Source: Agrocybe praecox (Eukaryota; Basidiomycota; Agaricomycetes; Agaricales; Agrocybaceae). From it: 64,000 bases of DNA. Shown piece after piece: positions 1-64,000 of the stretch. Position 1 is the first letter of the stretch, and every line of letters starts with the position of its first letter. The DNA is taken from contig OZ024846.1 in assembly GCA_964017145.1 (NCBI GenBank), positions 1,488,001-1,552,000 on the forward strand. The letters are read 5' to 3'. Both the position numbers and the translations under genes were made by a program. Under the pieces are notes generated by a model. It was given only the letters and a program-made list of their open reading frames with translations. It made no database searches and was not told the origin of the DNA.

Positions 1-199
1 TGTCCAAACTTTTTTCTTGGTACAAGATGAAAACAGTTCTTGTCTTTTTTGCGAGTACATTTTAGAATTTGGTGTATTTATGTCCCTGTGCTTATATAAT
101 TATAGAGAAAAACATGTTCTCCAACCAAGCTATCCTTGCACTGTCTACAGCTCCAAGACAAGCACAACAGTGCTTTGAAAACATCTATGTGACTGCCAC

Positions 200-1830
200 A
201 CTGATGCCTGGATATTAGGCTGCAAAAAACTAGGCATTGATATCACAGCAAAGGCTGCCCAATTTCATGTACAAGGTTATCACAGGCATACTAATGCTGA
301 ATCTGTTCTATCTGGGCTGGAACCTGAGGATATCTGTCAAACTTACACCCAAGAAGGCTTTCTGAATGTGTTAGTTGACTTTATTGCATCCGATGATGTT
401 GTGAGTTTGAATATTTACAATGTTATTTTTTTTTACTCACCTAACTTATCAGAGTATAAATATTATTGAGTTGCCAAAGCTGCGTGCTTTGTTTCTAATG
501 TTACGAGACAACTTAAAGGATTCTGACATCCCACATCATACTGCTGTCTGTGCCCATATTATGTCTATATGGGAAGATCATATGAATTATCTCAAGGCCG
601 AAATGCAGGTAAGTCATGGTTAACTAAAACTAAACTTATGCGCAACTCATGCTTGTTGACTAGGCAGCAATTGGGAGAATATCCTTCACAGCAGATGCAT
701 GGAGTGATCCAAATTTAGCACCATATATGGCCGTTACGGCCCATTGGATTGAATCGAAGACTGTCCTGACCGCAGAAGGACCACATCACATTCTCAAACT
801 CCGATCTGAACTGGTTGCATTTCATCATCTTGAAGGTTGACACAGTGGTAGTCACCTTTCGAACACCTTTCTTGAAATTTTGGAGAAATATAAAGTGACG
901 AAAAAGATAAAACCTATATTACATGTTACAAATAGTAATGTCAGGCTAAGATTCATTTTGAATGATAGATCAGGTGGATTATGCTGGACAATGCATCAAA
1001 TAACGACACTATGATGGAATGTCTCAAACGGTCTCTCAAAGTGAAAGGTATTATTTTTGAGAGAATTACAAGGCATATATGGTATGCCAAATCCTATGTT
1101 TTTATTGAGTTATTATTAATTTTGCTATAGTTGCTTTCCCTATGTTGTTAATTTAGCTTGCCAGGCTGTTCTCACAGCTATTAGCAGGATTGGGATAGAT
1201 AATAAGGCCTGTCTTGGGACGTTTATGACAGAACTCGATGAAGACCTGATTGGTCATCTTCGAATTTTAATCTGTGCAGTCAGTCTCTTGTCCATTACCA
1301 ATAGACATATATTATTTATTTATATACAGCCTGCTCCCCAAAAAGTGTGGGTGAGCCGGCTTTATATGTATACCAATAGCAACAAACGAGATAATGCACT
1401 ACCTGCAGATACAGAACACAGCTTAGAAGATGAAGTCGAGGCATATCTATTAGATAGCCAAGTTGCAGAGTCCAGCATTATATTTTGGCAGGTGAGTCTT
1501 ATTGAACTTGTTTTGTCATATTCTTGGGAGTCCTGAATACATATTTTTGTTCAGACCAATCAACATTGCTTTCCAACACTCTTCCTAGCTGCTCTCAACT
1601 ACCTTGCAATACAGGGATCTGCTGTTCCTTGTGAGAGGGTTTTTTCATCAGCAAAAGGAACCATCACCATGCAACGGAATAGGATGGGTTATGGTCTTAT
1701 GGAGGCAAGACAAATGCTAAAATTTACTCTCAAAAACAACTGTGTTTTAGATTTTTCAGTCAGGACAAAGAAGCATGAGCAGCTAGAAGCACTCAAACAT
1801 CTCCCAGATGACTACTCCTACATTTCATAA
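200..1830 (+). pseudogene. hAT-family transposase, degenerate
   Basis: Translated exons read as a hAT transposase of the RNase H fold. Seen: a first-aspartate block TADAWSDPN near 690-720, a second block LDNASNNDT near 980-1010, and a C-terminal dimerisation block with CERVFSSAK near 1630-1660, ending at a stop at 1828-1830. Short GT-AG introns fit between the pieces, for example after 402 and after 608. It is broken: an in-frame TGA lies at 838-840 where the family normally has a residue between EG and HSG, and the several hundred residues usual between the second aspartate and the dimerisation block are mostly missing. No intact start was found, and a BED zinc finger is not visible in the window. 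Probably a dead autonomous hAT copy. Confidence 0.8.
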
Positions 1831-1975
1831 CAGTAATCTAGAGTTTGAATGCAATTCTAAAGGAAATTGTTGGAAAATTGCTAATAAAATTCACATCTTG
1901 CCATTTTTGGACACCAAGTTGCGAATTAGTCATGACCAAGTCGGAGTCATTGTAAGCAAGTCAGCTCATTAGCGG

Positions 1976-2040
1976 CTCCGCTCAGCTTAACAGCTTATTT
2001 GACTCAGGTAGTCATGGAAGCAAAGTTTAGCTGAGCGGAG
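1976..2040. repeat. Hairpin with 12-bp perfect stem
   Basis: CTCCGCTCAGCT at 1976-1987 is the exact reverse complement of 2029-2040, with a 41-nt loop. It lies about 150 bp after the hAT stop codon and may be subterminal structure of that transposon. No matching left end lies in the window, so the assignment is only positional. Confidence 0.5.
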
Positions 2041-2246
2041 TTGAACTGCGGCAACACTAGTGCATATGCTAGTTGTTGTGCTCGTGGCAGTTGTCACCCC
2101 TGGGCCAGCCATCATCGTCGTGTTTGTTGTGTTCATCGCCTTATCTGTCATTGTTGTCACACTAGCTGTGATCATTGTCGTCGACGTAGTTGTTGTTGGA
2201 ATATTCAGGACAAACTATGACACAAGCCAAACACACTGCCACATAC
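2041..2246. other. No gene seen
   Basis: A GT/TG-rich low-complexity stretch encoding only valine-rich or threonine-rich shadow peptides on the two strands. No domain, intron signal or repeat relation was recognised. Confidence 0.5.
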
Positions 2247-2254
2247 TATAATGC

Positions 2255-3571
2255 TAAGGACTAGCATGGTAATAGTAATCACATGGTAAAACTGTGAAAA
2301 TAATTATTTTACCATACAGAAAGGAACCGTGGTAAACCGTCAATATCTGCGGTTTACCAGTAAAATGCATTAATTTTGGACACCGTGAGAGGAATCTACC
2401 AGAATAGGATGACTATCTTCAGCGCCTACTCAAGGACTCCCGACGGGAACACAGACATCTCCTAGCTGGTTTATTCCTATCATGCCACCTAAGGGGGGTG
2501 CCAAACCCACAAAGGGTACCAGGGGAGGCCTCCTATAGCCAATAATCAGTTTAGCAAATCAGATAGTGCTTCTACAGCTACATTGAACCTGTTTGTGAGG
2601 GCTATTGGAAGGCATGGTATATACAAATCCTTGTTTTATCTCAGATTAGCTCAATTATTTATCCTTAAATTATGTTGTACAATTAAAAACTACTACTGTG
2701 AGTGGGGGACCGGGGTGCACAATTCCCGCTAAGTTTTATGCCTGTGATTGAGCCATGTCACATCCATGTCACATTCATTTCTACTTTAGGACATGGCTCT
2801 TACACCGTCCACACACTTGATAGCATAGATTTTGTATCATATATGTAGGGTAATATATACTACATGACGCAAAAGTATTCAGAAGGTTTTAAACAAAATA
2901 AATCAGCCACAAATGAGAAAATAAGCTAATTTACCTGCGAAAAGGGAGCTCTAAAGTAATTTGAATAGATTCTTTCATCCAGGGAACCTATGAACATGGT
3001 TGGTAGAGGTTTTTTGCATAGAAATAAAATATGAATCGATTCATTTGAACAGATTATAATTTATCTGACTCTGCGGGGAGAATTGAGATACACCCAATTA
3101 TGAGGTTGAATTATTTTTCTTGGAATAGGAGTTCTCAAAAAGTCATGTATAGCAATTGGATTGTGGTCTAAAACACTCATTTATTCTTGGTTTGAGACTG
3201 CAACAAATTATATGAGACAGAAAGTACAATCCGGCAGATGCTTTTCAAATAATATGAATTTTCTTGATAAATCAGAAAAATTTATAAATAAAAAAGGCTT
3301 CATATGTGTATCACCCAAAAAAATATAATATTAATTCTGTACTTCAAAGTGTAAGTCTGTAAATATTTATTTTGGCAAAAAAGACCAAGATTTGATCTTT
3401 GAAACTTAAGTTTTGTCTTCAGGCATGATCTACAGACAACGCGCACATAGTGATTATATAATATTGACGGTTTACCGGTAACTTACTATACCGTTACTGT
3501 GCGGTAATGATTTTGGCATTTTCCACAGTTTAGGTCACGGTGGTTACTGGTAGTTACCAAGCTAGTCCCTA
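2255..3571. mobile_element. Non-autonomous hAT element, 1.3 kb, with perfect 8-bp target duplication
   Basis: The two ends are inverted repeats: the left starts TAAGGACTAGCATGGTAA and the reverse complement of the right end starts TAGGGACTAGCTTGGTAA. Inverted similarity continues inward to about 120 bp, including a shared GGTAAACCGTCAATAT block. TATAATGC occurs directly outside both ends (2247-2254 and 3572-3579). An 8-bp duplication and a TAGGG-type terminus are typical of the hAT superfamily. The 1.1 kb interior is AT-rich and has no coding region, so this is a deletion derivative or MITE. Confidence 0.85.
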
Positions 3572-3742
3572 TATAATGCCTCAGTATGCATATTTATATC
3601 CTCTTCATTCCTATCTTTCATTGTAATATAATACTTCTCTTGTTCTCTCTTTGCTCTACTTCTAAACATTATATTTCTCCTAATATTCCTATCAACTAGA
3701 CTACATATAGTCTCTACAGACTATGAAGTACTTATATAAATA

Positions 3743-4414
3743 CAGTGGCAAGCAAAAATATTGCACACACTTAAATAAATGTGTAACTTAGTATTCACTG
3801 GGCCAATTCTTATGATTTAAAAACTACTTAATAGCCTTGGTCATTATCTTAAGTTCTGTAATGTACATATTTGAATTTTTTCAAATCCTGGCTTGCAGGG
3901 TGAAATTCTGCAAAAAAGTAACTATTCACCAATAGAATTGAGCCATCCAAAAAATCTGAAAATACTTGAGATCAAAGATCAGTTAAATATAAACAAAATT
4001 CAGTTGAAATCTCAAAAATTGATAGGCAGGATATTGAGAGCATCAGGGGCAAAAGTAGGCAATTTCATGTAATATTTGCACTTATTACACCACAATAGGA
4101 TACTTTCTGATTGATGCTCTCAATATCCTGCCTATCAATTTTCGAGATTTCAAATATATTTTGTTTATATTTAACTGATCTTTTATCTCAAATATTTTTA
4201 AATTCTTTGGATGGCTTAATTCCATTGGTGAAAAGTTACTTTTTTGCGGAATTTCACCCTGCAAGCCAGGATTTGAAAAAATTCAAATATGTATATTACA
4301 GAACTTAAGATAATAACCAAGACTATCAAGTAGTTTTTAAATCATAAGAATTGGCCCAGTAGATGCTAAGATACACATTTATTTAGGTGTGTGCAATACT
4401 TTTGCTCGCCACTG
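3743..4414. mobile_element. Palindromic Tc1/mariner-type MITE with TA duplication
   Basis: The 672 bp element is close to a complete palindrome: the block at 4021-4044 is the exact reverse complement of 4113-4136, and both are symmetric about position 4078.5, as are the outer ends. The left end reads CAGTGGCAAGCAAAAATATT and the right end (reverse complement) CAGTGGCGAGCAAAAGTATT. TA dinucleotides at 3741-3742 and 4415-4416 fit the Tc1/mariner target. There is no coding sequence. Arms differ by scattered substitutions, so it is not a fresh foldback. Confidence 0.9.
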
Positions 4415-4914
4415 TAGATAAATACCTCTGTATTTCACTCAAGCTCCCCTCAGTTGTTTGTCAAGCGAACAACTGAGGTGAGCAACTTGTTACATATTTC
4501 ATACACTACATTTTACTTACTTGTAACCTAGATTTTGTTCTAGATATCCAATAGTTGTTGAGGTTGTGGTGATGGTCGAGGTTGAGGGCATAGTGGTGGT
4601 GGTGGCCCAGATTGTAGTGGTAGTGGTGACAGTTGTTGATAAGGAAGAAATCAACCATCAAATGGTTGATTTTTTCCAAATTGGGTAGCTTCCTACACTG
4701 GCCTGGTGTATAACTGAGTTGAGCTCATTGTTGTGCTTGACAATGGATGTGAAATATAAGTGCTGTGAGTGGTTATGAGTAAGTATATATGTCAATAATA
4801 TCTAAAACAGTTGAAAGCAAGAAAAAAAAATCGAATTTCAAACTTTTACATTCAATACACAAGTACATATGTTTCATAGGTCATGCGTGGTGATTTTGTG
4901 TGATTTCTTCACAG
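4415..4914. other. No gene; one small hairpin
   Basis: AT-rich sequence with a 10-bp stem (4449-4458 with 4468-4477, loop of 9), a GTGGTGGTGG-like run near 4570-4620 and homopolymer A near 4822. No coding evidence. Confidence 0.5.
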
Positions 4915-5150
4915 AATCAAACATGGCAGCTATATTTCTATATCAAACATAAGCAGTTGCCTAAAATAAAGTATACATCCTGGGGGCCAGTTTGCTACCT
5001 TCCTCTTTTGGAAAGACCTTTGGCTGGCTGGCCTATTGTGACCTATTGTGACTGTTTGCTATTAATGCCATCAAACTTCATGCACATGACTTTTTGCTTG
5101 CCTCTATTTACATGTTTGGGCTCTACTGATGTGTTTACATATTACTCTAT
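4915..5150. mobile_element. Left end of a 0.8 kb-family hAT MITE (partial)
   Basis: Matches the MITE family found complete at 15618, 33758, 38772, 45007 and 59585: the conserved stretch ACTTTTTGCTTGCCTCTATT is at about 5088. The terminal part (GCAGCTATATTTCTATATC onward) matches the reverse complement of 8600-8739, so these two ends belong to one subfamily. The right half is missing. Confidence 0.75.
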
Positions 5151-5825
5151 TGTTTCTCTTACTCTTTCTTCCACCATTATTGTTTGATTGTTACTTGATA
5201 ACGATGAGGGTGGGCATAGCACAATTTCAATGTAATGCCAGACTCAGACCTCATCTTTATCATATCAGCACTACCTGATGCACTGAGAGAATGCTTGAAG
5301 AGTGCCACACATGTTATCGGCCCCCAACATGATTAAACATGGTCAAAGCACGCACTGTGGCAACGACCTTCAAGCAAATAAGAGCATATAATTCACCCAG
5401 AGGTAGAGAGGATAAGCCGTCAAGAAAAATGCCAATGCTGCATGCACTGATAATGCTGCTGGTAGTGATTAAGTAATGTCAGGCACTGATGGACGTCGGT
5501 GGCGACGGGATAGGGCAGGAGGTCACAGACCAACTATATACCAGTAACTCGTTATGTCACAGCCTCAATTCTTCACAAAAGTCTGGCGGACAGTCCACCA
5601 GACGATCTGCCGGTCAAATTTCTAAAGGATATGATTTTCTGTGTGCTTTCAGAATAATTTATTCTAATGTTATAGTGTGAAAAAAAAAGATATTATTAGT
5701 GTTTAATCACAAGAAGATTCTCAGCTGACTGTTTCTCTGTCTGGGGCTCTCAGGACCTCATTATGTGTTTTTAATCTTCTTAGACACCTACTGCATCATA
5801 TCCATATACCCCCCTATGCTTCAGA
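5151..5825. other. No gene seen
   Basis: Only short unrelated open frames (up to about 60 codons) without recognisable motif or intron context. It links a truncated MITE and the pogo-like remnant. Confidence 0.4.
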
Positions 5826-6560
5826 CAATGGTCAACCATGCTAAACCTCAGCTCCAGAAGGACATCGATTGCAGGAGAGAGCTTGATGCTCTCATATTCA
5901 AGGCAGAAGAACTCTACAAAGCTGAGCAGAAAAAACCACAAAAATCATGTTTCAGCCTACAGACAATTTGCAAGGATGTGTCAGAACAGCACTATCGTGT
6001 TTCTGGTAACATAAGCTCTCTCATCAAACTCTTGCATGAGTAGCTCCCAGTAGAACAACTCAACATCAGCATGCAGCTGAACACTCTTGGCTACTCCCTG
6101 AGGAAGTTAATGTGGTTATAGATGTTATAAATAACCTTGCATCTCATGGATTTCCACTCTCCCATTGACATTTGAAGGAAGTTGTTGATAGGATACTCTT
6201 TGTTCAGCTTGGTAAAGACTTTCCGGTTACAAGAGTTGGTCTTCAGTGGACATACTGATTTGCAAAACAATATGGTGACCGCATCAAGCTTTGGCATGCT
6301 CGCCCTCTTGAAGATAAACATGGGTGGGCAGCTAACCTGTTTACAAATGAAGATTGGTAGAAGCTGTTGAAGACAGTCTTGGAAAAGTACAACATCAAAC
6401 CTCACAACATGTATGGAAGCAACAAGGTTGGGATACTTCTTTCTGGCAAAGGTGAATGAGAAGTTGTATTCAGACCAGTTCATGGAGGTGTGCCAAAGCA
6501 ACAGACTGGAGGTGCATAGGAGAACATTATGGTTATTTGCATGATCTGTGTGAAAAACCT
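5826..6560 (+). pseudogene. Pogo/CENP-B-type (Tc1-mariner group) transposase remnant
   Basis: From the ATG at 5826 one frame gives an N-terminal helix-turn-helix region (ELYKAEQKKPQKSCFSLQ) up to a stop at 6041. After a frameshift, similarity resumes with the CENP-B-type HTH region (NNLASHGFPLSH, then KHGWAANLFTNEDW) and the start of the DDE domain (NIKPHNMYGSNKVGILLSGK). In-frame stops interrupt it at about 6172, 6262, 6358 and 6459, and the match ends near 6560, before the second and third catalytic residues. This is the remembered order for basidiomycete pogo-like transposases. Clearly dead. Confidence 0.7.
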
Positions 6561-6699
6561 AACAATATTATATGGCACATACAGCTATTCAAACTTATTT
6601 GTGAGGCCTAATCCAGCTATAATGACTTAACCCTTTTGACATTGCAAAGCTTGGCCTTCTACTCTATCTGCATAGCCCAAGCTAAAGATTTGAACCCAA

Positions 6700-7215
6700 A
6701 CACCTAGGCCTTTGTATTTATTCACAACAAAATCATAAGCTCTAACATATACGTTCAACACCTTCAGATCTACTCACAACCAAGACATAAGCTCTAACAT
6801 TCATACTCAAGAAAGACATCCTGTCAGGGGTCAACTTAGGTATGTGGAGAAGGATGCCCAGCAAACATAAGAGCAGGAAAGATGGGGTCACAATGTAAGA
6901 ATAGTATAACTGTGGACACAAGAACATGCCTTGACACATCCCAATCCAGGTCTTCAGAGCTATTCACAACTAAGTTGTAAGCTGTAACATCCACACTCAA
7001 CAATAACATCTTAACCTAGCTCCTTGAACGTATTTGCACATCTAAACCCAGATGTGAGATCCAATGTGCACACTGTAGCTTATTTACAAGTCCCAAGCTA
7101 TTTATAAGCACTGACACATACATTCCAACCTATAAGCAAGCCCTAACCAAGAGGTTTCAGCCCAGCCATAAGCCCTAATATAAACATTCTAATTCATCTA
7201 TTATATCTCTTTTCA
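6700..7215. repeat. Degenerate tandem repeats, unit about 60 bp
   Basis: The phrase ATAAGCTCTAACATAYAC...TCAACA recurs with decay at about 6735, 6788, 6975, 7085 and 7165, alternating with ATTCACAACNAAG-like segments. Spacing is irregular, as in an old eroded minisatellite. No coding evidence. Confidence 0.5.
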
Positions 7216-7529
7216 GATACTACATATATAACCCTAGTATCACACAAAAAATGAGCTCAAATGGCCCATAAATGAACAGCAAAACAATATGCACCCTACC
7301 CTAGGAAAATGCTATAAAAATAATGATTTTTGTATTTAAAATTTGTCAGAATGACCCCTGGAACCTGCTTGGATTTTAAAATTTTTACAGAGTGACAAAA
7401 ACTTTTGATATCACGAAAAATTTTATGCAGAGTTTTTTTTTTTCTTCACCACCTTTAGGCTGCAAAAAAGACCAAAATTGTGTAGCCTAGAAGGTACCTT
7501 CAAGGGGGCCACTGAAGTGCCTTACAAGC

Positions 7530-7717
7530 CCCCTGCCCCTGCTCTCACCCTCCTATGCAGCTCCTCGGCTTCTAAAAGACCTATGCCTGCCTCTCTAAGC
7601 CATTTCCCACCCATATATGCCTGCCCTGGCACCTGAAAACCTCAAAAAAAAGACCTTCTCAAAAGGGAAGGTAGGCAACTGCCTATATATCATTAATGAT
7701 ATTAGCAGCTATGGCTG
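7530..7717. repeat. Repeat E 3' terminus, copy 1
   Basis: Shares a block with 21960-22091, 28984-29047 and 37980-38171: text ending TAGGCAACTGCCTATATA, then CATTAATGATATTAGCAGC and TATGGCTG. At 7717, 29047 and 38171 this terminus directly abuts LINE sequence. Read from the end inward it starts CAGCC, like the 0.8 kb MITE family. Elsewhere this terminus lies about 1 kb downstream of gene G, so it probably marks the end of a gene-G-bearing repeat. Confidence 0.65.
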
Positions 7718-7895
7718 CCGACAAGGCATTGGCTCAGGCAGTGCCCATTAAACTCAACAAGTCCCTTAAAGAGGCACAGAAAGAGGAAACAACGGTGTAT
7801 TATGCAGTTGACGCCTTGGTGCCGAACAATGTACAGTGACAGGCGGTTTCGACTGCCCTATTATACCGGGGGCACAAACAGACTCATACCATTTC
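7718..7895 (+). pseudogene. LINE family 2 RNase H fragment
   Basis: Translation gives ...LKEAQKEETTVYYAVDALV..., stop, ...STALLYRGHKQTHTIS, matching the start of the RNase H region of the family-2 LINEs at 35.0 kb and 49.4 kb. One in-frame TGA is present at about 7839. Cut on the left by the repeat E terminus and on the right by a MITE. Confidence 0.75.
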
Positions 7896-8739
7896 CAGTC
7901 TGTACTGTTAAATTCATTGATGAAGTAGTGGTAGTTACCAGATAATGGTTATGCATCCCCACTGGCAACTACCCAACTGCCTAATATCATGTATCAGGGT
8001 GACCAACAGTAACTAGAGGGCTGTAGTCATGTGAAAGCCATGTGATCTGATGCACAGCCACCAAAAATTAAAGTTGTAGAGAAAAATTTAAAAGTTATGC
8101 TAAATATTTTTTATTATATAATCATTAACGGTTCAGCCACAAAACGCAAAATATCCGTGGAAAGCCAGATACAAATCAAAATAAAAGATTGAAATATTTA
8201 TAGCAAGCCCAAAATAAATTCTAAAATCATCAAAAATATGTGCTATACCATTTTAGGTTTGAACTCATCAAATATGTAAATTGGTTTAAAAATAGATCCA
8301 ACTTAAAAATAGTTTTATCTTTTATCTAGTCTTATCTGTCTCTCTATCATGCATGAATAGCCTTTATCTCAAAATTTTAAAGTTGAAAGTCCTCTTGCCT
8401 TATTGGGTTGTTTGAATGTGATGTCACTCAAAGGTCTTGCTTGTTTTGTACCATGCCTGCCCTGCCTGCTAACATTATTACTTATTATTTGTTTGTATTT
8501 GAGGCCATATAAACAAATGAGTGGAGCCCAAATATGTAAATAGAGGCAAGCAAAAAGTCATGTGTTTGCAATTTGATGCCATCAACAGCAGACACATGAC
8601 TATAGTCACAAATAGTCACAATAAGCCAGCCAGCCAAAGGTCTTTCTACAAAAGGCAGGTAGCAAACTGCCTACCTGGATGTATCACATAGGTTAGCAAA
8701 CTGCCTACATTTGATATAGAATTATAGCTGCACTGGCTG
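7896..8739. mobile_element. hAT MITE (0.8 kb family) with unlike ends
   Basis: The left end (CAGTCTGTACTGTTAAATTC) interrupts the LINE RNase H frame. The interior contains the family core in reverse orientation (near 8400-8600). The right end, reverse-complemented, begins CAGCCAGTGCAGCTATAATT and matches the 4915 partial copy rather than its own left end. No target duplication is visible across 7888-7895 and 8740-8747. Best read as a recombinant between two copies. Confidence 0.65.
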
Positions 8740-9069
8740 AAGCGGATAGGAAAGATAGTATGTCAAGGTATGCGGCAAGGCTATGTAGTCAGATATATTA
8801 GGTGGGGTGATTTTGTATTACCTTTCAATGCTTGGACAGTCGATAACATGCTATGTTTCTCTTACAATAACATGATTTTGTGTTCCATCAATTTCTATTA
8901 GTTAGTAAGAAAGCTTCTTGATCCGCAACCACCACATGCACAGCCACCGCAGTACTAGATACTCTGGCCCCTCGACACGTAGTAAGGCATCGTAGAGCGA
9001 GAATTACATTACTTTAAACGCGCTGTTATACACGCAAACACATGAATACAAACTCACCCAACAATAAAA

Positions 9070-10524
9070 ATGGCACCCCCCCCGGGTAACGGGAAATCAG
9101 GTCCCAACACAAGAAGCCATGACGCCCAAATCGCGACCAAACGAGATGCTATTACACACCTCAAGTCGCTGACAATCCTGGGAGAAGATGACAACCACGA
9201 GACCGTGCGAGGGATAGCAATTGGACTGAGGAGATTTGCGGGAATTATTAAACCTGCCATGGGACCTCTGGACATTAGAAGGACAATGTCGGCACTGGCT
9301 CTACTTTTAGACTCGCTGCCCGGCACCACAGTATCAACGGCCGATCAGTTGAAGGAGACAACGGTTAAGGCGATAGAGGAGGCTAAGGAGGAGCTGAAGA
9401 AGACCGTACAGGAAGAAATGGAGAAGATGCGAACTATTGCCGAGGCCACCAATGCCAAGGTGAACGAGAACTTCGCCGGATGGCAAAACCCACCCCCACA
9501 CCTCCCTCCAAAACTGACCTACAGTAGCATAGCCGCAGGCGCGATATCGGCAGATGCCCGGCTCGTAGCTCAGAGAGCTATCCAAGATCGACAAGTTCTA
9601 CTCAAGATAGAAGGTACAGACGGGGTGATTCGGCACGAGATGGACATTCAGGAGACGAAGAAAGCCATTCAAGAGGAGATCGACAAGTTGGAAGGAGCAC
9701 ACAAGATACGACTCGTTCAAAAAACAAGAGAAAGGGGTATACTATTGGAAATGGCTTCCAAGGAAGGAGCCGCCTGGCTGCGCGACGCCATCAAGCAAGG
9801 ACATCTGTCCCAGGTTCTGGGCACCACAGTGAAGGACAGGCAGCACCACGTATTGGTCAAATTTGTACCCATCACTTTTAACGAGGATATGGAAATACAA
9901 GACGTACTCGACGACAACAATATTGACCCTCAAATGTTTATGAAAGCACGATGGCTCAAACCTAAGCATCGAAGGCGCCCCAAGCAAAGAAGTGGACACA
10001 TGGTATTCATATTTAACAACAGAGACCAAGCTAACGAGGTTCGCATTAGGGGCATAATTATCCACTCCCAACGACGACAAGTAGAGCGCATGAAAGATGA
10101 ACCCACACGCTGCCTCAAGTGCCACAAGTATGGCCATATAGCAAGGATATGCGAAGAGAAGGACGAAACGTGCGGAACATGTGGTATCAAAGGCCATCGC
10201 ACCGACGCATGTCAAGACAAATCCAAGACCTATTGCGTCTCATGCAAAAAAGACGACCACAGCAGCTGGGACAGGGCTTGCCCCACCTTCATTCGGAAGT
10301 GCGAGGAATACGACAGGAAACACCCCGAGAACACCCTCCCCTATTTCCCATCGACTGAACCGTGGACATGGACACCCAGCAACGGCCCCGAAATCACAAC
10401 CAGGCCATTATCACAACGCGCAAGGAAAGTGGAGTTAAAGCAGAAACGAACCAACGGATCATCCTCAACAGAAAAGAGTGCCGAAGAGACAGAAAACAGC
10501 GGTGACCCTACAGATTCTCAATGA
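9070..10524 (+). CDS. LINE family 1 ORF1, gag-like nucleic-acid-binding protein (484 aa)
   Basis: Probably binds the LINE RNA to form the ribonucleoprotein used in target-primed reverse transcription. The N-terminal third is charged and predicted helical, with an acidic/lysine-rich stretch around residues 98-125 (EEAKEELKKTVQEEMEK). The central part has no recognised motif. Residues about 347-405 hold three zinc knuckles: CLKCHKYGHIARIC, CGTCGIKGHRTDAC and CVSCKKDDHSSWDRAC (the last is CX2CX4HX5C). The tail is basic and Ser/Thr-rich. The frame is uninterrupted. Its TGA (10522-10524) overlaps the ATG of ORF2 (10521-10523) in the tetranucleotide ATGA, which suggests termination-reinitiation. 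The start at 9070 follows a short leader and is the first ATG after the element boundary that opens this frame. Confidence 0.9.
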   Translation: MAPPPGNGKSGPNTRSHDAQIATKRDAITHLKSLTILGEDDNHETVRGIAIGLRRFAGIIKPAMGPLDIRRTMSALALLLDSLPGTTVSTADQLKETTVKAIEEAKEELKKTVQEEMEKMRTIAEATNAKVNENFAGWQNPPPHLPPKLTYSSIAAGAISADARLVAQRAIQDRQVLLKIEGTDGVIRHEMDIQETKKAIQEEIDKLEGAHKIRLVQKTRERGILLEMASKEGAAWLRDAIKQGHLSQVLGTTVKDRQHHVLVKFVPITFNEDMEIQDVLDDNNIDPQMFMKARWLKPKHRRRPKQRSGHMVFIFNNRDQANEVRIRGIIIHSQRRQVERMKDEPTRCLKCHKYGHIARICEEKDETCGTCGIKGHRTDACQDKSKTYCVSCKKDDHSSWDRACPTFIRKCEEYDRKHPENTLPYFPSTEPWTWTPSNGPEITTRPLSQRARKVELKQKRTNGSSSTEKSAEETENSGDPTDSQ

Positions 10525-13500
10525 ATGACCCATCTGACGAATTCACGCAGGACACTTCAAGGCACCTAAGGATTCTACAGGCCAACCTCTGCCACTCCGA
10601 CCCAGCGCATCTACACCTTCTAAACGACAAAGCGGCACACGAATGGGACATACTAGCAATACAAGAACCACACACAACTTACTTCCAGTCCATCCGCACA
10701 CCTAACGGTTTTTGACAAATCTATCCAGATAGCAAACTTCGACAAAGAGAAAAGGCCAGATCTGCGATATGGGTCAACTCCGCTATCAGCACCAACTCCT
10801 GGAAAGCGATTGACATCCCGGGAACTGTCGACATCACAGCCGTACAACTGGAAGGTGAATACGGTGTATTGACTATATTCAATATCTACAACAGCTGCAC
10901 CGACAACAAAGCCGAACGCGCGCTAGACCGGTACCTCGACACACACAAAAATGAAATATTCGGACAAGGCAAAAATGTGATTTGGTGCGGCGACTTCAAT
11001 CGCCATCACCCGCTATGGGACGACGATGCAGACGACCGGTTGTTCACCTCTAATGCGATGGAAGCTTCCCTACGACTCATCCAGCTCCTAGCCAAATGGG
11101 ACATGTCAATGCTCCTGCCCAAAGGGATCCCAACACTGCAACATTGGGTGACGAACAAGTACTCTAGACCCGACAATGTATTCGGGACGAAGGAGCTTAT
11201 GGATCAAGTGGTCAAATGCGACACTCTTCCCGAACGACGACCAGTCAAGACAGACCACATCCCAATTGCGCTAATTCTCGATATCTCAAAAACACCAGCA
11301 CCAACCACACCAATCAAAAACTTCCGAATGACTGACTGGACAGCATTCCGAGAAGAGCTTGACAGAAGAATCGAAAAAGCACCGGTGTGGACGGATATCC
11401 ATGATGAAAACGAGTTCAATAGGCAAGTTGAGACACTAACAACCATAATTCAGGAAACCATCGAAGCAAAGGTGCCGCTCAGCAAGCCCAACTCTCTATC
11501 GAAAAGATGGTGGACGAAGGAGCTTGACCAGATGAAGAAGGAGGGTAACCGACTAAGTAGAACCTCATACAAGTTCAGAGCCCTTCCCGACCACCACTCA
11601 CACCATGAATACAAGGAACATAGAAAGATTTTCGCAGACGCCATAACTAGAGCTAAGAGACAGCATTGGGAAGATTTTCTCGAAGAAGCGACCGAAAGAG
11701 AAATGCGGATTGCAAACAAGTTCATAAAAGAGCCAGTCGGCGATGGAGGTCGACCCAGGATACCCACTCTCAAAGTCAGCACACCAGAAGGCCAGAAGGA
11801 GGTGTCCTCCAACGAGGAGAAGGCCAGAGCTATCGCCACATCTTTCTTCCCGCCAAAACCTGCAGATTCGAACATACCTAGAGACCCTCAATATCCGCCC
11901 CCACTGAAGGCCTCCTTGCCCATCACCCAGATGCGGGTGGCAGCACATGCGAAATCATTATCACCATGGAAGGCCCCAGGCCTAGACGGTATCTCCAACT
12001 CGGTCATAAGAGAATGTGCTGACGAATTATCCCCCCATCTAGCTCGAATATACACAGCAGCCATCGAACTCAACCTATATCACCAATCATGGAGAGACTC
12101 TATCACATGCGTCCTCAAGAAGCCAGGCAAGCCCGACTACCAGGTACCTAAAGCCTACAGGCCGATTGCCCTGCTATCAACCATGGCGAAACTGCTCTCC
12201 GCAATTGTCGCTGACAACATGTCTCGATTGATCGAACAATACAAATTACTACCAAACAACCACTTCGGAGGAAGACCAGGCCGCACAACCACCGATGCGC
12301 TACACTACCTCATACACCGGATAAAGTCAGCATGGCGTAACGGCAAAGTGGTATCAGTCCTATTCCTCGACGTCGAAGGCGCATTTCCGAATGCAGTTAC
12401 CGACCGTGTACTTCACAACCTACGAAAACGAAGAATACCTGAACCATACGTGCAGATGATTGACAGCATGCTCAAGAACAGAAGGACAAAGCTTCGATTC
12501 GATGATTTTCTTTCTGAATTTCGGGCCATAGATAATGGTATAGGGCAGGGTTGCCCACTTTCAATGATCATTTATATTCTCTATAATGCAGACTTACTAA
12601 CCATACCAGAAGGTGACGACGAAGATGCGATTGGATATGTTGACGACGCAATTCTCATAGCTATCGGCAACTCATTTCAAGAGACAGTCGACAAACTCAA
12701 AGACATGATGGTTCGTGAGGGAGGGGGCTTCCAATGGTCCTCGGAACACAACTCACGTTTCAAAATCACCAAAGTCGCAGTCATGCACATGTCTCAAGGA
12801 ACTGGTCGAAAAGAAGACGGCACCAAAGCCAAGTTACACGAGCTAGCACCACCTCTGATCCTACGTGGCACTACCATAGAGGCCGTCAAGACATACAAGT
12901 ACCTCGGCGTACTAATTGACCCAGAACTGCGCTGGAAAGCCCAAACTATGCGTGCGGTCGAAAAAGCGACCAAATGGGTAATGCTATTCAAAAGACTGAC
13001 AAAACCTTCTACAGGAGTACGACTCAAGCTGATGCGACAGCTGTACCTTGCAGTTGGGGTGCCAAAAATGACCTACACATTAGATGTCTGGTACACCCCT
13101 CCCCACAAGAGAGTTGGCAAGAAAAGGAACAGTGGATCAGTGACCGCTTTGCGACTAATGACAAAAATTCAAAGAATGGCAACCATTGCAATAACGGGAG
13201 CATTACGCTCGACAGCAACAGACACCCTAGATGCACACGCCAACATCCCACCTACCGCAGTGATGTTGCGATATATATGTAGACGAGCACTAATCCGACT
13301 CTGTACAATAGATAAATCACACCCCCTGCATTACCACACAGCTAACCCAACAAAGATACGACCAAAACCTCAGCCCCATGAAGCACCAATCACCAAATTG
13401 AGAAGAATATTCGACATTGACCCAGCAAAGGTCGAAAAGATAGGCAGGCCCACCTACAACATCACGGACGGCAGGATGTTCAACACCACAATTCACGCAA

Positions 13501-14516
13501 CAAGGGAGGATTCCCTGGACGCAGAGGCACGAGATGACGCATCAACGAAGATCTTCACAGACGGCTCAGGTTTTCAAGGAGGAGCAGGAGCAGCAGCTGT
13601 CATCTACATGAATGGATCCAACAACCCTACTGGCACGCTCAGGTGCCATCTCGGAAAACTAACAGATCACTCCACCTATGAGGGCGAGGCGGTAGGTCTG
13701 ATACTGGCGGTATGGCTAATACGAATCTATTGCAAGGACCGGATAGGCAACGAAGCCATCAGCATCTACTCTGATTGTCAGAGCGCGATCAACACAGTAT
13801 ATGACATGAAACCGGGGCCTGGTCAGTATCTGTTTAACGAATTTCATAAACTTATTGCCCCTTTCAAAAACACAGGGAATAATGTCTCCAAATTCACGAT
13901 CAACTGGATCTCAGCTCACAGTGAGGTCAACGGCAACGAGCAAGTCGATAAAGAAGCAAAGGAGGCCGCATTAGGCAACTCAACACCAAAAATCTTCCTA
14001 CCTCCTATACTCAGACGACCACTCCTGTTAGGCAAATCGGCACTCCTCCAAAAAGCGAAGGAAGCACGTACAGTAGAATGGAAGGCTCTATGGGAAACCT
14101 CCCCTCGAAAGAAAAGGATGAAGACCATAGACAAGGACTTCCCACACTCGAAATTTAGCAAAATCGCCAATGACCTAACAAGAAAGCAGGCCAGCATACT
14201 AATCCAGATGCGCACTGGACACCTACCACTTAATGACTACCTGTTCAAAAGAAAACTCGCACCCTCACCAAATTGCACTATGTGCCCGGACGGAAGGAGA
14301 GAAACGCTAGAACACATACTGAAGGAATGCCCGGCATACAGAAAACAAAGAACAAAGTTGCGAAAAGCTATGCAGGGAAGAAGCCTTGCCACCCACTCGG
14401 CACTACTCTCAGACCCAAAACGAGCCAAAATGATAGTCAACTTCATTGAAGAAACCAAAAGATGGACCACAGGATACATGAGGGGTCCCACCCAAAGCTT
14501 CGTAGACACCCACTAA
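10521..14516 (+). pseudogene. LINE family 1 ORF2: AP-endonuclease, reverse transcriptase, RNase H, with a single internal TGA
   Basis: One frame runs 1331 codons with a single stop, TGA at 10713-10715 (codon 65, after RTPNGF). Domains in order: AP-type endonuclease (ILQANLCHSD; AIQEPHT; WCGDFNRHHPLW; KTDHIPIAL), reverse transcriptase (FLDVEGAF; GIGQGCPLS; catalytic YVDD at 12636-12647, about residue 706), RNase H (FTDGSG; YEGEAVGL; YSDCQSA; SAHSEVNGNEQVDKEAK), then a C-terminal zinc-binding motif CTMCPDGRRETLEHILKEC. All catalytic residues I can check are present. The stop could be a CGA-to-TGA change, since every domain after it stays open. Reading on from the ATG at 10869 gives 1215 codons but lacks the start of the endonuclease. 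Probably recently inactivated, though complementation in trans cannot be excluded. Confidence 0.92.
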
Positions 14517-14938
14517 CTAACTAACTCTACAGCCACACCTTGAACGACAACCACCAAGACCGACACGACCCACCCAACCCCGCGACGACACCATCTCACA
14601 TACCACATCCTCAAGATAACGTCGCCGCCCCAACAAGCTGCATCTTCCTAAAGCAGCTGGGTGAACAAACCAGCAATCAAGGCCGAAATCTGGCCTACAC
14701 CGGGGCATGCCTCGCCCCGTCCTCCCTCTAAACAGTGGAGTCGAAAACGGTGTTTCCTTGCCGGGGTCGAAGGGGGAGCGAGTGCCACGGGCACGCCTCC
14801 TTTGATTGCTGAGACTCGCTGGGGGGAACTCCTTAGACGGGCATTGGGGCCTCGTAGTTGTAAAGTAGAGAAAGGCCAATGTCTATATTAGAGTATTCTA
14901 ACCGACAATAAACCCCATTACAAAAAATTAGTTAGTAA

Positions 14939-15424
14939 ATCATGCTACAACAAATTCAGGATGGAATAATCATATGGCCATCCCACAGTGAGCATTTTGT
15001 TAAAGGATGCAGCAAAGAACATCCGGTAAGCTAATATACAATACCTATTATCTATCATACTTCCCACTACCGAAGTGCTGTCTTCGAAAGGAATATGTAT
15101 TGGTGATAAATACATCTTGACCAACTTGTTTAACTGGATGATACTTACCTACATAAGTTTCTCGCCCAAGATATACGAAAATACAAGTTCACCGAGCATT
15201 CATCTTAGAGACTCATAATATTTTAGTTATCTCGATTCTCGCTTTGAGATAAGAATAACCGCTACTCAAAATAGAAAGTGTACACCAAATGGGGTAATTC
15301 AATAGTCGACGTTCACGTTCACGTTCATGTTATGTGGACTTAGCTAATATGTTCCAGCCATGCTTATAAAGAATTTAGGGAATAATGTCGTTGTTCTATT
15401 GTCCTCGACCTGCTAATTCATATT
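14939..15424. other. No gene seen
   Basis: AT-rich flank of the family 1 LINE insertion, continuous with 8740-8908 before that insertion. Only a short GTTCAC triplication near 15308-15330 stands out. Confidence 0.5.
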
Positions 15425-15590
15425 ATGCCACAACGTACAAAGGAAGATGTCAAAGCATGCCGCAAGAAGTACCAAAAGAGCTATTACAAGAAGTAAGTAT
15501 CATTCTACATGTTGTGTCATACCTATTCTCACTGGTATACTGTAGCAACATCTTTCAAGAACGCAAAAAAAATAGAGAACGAGCTCGAAG
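15425..15590 (+). pseudogene. 5' gene fragment, two exons, basic N-terminus
   Basis: ATG at 15425 starts MPQRTKEDVKACRKKYQK, spliced at 15493-15545 (gtaagt...tgtag, 53 bp) into NIFQERKKNRERARR, with a donor gtgagt at 15591. The product is very rich in Lys/Arg, like the N-terminal exons of several multicopy basidiomycete genes. The putative second intron has received a MITE (15618-16445) and no convincing downstream exon follows; the pieces at 16560-16620 are too short to judge. Probably a gene start cut off by transposon activity. No function assigned. Confidence 0.45.
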
Positions 15591-15617
15591 GTGAGTCAAT
15601 CCGCTGGCCATCGAGTT

Positions 15618-16445
15618 CAGCCTTGTCTGTGAAAATCATGTATGAAAAGTGACTAGTTGCCTAAAGTACTTGATGCATCCAGGCTGGTAACTGCCTTGCA
15701 GCCTAAAATGGCCTACAGCCAGCATATGTGACTATATGTGACTATAGGTGACCATAGTTATGTGACTGTGATTGATGGGATCAAAATCCATGCACATGAC
15801 TTTTTGCTTGCCTCTATTTACATGTTTGGGCTCCACTCATATGTTTTTATGGCCTCAAATACAAACAAATAATAAATAATGATATCAGCAGGCAGGGGCA
15901 GGCATGATACAAGACAAACAAGGCCTTTGAGTGACATCACATCTAAACAACCCAATAAGGCAAGAGGACCTTGGACTTCGAGATTTTGAGATAAAGGCCT
16001 TTCATGCATGATAGATGGGACCAAGACATGACCAAATAAGATCAAATCTATTTTTAGAACAGAACTATTTTTAGACCGAATCTATTTTTAGAACACTTTA
16101 CATATTTGGTTAGTTCAAGCCTAAAACAGTATAGCACACATTTTTTGATGATTTTAGAATTTATTTTTGGCCTGCTATAAATATTTCAATCTTTTATTTT
16201 GATTTGTATCCAGCTTTCCGCAGATGTTTTGCATTTTGTGGCTGAACCGTTGATGGTTATGTAATCAAAAATATTTAGCATGATCCCTGAATTTTTCTCT
16301 ACGCAACCATATAAAAATGTCACATGACTTTGGCCTACTGTCACCCACAGTCACTCTTATAGGTGGTAGGCAGTTAGCAGCCTGGATGCATCAAGTACTT
16401 CAGACAACTAGTCAAAACTCATGCATGACGTTCACAGATACTAGT
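15618..16445. mobile_element. hAT MITE, 0.8 kb family, complete copy
   Basis: Terminal inverted repeats of about 70 bp (left starts CAGCCTTGTCTGTGAAAATC; right, reversed, ACTAGTATCTGTGAACGTC; both continue with GTACTTGATGCATCCAGGCT). Flanks ATCGAGTT (15610-15617) and GTCGAGTT (16446-16453) match at 7 of 8, as for a hAT target duplication. The core TTTTTGCTTGCCTCTATTTA is shared by all family copies. No coding capacity. Confidence 0.85.
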
Positions 16446-16471
16446 GTCGAGTTACCTATTGTATACCTATT

Positions 16472-16710
16472 GGGCAAGGGCTTTAAGTTCCGGCTAACTC
16501 AAGTGACTTAATATATTTTATTATCCTTTTCTCTTGGTCAGGGATGATCTATTATGTCATGGAGAGAACAGCAAGCGCAGATTGAAGTGGATGAGGCAGA
16601 ATCCAAGAGCTTTGGGCAAGGGCCTTAAGTCCAGGCTGATTCTAGCGACTTAATACATTTTACTATCATTTTTGCTCGGTCAGGGATGACCTATCATGTC
16701 ATGGAGAGAA
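16472..16710. repeat. Two direct repeats, period 142 bp
   Basis: 16472-16568 and 16614-16710 are diverged copies (GGGCAAGGGCYTTAAGTYC ... ATGTCATGGAGAGAA) separated by a 45-bp spacer. A short local duplication of possible exon/intron sequence from the fragment gene at 15425; role unknown. Confidence 0.7.
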
Positions 16711-16874
16711 GGGATATATTCACTATAGGCCACTAACTTAAATATACATGTGAAACATAACATAACTATGAATTATGTTAAACATATGCATAAGCAAGGG
16801 AGAAGTGACGGGGATAGCCAAAAAGAGCGAATGAAAACAATATCAGAGTGTCGAAGCCAAATCATTAGAGTATT

Positions 16875-18278
16875 CTAGCGAACATGTGCACGGCGAATAG
16901 CATTAGGAGTTCCAGAATGATCAAGGTCAAATGGGTTCTTGAGGACAAAGCCCAACTGTGTGGAAGAGACCTCGCCGCTGAAGTCCGAGAACTGAGTGTC
17001 AAAATCACTGTCAGTTGGCCTGAGATTTCTGGAAGATTCAGGTTGATGAGACGATGCAAAGTTGGTGCTGTAGTCCATAGAGTAATGCTGAACGTCAACG
17101 GAAGACTTTCCATCAGATTCGGAGTCACTAATGACAATGACTCTGAGCTTGCGTCCTCGAGGGCGTTTTGGAGTGGCTGGAGGTGTCACTGGGGGCGTAG
17201 CTGGAAGTCCACTTGGTCTGGCTGGGCTGTTACCGGGAGTTCGTGGCAGAATTACTTGCAGTGGTGGAGTTGAGAAGCGAGGAGGTGAAAAGACGGCAGT
17301 ACGATATTCAGCTTCAACTGAATAGGGAGGAGGTGCTTCATTGTCTGAGTCCATTGCATGCGATGGTACATGAGCCATTCGCGTGCGTGCAGCACTGGCA
17401 GGTGGGATGGTTACTTGAGCCTGACGTGCCGTGGAAGGAAGTACGGGGTCTGGAATTACTGGCAAAGTTGATAGAAGCTCGGAGACGGAGATAGATGGGG
17501 TTGGGGTTGGGGGTCGTCCACTGATGCTCGTGAATGCGTGTCCTGCACCGCTAAAGACATTGTCACAGGACAGCTGGATAGCCTTACCATAGTAGCAGGT
17601 GGTGTACTGTGCCATTTCAATCAATTCGGCAGTAACGTGTAACGGACCATCAAAATCTGCCAAAATATGACACGTGTAACGCCTCAATGAGCGGTATGCC
17701 GAAAGTTTCTCGGCATGAGAGGCCTAATTTGGTAATTTTTTGAGATTTTTGACTCAAAAAGTTGCCGAAAAGGGCTAATGTAACACTAAAAATTTCTCCC
17801 TGCCGAAACCATAATTTCGGCAGGCATGTAACAGGTAACATGGCCTGCTGAATTGATCGAAATGACACAGTAATAGTCCTTGGCCTCAGCCCATGAACAC
17901 AAGGAAAGTTGGCATGAGTTTGATACACCTTGAAGTGACTTGTGAGCAAGTCCCCTATTGTGAGCAAGTCAGAATAAAAGTAATGAATAGTTTCTTAGCA
18001 TCAATACAGCGTACCAGTTGTTGAAAATGCCGACCTCCGATCCCCGTGTAACAACATAATACTTGTTTGTGCAACTGGCAGGAATAAACACAAGTTCGTC
18101 TGGGGAGATGACTTGAGTCGTTGACGTGTTGAGGTTGGAGACGCTCCCAGCTACCCTGGCTGGCAGGAGAGATATACCATTTGAAGGCACTGGGTAGGAA
18201 AGAATAAGCACGGATATAGATATTGATGAATCTGCAAATGGACTTACCAGGCCTGCTGGCAGGGTTGACTCTGTGCAT
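16875..18278 (-). CDS. Hypothetical protein with RNase H1 N-terminal-like domain and disordered tail
   Basis: Exon 1 begins at the ATG at 18276-18278 (an in-frame ATG also exists at 18360-18362) and ends at 18248. Introns 18190-18247 (58 bp) and 17955-18014 (60 bp) have clean GT-AG ends. The spliced reading gives KYYVVTRGSEVGIFNNW, then GVSNSCQLSLCSWAEAKDYY, the signature of the RNase H1 N-terminal/caulimovirus P6-type domain that binds RNA-DNA hybrids. A third intron must lie between about 17870 and 17661 (acceptor TTTGGCAG near 17661), but its donor is unclear. The last exon (17660-16875) encodes a Pro/Ser/Thr-rich, probably disordered tail with PRTPGNSPARPSG and an acidic VISDSESDG motif. 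No RNase H catalytic domain follows. It is divergent to gene G. Domain call from memory. Confidence 0.6.
17662..17875. repeat. Hairpin-rich intron sequence, possible small insertion
   Basis: Within the third intron of the minus-strand gene are two mini-hairpins, CTGCCGAAA...TTTCGGCAGG near 17806-17832 and ATGCCGAAAG...CTCGGCAT near 17697-17720, in mirrored positions, with TGTAAC-type sequence outside each. This resembles a small foldback element, but no target duplication was found. Confidence 0.3.
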
Positions 18279-18766
18279 GAGAGGATGTACTGTGTAGTAG
18301 AAAAATTGCGAGGTGGTAGTATGCGATGCTGGAATGAAACAAGCCCGTCGGATGAGGCCCAAAACAGGACACCTTATATCGCAGAAATGCGGCTTGACAT
18401 GTTTTTCTCACCAAGCTATCGTGGGCATAAACGTTTCAAAACTTGTTTACATTTTACGAGATTCATTCCGCCACTTTTCTCCTATTGATATAAACTATAA
18501 GCAAGTGTTCTAGGAACACAAACTAAATAATGTAAGAGAGGCAAGACATTCAATATTAAATTTAGATGGGCATAGTAGAGAAACAATTGGGGATCTTACC
18601 TTTACAGTCGGACCATATAACATGGCGGGTCTGTCCAAATTATGCTGTTGAATTTTTTTTATGTGAGTCTCCGTTAATTGTACCTACTTAAAAACTCATA
18701 CTCACCTGTTTCTCAGATTGTATTTCAAACGGATCATGTAAGGAATTTCTGATCGGCGAGAAGCCT

Positions 18767-21066
18767 ATGCACACTGCCGCCATTCAGAATGGAACTACCG
18801 CAGACGCTTTAGCTGACATCTTCCGCCGTTACTTCAAATGGTACCCTGTAGAGCTTGATCACAACATGGAGCCAACACCCGAGGCTTTGGCAGCCGTGGA
18901 CGACAATGCAGCAGATCCAGATCCAGATATCACAGACCTCGAGAATTTATCAGAAGAAGAACGTGAAAAAGAGCAGGCAAGGTTAGAAGGGAGACACAAA
19001 CTCATCAATTTTCGCAGAGGGGTGAGTCCCTCGATTCTAGACGCAAAAGTACAAGTCCACTAATATCTATAAATAGCAAATTAAGCGATGGCTTACCTAT
19101 CAGTACATCAAAGATCAAAATAACGGCGTCAAAGAGTCTGACCCCCACAATCCCAACCATCATCTTTGTCAAAAACTCATTGGACTCCCTCCCATTCGAC
19201 CTCGCCTCAAAACTCCGGTCAACATGTGGCGAAAGTCTAACAACGCATTAGTCGATGCCGAGGTTAAGTCTCGCATTGAACTGGAAGGAATCACATGCAA
19301 GATGTTGGTTGCTTTCCGGGATCATGTTGCCCGAGAGATGTTCAAGAGGTTGGGAGAAGATGAGCAAGAGTCATGGAAATTGGCAGCAGAGCAGGATCAT
19401 GAAGAGCAGATGAGGGAGTGGAGGCTGAAGACAGAAGGTCTGCTGTCTACAAACCTCGCTGATTGCCAAAAGTAAGTACTTTCTTTATCCTTTGTCATCT
19501 CTTTTTGATTTCTTTCAGATGCATTCAAGGGTTGGTCAACTTCTCTCAGCCTATCCTGGACCTTATCTGTAAAGCTACAGGATGGAAGGCGACACTCATC
19601 ATTGGTGGTTCAGAGCCCGCTCACGGTGGACAACTTAATATCATCAGGTATCGTACATGGTTGGTTTGGCTATTTTCGCAACTTATGCTGACCTTTTTTT
19701 CTTTAGTGTTCACTCTGGTACGACCTCCGGCGAAATCAAGATGAATTTTGGCCGTGCTACACAAAATTCCTACAAGAAATTGGTTGTCCCTTTGTTTGGT
19801 CGATTTCTCCAAATGTGTTACAGTAAGTTTCATTGATTTTTTCTCCTACTTTATCTAATGACAAGTCTAGCACCCAAAGAATGTCGAGCTCAAGTGTTAC
19901 CTGAGGATGCCCAGCTAGACTGTCTGGAATCCGTGGACCTAGGAGAAGAAGGTGCTATGCTCGACTTCGTTGATGCGCCGACCTGCACCTCAACTGCTGC
20001 ACCTGCACCTGCCCCTGCTAGATCCACCTCCCTCAATCCACCTGCCCCCACTAGATTCACCTCCCTCAACCTACCATGGACCTCTGACACTATGCCGAAC
20101 ATCGATGCTACCCCGAATACCTCCAGCAAAGACCCTCGCACCTCTAACACTGCGCCAAACACATCTAGCGAGGAACTCCTTACTGCTGACGGCACACCGG
20201 TTATCACCAAGGAGAATGTCACTGGGAATACGGACCTTTTCCCTTTGTCAGTGTCTTTTCCTAGTCCCATTATCGAACCTTCCTGTGTCGACAACATCGA
20301 ATCTCCTCTTCAATCCCCAGGACCGAGTCCTCTACCTTCCCCAGGATCCACTCGTGCCTCCTCCCCTGAAAACAGCGCAGTCTCAGTTGCCAATCTTCCA
20401 TGTCACAAAAGGAAAACAACTGATGACAGCAACACCAACGGCTCGACTCCTAAAAGGAGTAGAGTTCTGCGGAGTGCTACATCAGCAGCTTCCTTTGTCC
20501 CAACACCACCACCTTCAAAATCTATTTTGTCCCCGCCCATCATCTTCTCATCCGCTCCCTCTGCTGTACCCGCTCGTTCGCCTACTCGCTCGCCTAACGA
20601 CAATCTTTCTCTCTGGCTTCAAAAAGCACGAAAAATGTTCAAAGACGAATTGCTCGGTGGACCTTGGATGGATTATGTGAAGACTTGGCTCAATTACGAA
20701 AGGTCAAACGTCAGCAGGCTCAACCCAGGAAAGTTAGGCAATACACGACGACCCACCGTGATCAGCGACTGGATCAAATGCGCTTGTTTGCCCACCTATC
20801 ATCCGGTCATTGAAAATGTCAATAAGTACAAAAAGGAGTTTGTCAGTTGGTGGAACGCACTCTACGCGGACATCGATTATAAGGATGATGAAGCCTGGCA
20901 CCGTGCATTTGATATACCCGGTGCCAACAGCGTCCTCAGTCTAGTCACGGGTCTATTTTTTTAGGGAATTCAGTTGCAGAGGCTAGGGGATTCTGCTGAT
21001 AGAAAGGGCTGGCTGGAAATGGTGGAGGGATGCAGAGATATGATACTTTCAGTGCATGACAAGTAG
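18767..21066 (+). pseudogene. Gene G: unrecognised multicopy protein, five exons, amber codon near the 3' end
   Basis: Exons: up to 19021, 19077-19471, 19519-19647, 19707-19822, 19871-20964; introns of 47-59 bp have GT-AG ends and keep frame. The first exon extends upstream of 18767 to an acceptor at about 18718, so the true start is unresolved. The N-terminal half has RRWLTYQY-like and PRLKTPVNMWRKSN segments and charged helices; residues encoded at 19900-20600 are Pro/Ser/Thr-rich and disordered; the C-terminal block (SLWLQKARKMFKDELLGG; DWIKCACLPTYHPVI) is repeated in a paralogue at 36.8 kb. That paralogue has TGG where this copy has TAG (20962-20964), and this frame continues 33 codons past TAG to 21064-21066. 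A nonsense mutation is therefore likely. I do not know its function. Confidence 0.6.
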
Positions 21067-22091
21067 CCCTTGAATTTTTTTAAATCTTTATTTTTGGTAC
21101 ATATTTTGTTATTTCTGTCGTTATTTTCTGTCGTTATTTTATGTTGATTTCTGTTAATATATTTTTCCATCGTTTGAAAACATCGCCGAGTGATATAAAC
21201 ATATATATAATGAGTTTCATTTATTTGTCATACTCTTGGCACATTCTTTTGACATGAGGATCATGATAGATTACAAGTTGGAATAGGGAGGCGTACTATA
21301 TTTTCTTAAGTTGTTATCAATCTTATCTAATCAGAACGAGCAACAGGCAAACATTTATCAGGATCGGATTCTAAGAGAAACCCATTTAGAGGCGTTATTT
21401 GGTCAGAAATAGATGCTATAATGTGTAAAGATAGTGTATTCCACAAGGCAATATACATAATACCATCTATGGACGGATAAACATGTTCACTAAATGTTTA
21501 TCTACCTAATCTAATCAGATAGCACCAAACCAGGCAAACCGAGGTTCTCAAAATAGCCCTAGATTTAATATCTAATCTAATCTGAGAGCCTAGACAGAGC
21601 CGGTCGGCTGACTCATCCGACATAGCCGTAGCACTCGCTTATTTCAAAAATAGCCCAGTGCCCGTTACTATATTTAGATAATAATATTTACAGCGTCATC
21701 CAACTACATCCTCACCAATCCATCCCTCCCCTCCTCCCAATAGACGCGCAGAGGACGCTAGAAATTACAATAAATATATATATCCCTTATGGCGAAGTTT
21801 CCCACGCCAAATGCGCCCCGAACCCATCAAACTGGCCTGCTCGACGTCCAAGTATGCCATTTCGTGCATTTGGTGCGGATGTGGCTGTGTTGGCCTGTGC
21901 CCGCCTTCCTGCCAATGCTGTATATCCCTCTCCCGCCCCCTGAACAGCACATCAGCCTCGGAATGACCCATCCCTGCTCTCTAAAGGCCATTTCCTGCCT
22001 ATACATGCCACCCACGGCACGAAAAGCCACACAATATTGGTGTTTCCATATTAGGCAGGTAGGCAACTGCCCACAGGCATTTATGAGGGCA
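21067..22091. repeat. 3' flank of gene G, shared with a second copy at 37.25-38.17 kb (repeat E)
   Basis: Despite holding no gene, this stretch aligns with 37250-38150: TATCTAATCTAATCTGA, AATCCATCCCTCCCCTCCT, AAGTTTCCCACGC and GGTAGGCAACTGCC occur in the same order. Gene G and its 1.1 kb 3' flank therefore travel together as a repeat. It ends at 22091 with GGCATTTATGAGGGCA, where the 6.9 kb unit begins; the rest of its terminus resumes at 28984. Confidence 0.65.
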
Positions 22092-22271
22092 TGTAACCCA
22101 CTGGGAGATAATGTCCCACGGGAATGACGGGAGAACGTGATGCCCAGAAAACATATCAGCCGCCGCGTAAATTCCCAAAATGTCTTGTACGCCGTCATAG
22201 TTACTAAATATAGTTGCTCTTTTCTGTATTCTTCTCAAAAATTGTTCTATTTACCTTCAAGAGCCTCAACC

Positions 22272-24527
22272 ATGCAGTTAGCAGCTCTGCATGAAATCCT
22301 TCAGCATTACCCTCTCCTCCGCTGCTTGGACCTCAAGAAGGTCATCAAACTCCTTTGCTACTGTGCCCTTGCCCAGTCCTCAATTGAAGCCCAAACCTCA
22401 AACATTCGCATCCCACCAGACACCATATCAGTCTACATACAAATACTTCTAGGCGAGGTCATCAAAGAGGATGTACTTGTAGTACGCGAGCTGTGGTCTG
22501 CTCTCAAGTGGGACGTTTGGGAGATGTCTCTTTCGGGTGATGACTCTCAAGGGGTTGTTCCTACCTCTGAGGAGATCAGTACCTTCAACATGTATGCCTT
22601 GCTCTTAAATACATGTGAGTGAATAATTTGATGTCATTTTGTGTCAATCTTATAATTTACTACAGCCTACCGACACCTCTATCCGCCAACTCGTGTTTGT
22701 CTCGGGAATGTACAAATTTTAGGGATTCAAACAACATATCTACCCTCACAGAGCCTTATACGTACAAGGCTGCATTATTCACGCTATGCCAAGGTACTCT
22801 ACCTATATATTCAACCTCATTATACTGCCAAAGTAAGTCTGTTTGCCAGTGGTTGCGATTTTTAAATTCATATACTCAATATTTCTATGTGCTCAGACTG
22901 TCACAGACGCTACTACCATAATTATATAGTTCATGAGCGCTCAAACACACGCCAGTATTATGGGGGCGTTCCAGAAGTCATACAAGCTGCAGAACACTTT
23001 TTTATTGACCGCCCTCTCCTTGAGCTCTTTGTAATATGCATGGTTTTTGGCTGGTACATTTTCTCATGATACATCTACACATTGCAGTCTTGGACTCTTG
23101 ATGTTACCCTTCTTTCCAGGCTGTCGGCATTAAATCTTGCCAAAATATTCAACAATTCTCTTGCTAATCTCCATGCCGACATTCTTAACAACCCTCTTGC
23201 CTTTTCTCCTGCCACTCGAGCACAGTTTATGAAGAAATGTCCTGATGGCTGGCTTCCGTCAGCTCTTCAGCCTCAGGATACACATGTACTGAATTCTTTC
23301 TTTATATATAGTGTTCTTCTTGACTGTGCCAAAAGAAATGAGGCGTTGGTCTTGGAGCATAACGCACACATGCAAAAAGATCGGCTCAAGTCTGCACTTC
23401 AAAGACGTAATGAACAAACCAAAGGCACTGGTCAGGAGGAGTATACCCATGCATGTTCAGCATGTTTTTTAGTTTCAGAGGATAAGGACGGGAACAAAAG
23501 TAAGTGTACTTATACTACACGTCGTATATTTATTTATTTGAGACCACCTCATTTCAGCTAAAATCCACCCAGTGGTATGTGACGGCGTATCTATTGGACA
23601 CCCATGTTGCATGGTGCATGATTGCCTGCTACCTCTTGTCCATAATCGGTCTTTATTTTGCTCAAAGCACATGCCCAAGCGATTTGAATGTGCAGTTAAA
23701 GACTGCACAGCACGCATCGAAGCTGGGTTCCGAACATGTTCTCTCCCTGAACATCGTTTGATCGAAGAGAATTATTACCAGCAGGGAAAATCGATCTTTC
23801 AACTGCGTGCTCGACTCAAGAAGGCCACTGGTAATCATCATAACACGGACAACATTGAGGACCCTCTATGTGACGGTAAAAACAAAGATGGCAATCGCAA
23901 ACTAAAGGCCACATTTTCCGAGAGGCGGACTCATAATGAGCAATTTATTGTGAGGCCATGCGGGATTATCATCACACGGACTACATTATATGGGTCTGAA
24001 GCTATACAAGAAGTTAAAGTACGTGCACCTGATTTGATCTTAAATAAAAAGTTTCCTAGCTAATTTCAAACATTATCTCTCTTCAATAGAACTTCACCAA
24101 GGCCACGTTTCCTACACCGCAATCAACACCTGAGGTCTACGTGTTCGATAACAACTGTAGGCTTCATGCACATCTAGCAAAGCAAAAGGACACCTATTTC
24201 AAGGATACAGCAATGCCCATCAATGTTTTTCATTTCAAATCCAAGCACAAGGTTACGGATTACCACTGCCAAATACATTGCAATCCTGCAGCGTTTCCGG
24301 AACTAATGGATGGCGACAAGTGGAAAATCAACACCTCAGTTTGCGAGCAAACCAACAGCTGGCTGGTGGGTTACCAAGCTATTCTACGTGATATGGAGGG
24401 TACCAGGTTCTATTTTTATCTTGATGAAATGGTCAAACGTAAAAACTGTTTCAAACGGCAGGATCTTGAAGAGAAGGGCTCGTGCCCTTGGAACATTCCA
24501 GTTGATACGCTTTTCCCTTCAAATTAA
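22272..24527 (+). CDS. CxC5/CxC6 cysteine-cluster protein associated with KDZ transposons; candidate DDE transposase
   Basis: Exons 22272-22614, 22666 to about 22830, about 22895-23053, 23120-23499, 23558-24018 and 24090-24527. The N-terminal exon (MQLAALHEILQHYPLL) and the CxC5-like block (LFTLCQGTLPIYSTSLYC, then CHRRYYHNY) precede the CxC6-like block (VVCDGVSIGHPCCMVHDC, FCSKH, CAVKDCTARIE, TCSLPEHR). Candidate catalytic acids: D in VCDGVSIG, D in VFDNNCRLHAHL, E in CEQTNSWL, in the order and spacing of a DDE transposase; this is my inference. Within exon 2 the reading moves from frame LYPPTRVCL to frame CTNFRDSNNISTL near 22690-22705, so a 1-nt indel is likely and the copy may be inactive. 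It starts about 180 bp inside the left inverted repeat. The ATG at 22272 is preferred over 22137 on family resemblance. Confidence 0.7.
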
Positions 24528-24663
24528 TTTCTTGTGGTGTAAAACATTTAATTTTTCTTCTTTGTACTACAGTTTAGAATAATACCAGTTTTGGGCCCAG
24601 TAATGACAAAACTTGGTCGAAGCTCAGTGGCAGTGCTCATAGCTCAACCCTTTCTCTGATCTT

Positions 24664-25640
24664 CCAACCTCATTATCTTCGCCAGTTCCACGTCAAATTT
24701 GAAGTTCAAGGGCTTGTTAGAGAGCGAACCGAGTATAGAACCGTCACTAACAATCGTTTGCGCCGTAAAAGACGCCTGGAAGGATAGGAAACGACCGAAA
24801 CATCATGCTTCTGTCCTACTCATCCACAATAACCCAAACCTCCTCATCTTCGCCAAACCCTCATCAAATTCAATGTTCAAGGGCTCGTTCGAGAGCGAAC
24901 GTAGTACAAAACTGTTACCCATAATCGTTCGCACCGTTGAAAACACGTGGAAGGATAGAAAACGACCGAAACGTCGTGCTGCTGTCATGCTCACACCCAT
25001 TAATCCAAACCTCGTCATCTTCGCCAATTCTGGGCCAAATTTAACGTTCAAGGGCTCGATAGAGAGCTAACACGGTACGCAATCGTCACCCTCAATCGTT
25101 CGCGCCGAATGGTAGGCCTGGAAGGATAGAAAACAACCGAAATGTCGTGCTGCTGTCCTGCTCACACCCATTACTCCAAACCTCCTCATCTTCGCCAATT
25201 CTGGGCCAAATTTAACGTTCAAGGGCTCGTTCGAGAGCGAACGTAGTACAAAACTGTTACCCATAATCGTTCGCACCGTTGAAAACACGTGGAAGGATAG
25301 AAAACGACCGAAACGTCGTGCTGCTGTCCTGCTCACCCCCATTACTCCAAACCTCCTCATCTTTGCCAATTTCGCGTCAAATTCGACCTTCAAGGGCTCG
25401 TTCGAGAGCGAATGGAGTACGCAGCCGTTAACCCAATCGTTCGCGCCGTTAAAAACGCCTGGAGGGGTAGCAAACGACCAAAACATTGTTCTGCTGTCCT
25501 GCTCACCCCCATTAACACCAACCTTTGCATCTTCACCAATTCTGGTTCGATTTTTACGTTCAAGGGCTCATTGGAGAGCGAACAAAGTACAGAACCGGCG
25601 CCCACAATTGTTCACGTCGTAAAAATTGTCTGGAAGGCTC
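24664..25640. repeat. 171-bp tandem array, about 5.7 units
   Basis: The anchor TTCAAGGGCTCGTT recurs at 24705, 24876, 25047, 25218, 25389 and 25559: spacing 171, 171, 171, 171, 170. Because 171 is a multiple of three, frames stay open over several units on both strands (for instance KGSFESERSTKLLPIIVRT on the plus strand). The unit is close to nucleosome-repeat length, like many satellites. The array fills the gap between the two convergent genes of the 6.9 kb unit. Coding use is unproven. Confidence 0.9.
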
Positions 25641-25659
25641 AGACACAGCCAGGTGCGTA

Positions 25660-25910
25660 GGTTTGGGTTGGGTGTGCTATGCGACAAAAATGTTCAGCAA
25701 CTGGCTACGTTTGCGAACACCTTGACCGTCTTTACAAAAGGATGCCATGGCTCCAGCGCCTCTTTGCGAAAAGCATCTTTCCCACTGCGGCATTCAACTT
25801 TGGGCCTAATGTATGGACGGTCAAACACCACAATACAAAGACCCAGTGCTCTATGCCGAAGTTTGTCGCCTGCGACCTCTTCGGTGGCAAATGGGCCTCA
25901 ATTTATTAAG
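25660..25910 (+). pseudogene. Fragment of an Agaricomycete multicopy protein, possibly 2OG-dioxygenase-like
   Basis: One frame reads LYKRMPWLQRLFAKSIFP, then AAFNFGPNVWTVKHHNTK, and stops at 25909. I recall FN(F/L)GPNVWTF(R/K)HRD as a conserved block of a large Agaricomycete family whose HxD pattern suggests an Fe(II)/2-oxoglutarate fold; here the HRD position reads HHN, so a metal ligand would be lost, and the rest of the domain is absent. Its place inside a KDZ-like unit is notable because fungal TET/JBP dioxygenases are known partners of KDZ transposons, but whether this block belongs to that family I cannot tell. Confidence 0.35.
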
Positions 25911-26006
25911 AAAAATGTCTAGTTTTGTAAATTATAAAGCTCGTATATAATTAAGGGGGGGTTTTTGAAAGAAAAGAAATAGAAATATAACAATCAGAAG
26001 AAAAGG

Positions 26007-28573
26007 TTAAACCTGTGAGAGACCAAGCCTCTTGCAAATATGACTGAATTTGCATGAACGATGGTCGTGCAAAAAATGATCAGCACCTCACTGCCCTTCA
26101 TTTGCTAAGTTAAATCTTTCATCGTGGTTATTAGTCTTGTCAGTGCTAGTTGATAGCTTGTAAATTACCACCGTATGCAGTATTAGAATGGGAAGTGACG
26201 TACTCAGAGTGTAGATCGCAGTCAACAACAACCAGTGATTCATCAGGCTGAACGTAACCTGTTGGATATGATTAGAGTGTGCTATGCTGCTGAAATATGA
26301 AGAACCTGCCTTGGAAGTTACAAATTGTGATGAAACCCTCTGAGTGCTGGAAGACAAAGTGTTCAAATGCTTGAAGGGACTCGGCTGCAAAGACATCAAA
26401 GTCGGGAAGGTATGCAGAGCCTTGGGTTGCGATGGTCGTAAAATGCACACCAGAAGCATGCTCTTGTGCTACCTCATGCCAAAGATATTGTCGAGGGCTG
26501 ACCAATGGGTCCTCTACGCAGAATGCAAGATAAGTTTTGGCAAACCTAACAGCTATAAAGGCAGCTATAAGAAGTTGGGTAAATGCTTGAATAATTAAGA
26601 ATAATTACTTACGGTGCACCTCAACACCTTTCTGAGTAGCTAGCTCTTGAAACTTCTGAAAGAGTAGCGAGCACTGCATGAATCGCTCAGCATCAAGAGC
26701 AACGGCCCTTGATTTAGAGCAGACGTTAAACGGCCAATCATACGGAAGAAACAACTTTTTGACGACCAGCCCAGCAGCAGTGAAGTCGTTGTTCCAAACC
26801 TGTAAAAAAAAAAAGGGTGCTTAACCGTAGTTCAAAGAGAAATTAAAACAAGTTGAAGACACGTACTCGATGAATTGTACAATACTGTCCTGTAGATGCT
26901 GTGCTAGTTTCAACAAAACATTTTTTGACTTCAACAATTTCGAAGTCAAACAAATTGTTGAGCTGAATATCCTTGAGCTCAATAAAGGCGAAGGTTGATT
27001 TTTCTTGAATAGCGGTAGCTTTGTCAACCTCTAAATTCAGAGTGAATATCTATTACTTAAATGCCTGGACGGTGGTACATACCTTGTTTTAATTCAACCC
27101 ATGTTCGACAGACTGGCTTAGTGTCAATGAATTGATAATAGTCACCGACTCCTTTATCACAAGCAGATTTGTACACAGAGAAATACCGGTAGGCTGTGGA
27201 GTTGTTTTCTATATTTGGAAAGACTTTGGGAAAGGTTTCCTTGAATGTGGTGTCGCCTTTGAGCAGTGCTTTGATTATCTTGTCAAATCCGTTCTTCAAT
27301 GTAGACGTAGAGAGGTCAACAAGAGTACGAGCAACTTCATGACTTGAAATGCTAGAAGCAGGAGGTGCAGGCGCAAAACCATGGGCGGTTGGAACTGATG
27401 ACGGCACTGTCTGTGTGAAGCTGTGCGTGCGTGCTTTTTTACAAGGATGCTCGATGTTAGGTGCATTTGGTTGGAGTGAAAACCTGCCAATAATTTCAGC
27501 TAGGCCTTTGAAATGTTCAACCGAAATTTGAGAGTCACGCACAACGAGGGTCTGACCATACTTGACGGTTATTGGAATTGTGAGGTCTGATAAAATAACC
27601 CATTGTGGGGGGGTTGTATAAAGGTCGTAGTAGGCAATTGCAGATTCAGGAATTTTGGATTCGTGAAGAAGAGTAGCGAACGTAAGCTCATTTTGCAGAA
27701 TAAAACGGCTGCCTTTGGGGAACTCGACATGTGGTTTGGTTCTCCAAAGAGATGGATTAGTGTCAACCTATGATAAGAGAAAACATTGGTAAACTGCACG
27801 ATAGGAAAAAAAAAAAGACGTACTGAGTGATAGAATTGAAGAGTGATGACCTTTGCTTCATCTTCTAGAACTTGTGCTTCCAAAGCAGCACATTTTCTGG
27901 CTGCCTCTTGTTTGGCTTGCGGATCTCTATATCCATAATCTTTGTTGAGGGGGCGCCCGTAGATCTGGCGAATTTTGATGGGGGTTTTCTCATGTTCAGA
28001 GCTGGAGTTTGACGTGGGTGGGTTCTCAACGACAGCGCCAGAGCCTTCAGTGAAGTTTGAAGAGGGTGCGGTGGGCCGATAACCCCTTGATGGACTGTTG
28101 TGGGCACCTCGACAGCCACCTCTAAGGTAGCAGTGTTCTGCGCAAAGTGGATGTTCACGGCCGCAGAGCTTGTTTGCTGCTCGAGGAGTGTTCTTTGAGG
28201 CAACACAGCACCCAGGCTCTGCACAGGATAGTTGCGTGTTGGCTTGCCTTGCGGAGGTCATTAACGCATGTTTAATCCTAAGATCCTCAGGTATCTTCTC
28301 TTCGGGGTGCTTAATATTGCTATGGAAGTGATATTTATAGCATTTTTTGCACTGAGGATTGCAGCACGTAAGAAAACATCAGTATAATTCCAAATAAGAA
28401 ATACGCACCTGCTGCATCCATCTACCATAGTTCGTGATGTCGTTACTGCCTTTGCACAGCTCAAATCGCATCACCATGTCTTGACCACGGCAGAAAGGAC
28501 AAATTTTCACCAGTTCACCATCATTTGGGCGAGGGTAAACGGGCTCTATCTTGTCCACTGAAGGAGAACTCAT
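26007..28573 (-). pseudogene. Alpha-type protein kinase gene, eight exons, nonsense codon in the last exon
   Basis: Exons on the minus strand: 28573-28409, 28351-27824, 27767-27083, 27030-26867, 26799-26613, 26552-26310, 26258-26204, 26145-26007. The N-terminus has Cys pairs (CPFCRGQD; CKKCYKYH) and a cluster CGREHPLCAEHCYLRGGC, known in fungal alpha-kinase proteins. The kinase part shows LVVKKLFLPYDWP, LPDFDVFAAESLQAFEHF, then NFQG (the DIQG-type motif), VVVDCDLHS and a final HDHRSCKFSHICKRLGL, the usual zinc-binding end. The intron 26259-26309 begins GC rather than GT. TGA at 26088-26090 interrupts the last exon, where family context favours a tryptophan; frame and motif continue afterwards to TAA at 26007-26009. 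It could still make a protein lacking the last 26 residues, including zinc ligands. Confidence 0.7.
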
Positions 28574-28983
28574 GGTGGTTGAAGAAAGGAGCAGGATGAA
28601 AATTTTCTGCGCTCATTGCTCGTATAGGGTGGGTGTCATAAAAGATATTCCGATGTAAATAGTATACAAGGCTGTAAAGAATAAAACTACTGTATACAAA
28701 CGTCAGTAAAGCTAAAAGCATGATGAACAGGAAAACTCACATATAGCACTATGTAATGGAGGCCAGCAACGCGCAGCAGAGCAGGGAACCAGAAATAAGA
28801 TAAAAAAAGCTGGGGCGGCGGAGGGCAATAGGAGAGTCGGGGGACAATCTAGGAAGTCTGAGGCGTGGCTGATGTGCAGTATTTGTCTGAAGCTTCGGTT
28901 TTATTTGTCACGGAAGCTCTCAGCGACGGATCATTCTCCCATCATTCTTGTGGGACATTCTTTCCCAGTTGATTTCAACTTCT

Positions 28984-29047
28984 GGCATTTATGAGGGCAG
29001 TTAGGCAACTGCCTATATATCATATATAATATTAGCAGCTATGGCTG
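28984..29047. repeat. Repeat E terminus, split off by the 6.9 kb unit
   Basis: GGCATTTATGAGGGCA (second copy) continues into TTAGGCAACTGCCTATATAT and TTAGCAGCTATGGCTG, then abuts LINE 3' untranslated sequence. Same terminus as at 7717 and 38171. Confidence 0.7.
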
Positions 29048-30496
29048 CAAACCCGGCTCACAGTCCACACCTCACCCAGTCCACAGTCCACGCCCCACCC
29101 AGTCTGCAGTCCCCTCATGTTCCAAGTCACATTGCCGCTTCCGCTTAGCCCGAGCGCCCCCGAAGGGTCAGGCCGAAGCCCACTTTTTTTTTTTTTTTTT
29201 TTAAAAAAAATCAAAGGACCGAAGTCCCATTTGTATTCCAGTGCGCAATTACAGTATGGTCCCTACGTTACATACAAAGGCATGCTAAGCAAGATTTAAT
29301 ACTACTCTACGTCAGCGAGGGCAAGCGTTTAAGCATTGGTGGCAGGGCATCAAACCCAGTCCACAGTCCACACCCCGCCCATTCCACAGTCCACGCCCCA
29401 CCCAGTCCGCAGTCCCCTCACGTTCCAAGTCACATCGCCGCTTCTGCTTAGCCCAAGTGCCCCCAAAGGGTCAGGCCAAAGCCCACAAACCCAGGTACCC
29501 ACTGAAGGGCCCCGAACACCCCCGCAGGGTCAGGACGAATCCCACAAGTCCGAGTACTGAGGCGTGCACCATTGTAATGGCAAAGAATCCGAAGTCCAAG
29601 TAGAACACATTCCACAGTCCAAGAAGAACATATCCTGCAGGCCAAGCCTCAGCCCAGCCTGCTTATCTAACCCCTGCGGGTCGCTTGAACGCAAACACTG
29701 AGTCGTTGTTGTCCAAGAACTTGATCAGATGCACCAGGAGTTCCGGTGACCGACCGTCTTGTTCGCGTGTATGTTTTGTACACACTTGCAATATATCTGC
29801 GCGCGTCTGCAGGTGGTGACCACATTCACATGCATGGAACTCTTGAATGTTGAAGCGCTCAGCCGGGTGATCTCCGACAGGTTCGACTTGAGCCCGACTG
29901 ATGTCGTTGGCCTCTTGGTGTATCCTCTATTTCAGTTTCGAAGGAACCTGAATGAAGTCTACTTTGCATGCGGCGTCTTCCTCTAGCCACAGTTGAAGAG
30001 CTCAACATATGGCCAAAGAATGTCCTTGACCACTATGGAGGGTAGAATCCAAAGCTTGTTTAGCCGAAGCCATTGAGTCAGTGAATATGACGATTTGTTC
30101 ACAATCATCCTGTTGGGTGGCAAGAACAATCACTGAGCGGATGGCAAAGAGTTCTGCATCAGGCGCAGTCACTTGTCCGGCTGGGTGCAATACGGTATGA
30201 ATCTGTTCATGCCTCCGGTATAATAAGGCAGTCGAAACCGCCTGTCGTTGTACGTCGTTCGGCACCGAAGCGTCGACCATGCAATACACCATTGTTTCTT
30301 GGTCTTGTGCTTCATGGAGCACTTGATTAAGACCGACACGAACTGCGTCCGCCTGCTCATTGTCAGTGGGACACAATTTGAATGTGAAACAGTCGTCGAA
30401 TAAATCCAACAGCCTATTTCCAGGTCGAGCCTCTGTCGCGACAGGCAAGAAAGACTCTGTGAGTTCAGGGAGATGACGGTCTATCTCCATGAGCAC
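29048..30496 (-). mobile_element. LINE family 2, 5'-truncated copy, landed in another LINE 3' UTR
   Basis: 29048-29183 is minus-strand 3' UTR of one LINE. At 29184 a run of about 19 T (a poly-A tail on the minus strand) starts a second copy: 3' UTR to about 29700, then the C-terminal part of ORF2 up to 30496, where it is truncated at MEIDRHLPELTESF. The RNase H region is recognisable (FTDSMASAKQALD; VYCMVDASVPND) with a stop near 30000. A poly-A end and 5' truncation are typical of target-primed reverse transcription. Confidence 0.8.
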
Positions 30497-31370
30497 CCGT
30501 AGCAGCTACCTTTATACATGAATATCTGATAGTTGCCTAACATAAAGTATACGTCTTGGGGGCCAGTTTGCTACCTTCCCCTTTTGGATACCCTACCACT
30601 TATAAGAGTGACTATAGGTAACGGTAGGCAGAAGTCATGTGATATAAGACATGTGACTTGAGCACAGGCACTAAAACTAAAATTATATGGTTGCGTAGAG
30701 AAAAATTCAGGGACCATGCTAAATATTTTTCATTACATAACCATCAACGGATCAATCGCAAAACGCAAAATACTTTTCAAACCTTTTGTATAAATCAAAA
30801 TAAAAGATTAAAATATTCGTAGCAAGCCAAAAAAAAAATATAAAATCATCAAAAAATGTGTACTATACCATATTAGGGTTGAACTATCCAAATATGTAAA
30901 GTGTTCTAAAAATAGTTCCGAACTATAAATAAATGTATTACCTACACAATACATAAAATTTCCAAATATGGAAATTTGTGCTAAAAATAAATATGTTCTA
31001 AAAATAAATTGATCTTATTTGGTTATATTGTAGTCCCATCCCTCCATCATGCGTGAAAGGCCTTAATCTCAAAATCTCGACGTCCAAAGTTCTCTTGCCT
31101 TATTGGGTTGTTTGAATGTGATATCACTCAAAAGCCTTGTTTGTTTTGTCTCATGCCTGCCTCTGCCTGCTGACATCATTATTTATTATTTGTTTGTATT
31201 TGAGACCATATAAACAAATGAGTGGAGCCCAATTATGTAAATAGAGGCAAGCAAAAAGTCATGTGCATTGATTTTGATGGCATCAACAGCAGACACATGA
31301 CTGTGGTCACAAAAGGTCACAATAGGCCAGCCAGCCAAAGGTCTTTCCAAAAGGAGAAGGTAGCAAAGTG
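30497..31370. mobile_element. hAT MITE, 0.8 kb family, right end missing
   Basis: Left end GTAGCAGCTACCTTTATACA with AGTTGCCTAACATAAAGTAT matches the 4915 subfamily; the family core lies in reverse orientation at about 31140-31270. The right end stops at AGAAGGTAGCAAAGTGG where LINE sequence begins, without the terminal CAGCC. Confidence 0.75.
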
Positions 31371-32049
31371 GCCCATCTCCAGGAGAACACGGTAACCCTT
31401 GTGGCTGCCTATGCAGTCCTCCTTCGACTCTTCACCGCCATCCAGTACTTTACCCTCCCCCCCTGATTCCAAGTGGATTCCATGGAATCCAGGTTAATTC
31501 CAGGGATTCCAATTGGAATCCAACCATTCCAGCTCCAGTCCAGCCAAGTCATATGGATTCCAACTGTGTTCCTGGTCAATTCCAACTTGATTCCAGATGG
31601 ATTCCAACGACCCAATTTGGGGTGGAATGGAATAGGAATGGAATCCAATCACATTCCATCTGGATTCCAAGTAAGGTGGGACTTAACAAAATTTAACACA
31701 AGTCCATAGGAACAGATTCCACTTGGATTCCAACCATTCCAGGTGCATTCCAAAAAATTTCATGTCATTTATGTTTAAAAAAACATAATATTCACCAAAA
31801 ACATGAGAATCACACAAAAAAACATATAAAAAGCGAAATTTCATTAATTAATTGAGAAAATTCATAATATACATGATTTATATAAACTTATATAATTATT
31901 TTTAATTAGAAAAAAATAAGGGGGAGGGGATATGGAAAGGGGAGGACAGAGAGAAGATATGAGAGGGGATAGGGAGAGATGAGAAGGTGGGGAGGAGGAA
32001 GGGGATGGGAAAGGAGGAACAGAGGGCCCAGCCCGTCGACAGCGGCGGT

Positions 32050-32760
32050 GAGCGAGCGAACGGAGTGGTGAGGGCACATACCTCGTCGTCGTCCTAAACG
32101 CCCTCCCTCGACACGTCACGCCCTTGCCCCCAACCCCGCCCCTCGCGTTCATCGGCTGGTTCGCTGGCATAGGCCGCTCGTATTCGTCGTTGCCGTTACG
32201 CACGTCCGACGGTCGTTGCCGTTGGTGCCTCGTCGTCGTTGGCATCGGCGTTGTGTCGTTGTGCGTGTTGCCGTTGTTGGGGTCGTCGTTGGCATCCTGT
32301 CGTCGTCGTTCGTGCGGCGTCGCTTGCGTGACGTTGTTGGGGTCGTCACTGCCACGTCGTCGTCGCCCCTCACCTGGCCACGTCACGCCCATGCCCGCCG
32401 CCTCGTGTTTGTCGGCTGGTTCGCTGGCGTTCGTCGTTGGCGTGTCGTTGGCGTTGGCGTTGGTGTTGGCGAGTCGTCTTCGTCGTGGCTCGTGTCGTTG
32501 TCGTCGTCGTCGTCACCCCGCCATCGTGTCGTCGTCGAGTCATCGTCGTCATCGTCGTCGTCGTGTCGTCGTCGTCATCGTCGTCATCGTCGTCGTCGTC
32601 GTGTCGTCGTCGCTGATGTGCGTGTCGTCGCCGTGTCGTCGTTGGCGTCGCTGTGTCGTCGTCGGCGTGGGCGTTGTCGCTGCCGTCGTCGTTGGGGAGT
32701 GGGGAGCGACGTGGTGGTGCGGGACGAAGTGGTGGTGGTGGTGGGAGAGAAAGAGGTGAG
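32050..32760. repeat. GTC/CGT trinucleotide-rich tract of element A
   Basis: Dominated by CGTCGT/GTCGTC with interruptions, densest at 32500-32620. It leaves several frames open on both strands, producing Val/Arg/Ser- or Asp/Thr-rich strings with no domain. Equivalent tracts lie in copies B (47430-47840) and C (62220-62680). Confidence 0.85.
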
Positions 32761-32857
32761 GTGGCAACCAAACGGCGTTGCCATCAGTCACGTTTGAGCC
32801 GTGCCGATACATGCCGAAAAAGGTGGTATGTATACCTCACGTTTTAAATGTTTCTAT

Positions 32858-32944
32858 AAGCCTTTGTGGCACAGGTGGTATATCGTGCACCCTCGGTGTT
32901 CTCGGGGTCGAGCGTTCGATTCTTGTTGGTGCGCTTTTTTTTTT
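32858..32944 (+). ncRNA. tRNA-like Pol III unit in element A
   Basis: An A-box-like TGGCACAGGTGG (32867-32878) and B-box-like GCGTTCGATTC (near 32913-32922) are spaced as in a tRNA gene and followed by a run of ten T (32935-32944), a Pol III terminator. I could not fold a convincing acceptor stem, so it is tRNA-derived rather than a working tRNA gene. Confidence 0.5.
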
Positions 32945-33757
32945 CCTATTAATAATTAAAATAAGAGCAATGGTGCCCTCAATCTAATTGGATTCCATCG
33001 TATTCCATTGGAATGGCCTCAAACGGGTCATATCTAATGGTATATAGTGGATTTCTAGTGGATTCTGGCCAATTTGTCTGCTATATGTTGGATTCCACTT
33101 GGATTCTACCTAAATTCCACCTACATTCCGCACATTCTGCTGGAACCAAGGTGGAATATTCCACCTGGAATGGGTAATTCAACGGATTCCAGTTGGAATC
33201 CTGGTGGAATCCATGGTGGGTCCTCCCATACAAAATGGCAGAGAATTGTGTCTTGAAATTCACTCTGGAATCCACTGGAATCCATCCTGAATCCTGGAAT
33301 GAACCTGGATTCCAATGAGAAAAGGGGGGGGAGGGTAAAGACCTCCCGCCATCGGACTTATCCTCAAACACAACAAATCCGAATACGCATGTTTCGACCA
33401 GTCACACGACTATGACCCGCCACCCCTTGACCTCAGACACGCCCCATATACGGGCGACACCCCTCTTCGCCCTAAGCGTGTCTGGCGCTACTTGGGCTTT
33501 TACTTCAACCGCAAGCTCACTTTCAAAGAGCATGTGTGGTTCTATTCTACCAAGTCTCTCTCATTGGTGAAAGCCATGAAAATGCTTGGAAGCTCAACCC
33601 GTGGTCTCCACCCTAAGGAGAAACGACTATTATACCGTGCATGCGTCCTACCGATCGCAACGTACGGCTACCGTCTGTGGTACTTCGAAGGCTCCTGTTC
33701 TAAGGGAGCTCTTGAAGACCTGCGCAAAATGCAGTGTAAAGCTGCACTTTGGATCAC

Positions 33758-34601
33758 CAGCCTGTGCTGTCAAATTTCTATATCAACTCCCCTTAGTTGC
33801 TCATTTAAGGTGATGCGTCTACACCAGTAGTTGCCCAATTGCCTAAATTCATGTATCAGACCGTCCAGCCGGCCTATTGTGACTATATGTGACTATAGTC
33901 ATGTGTCTGTTATTGATGGCATCACTGTCCAAACACATGACTTTTTGCTTGCCTCTATTTACATGTTTGGGCTCTACTGATATGTTTATATGGCCTCAAA
34001 TGCAAACAAATAATAAATAATGATATCAGCAGGCAGGGGCATGCAGGATACAAGGCAAACAAAGCCTTTGAGTGATGTCACATCCAACCACCCCAATAAG
34101 GCAAGAGGACTTTGGACTTTGAGATTTTAAGACAAAGTCGCTTTCATAGATAATAGAAAGCTAGATAGATAATAGATATATATATGACTGAGATAAGATA
34201 AAGATAAGATAAGATAAGATAACTCTATATTTAAAAGTAATATATTTTTAGAACACTCTCAAATTTACCAAATATGATTGAATCTATTTATAGATCAGAT
34301 ATATTTTAAAATACTTTCTCAGATTTGGCAAATCTGATGGAATCTATTTTTAGAACATGTTGTATTCTGGGTGGAGGAAAACCAATCTATTTTTGGTTCA
34401 GATGTATTTTTAGAACACTTCAATAAGAATAGTTTTTGTGGCTGTACCCAAATCACATGCTTTTCACATGACTACGGCCCTCTAGTCACCCTCAGTCACC
34501 CTGATACATGAATTTAGGCAATTGGGCAACTACTGGTGTGGACGCATCACCTTAAATGAACAACTATGAACAACTCATATATGAATCTGCCAGCACTATG
34601 T
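33758..34601. mobile_element. hAT MITE, 0.8 kb family, complete copy in LINE
   Basis: Left end CAGCCTGTGCTGTCAAATTT; right end reversed ACATAGTGCTGGCAGATTC. The two inverted repeats match each other for about 90 bp, including GGTGATGCGTC and CAGTAGTTGCCCAATTGCC. Flanks TGGATCAC (33750-33757) and GGGATCAC (34602-34609) are the 8-bp target duplication with one change. Inserted in the RT/RNase H linker of the LINE. Confidence 0.88.
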
Positions 34602-34609
34602 GGGATCAC

Positions 34610-35917
34610 AGGTGCATTCTGCACCTCCCCCACAGGCGGGGTTGAGGCCCTGGCGAGTCTCATCCCTGTCCACCTCCACCTGAAGAAACTTGGTGGTCGG
34701 TCAAATTACCGCGCTGCCACGTTATCAGACACTCATCCACTTAGGTCGCTCCTCTCCGAGGAGCATCATAAGCGGGCTGATGTTCACCCGTTGGCAATCT
34801 CAAGGCTCACTCCTGCTCAGAAAGCGAAGGTAGGAGGGGCCCTCATGGAGATAGACCATCATCTCCCTGAACTCACAGAGTCTTTCTCGCCAGTAGCGAC
34901 AGAGGCTCGCCCTGGAAACAGGTTGTTGGACTTATTCGACGACCGATTCACATTCAAACCGTGTCCAACTGATGATGAGGCAGCGGACGCAGTTCACATA
35001 GGTCTTAACCAAGTGCTTCACGAAGCACAAGACCAAGAAACAATGGTGTATTGTGCAGTCGACGCTTTGGTGCTGAACGATGTACAACGACAGGTGGTTT
35101 CGACTGCCTTGCTCTACCGGGGACACGAACAGATTCATACCGTATCACATCCAGCTGGACGAGTGACTGCGCCTGACACAGAACTCTTTGCCATCTGTTC
35201 AGCGATTGTTCTTGCCACTCAGCAGGACGACTGTGAGCAAATTGTTATATTCACCGACTCGATGGCCTCGGCCAAACGAGCATTGGACCCTACCCTCCAC
35301 AGTGGTCAAGGACATTCCCTGGCCATATGTCAAGCTCTCCAACCGTGGCTAGAAGAAGATGCCGCATGCAAAGTAGACTTCATTTAGGTTCCATTGAAAC
35401 TGAAATGGAGGATACACCAAGAAGCCAACGACATAAGTCGGGCTCAAGTCGAACATGTCAGGGATTGCCTGGCTACTTCTTTGGATAGTGTACGAAAAGT
35501 TGTCACTAAAACAGTACAGGAGGACTGGAAGACTCTCTTCCGAGACCCCAACTACCGAGGGCAAAACTTTCTGCCACTCAAAAATCTTGCCGGGGATTTA
35601 CTCGAGCCGACTTATCTCAATGAAGGTACTTGGCTCCGCAAAGTGAAAGACGAACTTGTACCGTACGTCGCTAGGATGTGTAGATGCATCCTTAATCACG
35701 CTCCAATTGGTGCTTATTACGAGCACTTTAACATTCAAGAACCTCATGCATGTGAATGCGGCCACCACCTGCAAACACACACACATATATTGCAATCATG
35801 TATGAAACATATGTGCGAGCATGACGGTTGGTCACCGGAACTTCTGGTGCATCTGATCAAATTCTTGGACAACAATGATTCAGTGTTTGTGTTCAAGCGA
35901 CCCGCAGGGGTTGGATA
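34610..35917 (+). pseudogene. LINE family 2 ORF2 C-terminal part: RNase H and zinc-binding tail
   Basis: Reads GAFCTSPTGGVEALASLIPV through an RNase H domain (YCAVDALVLND; TELFAICSAIVLATQ; FTDSMASAKRALD) and a C-terminal CECGHHLQTHTHILQSC motif, ending at TAA near 35918. One in-frame TAG after KVDFI (35385-35387) splits it. The catalytic pattern resembles copies at 38.5, 49.0 and 59.2 kb. Belongs to the LINE fragment that starts at 31371. Confidence 0.85.
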
Positions 35918-36447
35918 AGCAGGTTGGGCTTAGGCTCGACTTGCGGTACATGTTTTCCTGGGCTGCGGAACTTGTTCTGCTCGGACTTCGGATCTTTTGC
36001 CATTACAATGGCACGCGCCTCAGTACTCGGACTTGTGGGATTTGTCCTGACCCTGTGGGGGTGTTCGGGGCCCTTCAGTGGGTACCTTGGTTTGTGGGCT
36101 TCGGCTTGACCCTTCGGAGGCACCCGGGCTAAGCAGAAGCGGCAATGCAACTTGGAACGTAAGGGGACTGCAGGCTGGGTGGGGCGTGGATTGCGGGTTG
36201 GGCTTTATGCCCGGCCATGAATGCCTAAACGCTTGCGACAGCGCAGCGCCGTCGAACCAGCAACATCCTGACCGCCTAATGGCGGTCTGCAATCTTGGCG
36301 GGCCTTTGCCCGCCCTTGCAGACGTAGTGTAGTATTAAATCTTGCTTAGCATGCTTTTGTATGTAATGTAGGGACCGGACTGCAATTGTGCACCGGAATA
36401 CAAGTGGGACTTTGGTCCTTTGATTTAAAAAAAATAAAAATAAAAAG

Positions 36448-37247
36448 AATCATCGCCTAATCGTTCTACATCTCCATCTTGTGAACCATTGATAGGTCCC
36501 TCGTCACCAGCACTCAGTCATGCAGCATCTGCAGACGCTGCACCTCCCTCTGCATCCTGCACATTACAAGGCACTCCTGTAGCCAAAAATACCCCGGTAG
36601 CCAATCATTTGTCCTCCAAGAGGAAGTTCGACGACAATATTAACCAAGAAACATCTGTTTTTCAGAGAAATAGACCTCTCCGCTCGGTGCTGTCGATGCC
36701 TTATGAGACACACGGTCAACATCCACCTTCAACTCCGTCTGACCTACTTGCTCAAGCTTCCGTTTCAGCACCTACCATTGGTGTTTCAATAGTCAACACA
36801 GAATTTCCTACCTGGCTTCAAAAAGCACGACGAATGCTCGATGATAAGTCGCTCGGTGATGGATGGGACAACTACTTTAGGACATGGTTGGAATACAAGG
36901 TATCTAACATAGGGAGGGAGAACCCTGGAAAACTAGCATCCACCAGTTGCCCCACCATTATCGCCGATTGGATTAAGTGAGCTCGATCCCCCACCTATTG
37001 TCCAGTAATCAAGGACTTGGCACACTACGAGTGGGACTTCAAAGTGTGGTGGGAATTGTTGCACGAAAACATCGACAACGACGACAACAGCCGAGCGTTC
37101 AATGTACCTGGTGTCAATGGTTTTTTCAGTGTCACCGCCGCCCTCTTTTTCTGGGCCCATGAACTGCAGAGAAGGGGAAAGCGGGCTGATAAGAAGGGGT
37201 GGCTGGATATGCTCAATCAATGTAAGGCTGCATTGAATTCCGTTTGA
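36448..37247 (+). pseudogene. Gene G paralogue, 5' part removed by a LINE, internal TGA
   Basis: Starts abruptly after the LINE poly-A tail and reads the disordered linker and C-terminal block of gene G: FPTWLQKARRMLDDKSLGDG, ENPGKLASTS, IIADWIK, then TGA at 36978-36980 where gene G has TGC (Cys), then PTYCPVIKDLAHYEWDFKVW, ALFFWAHELQRRGKRADKKG and stop at 37245-37247. This copy shows the tryptophan lost in gene G, while gene G shows the cysteine lost here, so the two nonsense codons are independent. Confidence 0.75.
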
Positions 37248-38171
37248 TCTCCCTACTTAATTAGGACTTAGTTAGAACATATAATCATCATGTCATACTT
37301 ACATATTTTGGGCATCCCTTTGTTGAATACACATTTTATTTGATGACATTATGATATTCTGTGCAGACTAAGTGACCACTAACATACTATTGAATACATG
37401 GTAATAACTTGGAAGTACTTAATATTGCAAGGGATGAGTAAATAAGTGAATACGACACCGAGGCGAGCGGGCAAAACCAAAAACCAACCAAGTCTTTACA
37501 ATCTAATCTTATCTATGGCGGTTTCAACCTATGTTTAAATATAAATTTGATGGGAAATGCCAACGGTCTAGACCTAGACTAAATTAATACACGGAATGTC
37601 TAATTTGATCATGCCGTTGGCACTCGGCGCTCGCTAAATGAATATAGGTGAGCACGGAGTGGTATATTTAGATCACCAGGTATCTAATCTAATCTGAATG
37701 TGCCTGGCAGCGCTCAGGGTTAACGTTTCAAAATAAGTGTAGCGCTGGGAAACCCAAAAATAGCCGAGCACTTGCCGCTATAATTAGTTCTATTAATATT
37801 CGAATGTTATCCAACTGCATCCTCGTCAATCCATCCCTCCCCTCCTTCTAATAGGCACGCAAAGAGCGCCAAAAATTATCTAAAATATATTTAAACCTAT
37901 TTGCCAAGTTTCCCACGCTCAATCCAACCAGAACCCATCAAAATAGACGTTGCACCATCCTGTCCCGCCCCTCTGGACCACCCCTCGGCCTCAGAAACAC
38001 CCATGCCCGCTAGCCAAAGCCATATCCCGCCTGTATAAGGCATCCCCGGCACGAAAAAGTCTGTAATAAGAGGGCTTTCTCTTTTAGGAAGGTAGGCAAC
38101 TGCCTGTATGCATTTATCAGCCATTTAGGCAACTGCCTGTTATTCATTAATAATATTAGCAGCTATGGCTG
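37248..38171. repeat. Repeat E, copy 2: 3' flank and terminus
   Basis: Aligns with 21100-22091 in order, then ends with two TAGGCAACTGCCTG blocks and ATTAGCAGCTATGGCTG at 38171, abutting the 5' end of a LINE. No gene is visible inside. Confidence 0.65.
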
Positions 38172-38259
38172 ACCCAGTTCCGATCGTTTAGCCAGTAAGA
38201 GTAAGCGAAAACAATAAGTTGCTAAAGTTGATGGTGGTGGTAACGGAACAAGAAGAGAT
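38172..38259 (-). mobile_element. 5' end stub of a family 2 LINE
   Basis: On the minus strand this begins ATCTCTTCTTG at 38259 and runs through GCAACTTATTGTTTTCGCT, the 5' UTR also found at 58600-58691 (minus) and 59478-59584 (plus). All three share the start ATCTCTTCTTG, which fixes the 5' end of the family. Confidence 0.7.
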
Positions 38260-38771
38260 GGCCTCTTTCATCGATGAAAGCCATGAAGATGCTTGGAAGA
38301 TCAACTCGTGGTCTCCACCCAAAGGAGAAACAACTACTGTACCGTGCATGTGTTCTACCCTAACTACCGAGCTGCCACATTATCAGACACCCATCTGCTT
38401 AGGTTGCTCCTCTCGGAGGGGCATCACAAATGGGCTGATGTTCATTCATTGGCAATCTCAAGGCTCACCCCCGCCCAGAAAGCAAAGGTAGGAGGAGCCC
38501 TCATGGAGATAGACCGTTATCTCCCTGAACTCACAGAGTCTTTCTCGCCTGCAGCGACAGAGGCTCGCCCTGGAAATAGGCTGTTGGATCTATTTGACAA
38601 CCGGTTCACCTTCGAACCATGTCTGACTGACGATGAGTCAGCGGACGCAGTTTGCGTCAGTCTTAATCAAGTGCTTTGTGAAGCACAAGACCAAGAAACA
38701 ATGGTGTATTATGCGGTTGATGCTTTGGTGCCGAACAATGTACAACAACAGGCGGTCTCGACTGCCTTATT
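38260..38771 (+). pseudogene. LINE family 2 fragment with internal deletion
   Basis: Reads KAMKMLG-STRGLHPKEKQ of the RT tail, then jumps at about 38358 directly to NYRAATLSDTHLLRLLLSEG at the start of the RNase H part, skipping roughly 330 bp present at 33.66-34.7 kb. RNase H continues to VSTALF, where the MITE at 38772 interrupts it. Confidence 0.75.
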
Positions 38772-39594
38772 CACCTAATACTGTCAGATATATGCATACA
38801 TCTTGGGTAGTTGCCAGTTTTAGGTGATGCATCCACAGCGGTAGTTACCCAACTCCTCAATACCATGCATGTATCAGAGTGACTGACAGTGACTGTGGAG
38901 GTGAAGTCATGTGAAAAGCATGTGATATACATGTGATATGCATGTGATCTGCATGTGATCCACATGTCATGTGATCCACATGTCATGTGATATGCATGTC
39001 ATGTGATATGCATGTGATCTATATGTCATGTGATATGTCATGTGATGCACAGCCACCAAACCTATTTTTATTACAGTGTTCTAAAAATAAACCTGTTTGA
39101 TCCATCACATTTGTCAAATGTTCTAAAAATAGATTGATGTTCTAAATTTAGACTCTATTCTAAAAATAAAACGATCTTGTTTGGTAAATTCATAAAGTGT
39201 TTTAAAAATAAACCAAGTCTATAAATATATCAAATTTAAAAATAGATTTTATTTTATTTGGTCATATATTGGCCCCATCACTCAAAAGGCTTGTTTGTTT
39301 TGTATCCTGCCTGCCCCTGCCTGCTAACATCATTATTTACTATTTGTTTGTATTTGTGGCCATATAAAAATATGAGTGGAGCCCAAACATGTAAATAGAG
39401 GCAAGCAAAAAGTCATGTGCATCAGATTTGATGCCATCAATAACAGACACATGACTATAGTCACATATAGTCACAGATGGCCAGTCCGATGGCTTGATAC
39501 ATACAATTAGGGAGTTGGGTAGTTACCACTGTGCATGTATCACCTAAAACTGGCAACTACCCATGGTTGATACATATATTTGACAGTACGGGCT
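38772..39594. mobile_element. hAT MITE, 0.8 kb family, complete copy in LINE RNase H
   Basis: GCCTTATT is perfectly duplicated (38764-38771, 39595-39602). Ends: CACCTAATACTGTCAG and, reversed, AGCCCGTACTGTCAAATA. Inverted repeats share GGTAGTTGCCAGTTTTAGGT. Left of the core is a run of GTGATMYRCATGT repeats (38915-39045) not present in other copies. Confidence 0.9.
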
Positions 39595-39602
39595 GCCTTA
39601 TT

Positions 39603-39974
39603 ATACCAGGGACACGAACAGATTCATACCGTATCACATCCAGCCAGACGAATGACTGCTCCCGATGCAGAACTCTTTGCCATTCGCTCAGCGATTGTCC
39701 TTGCCACCCAGCAGGATGACTGCAAATGAATTGTTATATTCACCGACTCGATGGCTTCGGCCCAACAAGTGCTGGACCCCACTCTCCATAGTGGCCAAGG
39801 ACACTCCTTGGCCATCTGTCAAGCCCTTCAACCGTGGTTAGAAGAAGACACTGTGGTTGGCATGGGACAAGGCTCCGCCTTGTTCCCCATCCTCTCAGGA
39901 CTATACATTGCCCTGGTAATGAAACTATATCATATGGAAGAGATCTCACGACGAACGTCTCTTCTATCATACGT
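39603..39974 (+). pseudogene. LINE family 2 mosaic: RNase H joined to an upstream RT segment
   Basis: RNase H resumes (LYQGHEQIHTVSHPARRMTA-like; HSGQGHSLAICQALQPWLEE) and at about 39852 switches without gap to GMGQGSALFPILSGLYIALV, which in the intact order lies upstream, in the RT palm. A stop interrupts at about 39726. A rearrangement joined two LINE segments in the wrong order. Confidence 0.75.
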
Positions 39975-41319
39975 TGTCATGCGTCATATTTGATTGAACA
40001 TGAACGAACCTGAAATTGCATAAGAGATCATTCGTTTATTTTTAAATTTTAATATTTCCTTTTTTATATTCTCCATTTTAATTTCCCATCACGACTCTAT
40101 CGCAACATTAAGGCACCAATTCTTCGGAAATCTATTCAGTCTAGGCTAAAGTCATGAAACCGTCACCACGATCCAAGACAAATCACTCCTTCCTCTCAAC
40201 GTTCATCGTCTTACACGTTCAACTCTGAAAAATGTCTTCCCTTTCTGTTCAATCCTTTGTTCAACAGTCCAAGGATGTTGTCAATTCTTCTGGACCTCAG
40301 AAAATCAACAAAGTGTCGATATATCTGTTTATTCAAATTGCCGGAGTTTTTGATGCAAGCAAAAATTGCGAATATTGGCTAGTGACACATTACACGGAGG
40401 ATCACATTTTTCAAGAAGGAGACACCGTCAGTTTTACGTACAGAATTCAGCCAGACGACATATCAAAAATCATTTGCCTCGAGGAAATCGTGCATTATAA
40501 ACGAGGAATTATAGTTTTCGCAGTATCGACCACCAGGAAATCAGCACCGGCATTATTCACAAGACCCCATATTGCTATCCCACGATCACAAGTGTCCCTC
40601 AGCATCATGCAGAAGATAAGATATGCCTACGCTTACATCACACAACGGCACAGCATATTCACCACTTATCTAAATCCATCACATTCCATCTACTCTATCA
40701 AAAGACTTCGATGACATCATGCAAAGCCTAGGCCATCAAGCGGCTGTGCAACCATCATTCCAAACACATGATTCGATGTCACATGCTTATCACGAGTCAC
40801 TATGAGTCACGGGAACTGATACATCAACAACGCGGCTACGCTAAGGTTATATCCGCCAAATATAGCAATCTATCAGCTGGAAATAGCTCGATTCCTTCCA
40901 TCCATTGATTTCACTAATCGTCAAGTCAACTATAATCGATTTATCATTCAAGAAGACGTGCTTGGTCATTCTTTGCTGCGCATTAGTCAACTTTTTTATT
41001 TATTACTCATTCTTATTCATTTCTTAGTCATTTCATCGATCAATGGACAGTTTTCTCCTTCTTTTCCATCGTTTCAACCCATTCCTTTGTCATTCCTGAC
41101 TCACTCGCTCAGTCAGCTTATTTATTTAACCCCTTATCCTTTGTCATTCGTTTCAAACTTACTTGTCATCGATTACTCATGTCTTGCAGGATTTGTAGTA
41201 TAAAAGCTAGTTAGATCCTGTAAAGTAGAGGACAAGAAGTACACACCTATCATAGGACAATTGTACCAATTCAAGCAGCTATTTTTCAGTTCAGTATTTG
41301 TTCAGTCAATTCTCAGTCT
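39975..41319 (+). mobile_element. LTR-X copy 1, 5' part
   Basis: Starts TGTCATGCGTCATATTTGAT as in the other copies, carries ORF-X and the TATA region (TATAAAAG near 41200), and matches copies 2 and 3 to CTCAGTCT at 41319. The remainder is at 46351-46699, so a 5.0 kb block has been placed inside it. Left flank is LINE RT sequence; right flank at 46700 is LINE 3' UTR in the other orientation. Confidence 0.75.
40232..40714 (+). CDS. ORF-X copy 1 (160 aa), unknown protein of LTR-X
   Basis: Begins MSSLSVQSFVQQSKDVV and ends SIKRLR. An upstream in-frame ATG exists in the other copies, but here a TGA (40227-40229) separates it from this start, so the internal ATG is the one shared by all three. 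The protein has a basic C-terminus, alternating hydrophobic strands (GDTVSFTYRIQPDD; RGIIVFAVSTTR) suggestive of a small beta fold, and no signal peptide or membrane segment. No family recognised. All three copies are exactly 160 codons, although their DNA differs at many sites. Confidence 0.5.
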   Translation: MSSLSVQSFVQQSKDVVNSSGPQKINKVSIYLFIQIAGVFDASKNCEYWLVTHYTEDHIFQEGDTVSFTYRIQPDDISKIICLEEIVHYKRGIIVFAVSTTRKSAPALFTRPHIAIPRSQVSLSIMQKIRYAYAYITQRHSIFTTYLNPSHSIYSIKRLR

Positions 41320-41739
41320 TTGTCTGTCGCTATTTCGGCATTGTTTTGTGTGAACATGATGAGATGGACGGAAAACTGAGTCTCACTCATTTATTCCGGT
41401 TTTAGCAGAATGTGCGAAGCTAAGAAATTGGGCAAAAGTGCAAAGCACTTCTCGCCCTCATCCTGAGCTAGCTGATCGTCTGACAGGTGTCCGAGCACGC
41501 TGTGATACCCAGCCTTTAGGAGCCAGGCGACGCATCTAGCTTGCGAGGATACCCAAATTGTAGGAGTCCGGTGACAACGGATATCCCCGTGCTTTGCCCA
41601 GGGTTTTGTCTTAGCCAGAAGATATTCAGACTACCATACATACTGCATTTCTTGTGCAAAAAGCATCCCACCTAGGCTGACTACCTCAACGTAGACATGA
41701 TGATTGTCCCGGCCTTAACATGGTGCGTCGGTGCATGAT
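41320..41739. other. No gene seen; left part of the block inserted in LTR-X copy 1
   Basis: Unique sequence within this window between LTR-X and the minisatellite. No coding region or inverted terminus matching its right side (45864-46350) was found. Possibly the left end of an unidentified element. Confidence 0.4.
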
Positions 41740-42908
41740 GTGTAATTTGGCGTCTGTATTGCTGCGACGCAGGGTGCGACCTATGAAATAGCTTGGGCAT
41801 GACACATATATTTCAATGAGTATTAGTAATTAAAGCGGGGCAGGGCGCAACAAACGAAGCATTAGGTAGGCATTTTTAACATACACAATCATGGTGCCGG
41901 GCACGACGTTGGACGAATGAAACTTGAAGCATATTTTGAATGTGTATTACCGTGGTGCGGCCTGACGGCACAGTAGATGAGGTATGAAGCATATATATTA
42001 TTGTGTATTAGAACGTCACAGGGTGTGATGGATGAAGCTTGAGGCCTTGAGGAGTAAGGCATATATATAACGTGCATTAATACGGCGCAGGATGCAACGG
42101 GTAAAGCATATTTATACATTTAACGGCGTGTATTAATCCGATGCCGCTGCACAGGGTGCAATGAGTGAAGTATATATATTTTAACGTGTGTTGACACGGC
42201 GCATGGGTGAAGCATGAAGCATAGCACATATATTTTAATGTGTGTTAACACGGCGCAGAACACGATAGATGAGACATGATGTATGAAGCTTGAAGCATGG
42301 TGCATACATTTTTATGTGTGTTAACGCGGCGCAGAGCGCGATAGATGAAGCATAAGGTGTAGCGCGCTGCGCATATATTTTAACGTGTGTTAACACGGCG
42401 CAAGGTTGTGATGGGTGAGGTATGAAGCACGGCGCATATATTTTACGTGTATTAACATGGCGCAAAGCGCGATGGATGAAGCATGAGACATGGCGCATAT
42501 ATTTTTAACGTGTATTGACACGGCGCAAGGGCGCGATGGGTGAGGCATAAAGCATGGCGCATATATTTTATGTGTATTACTATTAACACGGCGCAAGGGC
42601 GCTATGGGTGAGGCATAAGGCATGGCACATATATTTTTAACGTGTATTACCACGGCGCAGAGCGCGACGGATGAAGCATGAGGCATGGTGCATATATTTT
42701 TAACATGTATTTACACGGCGCAAGGGCGCGATGGGTGAGGCACGAAGCACGGCGCATATATTTTTAACGTGTATTAGCACGGCGCAGAGCGCGACAGATG
42801 AAGCATAAGGCATGGCGCATATATTTTTAACGTGTATTAACACGGCACAAGGGTGCGATGGGTGAGGCATGAAGCATGGCGCATATATTTTTATGTGTAT
42901 TACCACGG
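41740..42908. repeat. Minisatellite, unit about 60 bp, main array
   Basis: Repeated unit of the form ATATATTTTTAACGTGTATT + ARCACGGCGCARRGCGCGAT + GRRTGARGCATRARGCATGG. About 16-18 units, regular from 42150 on and degenerate near 41740-42100. It continues at 44601 after LTR-X copy 2. Short frames across it are repeat artefacts. Confidence 0.88.
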
Positions 42909-44600
42909 TGAAAGACGGTTTTTCTGTTGGTGATTTATGCTTTGACAATCACACAAAACACAACCAACAACAAAATCCAGAGAAAGAGTGGGCTAGACCT
43001 AGATAAGACGACTCTCTCCCTGTGAGTTCGGGGGTGGGAATAAAATTACTTCGTTCCTAAGAATGGTTTGTTAGTGTAAAGATCGTATAGGTTTAAGGGT
43101 TTGTGATGAGCTTTTGTCCTAGACAAAAGTTTGAGATTGAATAAGAGAGTAGAAATCAAAGTGAACGTATTCCACTTTGAAATCAGAGTAAACGTCGAAA
43201 AAGAAGAGAATAATCGAAGCTTGGAACGTTTTCCAAGCTATAGAATTGACTGCCAAGACTGAGAATTGACTAAATGAATACTGAACTGAAAAATAGCTGC
43301 TTGAATCGGTACAATTGTCCTATGATAGGTGTGTACTTCTTGTCCTCTACTTTACAGGATCTAACTAGCTTTTATACTACAAATCCTGCAAGGCATGAGT
43401 AATCGATGGTAAGTAAGGTTGAAACGAATGACAAAGAATAAGGGGTTAAATGAATAAGCTGACTGAGCGAGTGAGTCAGGAATGACAAAGGAATGGGTTG
43501 AAACGATGGAAAAGAAGGAGAAAACTGTCCATCGCTCAATGAAATGACTAAGAAATGAATAAGAATGAGTAATAAATAAAAAAGTTGACTAATGCGCAGC
43601 AAAGAATGACCAAGCACATCTTCTTGAATGATAAATCGATCATAGTTGACTTGACGATTAGTGAAATCAATGGATGGAAGGAATCGAGCTATTTCCAGCT
43701 GATAGATTGCTATATTTGGCGGATATAACCTTAGCGTAGCCGCGTTGTTGATGTATCAGTTCCCGTGACTCATAGTGACTCGTGATAAGCATGTGACATC
43801 GAATCATGTGTTTGGAATGATGGTTGCACAGCCGCTTGATGGCCTAGGCTTTGCATGATGTCATCGAAGTCTTTTAATAGAGTAGATGGGATGCGATGGA
43901 TTTAGATAAGTAGTGAATATGCTGTGCCGTTGTGTGATGTAAGCGTAGGCATATCTTATCTTCTGCATGATGCTGAGGGACACTTGTGATCGTGGGATAG
44001 CAATACGGGGTCTTGTGAATAATGCCGGTGCTGATTTCCTGGTGGTCGATACTGCGAAAACTATAATTCCTCGTTCATAATGCACGATTTCCTCGAGGCA
44101 AATGATTTTTGATATGTCATCCGGCTGAATTCTGTACGTAAAACTGACGGTGTCTCCTTCTTGAAAAATGTGATCCTCCGTATAATGTGTCGCTAGCCAA
44201 TATTCACAATTTTCGTTTGCATCCAAAACTCCGGCAATTTGAATAAACGGATATATTGATGCTTTGTTGATTTTCTGAGGTCCAGAAGAATTGACGACAT
44301 CCTTGGATTGTTGAACAAAGGAAACAAGGGAAGTGGAAGACATTTGGTAGATTTGAACACGTAAGACAATGAGCGTTGAGAGGAAGGAGTGATTTGTCTT
44401 GGATCGTGGCGACGGTTTCATGACTTTAGCCTAGACTGAATAGATTTCCGAAGAATTGGTGCCTTAATGTTGCGATAGAGCTGTGATGGGAAATTAAAAT
44501 GGAGAATACAAAAAAGGAAATATTGAAATTTAAAAATAAACGAATGATCTCTTATGCAATTTCAGGTTCGTTCATGTTCAATCAAATATGACGCATGGCA
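42909..44600 (-). mobile_element. LTR-X copy 2, complete, in the minisatellite
   Basis: Minus-strand TG...CA element of 1692 bp, from TGCCATGCGTCATATTTGAT at 44600 to CCGTCTTTCA at 42909. ACGG flanks both sides (42905-42908, 44601-44604), a 4-bp duplication created within the minisatellite unit. Contains ORF-X, TATAAAAG near 43380, three hairpins and no gag/pol. Size and ends fit a solo LTR. Confidence 0.75.
43861..44343 (-). CDS. ORF-X copy 2 (160 aa), unknown protein of LTR-X
   Basis: MSSTSLVSFVQQSKDVVNSS to SIKRLR, the same length as copies 1 and 3. In this copy the frame is also open upstream for 26 codons (MKPSPRSKTNHSFLST), giving 186 codons. Against copy 1 the protein differs at about 13 positions, mostly conservative, and against copy 3 at about 10. 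Lies upstream of the LTR TATA box. Confidence 0.5.
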   Translation of the reverse strand: MSSTSLVSFVQQSKDVVNSSGPQKINKASIYPFIQIAGVLDANENCEYWLATHYTEDHIFQEGDTVSFTYRIQPDDISKIICLEEIVHYERGIIVFAVSTTRKSAPALFTRPRIAIPRSQVSLSIMQKIRYAYAYITQRHSIFTTYLNPSHPIYSIKRLR

Positions 44601-44935
44601 ACGGCGCAAGGGCGCGATGGGTGAGGCATGAGGCATGAGGCATGGTGAATATATTTTAACCTGTATTAACACGGCGCAGAGCGCGATGGATGAAGCATGA
44701 AGCAAATATTTTGACGTGTGTTGACACGGCACAAGAGTGCGAAGGTTGAAGCTTGAAGCTTGAAGTTTTGAAGCATTGAGGCATGGCGCATATATTTTAA
44801 CGTGTATTAACACGGTGCAGAGAGCGATGGGTAAAGCATGAATCATGGCGCATATATATTAACATGGGGCAGGGCGTGAAGCTTGAAGCTTGAAGTTTTG
44901 ATGCAACATAATGCATAAGGCATGCAAGGAGATGA
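44601..44935. repeat. Minisatellite, right part
   Basis: About five units of the same 60-bp repeat as 41740-42908 resume directly after LTR-X copy 2, then decay into GAAGCTTGAAGCTTGAAG runs. Confidence 0.85.
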
Positions 44936-45006
44936 GTGCCAAGCTTGACACGAAGTAGTTATGCATGGGGAAGTCCTAATGAAAGCAGACACACTGTCAG
45001 CTTTTG

Positions 45007-45863
45007 CAGCCCGTGCAGACAGATTTATGCATCAAGTTCTGGTAACTGCCCAATTAAGGTGATGCATCCACAGTGGCTGTGGCCTAGTGGCCCAAATTCA
45101 TGTATCAAGCCCTCTGGCTGGCTTATTGTGACTGTTTGTGACTTATCATGTGATAGTCATGTGTTTATATTTGATGGGATCAAAATCTATGCACATGACT
45201 TTTTGCTTGCCTCTATTTACATGTTTGGGCTCCACTCATATGTTTATATGGCCTCAAATACAAACAAATAATAAATAATAATGTCAGCAGGCAGGGGCAG
45301 GCAGGATACAAAACAAACAAGGCCTTTGAGTGATTTCACATTCAAACAACCCAATAAGGCAAGAGGACTTTGGACTTTGAGATTTTGAGATAAAGGCCTT
45401 TGATGGATGATAGATGGGACTGAGATAAGACTAGATAAAAGATAAGTCTATTTTTAGCTCGATCTATTTTTAGAACACTTTACATATTTGATTAGTTCAA
45501 GCCTAAAATGGTATAGCACACATTTTTTGATGATTTTAGAATTTATTTTTAGTTTGCTATAAATATTTCAATCTTTTATTTTGATTTGTATCCGGCTTTC
45601 TGTAGATATTTTGCGTTTTGTGGCTGAACCATTGATGATTATGTAATAAAAAATATTTAGCATAGCTTTTGAATTTTTCTCTACAACTTTGATTTTAGGT
45701 GGCTGTGCACCAGATCACATGATTTTCACATGACTACAGCTCTCTAGTCACTGTCGGTCACCCTGATACATGACTTTGGGCCTTGTGGCCATTTCCGCTG
45801 TGGATGCATCACCTTAATTGGGCAACTACCAGGAACTCATGCATGATTCTGTCAGTAGTTAGT
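45007..45863. mobile_element. hAT MITE, 0.8 kb family, complete copy
   Basis: Left end CAGCCCGTGCAGACAGATTT; right end reversed CACTAACTACTGACAGAATC. Inverted repeats share AACTGCCCAATTAAGGTGAT-type sequence and GGCCCAAA. Flanks AGCTTTTG (44999-45006) and GGCTTTTG (45864-45871), 7 of 8. Core in plus orientation at about 45195-45350. Confidence 0.85.
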
Positions 45864-46350
45864 GGCTTTTGAGAACCTAGTTTGGCACGTACTGGTGAAT
45901 TTATCTATGTACCGAACCCCCCCAGTTGTAGTCTTAGGCCCCCATGGTATAGGTCTCTTGCGACGCATGTAGTACCCCAACGCTTTAGGAGCAGGTTCTG
46001 CGGATTTGCAGACAGCCAGATGATACAGTTGTAGCATGAAAATCGGTCAGGATTTGATGATGTGTCGGAGTTTTCAGTCATAATGACTTGGAAAAAAATA
46101 ATTTGACGCTGCTCTAGCGTTGCTGAATGGATGCTGTTGCGAAGATTCTTGATAGAGACGTAGCCGGAGACTGAGCGATGGAAAACAAGTGTTCGGTCAA
46201 GATGCCGGAACGCTGGAAAGGAAAGCGCAGGTGACGGTGACTCCAGTCACAGTTTGTGACTGGAGTTGGAAACCAAAGCCGAAGTGCCGCTCTGCCGAAG
46301 ACTGAATTCTAGCTCTTCATTCCTACCTCATTTCGCTATAGAATGAGTAT
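45864..46350. other. No gene recognised; hairpin at 46242-46268
   Basis: A 61-codon frame on the minus strand has no motif. ACTCCAGTCACA (46242-46253) pairs perfectly with 46257-46268 across a 3-nt loop. This is the right side of the block that splits LTR-X copy 1. Confidence 0.45.
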
Positions 46351-46699
46351 CTCGGCAGTCAATTCTATAGCTTGGAAAATGTTCCAAGCTTCGATTATTC
46401 TCTTCTTTTTTGACGTTTACTCTGATTTCAAAGTGGAATACGTTCACTTTGATTTCTACTCTCTTATTCAATCTCAAACTTTTGTCTAGGACAAAAGCTC
46501 ATCACAAACTCTTAAACCTATGTGATCTTTACACCAACAAACCTTTCTTAGGAACGAAGTAATTTTATTCCCACCCCCGAACTCACAGGGAGAGAGTCGT
46601 TTTATCTAGGTCTAGCCCACTCTTTCTCTGGATTTTGTTGTTGGTTGTGTTTTGTGTGATTGGCAAAGCATAAATCACTGACAGAAAAATCGTCTTTCA
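46351..46699 (+). mobile_element. LTR-X copy 1, 3' part
   Basis: Resumes at CTCGGCAGTCAATTCTATAG and runs to CGTCTTTCA, matching the last 340 bp of copies 2 and 3, with the three hairpins intact. Confidence 0.75.
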
Positions 46700-47162
46700 G
46701 CGCGCGCCATTGTAATGGCAAAGAATCCGAAGTCCGAGCAGAACATGTTCCGCAGGCTGAGCCGTTGCCCCGCCTGCTTATCCGACCCCTGTGGGTCGCT
46801 TGAACGCAAGCGCTGAGTTGTTGTTGTCCAAGAACTTGATCAGATGCACCAGAAGTTCTGGTGACCGACCGTCGTGCTTGCGTGTATGTTTCGTACACAC
46901 TTGGAGTACTTTACTCTACCCCCCCCCAGGCTCTGGAATCCACTGGACTCTATAGAGTCCAATGGAATCTTGTGGATTCCACTGTGGATTCCAGAGCCTG
47001 ATTTTGGCCCAGAAACCACCCAAATTCGGTCATTTCTGTCCATAGACGTCCATTGGACATGCCATAGATATCTATAGAACATAAAAGTCCATAAGATTTC
47101 CATGGAATCCACGCCTGGTGAACACGGAACAACCGAACAGGGTCTGTTACTATTATATATAA

Positions 47163-47248
47163 TAAAAAAAGAAAGTGCAGCATTGAGGTTCGAACCCTCA
47201 ACGCTTACATAATAGTAAGCGCTCTAACCAACTAGACCAAAGGGGCTT
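47163..47248 (-). ncRNA. tRNA-like Pol III unit in element B
   Basis: Minus strand: A-box-like TGGTCTAGTTGG, B box GGTTCGAACCT, T-arm stem TGAGG/CCTCA, an anticodon-arm-like hairpin (GCTTAC...GTAAGC) with a loop of 6 instead of 7, and a downstream run of 7 T (plus-strand A run at 47163-47170). It is the closest to a real tRNA of the three, but D-stem and acceptor pairing are imperfect. Confidence 0.6.
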
Positions 47249-47429
47249 GTATTTGGCAGTTGCGCGTGCACCCCATATACCGTCGTTCATTGCCACATCA
47301 CGTTACATTGTTTACAACCGTGGCGGACGGTGTGATGTTGATACGTCACACTCCTTGTTCCTCAACCACCACCATCCCACCACCGCCATTTGCCACCACC
47401 ACCGTCCACTACCACATTTCCCTGTTGCT

Positions 47430-48185
47430 ACCACACTTCAACGACGACGCGGATGACGACGACGACGATGAGCACAACACAACACAACACGAACACCAAA
47501 CACCAAACGCCGAACGCCGCCGCGGCCGATGGCTGCCAGCACACCAGCCAACAAACGCGAGGGGCCGAGCTCGACGATGCGAACGCGAACGACGACGGAC
47601 GACGCGAGCACGATGATGGGCACGCAAAGACAAAGACGACGACGACGCGAGCGACAGTACAAACACAAACACAACGACACAAACACGACAACGCAAACGA
47701 CAACGCAAACACGATGACAACGCGAACAACGACACAAACACAACGACGATGCGAACGCGACAACAATGCGAATGCGACAACAATGCGAATGCGACAACAA
47801 TGCGAACGCGAACAACGACAACGACGGCTGCCAGCGCATACGCCAACGAGCACGAAGGAACGCGGATGGTGGTAGGGGAGGCATTAGGAGGTAAGTATCC
47901 CGTCCACATCGTCTTGTCGCTCACCGCCGCTGTCCACAGGTATCCCTGCCTTCCCCTTCCCTCTCTCCCCCTTCCCTCTCTCCACCTTCCCTCTCTCCCC
48001 CTTCCCTCTCTCCCCCTTCCCTCTCCCCCCCTTCCCTCTCCCCCCCTTCCCTCTCCTCTCCTCTTTCCTTCTCTTCCTCTTCCTTCCCCTCTCCTCTTCC
48101 CCTTCCTTCCCCCTCTCCTCTTCCCCTTCCTTCCCTCTCCTTCACTCCTTCCCTTCCCTTCCTCTCTCCTTTTCTCTTTTTGCCT
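47430..48185. repeat. ACG/GAC triplet tract and polypyrimidine tract of element B
   Basis: 47430-47840 is built of GACGAC, CAACG and GCGAACG units; 47935-48185 is a near-pure pyrimidine strand (CCCTTCCCTCTCTC units). Frames here encode only simple peptides and are not genes. Polypyrimidine/polypurine mirror repeats of this length can form triplex DNA in general. Confidence 0.85.
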
Positions 48186-48638
48186 TCTTTTGCATAGCTT
48201 TAATGATTATATAGACCATATGTATTATTTTAGATTTTAATAAACTGATTTTACTTTTTTTTTTGTATGTTTTTCTTCCTGAAATGTCCATAGATATCCA
48301 GTGGATTCCACTGGATTCTATGAGGACTCTGAAGAAATTGCTAAGTTTTTAAAAGTCTGGATATCTGTGAACTCCATAGACTTCTATGGACATCTACAGA
48401 GTGGAAAATGAACTTAGAAATTTTTCGAAGTTTTGAGTTTCTGGAAGTCTATAGGAATCTATGGATATTCCATGGAATTCCATAGAAAAGGACCAATTTT
48501 TTTGGTCACTTTCCAAGATATGTGACCAATATTTAAGTCTATAGACAGTCCATGGATTTCTATAGATTTCTATAGAGTCTATAGAGTCCAGTGGATTCCA
48601 GAGCCTGGGGGGGAGGAGTGTAAAGTACTGCACACTTG

Positions 48639-49505
48639 CAATATGTGTGCGCGTGTCTGCAGGTGGTGGCCACATTTGCATGCATGAGGTTCTTGAATGT
48701 TAAAGCGCTCATAATAAGCACCAATAGGAGCGTGATTAAGGATGCATCTACACATCCTAGCGACGTACGGTACAAGTTCGTCTTTCACTTTGCGGAGCCA
48801 AGTACCTTCATTGAGATATGTTGGCTCGAGTAAATCCCCGGCGAGGTTCTTGAGGCGCATAAAGGTATGCCCTCGATAATTGGGGTCTTGGAAGAGTGTC
48901 TTCCAGTTCTCCTGTACGCCTTTAGTGACAGCCTTCCGTACACCATTGAGTGATGTAGCCGGGCGATCCCCGGCAGGTTCGACTTGAGCCCGACTAATGT
49001 CATGGGCCTCTTGGTATATCTTCCACTTCAGTTTTGAGGGAACCTGAATGAAATCTACATGGCACGTGGCGTCTTCTTCTAACCACGGTTGCAGAGCTCG
49101 GCATATGGCCAAAGAATGTCCTTGGCCACTGTGGTGGGTGGGGTCCAATGCTCGTTTGGCTGAAGCCATCGAGTCAGTGAAGATGACAATCTGTTCGCAG
49201 TCGTCCTGCTGGGTGGCAAGGACAATAGCTGAGCGGATTGCAAAGAGTTCTGCATCTGGAGCAGTCATTCTTCTGGCTGGATGTGAGACGGTATGAATCC
49301 GCTCGCGTCCCTGGTATAGTAAGGCAGTCGAGACCGCCTGTCGTTGTACATCGTTCAGCACCAAAGCGTTGACCGCACAATACACCATTGTTTCTTCTTT
49401 CTGTGCCTCTTTGAGGAACTTGTTTAGCTCAATGAGCACTGCTTGACCTGACGCTTCATCAGTAGGGCAGGGTTTGAATGTGAATCGGTCGTTGTATAAG
49501 TCCAA
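48639..49505 (-). pseudogene. LINE G: RNase H and C-terminal region of ORF2
   Basis: Long frame from FTFKPCPTDEASGQAVLIEL through AELFAIRSAIVLATQ, FTDSMASAKRALD and PHACKCGHHLQTRAHILQVC, running without a stop into element B. RNase H acidic residues appear kept. Upstream neighbour on the minus strand is RT of the same copy, separated by a stop (49530). Confidence 0.85.
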
Positions 49506-50466
49506 CAGCCTGTTTCCAGGATGGGCCTCTCACGCGACTGGCGTGAAAGACTCTGTAAGTTCAGGGAGATGACGGTCTATCTCCATGAGGGCCCCTCCTA
49601 CCTTTGCTTTCTGAGCAGGAGTGAGCCTTGAGATTGCCAACGGGTGAGCGTCAGCCCGCTTATGATGTTCCTCGGAGAGGAGTGACCTAAGTGGATGGGT
49701 GTCTGATAACGTGGCAGCCCAAAAGTTGGACCAACCACCTAGTTTCTTCAGATGGAGGTGGATGGGGATGAGGCCCGCTAGGGCCTCCACTCCGCCTGTG
49801 GGGGAGGTGCGGAACGCACCCGTAATCCAAAGTGCCGCTTTATGCTGCATTTTGCGCAGGTCCTCGAGGGCTCCCTTAGATCGGGAGCCTTCAAAGTACT
49901 ACAGACGGTACCTGTACGTTGCGATTGGCAGAATGCACAAGCGGTATAGTAGTTGCTTTTCCTTGGGATGTAGACCGCGAGTTGAGCTTCCAAGCATCTT
50001 CATGGCTTTCACCGATGATAGCGACTTGGTAGAGTAGAACCGCACATGCTCTTTGAATGTGAGCTTGCGGTCAAAGAAAAATCCCAGATAGCGCCAGACG
50101 CGCTTTGGGCGAAGGGGGGTATCACCTGTATAGGGGGCGTACCTGAGGTCCAGGGGTGGTGGGTCATGGTTGTGCGACCTGTCGAAGCACATGTATTCGG
50201 ACTTGTTGTGTTCGAGGATGAGACCTATTGCGGTGAAGAGTCGAAGGAGGACTGCATAGGCAGCCACGAGGGTTACCATGTTCTCCTGGAGGGTTTTGGC
50301 CTGGGCAATGCATGTGCCGTCTTCTACATATGATAGAAGCAATGTCTTACGGGATATCTCTTCTATATGGTATAGTTTCATCACTGGGGTGATGTACAAT
50401 GCTGAGAGGACAGGGGACAAGGCAGAGCCTTGTCCCACACCGACGTCCGCCTGCCGGGGGTCGGAT

Positions 50467-50928
50467 TGTTGAAATTAGTGATCAAACACTTTGATTTTGG
50501 ACTTGTATATATGGACTTTTACATAGATTTCGGTGTTTTTCCCTGTTTTTGGACAGTATTTCTTAAATAACTATTTATAGAGTAGAGCTATGGACGAGAT
50601 CTTTCTAGATTAGGAATCTCCTTAATGAGACGAATCCGGCAGTATATAATATGTAGCGTAGAACTTCGTTTGGTGCACCACTGATTTCGAACGCGATATT
50701 GTGGGCACCTATATTCACACTTAGGGATTTTTGGGGTGAATAGGAACAAACAAAGCAGTATTCCTACTATGTCTGGGGAGTACTCAAGACACTAGATTGG
50801 GATTTTGGTTATACAGAAGCAATATACTATTTTCATTAAGACTAGTCATTGTTGTGCACTTGAGACTTGACTTTACTGTTGACTATAAGTCTATTGACTA
50901 TTGGTTACACTATTGTCAATTTCTAACA
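50467..50928 (-). mobile_element. Copia-type solo LTR, 462 bp
   Basis: TGTTGAAATTAGTGATCAAA ... CAATTTCTAACA, with short inverted ends, flanked by CGGAT (50462-50466) and CAGAT (50929-50933), a 5-bp duplication with one change. The same LTR sits at 61045-61503 next to a copia pol C-terminus, which names the family and gives the orientation (the LTR there follows pol on the minus strand, so TGTTGAAATT is the 5' end on that strand; here that strand is plus, so the strand given is provisional). Confidence 0.8.
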
Positions 50929-52449
50929 CAGATGTGAACAATCCCCACCTATATGAGGTGAATTGATCTACTAGGTATGATGAGAAGAGCCGCGCCACTA
51001 ATGGCGAGAACCCCTGCTTCTTGAGTATTGCCTTGAGCATGTGATGGTTTAGAGATGGGAAGAACTGGGCGATGTCGAAAGCGACTACGCTGGTCTTGAG
51101 GCCCTTAGTCCACCCGGTGCGAATCAGGTGGGTAAGGTACAACCCTGCGTCTTTGGTTGAGCGCTGTCACACTCCTCTGACTTTGTTAGGATGAACAAGG
51201 TCGAACTTGATCATGTTGTATTGAAGACGATTCAATATCATCTTCTCAATTAGTTTCCCTGTGGTGTTCAACAGCACTATAGGCTGGAATGCTTTGGGAT
51301 CAGAATATGTAGGTTTGCCCGCCTTGGGTATGATTACCGATGTCGACTCCTTAAAGTGCCTTGGCCAATGCGCAACACAAATGCAGGTGTTGGCTAGGTC
51401 GATAAGAATTGGCCATGACCCATGGTCAGGGCCAGGGGAAGAGAGACTTGAGCAAGACACAAGCACCTCGTCTAGTTCTAGCTTGGAGAATGGGGGCCAG
51501 TCCCTTTCCTGAAGGGTGGGGAGGGGGTCTAGCACTGCAAGATCTACAACTCGGCCGGAGGCCGAGTTGTAGGTATTGTGGAGGGCGTCCCATAGGGAGT
51601 CCATTCCATAGCAGGGCTGTCCTTGGTATTGGATAGCTTTCCAGGCTGGTAATTTTTGCTGTTTAACCCATTCTATTAGGTCCCACGGGCGTCTATTGGT
51701 GTGAGATATCTCGAAGATTCGATTCTCGAAGAATTCTCGTTTGGTGTCTTTAACAACTTTCTGGAATGCCTTCCACTTCTCGTCAGTTTTATCCAAACAA
51801 TAAGCGGCAAGTGTTGTGGTGCACTCGTCATTCCACCATGGCTTGGAGTGCTTTGTGATTCGGGTCTCCTTGGCATGGGTGTTCCACGTGTCGGAGAAGA
51901 CATCGGCAAGGGCTTGCGCCACTCGTTCAACATCTGCCCTGGTTTTGAGGCCTCCTGCCTCACTGGCAGCGACCTTCCCTGGCAGCTCGAGCTTCCACGC
52001 TTTGTATGCATCGGAACCTTTTGCGATTGTGAAGCAGATCACGTCTTCAACGTCATCCCCTAGTTTGACAGAAGCTATCAACGGAATATGATCCGTTCAC
52101 CCCTGATGTTCGGGTGCTCATGTCATGCGACTTCTCACTGACTCAGCAATCCCACGGAATACCAGATCTATGACCGATGGCCAAAGGTCTTGATTGTTGG
52201 ATATAAATGTAGGGCCCGGATTGGACGGCTCTGTCCATTCTAGGTTGAGCTCGGCTGCTACGTCTAGCAACGCGATAGCATTCCACCGATGATACGTGAC
52301 ATTGGGGTCCCATATCCTCGAGTGTGTGTTAAAGTCGCCTCCCATATAATGGAAGCGGGGTAGTTCATCGACGTGGTCTTGTAAATACCAAATGGCCGTG
52401 CTGGTTTCATCTGAATATACATTCATGAAGTTATAAGTCTCATTGCCTT

Positions 52450-52668
52450 GAAACTTTTTTTTTTTTTTTTTTTTTTTTAAATCAAAGGACCAAAGTCCCA
52501 CTTGTATTCCGGTGCACGATTGCAGTCTGGTCCCTACATTACATACAAAAGCATGCTAAGCAAGATTTAATACTACGCTACGTCTGCGAGGGTGGGCAAA
52601 GGCCCGCCAAGATTGCAGCCTGCCGTTAAGCGGTCAGAGTATTGCTGGTTTGATGGCGCTTGCGCCGT
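52450..52668 (-). mobile_element. 3' end piece of a LINE (poly-A and 190 bp of 3' UTR)
   Basis: A run of about 29 T (poly-A on minus) at 52450-52478 followed by AAATCAAAGGACCAAAGTCC, the family 2 3' end, up to GCGCTTGCGCCGT at 52668, where LTR-X copy 3 begins. Inserted in the endonuclease region of LINE G. Confidence 0.8.
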
Positions 52669-54357
52669 TGTCATGCGTCATATTTGATTGAACATGAACG
52701 AACCTGAAATTGCATAAGAGATCATTCGTTTATTTTTAAATTTCAATATTTCCTTTTTTGTATTCTCCATTTTAATTTCCCATCACGGCTCTATCGCAAC
52801 ATTAAGGCACCAATTCTTCGGAAATCTATTCAGTCTAGGCTAAAGTCATGAAACCGTCGCCACGATCCAAGACAAATCACTCCTTCCTCTCAACGTTCAT
52901 CGTCTTACGTGTTCAAATCTACCAAATGTCTTCCACTTCCCTTGTTTCCTTTGTTCAACAATCCAAGGATGTCGTCAATTCTTCCGGACCTCGAAAAATC
53001 AATAAAGCTTCAATATATCCATTCATTCAAATTGCCGGAGTTTTTGATGCGAGCGAAAATTGCGAAAATTGGTTAGCGACACATTACACGGAGGATCATA
53101 TTTTTCAAGAAGGAGATACCGTCAGTTTCACATACAGAATTCAGCCGGACGACACACCCAAAATCATTCGCCTTGAGGAAATCGTGCATTATGAACGAGG
53201 AATCATAGTTTTCGCAGTATCGACAACCAGAAGTTCGGCACCAGCATTATTCACAAGGCCACGCATTGCTATTCCACGATCACAAGTGTCCCTCAGCATC
53301 ACACAGAAGATAAGATATGCCTACGCTTACATCATACAACGGCACAGCATATTCACCACTTATCTAAATCCGTCGCATCCCATCTATTCCATCAAAAGAC
53401 TTCGATGACATCATGCAAAGCCCAGGCCATCAAGCGGCTGTGCAACCATCATTCCAAACACATGATTCGATGTCACATGCTTATCACGAGTCACTATGAG
53501 TCACAGGAACTGATACATCAACAACGCGGCTACGCTAAGGTTACATTCGCCAAATATAGCAATCCATCAGCTGGAAATAGCTCGATTCCTTCCATCCGTC
53601 GATTTCACTAATCGTCAAGTCAACTATGATCGATTTATCATTCAAGAAGATGTGCTTGGTCATTCTTTGCTGCGCATTAGTCAACTTTTTTATTTATTAC
53701 TCATTCTTATTCATTTCTTAGTCATTTCATCGAGCGATGGACAGTTTTCTCCTTCTTTTCCATCGTTTCAGCCCATTCCTTTGTCATTCCTGACTCACTT
53801 GCTCAGTCAGCCTATTCATTTAACCCCTTATTCTTTGTCATTCGTTTTAACCTTACTTGTCATCGATTACTCATGCCTTGCAGGATTTGTAGTATAAAAG
53901 CTAGTTAGATCCTGTAAAGTAGACAAGAAGTACACCCCTATCATAGGACAATTGTACCGATTCAAGCAGTTATCTTTCAGTTCAGTATTCATTCAGTCAA
54001 TCCTCAGTCTCGGCAGTCAATTCTATAGCTTGGAAAACGTTCCAAGCTTCGATTATTCTCTTCTTTTTCGACGTTTGCTCTGATTTCAAAGTGGAACACG
54101 TTCACTTTGATTTCTACTCTCTTATTCAATCTCAAACTTTTGTCTAGGACAAAAGCTCATCACAAACCTTTAAACCTATTCGATCTTTACACTAACAAAC
54201 CTTTCTTAGGAACGAAGTAACTTTATTCCCACCCCCGAACTCACAGGGAGAGAGTCGTCTTATCTAGGTCTAGCCCACTCTTTCTCTGGATTTTGTTGTT
54301 GGTTGTGTTTTGTGTGATTGGCAAAGCATAAATCATCGACAGAAAAATCGTCTTTCA
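52669..54357 (+). mobile_element. LTR-X copy 3, complete (1689 bp)
   Basis: TGTCATGCGTCATATTTGAT ... CGTCTTTCA. Flanks do not match (GCCGT left, CCGCC right): the left flank is LINE 3' UTR and the right flank is LINE RT, so this copy looks recombined between two insertions. TATAAAAG near 53894. Hairpins: AGCTTGGAA/TTCCAAGCT (54027-54048), TCAAAGTG/CACTTTGA (54086-54110) and CTTTTGTC/GACAAAAG (54137-54155). Confidence 0.75.
52926..53408 (+). CDS. ORF-X copy 3 (160 aa), unknown protein of LTR-X
   Basis: MSSTSLVSFVQQSKDVVNSS to SIKRLR, again 160 codons, with the 26-codon upstream extension open as in copy 2. Substitutions relative to copy 2 include Q/R, Y/N, IS/TP and M/T, but no indel or stop. 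A second, 81-codon frame (53652-53897, MLGHSLLRISQLFYLLL...) lies just before the TATA box in all copies; being Leu/Ser/Pro-rich with a hydrophobic start, it may be only a by-product. Confidence 0.5.
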   Translation: MSSTSLVSFVQQSKDVVNSSGPRKINKASIYPFIQIAGVFDASENCENWLATHYTEDHIFQEGDTVSFTYRIQPDDTPKIIRLEEIVHYERGIIVFAVSTTRSSAPALFTRPRIAIPRSQVSLSITQKIRYAYAYIIQRHSIFTTYLNPSHPIYSIKRLR

Positions 54358-54360
54358 CCG

Positions 54361-56282
54361 CCTGCCGGGGATCGGATGTGAACGATCCCCACCTATATGA
54401 TGTGTATCGAACTACTAAGTAAGATGAGAAGAACCGTGCCACTAATGGCAAGAACCCCTGCTTCCTGAGAATTGCCTTGAGCATGTTATGGTTAAGAGAA
54501 GGGAAGAACTGGGCGATGTCGAATGTGACAATGCTGGTCTTGAGTCCCCTAGACCACCTGGTGCGAATCAGGTGGGTAAGGTACAGCCCTGCATCTTCGG
54601 TTGAGCGCTGCCGCACTCCACCGACTTGATTAGGGTGAACAAGGTCAAACTTGATCATGTCGTATTGAAGACGATTCGAAATCATCTTCTCAATGTGTTT
54701 TCCCGTGGTATTCAACAGCACTATGGGCCGGAATGCCTTGGGGTCAGAATATGTAGGTTTGCCCAGCTTCGGTATAATAACTGAAGTCGACTCCTTAAAG
54801 TGTCTCGGCCAAACCCCCACACGAATGCAGGCGTTGGCGAGATTGATAAGAAGTTGTGAAGCAGCAAGCTGCTTCACAACTTCTTTGAGAATTGGCCATG
54901 ACACATGGTCAGGGCCGGGGGATGAAAGACTTGAACAAGACCCAAGCACCTCATCTAGTTCTAACTTGGAGAATGGGAGCCAATCCCTTTCCTGTAGAGT
55001 TGGGAGGGGATCAAGCACAGCAAGATCTACTACTCGGCTGGAGGCCGAGTTGTAGGTGTTGTGGAGGGCATCCCATAGGGAGTCCATTCCATGGCAGGGC
55101 TGTCCTTGGTACTGGATAGCTTCGCAGGCAGGTAACTTGCGCTGTTTGACCCATTCCATTAGGTCCCACGGGCGTCTGTTGGTGTAGGCGATTTCTGTGA
55201 TACGAAGTTCAAAGAAGTCATGTTTGACATCCTTAACGGTTTTGCGAAAGGCTTTCCACTTTTCGTTGGTTTTATCCATACAATATGGGGCTAGCGAATT
55301 TGTGCACTCGTCATTCCACCATGGTTTAGAGTGCTTTGTGATTCGGGTTTCCTTCGCATGGGAATCCCACGCAGTGGTGTAGACATCAGATAGTGCTTGC
55401 ACAACTTGCTCAACATCCTCCCTGGTTTCGAGACGTCCCGCCTCTATGGCGGCAACCTTCCCGGGCAGCTTGGTCTTCCACGCTTTGTACGCATTGGAGC
55501 CCTTTGCGATTGTGAAGCAGATCATGTCTTCGATGTCATCCCCTAATTTGACAGAAGCTATCAACGGAATGTGATCTGTTCGCCCCTGATGTTCCGGTGC
55601 ACAAGTGACGTGACTTCTTGCTGACTCAGCAATCCCGCAGAATACCAGATCTATGACCGATGGCCGAAGGTCTGGGTTGTTGGATATAAATGTAGGACCC
55701 GGATTGGACGGCTCGGTCCATTCTAGGTCAAGTTCGGCAGCTATGTCTAGCAGCACAATAGCATCCCACCGATGATACGTGACATTGGGGTCCCATATCC
55801 TCGAGTGTGTGTTGAAATCGCCTCCCATATATTGCAAGCAGGGTAGTTCGTCGACATGGTCTTGTAGAAACTGAATCGCTGTACTGCCTTCATCTGAATA
55901 TACATTCATGAAGTTATATGTTTCATTGCCTTGGAACAACGAAAGAACGAAGATGTCGCGATGATCTATAAGATCTCGCCTCATCAAATGGCGGAGCCTC
56001 TCAAGCCGTTTTGGCACATATGCCATGACTCGGGGGGGAATCTCCTCATTTTCTGGGGGGTGTACCATATACAACCATGCAGGATGCATAGGCATGCCAA
56101 CAATAGTCACCTTTTTTGTTAGTAGAAGATGGTGCTTGTCTTATTATCCGCCAAGGCGGTTCTTGCACAAAGATAACATCAACCTTGTCGATTAACGTCT
56201 CAAGTAACACATGTAGGTAATCGTACTTCTTAGCTACATTATGCGAGTATATACTAATCTCCCTGCCTAGGCCGTTGCGCAT
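54361..56282 (-). pseudogene. LINE H ORF2, endonuclease and N-terminal RT
   Basis: EN starts MRNGLGREISIYSHNVAKKY; a frameshift near 56105-56115 separates it from MPMHPAWLYMVHPPE. Then YMGGDFNTHSRIWD, GRTDHIPLIAS, WWNDECTNSLA, and RT blocks SSPGPDHVSWPIL, KPTYSDPKAFRPIVLLNTTG and FDIAQFFPSLNH (first catalytic Asp). It is cut before the YVDD block by LTR-X; the last 30 codons of the open frame belong to LTR-X. Nearly all the rest is open for 580 codons. Confidence 0.85.
54848..54885. repeat. 18-bp perfect hairpin in LINE H RT
   Basis: 54848-54865 pairs perfectly with 54868-54885 across a 2-nt loop. It encodes part of KEVVKQLAASQLL on the minus strand. LINE G lacks exactly 39 nt here. Confidence 0.9.
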
Positions 56283-56652
56283 TAAGCTATGGGGAGGGGG
56301 TTAGTACGATCGCGGAGATTCTGTCGAAGACGACGTACCTCTGCATATTTGCCATCGATCCAAGCATGATCGAAGCGGTTGGTCCAGAACTTGCATTTAC
56401 ACGAGTTCGCGGCATGGGCACCCTTGCAATTGATGCAGTAAGCCGTGTGAGGGCACGGCTGGCCAGCAGGGGTTGGTTCGAGTGGTGGGTTTGCGTTGGC
56501 ATTCCCTTTGCAACACTTGGTGACATCATGGTGTTCGTTAGCCTTGTGTGGGCCCATGCAGTGTGGGCAAGACGCAGCACGTTGCCTGCATCCTTTGTCG
56601 GAGTGGCCCCATCGCCAGCATCGCTGGCAGAGGGGGACACCGGTGTGTGTGG

Positions 56653-56674
56653 TTTTTTAAAAAAAAAAATCAAA
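56653..56674 (-). mobile_element. 22-nt LINE 3' stub with 13-bp target duplication
   Basis: CCGGTGTGTGTGG occurs at 56640-56652 and 56675-56687. Between them, on the minus strand, lies TTTGATTTTTTTTTTAAAAA, the last bases of the family 2 LINE plus A tail. An extremely 5'-truncated insertion. Confidence 0.8.
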
Positions 56675-57893
56675 CCGGTGTGTGTGGTGGCAGCTTGAGT
56701 TTCGCACTGTCTTCCGAGGACCATAACAGACTTGTTGATGATCTGTTTGGCGTAGGCTCCGGACTTAGTGTCCCAGATGTCGATGTAAGCCACACCCATG
56801 GTGCTGGCTGGGGAGTTGTGGACAATGCGCGCTTCACGTGCAAAGTATAGGTTACTGCCTAGCGGAGAGGATTTGAGAGCCCCCTGCACTATGTCGGATG
56901 TAATTCTGGACGTTCTCGCAGCATCCGTGTAGTAGGGAATGTCCACTATGCAGACAAACGAAGTGGCAACGGGTAGGCTGACAGTGATACCTGCTGCAAC
57001 TTGCCCGAATGAAGCATTGGCTTGACCTCGAAGATATTCAAGGTCTCGCTCATTGGCTACACCATTGGTATGGAGGGTGTATCCTGCATAGGCTTGAGCC
57101 ATTGACAGGATTTGGAGGGTAGAGCCGCCATCGCACAGTGCGCGTCGGGCTCGTACTATGTACAGGTTAAAGTCACAAGTTGGAGTTGCGCCTTCAAACT
57201 GAATTAGGACCTGTCTTCTCGACGGTCCCCCTGCGACTTGCGCTTTTGCGACTTTGTCGGCCCTGCTGCATTCTGATTGGTTGCCTGTGCTACTGCGTTA
57301 ATTGGCAATTGAGGCGCGACCTTTGCGAGTTGCGTGACGGTCACGGGTTGCTTTGGTCCTTGGCCAAGGCAAGAGGCATATGACCTCTTGTCTGGACCAG
57401 TGGTCTGATGAGAAGGAAGCGGCGGCACGATTCTTCTGAATCGAGTCTCTGGCGCCTTGGGCTGCTGCATCGGCTGTGTAATAGCCGGTGCGGTTGGGGT
57501 GGGCTTCTTGGGCCCAGACCCTGAGGGTCCGGGCTTCTGAGGCCGTGTGGGAGGAGGAACCTCCCTTTGCTTCTCCTTGTCCGTGCGCAGTGGGGGTCTA
57601 GGAGTGATGAGGGCCGCCTCGCCGAGGCTGCCCCCACTGGGTTGTTGGGGTGGGGTTTTGGGGGGCCCCTCTACCATTTCTGACCAGTCCCCGGTCATTG
57701 GTTGACCAGAGTTGTCAACTTGCATGTTGTCCTCTTCGTCATCGAAGGTTCTGAGGGCACAGATTCGCCTGGCGTTCACTGCGACGTCGAACATCATCTC
57801 GGCCAGGTGTTGTATATTGGGGGCTTCAGCGAGGAGCTCATCCTGTTTGGGTTGGTTGGCTAGGAGTTCCAGCCATCAGTTGGTCGCCATTAG

Positions 57894-58163
57894 TATTAAA
57901 AGAAGTGACCAGACTGAGGATTGAACCCAGGCCCACTGGATATATACCAGATGCTCTAACCACTGAGCTATCAGGTCTTATAGGGTCAATCCACTATATG
58001 GTATTAATGTAATCCCCACCCAACCAATTGAGTTGCTAGTCATCTACAAATTGAACCGCAGTTCCCAAATGTCACACCAACAGGCTGACTAACCAATGAT
58101 GACTCAGCAACTCCCAAATGTGAGATCATAATTCTCACGAGTGGCAGATTACATAATCCAACA
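57894..58163 (-). mobile_element. 270-bp insertion ending in a tRNA-like unit
   Basis: ATTAG flanks both sides (57889-57893, 58164-58168) and the surrounding LINE sequence joins across it. On the minus strand it starts TGTTGGATTATGTAATC and ends with a tRNA-like sequence: A box TAGCTCAGTGG, B box GGTTCAATCC, hairpin CTGG...CCAG, then TTCTTTTAATA (short T-run). Could be a SINE/TRIM hybrid; the TG start and 5-bp duplication resemble an LTR, but the other end is not CA. Confidence 0.6.
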
Positions 58164-58659
58164 ATTAGAGCATGGCGGATTTGCACCACTTCGTCGTTGA
58201 AGCCCTCTTGGCCGTCGAATGGTGTGTCTTCAATGCGCGGCACTGCCCCTCGTTGGAACAGTGCGCCTTTGTTGTGGAGCCTCTTGCGAGAAGAGGATTG
58301 TCAAGAGGTGGATCAGGAATTGTGAGATGAGTCCCAGTCTTCATCGTTGTTGTCCATGGTCTCATCGCGAACGTCGGAGTCGGCATGGGATGGGGCTGGA
58401 GTCGCTGCTTGGCTGGCAGGGGCATCCTGAGGAGTTGTCCTCGGGCTTGCAGACGCAGTGGTCTGCAAGGGCGAGGGAGAGGCACCTTGGCTTGTTGGAG
58501 GTGCACCTCGGCGTGAACCTGTGCCCCCCCTTGTTGGCGTATCGGCCATTGTTGACGAAGCAGTAGATATACCGATTCGATTGTATCGTTACCCAAGTAC
58601 TAGACCCAGTTCCAATCGTTTGGCAAGTAAGAGTAAGCGAAAACAATAAGTTGCTAAAG

Positions 58660-59022
58660 TTGATGGTGGTGATAACGGGACAAGAAGAGATGCCACAGTC
58701 ATCTGTAAACTTGATGAAAGCATTGGACATATACTCTCCAGCCTTGTCATCTTGCAAAGCTTTGATTTTTGCATCCAGCTGGTTCTCAGCATAAGCCTTG
58801 AATGTCTTGAAAGCTTCAAAGGTGTCGCTTTGTCGCTTCAGAAACATGATGGCTTTGAGCTTGGTGCAGTCATCAATAAAGGTAACCCAGTAGCAGTAGC
58901 CTTCTTGAGATGCAACAGGAAGAGGACCATGAAGGTCAGAATGAATGAGTTCCAGTGGAGAGGTAGAAATGCGAGATGAGCTGGGGAAAGGAGAGGAAAC
59001 CATCTTGCCAGCTAAGCAAGGT
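58660..59022 (-). pseudogene. Copia integrase fragment
   Basis: Minus strand: CLAGKMVSSPFPSSSRIST, LIHSDLHGPLPVASQEGY, YWVTFIDDCTKL, FKTFKAYAENQLDAKIKALQ, DKAGEYMSNAFIKFTDDCGI. This is the zinc-binding end and catalytic core start of a Ty1/copia integrase (D in HSDLHGP and in the following WVTFIDD block). Cut at about 58690 by the 5' end of LINE H and at 59022 by LINE RNase H. Confidence 0.85.
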
Positions 59023-59477
59023 TCATTGGACCTTACCCTCCATAGTGGCCAAGGACATTCTTTGGCCATCTGTCGAGCCCTTCAACTGTGGCTAGAAGAA
59101 GATGCCGCATGCAAAGTAGACTTCATTCAGGTTCCTTCGAAACTGAAATGGAGGATACACCAAGAAGCCAACGACATAAGTCGGGCTCAGGTCGAACCTG
59201 TCGGGGATCACCCGGCTACTTCTTTGGATAGTGTACGAAAAGTCGTCACTAAAACAGTACAGGAGGACTGGAAGACTCTCTTCCGAGACCCCAATTATCG
59301 AGGGCATAATTTTCTGCCACTCAAGGATCTTGCCAGGGATTTACTCGAGCCAATGTATCTTCAAGAAGGTACTTGGCTTCGCGAAGTGAAAGACGCACAC
59401 ATACCATACATCGCTAGGATGAACAGATGCATCCTAAATCACACCCCAATTGGCGCGTACTATGAGCGCTTTAACAT
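59023..59477 (+). pseudogene. LINE family 2 ORF2 C-terminal fragment
   Basis: LTLHSGQGHSLAICRALQLW through KLKWRIHQEANDISRAQVEP to GAYYERFN, same segment as 35.29-35.73 kb, open throughout. Joined at 59478 to the 5' end of another LINE. Confidence 0.8.
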
Positions 59478-59584
59478 ATCTCTTCTTGACTCATTACCAC
59501 CACCATCGACTTTTGCAACTTATTGTTTTCGCTCTATCTTACTCGCAATACGATCGGAACTGGGTACTAGTACTCAGGTAACGA

Positions 59585-60389
59585 CAGCCAGTGCTGTCAA
59601 ATTTATGTATCAACCATGGGTAGTTGCCCAACTTAAAGTATGCATCCAGGTGGGCAGTTACCCAACTGCCCAAGATGATGCATCAAGCCCTCGGGCTGGC
59701 CTATTGTGACCATTTGTGACTATAGTCATGTGTCTACTATTGATGGCATCAAATTGCAAATGCATGACTTTTTGCTTGCCTCTATTTACATGTTTGGGCT
59801 CCACTCATATGTTTATATGGCCTCAAATACAAACAAATAATAAATAATAATGTCAGCAGGCAGGGGCAGGCATGGTACAAAACAAACAAGGCCTTTGAGT
59901 GATGTCACATCCAAACAACCCAATAAGGCAAGAGGACTTTGGACTTTGAGATAAGATAAGATAAATAAATCTATTTATAGAACAGATATATTTTTAGCTG
60001 CAATCTATTTATAGAATATGTTCAGACTTGCCAAATAAGACGAATCTATTTTTAGAATGTGTTTATTTTTAGTATATAATTTTATTTTTAGTATATAATT
60101 TTATTTTTAGTATATAATTTTATTTTTAAAACATTACATATTTAGGTAACTCCAGACACATCTATTTTTGGCTTGAAAATCTATTTTTAGAACACTCTAT
60201 GACAAAATAGTTTTGTGGCTGTGTATCAAATCACATGACTTGCACATGATTTTCACATGACTACAGCCTCTAGTCACTCTCAGTCACTCTGATGCATCAT
60301 CTTGGGCAGTTGGGTAACTGCTCACCTGGATGCATACTTTAAGTGGGGTAACTACCCATAGTTGATGCATGCAACTGCCAGTAACTTGT
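59585..60389. mobile_element. hAT MITE, 0.8 kb family, complete copy in LINE 5' UTR
   Basis: Left CAGCCAGTGCTGTCAAATTT; right reversed ACAAGTTACTGGCAGTTGC. GGTAACGA (59577-59584) and GGTAATGA (60390-60397) flank it, and the empty site in LINE H reads GGTAACGA once. Inverted repeats about 95 bp, sharing AACTTAAAGTATGCATCCAG-type and CCCAACTGCCCAAGATGATG blocks. Confidence 0.92.
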
Positions 60390-60432
60390 GGTAATGACAC
60401 AACCGAATCAGTAATCTACTGGTTCATCAACA

Positions 60433-61044
60433 ATGGCCGACACGCCAACAAGGGGGGGCGCAGGTACACGCCGATCTGCACCTCCGACAAGCCAAGGCGC
60501 TTCTCCCTCACCCTTGCGGACCACTGCGTCTGCAAGCCCAAGAACCACACCCCAGAACATCCCCGCCAGCAGGGCAGCGACTCCAGCCCCATCCCATACC
60601 GACTCGGACATCCGAGACGAGAATATGGACGACAACGACGACCAGGAATCATCTCATGACTCCCGGTCCACCTCTTGACAATCCTCTTCTCGCAAGAGGG
60701 CCCGCACCGAAGGAACACTACTCACAGGAGCAGTGCCGCGCATCGAGGACACACCATTCGACGGCCAAGAGGGCTTTAACGATGAAGTGGTACAGATCCG
60801 CCGTGCCCTCATGGCAACCAACCATTGGCTGGAAAGACTTGGTAGCCAACCCAAACGCAATGAGCTCCTATCCGGGGCTCCCGACATACAGCACCTGGCC
60901 AAGACGATGTTTGAAATTGCTTCCAACGCCAGGCAAATCTGCGCCCTCAGGTCGTACGTTGATACAGGGGACAACATGCAAGTTGACAACTCTGGTCACC
61001 CAATGACCGGGGACTGGTCAGGAATGGTGGAGGAACCCAAGACC
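60433..61044 (+). pseudogene. LINE I ORF1, N-terminal part
   Basis: MADTPTRGGAGTRRSAPPTS to an in-frame TGA at 60676-60678, then SSRKRARTEGTLLTGAVPRI through DNMQVDNSGHPMTGDWSGMV in the same register as LINE H. Ser/Thr/Pro-rich start and a basic KRAR patch. Ended by the copia LTR. Zinc knuckles are not reached. Confidence 0.75.
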
Positions 61045-61654
61045 TGTTAGAAATTGACCTCTAACGTAAGTAAAAGTCAATAGACTTATAGTTAACAATA
61101 GAGCCAAGTTTCAATGCGTAACAATGACTAGTCTTATGAAAATAGTGTATTGCTTCTATATAATCCCAAACCCAATCTAGTGTCTTGAGTACTCTCAGAC
61201 ATAGTAGGAAAACTGGTCTGTTTGTCCATGTTTACCCCAAAAATCCCTAGGCGCCAATATAGGTGCCCACAATATAGCGTTTGAAATCAGTGGTGCACCA
61301 AACAAAGTTCTACGCTACATATTATATACTGCCGGATTCGTCTCGTTGAGGAGATTCCGAATCCTGAAAGATCTCGTCCATAGCTGTACTCTATAAATAA
61401 CTATTTACGAAATACTGTCCAAAAACAGGGAAAAACATTGAAATCTATGTAAAGTCCATATGTACAAGTCCAAAATCAAAGTGTTTGATCACTAATTTCA
61501 ACATAACCCCCTGAGAAAACACTTTGACAATTTGGCAACCCAGAGATTTTCCATCACTTCCAAAACAACCCCCTGATGATACATCTCTCTACTACTCCAC
61601 TAACCCCATCATCTTTCTCAACTTTTCAACCTGAGGCTTTGGCAATGCTTTCGT
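61045..61654 (-). mobile_element. Copia 3' end: LTR (61045-61503) and pol C-terminus
   Basis: LTR TGTTAGAAATTGACCTCTAA ... AATTTCAACA. Inward of it (minus strand upstream) are two purine-rich stretches with CAGGGGGTT, one directly at the LTR border, a likely polypurine tract, and the pol C-terminus LTKALPKPQVEKLRKMMGLVE-like (stop at 61592), typical of the copia RNase H end. The rest of pol is cut by element C at 61655. Confidence 0.82.
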
Positions 61655-63221
61655 CAGTACTTTACTCTGCCCCACGACTACCAACCGGTTCTGACCAGAA
61701 ACAAGTGGGTCTGACTGAGTCTGAGCAGAACTGACCATTATTAAGTGTTTCTGACCATTACCAAGTGTTTCTGACCTGGACTCCATCCAGAATCCTGTCC
61801 AACTTAGTGGAAACTTGCTGTTTGCATGTTTTATGCAATGTTACTTATGTTTAAAAAAACATAACATTCACCAAAAACATAGGAATCACACAAAAAAACA
61901 TATAAAAAAGCGAAAATAAATTAATTAAGAAAATGCATAATATACATGATGTTTATATACTTATATACTTATTTTTAATTGGAGAAAAAGGGGGGAAGGG
62001 AGTATGGAAAGGGGAGGATAGAGGGAAGAGGAGATGGGAGGGGATAGGGAAGAGGTGGGGAGGAGGAAGGGGATGGGAGAGGAGGGATAGAGGCCCAGCC
62101 TATGGACAGTGGCGGGGAGCAAGAAAACGGAGGGGTACTCACCTGGTCGTTGTCCTAAATGCCCCGCCCCTCACCTCGCCACGTCACACCCTTGCCCCCA
62201 AGGCCACCGCCTCGTTTGCTGGCGTTCGTCGTTGGCGTTGGCGATAGCAAGTCGTCGTTGTCGTCACCGTCGTTGCCCCGTCGCTTGTGTTGTCGTCATC
62301 GCTCGTGTCGTCATCGTCACCGTCATCGCCCCGTCATCGTGTTGTCGTTGTCGTTGTCGCTGACGTGCGTGTCGTCGCCGAGTCATCCTATGTTGTCATT
62401 GGCGTTGGCGTGGCGTCGTCGCTCGTGTCGTCGTATCGTCATTGGCGTGGCGTTGTTGTCGTTGTCACTGTCGTATCGTTGTCGTTGCATCGTTATCGTC
62501 GACGTGCGTGTTGTCACTGACGTGCGTGTCGTCGCCGTGTTGTCGTTGGCGTCGTCTGCGCTGACGTGTTGTCGTCGTTGTGTTGTCGTCACTGGTGTTG
62601 GTGTTGTTGCTGGCATTGTTGTTGTTGTTGGCGTTGTTGCTGGCGCCGTCGTTGGCGTTATCGTCGTCGTGGACGTCGTTGTTGGCGTTGCGGTGTGGTG
62701 GCGACGGAATGTGGTGGTGGCAGAGGGTGGGTGGATGGTGGTAGTGGTCAGGAAGAAAGCAAACATTGATGATGCGGCAAGGGCAGAAGGTTGTGGCTGT
62801 GCCGGCAATTTCCGCAGCGGCCCGGACATCTATTTTGGGAATTTTACAAAAATTGTCGTTTGTATGTCACACGGACCTCCTAAAATTATGAAAAAATCAC
62901 GATAATTCCTAAAATATTCGAAATATATTTATCAAACATTAAATGTGACGTAATATGTTACGGTTTTGGCAGAAATGACAAAATAACCACAAAATAAATA
63001 AAATAAAACATATAAAGGTATATGGCTACCTTTAGATAGTTAACTATCAAAGTCTCTATGGTGCAGTCGGATGAGTGTCCATAGTTATATCACATGACCT
63101 CTAGCAAGGCTCTGGGTTCGATTCCCGGTGTCTCCACCGCATTTTTCTTTAATTGTGAAGCCTTTGGTCATGTGATCTGACTGTGGGTCTGAGCAGTTCT
63201 GAACGGTTTCACTCAGTTGTC
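61655..63221. mobile_element. tRNA-carrying hAT-like element, copy C, right end lost
   Basis: Left end CAGTACTTTACTCTGCCCCA matches A and B. Modules in the order of A: AT-rich with TTATGTTTAAAAAAACATAA (61847-61866), polypurine (61985-62095), GGACAGTGGCGGGGAGC (62104), GTC-rich tract (62220-62680), tRNA-like unit. Subterminal repeats here are TTCTGACCA/TCTGAGCAG. The right inverted terminus is missing and the sequence meets LINE 3' UTR at about 63222. It interrupts the copia pol C-terminus. Confidence 0.8.
63051..63146 (+). ncRNA. tRNA-like Pol III unit in element C
   Basis: A-box-like TGGTGCAGTCGG, B box GGTTCGATTCC with a good T-arm stem (CTGGG/CCCGG), about 45 nt between boxes (intron-like length) and a terminal TTTTT (63142-63146). 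No clear acceptor pairing; treated as tRNA-derived. Confidence 0.55.
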
Positions 63222-63655
63222 AAGGCCCGCCAAGATTGTAGACCGCCGTTAGGCGATCAGAATGTTGCTGGTTCGGTGGTGCTTGCGCCGTCGCAAGCGA
63301 GTAAGCATTATGGCCGGGCGTCGAGCTCAGCCCACAGTCCACACCCCACCCAGTCCGCAGTCCCCCCACGTTCCAAGTTGCATCGCTGCTTCCGCTTAGC
63401 CCAAGTGCCCCCGAAGGGTCAGGCCGAAGCCCACAAACCCAGGTACCCACTGAAGGGCCCCCAACGCCCCCGCAGGGTCAGGACAAATCCCACAAGTCAG
63501 AGTACTAGAGCGTGCGCCATTGTAATGGCAAAGAGTCCGCATTCCAAGAAAAGCGCGTCCCGCAGGCCAGGCCAGGGCCCAACCTGCTTATCCGACCCCT
63601 GCGGGTCGCCTGAACACAAATGCTGAGTCGTTGTCGTCCAGGAATTTGATCAGAG
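63222..63655 (-). mobile_element. LINE family 2, 3' UTR and ORF2 end, truncated both sides
   Basis: Minus-strand sequence matching 29340-29720 and 35900-36290: LINE C-terminal codons (DDNDSAFVF-like) and 3' UTR, without poly-A and cut at TTTGATCAGAG. Sandwiched between element C and a copia fragment. Confidence 0.75.
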
Positions 63656-64000
63656 ACTAGCAGATCATATAGTCATATATTCAGAAGGTGTTGGTACCGT
63701 TGTGTTTAGACCCATAGTTAGAGGCAAACAATTTAGAGATGTAGAATTCACTAGAGTACTTCACGTTCCCGCGCTTCGTAATAATCTTCTTGCTGTTTTA
63801 TATTTGACAAAGAATAAGGGCATAGATGTACATATTTTACAAGATAAATTCGCTTTTTCACAACACAAGAAACTCCTATTCACTGCTACTATTGATAATG
63901 ATAATATAGGGTATTTAGATGGTTCAACAGTAGATATAATGGAGAATGTACATTTGGCTTCAACGCTGCCTCTTGATTTGTCTCTTTGGCATAAACGGTT
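63656..64000 (+). pseudogene. Copia pol fragment (protease end and GAG-pre-integrase region), runs off the window
   Basis: One frame reads VGTVVFRPIVRGKQFRDVEF, TRVLHVPALRNNLLAVLYLT, then FLDGSTV-like and STLPLDLSLWHKR at the window edge. LHVPALRNNLLSV and the LWH motif are hallmarks of the region between protease and integrase in copia elements. Open to the end of the window, so it may continue as a longer copy. Confidence 0.85.

Follow-up and report, generated by a model that had tools for sequence, protein, structure and literature searches.

A CxC5/CxC6 gene and an alpha-kinase gene share a terminal-inverted-repeat DNA transposon in Agrocybe praecox

A stretch of 64,000 nucleotides from Agrocybe praecox (contig OZ024846.1, positions 1,488,001 to 1,552,000), here called the window, holds a CxC5/CxC6 gene and an alpha-kinase gene inside one unit with inverted ends. 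Is this unit a mobile element, which of its proteins would move it, and why does it carry a kinase? The window unit is a TIR DNA transposon. It is very probably of the cut-and-paste kind, with the CxC5/6 protein as its DDE transposase and the kinase as a co-inherited accessory. This reading draws on the ends, target-site duplications (TSDs), empty sites, recurrence, gene pairing, conservation of the DDE residues, the predicted fold of a homologue and congruent trees. The limits of the element were fixed with the related copies C8a, C4a, C3 and C12 and their flanks, plus a script check.

22085-28984 (plus strand): whole element, 6,900 bp, termini 5'-GAGGGCATG...CAACTTCTG-3', placed from relatives and flanks
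22077-22084: left TSD GCATTTAT, exact 8-bp match
28985-28992: right TSD GCATTTAT, exact 8-bp match
22092-22135 (plus strand): left TIR arm, 44 nt, 82% complementary to the right arm
28934-28977 (minus strand): right TIR arm, pairing with the left arm
21559-22075 (plus strand): host repeat left of the insertion (longest match)
28984-29048 (plus strand): host repeat terminus right of the insertion

The inverted ends of about 45 bp described in the initial annotation correspond to these arms. The first 80 and last 80 nt of the element gave a TIR local score of 29, a value reached by none of 2000 mononucleotide shuffles (maximum 14) and by 2 of 2000 random window pairs. The annotated 16-bp direct repeat is also exact (22076-22091 and 28984-28999), but it is not the TSD, which measures 8 bp. 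Comparison with relatives resolved the 16 bp into 1 base, the 8-bp TSD and 7 bases. The single base is the last G of the element, which is the same as the flank, and the 7 bases (GAGGGCA) are common to the target and the left end of the element. A 16-bp TSD was rejected because GAGGGCA falls inside the element in relatives. For the window element 8 bp was the sole fit, and the other repeat lengths from 2 to 15 failed. The termini are GAG..CTG in the window copy and GAG..(C/T)TG across CxC5/6 elements.

The host repeat terminus has 7 further copies in the genome (at most 3 mismatches), which are contiguous across the insertion point. The left part matched the best 5 of the 7 uninterrupted copies at 81.6-90.6% identity and the other two at 68%, and the right part gave matches of 54-65 bp in six copies and 44 bp in the seventh. 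When the unit is removed, the joined window flanks align through the junction in 7/7 copies, so the repeat closes as had been claimed. The empty sites are other host-repeat copies in the same genome rather than this locus in a second strain.

Six elements of the genome, strongly diverged from one another, each showed a CxC5/CxC6 gene and, converging on it, an alpha-kinase gene, in units of 5.7-6.9 kb. Both ends were present in five of the six, all five with exact 8-bp TSDs. Counted without the window copy, these are five CxC5/6 and kinase loci, four with both ends and one in which only the left end was found. The search of the source genome for the ends, suggested at the outset, recovered left ends 82-91% identical to that of the window at 6 other places, and the possibility that the ends are unique to this site was rejected. 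The right-end 200 bp, used as a DNA query, gave no match beyond itself. Two loci, C310 and C45, are left-end fragments only, have the same left flank, and were left out of the element count. The proposal of one mobile element in which the kinase travels along is supported by the related ends at the five further loci. CxC5/6 genes without such ends, or kinases in non-mobile sites, were not encountered in this lineage; both genes lay in units in 6/6 members. Similar termini occur in a CxC5/6 lineage that lacks the kinase, where 3 of 5 sites have exact 8-bp TSDs.

22272-24527 (plus strand): CxC5/CxC6 gene, inferred DDE transposase, 6 exons, CxC6 E = 1.1e-23
22272-22614, 22666-22832, 22897-23053, 23120-23499, 23558-24018, 24090-24527 (plus strand): its exons
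22693-22710 (plus strand): loss of 4 bp in exon 2, within the CxC5 region, which shifts the frame by comparison with the C310 fragment and with C8a
23581-23583 (plus strand): codon of the predicted first catalytic Asp (CDG), where the Pfam CxC6 domain begins
24147-24149 (plus strand): codon of the predicted second catalytic Asp (FDNNC)
24345-24347 (plus strand): codon of the predicted catalytic Glu (CEQTN)
24666-25620: minisatellite array between the two genes, 171-bp unit, 5.6 copies
26007-28573 (minus strand): alpha-kinase gene with 8 exons, whose spliced model is open over 717 aa
28409-28573, 27824-28351, 27083-27767, 26867-27030, 26613-26799, 26310-26564, 26169-26258, 26007-26086 (minus strand): its exons
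26317-26319 (minus strand): Asn codon where the kinase motif DxQG has Asp, from the kinase alignment

The two genes converge, as annotated. The six exons and five introns of the window CxC5/6 gene match those of the open relatives C8a and C12. The gene is present as claimed, but its frame is shifted by the deletion in exon 2, and the window copy is therefore unable to make its own transposase today.

The window kinase matched Alpha_kinase (PF02816) with E = 2.5e-07, and the spliced kinases exceeded the Pfam cut-off of 21.3 bits in 3/3 scanned (31.4 bits for the window, 57.2 and 34.6 bits). The N-lobe Lys, the DxQG Gln and the second Asp, presumably residues with roles in alpha-kinases, are all kept in the window kinase. 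Among five kinase copies the Lys is present in 5/5, as in the family, the Gln in 4/5 (Glu in C3) and the second Asp in 4/5 (Ser in C3). The element kinases differ from the family in two extra cysteine modules resembling zinc clusters at the N-terminus (where that part was read), while they share the C-lobe with one another, and the window sub-lineage differs from the family at the DxQG Asp, which we take to be the catalytic residue of alpha-kinases. This position is Asn in the window, C8a and one Agrocybe protein, and Asp in C12, C4a and C3. Searched as a single sequence, the C12 kinase had no protein match at E ≤ 0.001 in a set of 6086 candidates. A kinase profile search (E ≤ 1) gave 4 proteins, two from Agrocybe pediades and two unnamed fragments; for the profile-search kinase with serial locus tags, no CxC5/6 adjacency was found by locus tag. 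In a PDB sequence search, the best match of the window kinase was a protein kinase (E 0.078).

The window and C8a kinases have lost the DxQG Asp, C8a has an apparent stop codon and C3 lacks the second Asp, which could mean that the kinase is mere freight, captured long ago, now in decay and of no use to the element. We consider this unlikely. The window kinase is open over 717 codons in 8 exons, although in this very copy the transposase is frameshifted. The Asn is common to the Agrocybe kinase, which is 51% identical to that of the window, and open kinase frames are kept across copies with only 21-43% identity, which neutral decay is unlikely to have left.

For the CxC5/6 protein, the DDE triad was present in 44 of 54 homologues, and in a Mycena homologue the predicted structure contained a DDE core of RNase H-like fold. 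Each of the 50 VIA structure matches listed for this model was a transposase or an integrase; Foldseek alone gave no match at E ≤ 0.001. Searched against PDB sequences, the transposase profile had two matches, at E 0.14 and 0.46, both to proteins other than transposases. The RNase H-like DDE core, with the first Asp at the CxC6 start, makes the CxC5/6 protein most likely the transposase itself, with putative catalytic activity. No IS256- or Mutator-like Pfam match was found in it, and its likeness to IS256-family ISCth4, TnsB, IstA and retroviral integrases is one of fold only, at 6-12% sequence identity. CxC5/6 were reportedly defined by Iyer et al. in 2014, and sixty homologues are named hypothetical, uncharacterized, predicted or CxC-cluster proteins. 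No description of CxC5/6 as a transposase was found in the literature searched (titles and abstract starts).

Pfam names CxC5 and CxC6 as associated with the transposase of KDZ (Kyakuja/Dileera/Zisupton), likewise fungal DDE elements. The KDZ association given in the initial annotation stands as a matter of naming, but the protein is most likely a transposase and not an accessory. Could the unit still be a non-autonomous or accessory-bearing KDZ element, with CxC5/6 as a zinc accessory, moved in trans by a KDZ transposase encoded elsewhere? KDZ is abundant in the genome (at least 176 matches, with 150 of 240 candidates scored), and one KDZ fragment shares D-x2-C and E-x3-W-like patterns by eye. 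KDZ TSDs are 7-8 bp, those of Zisupton and Dileera being 8 bp as in the window element, according to the available part of PMC12730594. In hhalign of A2 against KDZ, represented by one fragment only, the catalytic core was unaligned. Against the KDZ reading, none of the KDZ matches listed from the scored candidates lies within the six elements, the nearest being about 26 kb off, and a KDZ transposase inside the window unit was rejected on the same matches. The KDZ model matched 0/14 CxC5/6 proteins at E ≤ 10, the gene content differs, and the CxC5/6 family has a predicted DDE core of its own. In P. ostreatus, intact KDZ genes are never preceded by CxC5/6, as far as the available part of PMC7641404 reports. 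A KDZ element is thus distinctly unlikely.

Independent capture of kinases on several occasions, or chance insertion beside host kinases, is very unlikely. The kinase evolves fast, with 21-43% identity between copies, and 7 alpha-kinase matches lie elsewhere in the genome, outside the six elements; yet place and orientation of the kinase are the same in 6/6 members of the kinase-bearing lineage, and the kinases share the C-lobe and, where that part was read, the N-terminal cysteine clusters. The transposase and kinase trees share one topology, fully supported on the kinase side. The pair was therefore probably co-inherited, apparently over a very long span, and a kinase was probably present in the common ancestor of the six elements.

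In the cut-and-paste reading, the N-terminal half of the transposase would be helical and carry the CxC5 zinc cluster. The RNase H-like core would come next, with the CxC6 zinc cluster inserted at the end of the strand that bears the first catalytic Asp. We infer that the protein binds the TIRs of about 45 bp and excises the 5.7-6.9 kb unit, and reinsertion with an 8-bp stagger would produce the 8-bp TSDs. The second, converging gene would give an alpha-kinase-fold protein with its two zinc-cluster-like modules. Because a related CxC5/6 lineage has no kinase, the kinase is not needed for the transposon plan; most likely it would be a trans-acting accessory factor that modifies the transposase, or else a chromatin or silencing factor of the host. 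Given the change from Asp to Asn in DxQG, the kinase of the window sub-lineage may act as a DNA-binding pseudokinase.

For the CxC5/6 insert in MSH4 of P. ostreatus, carriage by a Copia-type retrotransposon has been proposed, and co-localisation of CxC5/6 and Copia is reported in the available part of PMC7641404. Such carriage is scarcely credible here, as the units are bounded by TIRs of their own with 8-bp TSDs and the window flanks join into an unbroken host repeat. Neither 'inverted repeat' nor 'target site' occurs in the main text of PMC7641404, so the insert ends were apparently not examined there. That insert disrupted poMSH4 and caused the phenotype of sporeless Pleurotus ostreatus. 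As far as the available text goes, it resembles the present element in its unit of about 6.8 kb, its CxC5/6 gene and its several copies, and differs in being ascribed to Copia, with TIR, TSD and alpha-kinase unreported. Its microsatellite cluster brings it, in outline, nearer to the kinase-free lineage. A CxC5/6 transposon would be a simpler cause than the published Copia account for this insertion in the commercial sporeless oyster mushroom.

TET+ IS3EU elements of rust fungi carry alpha-kinase genes opposite the transposase, in the available part of PMC12730594, and a kinase on a transposon is therefore not new in itself. Those elements are likewise DNA transposons with TIRs and the two genes in opposite orientation. 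They differ in a 6-bp TSD and TA..TA ends (PMC10045372, PMC12730594, as available), against 8 bp and GAG..CTG in the window, and the TET+ families described have a TET/JBP gene between the two genes; none was noticed in the present elements. The term 'CxC' is absent from the text of PMC12730594. The initial annotation knew of no transposon pairing an alpha-kinase with a CxC protein; this holds for the CxC5/6 pairing, of which no description was found in the literature searched (titles and abstract starts), but not for kinases on transposons in general.

These results suggest that a Pfam domain pair named as a KDZ accessory is itself a transposase, with its first Asp at the start of 'CxC6'; if true, the sixty homologues would be transposases as well. 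The element would be a second type of fungal transposon with an alpha-kinase, apparently unrelated to IS3EU, and why fungal transposons carry alpha-kinases becomes a directly testable question. More speculatively, CxC5/6 proteins might form a separate superfamily of eukaryotic DDE transposases, with a zinc cluster in the catalytic core, GAG..(C/T)TG ends and an 8-bp TSD. One ancient branch would be a two-gene transposon whose alpha-kinase, a class also recruited by the unrelated rust IS3EU, is a working partner and controls, through phosphorylation, either transposition or silencing by the host; in a derived branch the kinase would have become a pseudokinase regulator. We hold this wider proposal only tentatively.

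In a Pfam scan of 10 other ORFs of the window only two matched, both reverse-transcriptase proteins. Derivatives with 99.5-99.8% identity suggest, from sequence comparison, recent movement.

Local alignment of the first 80 with the last 80 nt of the window element gave a score of 29, which was reached by none of 2000 mononucleotide shuffles (maximum 14) and by 2 of 2000 random pairs drawn from the window. The inverted ends claimed in the initial annotation were real, with a length of 44 nt and 82% complementarity. The 16-bp direct repeat described on either side of the unit was present as an exact repeat, but it did not stand as the length of the duplication, because the target-site duplication (TSD) was only 8 bp. 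Relatives of the element placed GAGGGCA inside it, and the element therefore occupied 22085-28984 with the TSD GCATTTAT. The rest of the 16-bp repeat consisted of one shared G and seven bases in which the target equaled the left end of the element. In the seven uninterrupted copies of the host repeat, these seven bases were exact in two and showed one or two differences in five, and could therefore be original target sequence. The joined flanks aligned across the insertion point in all seven copies, in agreement with the proposal that the host repeat closes up when the unit is removed. At 28993-28999, the seven target bases beside the TSD repeated the element's own left terminus, GAGGGCA, and no such match was seen beside the other insertions compared. 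This match may reflect chance or target preference.

The genome (59.2 Mb, 347 contigs) was searched with the left end as query, and ten further matches confirmed that the ends recur outside the window (six left and four right ends). The closest protein matches, judged by protein names, were from mushroom-forming fungi. Among the places matched was C8a, a long element of 6,505 bp that also carries both genes, along with three copies of 1,389 bp (L013, L014, and L015, on contigs C8, C3, and C1) that were deletion derivatives of a C8a-type element. The mutual identity of these copies (99.5-99.8%) may be read as a sign of recent spread. C310 and C45 held left-end fragments only. TSDs were tested by script, with ends set by motif positions and all repeat lengths from 2 to 15 tried. 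All five kinase-bearing full elements with both ends showed an exact 8-bp repeat and no other length. In the sixth, C4b (L019), the left end alone was identified; its main matching parts were 87-91% identical to the C12 element, and its right side was rearranged. Among the three short derivatives, the 8-bp repeat was exact in one, carried one mismatch in another, and was absent from the third.

A second CxC5/6 transposon lineage (L024 3780-9908, L011 448-6399, L026 302-6290, L025, and L021) shared the terminal bases, had TSDs of 8 bp, gave no kinase match, and carried a further region with simple repeats. Its TSD was exact in 3/5 elements, with one mismatch in 1/5 and none in 1/5, a count that omits L022, L023, L027, and L028, where two ends were not assigned. 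Termini of both lineages started with GAG and finished with CTG (TTG in the C8a family). In outline, the kinase-free lineage resembles a CxC5/6 insert of 6,792 bp that was found to interrupt MSH4 in sporeless P. ostreatus and was linked there to Copia (PMC7641404).

Pfam CxC6 and Alpha_kinase gave 15 and 12 genome matches, respectively. Six CxC6 matches made up the window's lineage, and a separate search recovered the same six. In five of them an alpha-kinase match lay 1.1-2.1 kb downstream on the opposite strand. The window kinase exon fell just below the cut-off of the exon-level scan (20.8 vs 21.3 bits), but the spliced protein scored 31.4 bits; thus the pairing was 6/6, and the CxC and kinase genes do recur together. 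Among the matches listed, no kinase lay within 10 kb of the other nine CxC6 matches, and the nearest on the same contig was 38 kb off. Window-kinase pieces found no tblastn match at eight kinase-free loci (L021-L028), and a separate search of the ninth (L011) gave no kinase match. Seven of the 12 alpha-kinase matches were outside CxC5/6 elements. Besides the window copy, the kinase N-terminal exon matched C8a, C12, a site close to C4b, and one orphan. This orphan element-type N-terminus (G000:C74:21531-22130) was on a contig without a CxC6 match.

The transposase is most likely encoded by the CxC5/6 gene. Maximum-likelihood trees of five transposases and five kinases (with C8a represented on the kinase side by the second part alone) shared the topology ((C7,C8a),(C12,(C4a,C3))), C7 being the window element, with supports of 100/93 and 100/100, respectively. 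The chance of two such trees agreeing is 1 in 15, and the two genes were probably inherited together. The transposase tree was enlarged with six of 60 homologous proteins from other species, and all six grouped with C4a and C3 (94%), to the exclusion of C12 and of C7 + C8a (100%); branches within that group were weak (24-75%). From this grouping, the element lineages of this one genome look older than several species splits, barring horizontal transfer. If the pairing is old, a kinase gene is expected in many of the homologous elements.

The window kinase had an open frame of 717 aa in 8 exons, and three spliced copies scored 31.4, 57.2, and 34.6 bits against the Pfam alpha-kinase model. The N-lobe Lys, the DxQG residues, and a second Asp are taken here to be catalytic. 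The Lys was unchanged across the five copies compared, and the second Asp was kept in four (Ser in C3). The DxQG motif read NFQG in the window and C8a, DFQG in C12, DFQA in C4a, and DIEG in C3. NFQG was also present in a relative from Agrocybe pediades that shared 51% identity with the window kinase, so the Asn looks like an inherited feature of one branch. Asn was also found at this position in one of seven host-type kinase matches. That match (L029 4782-5210) had NIQG, compared with DIQG in its near relative L031, so loss of the Asp is not unique to transposon kinases. The N-terminus of the element kinase contained two cysteine clusters (also in proteins P0062-P0064), the first of which presumably resembles GRF-type zinc fingers.

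The window element behaved as a TIR DNA transposon in the general tests and did not fit the KDZ model. IS3EU elements are described with TA..TA ends and a usually 6-bp TSD (PMC10045372), and the TET+ members with alpha-kinase genes opposite the transposase and 6-bp TSDs (PMC12730594). The window element differed from IS3EU in TSD and ends, and is best regarded as a CxC5/6 lineage of its own. The finding of the element is sound, and is improved by the 8-bp TSD and by CxC5/6 as likely transposase. Elements of this kind have been described before. Within the literature searched, what looks new is the lineage itself, its catalytic core, and its old association with the kinase. Alpha-kinase enrichment or expansion is mentioned for rusts in two papers (PMC5295586, PMC4469406).

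Other features of the window
9046-14513: non-LTR retrotransposon-like unit with endonuclease, reverse transcriptase, RNase H, and zf-RVT
24666-25620: 171-bp minisatellite, 5.6 copies, filling the gap between the convergent genes
42208-42915: 63/127-bp minisatellite array, about 8 copies
44651-44759: shorter array related to the 63/127-bp minisatellite
54263-57297: non-LTR retrotransposon-like unit with endonuclease and reverse transcriptase

ORFs of 492 and 336 aa adjoining the non-LTR units had no Pfam match. The 171-bp unit holds a near-palindrome. In the C12 copy, visual inspection showed repeats of similar core in the stretch separating the two genes, but TRF reported none there. On its right side, the C12 element is flanked (L044, C12:342000-343500) by tandem copies that by eye resembled a WD40-repeat gene.
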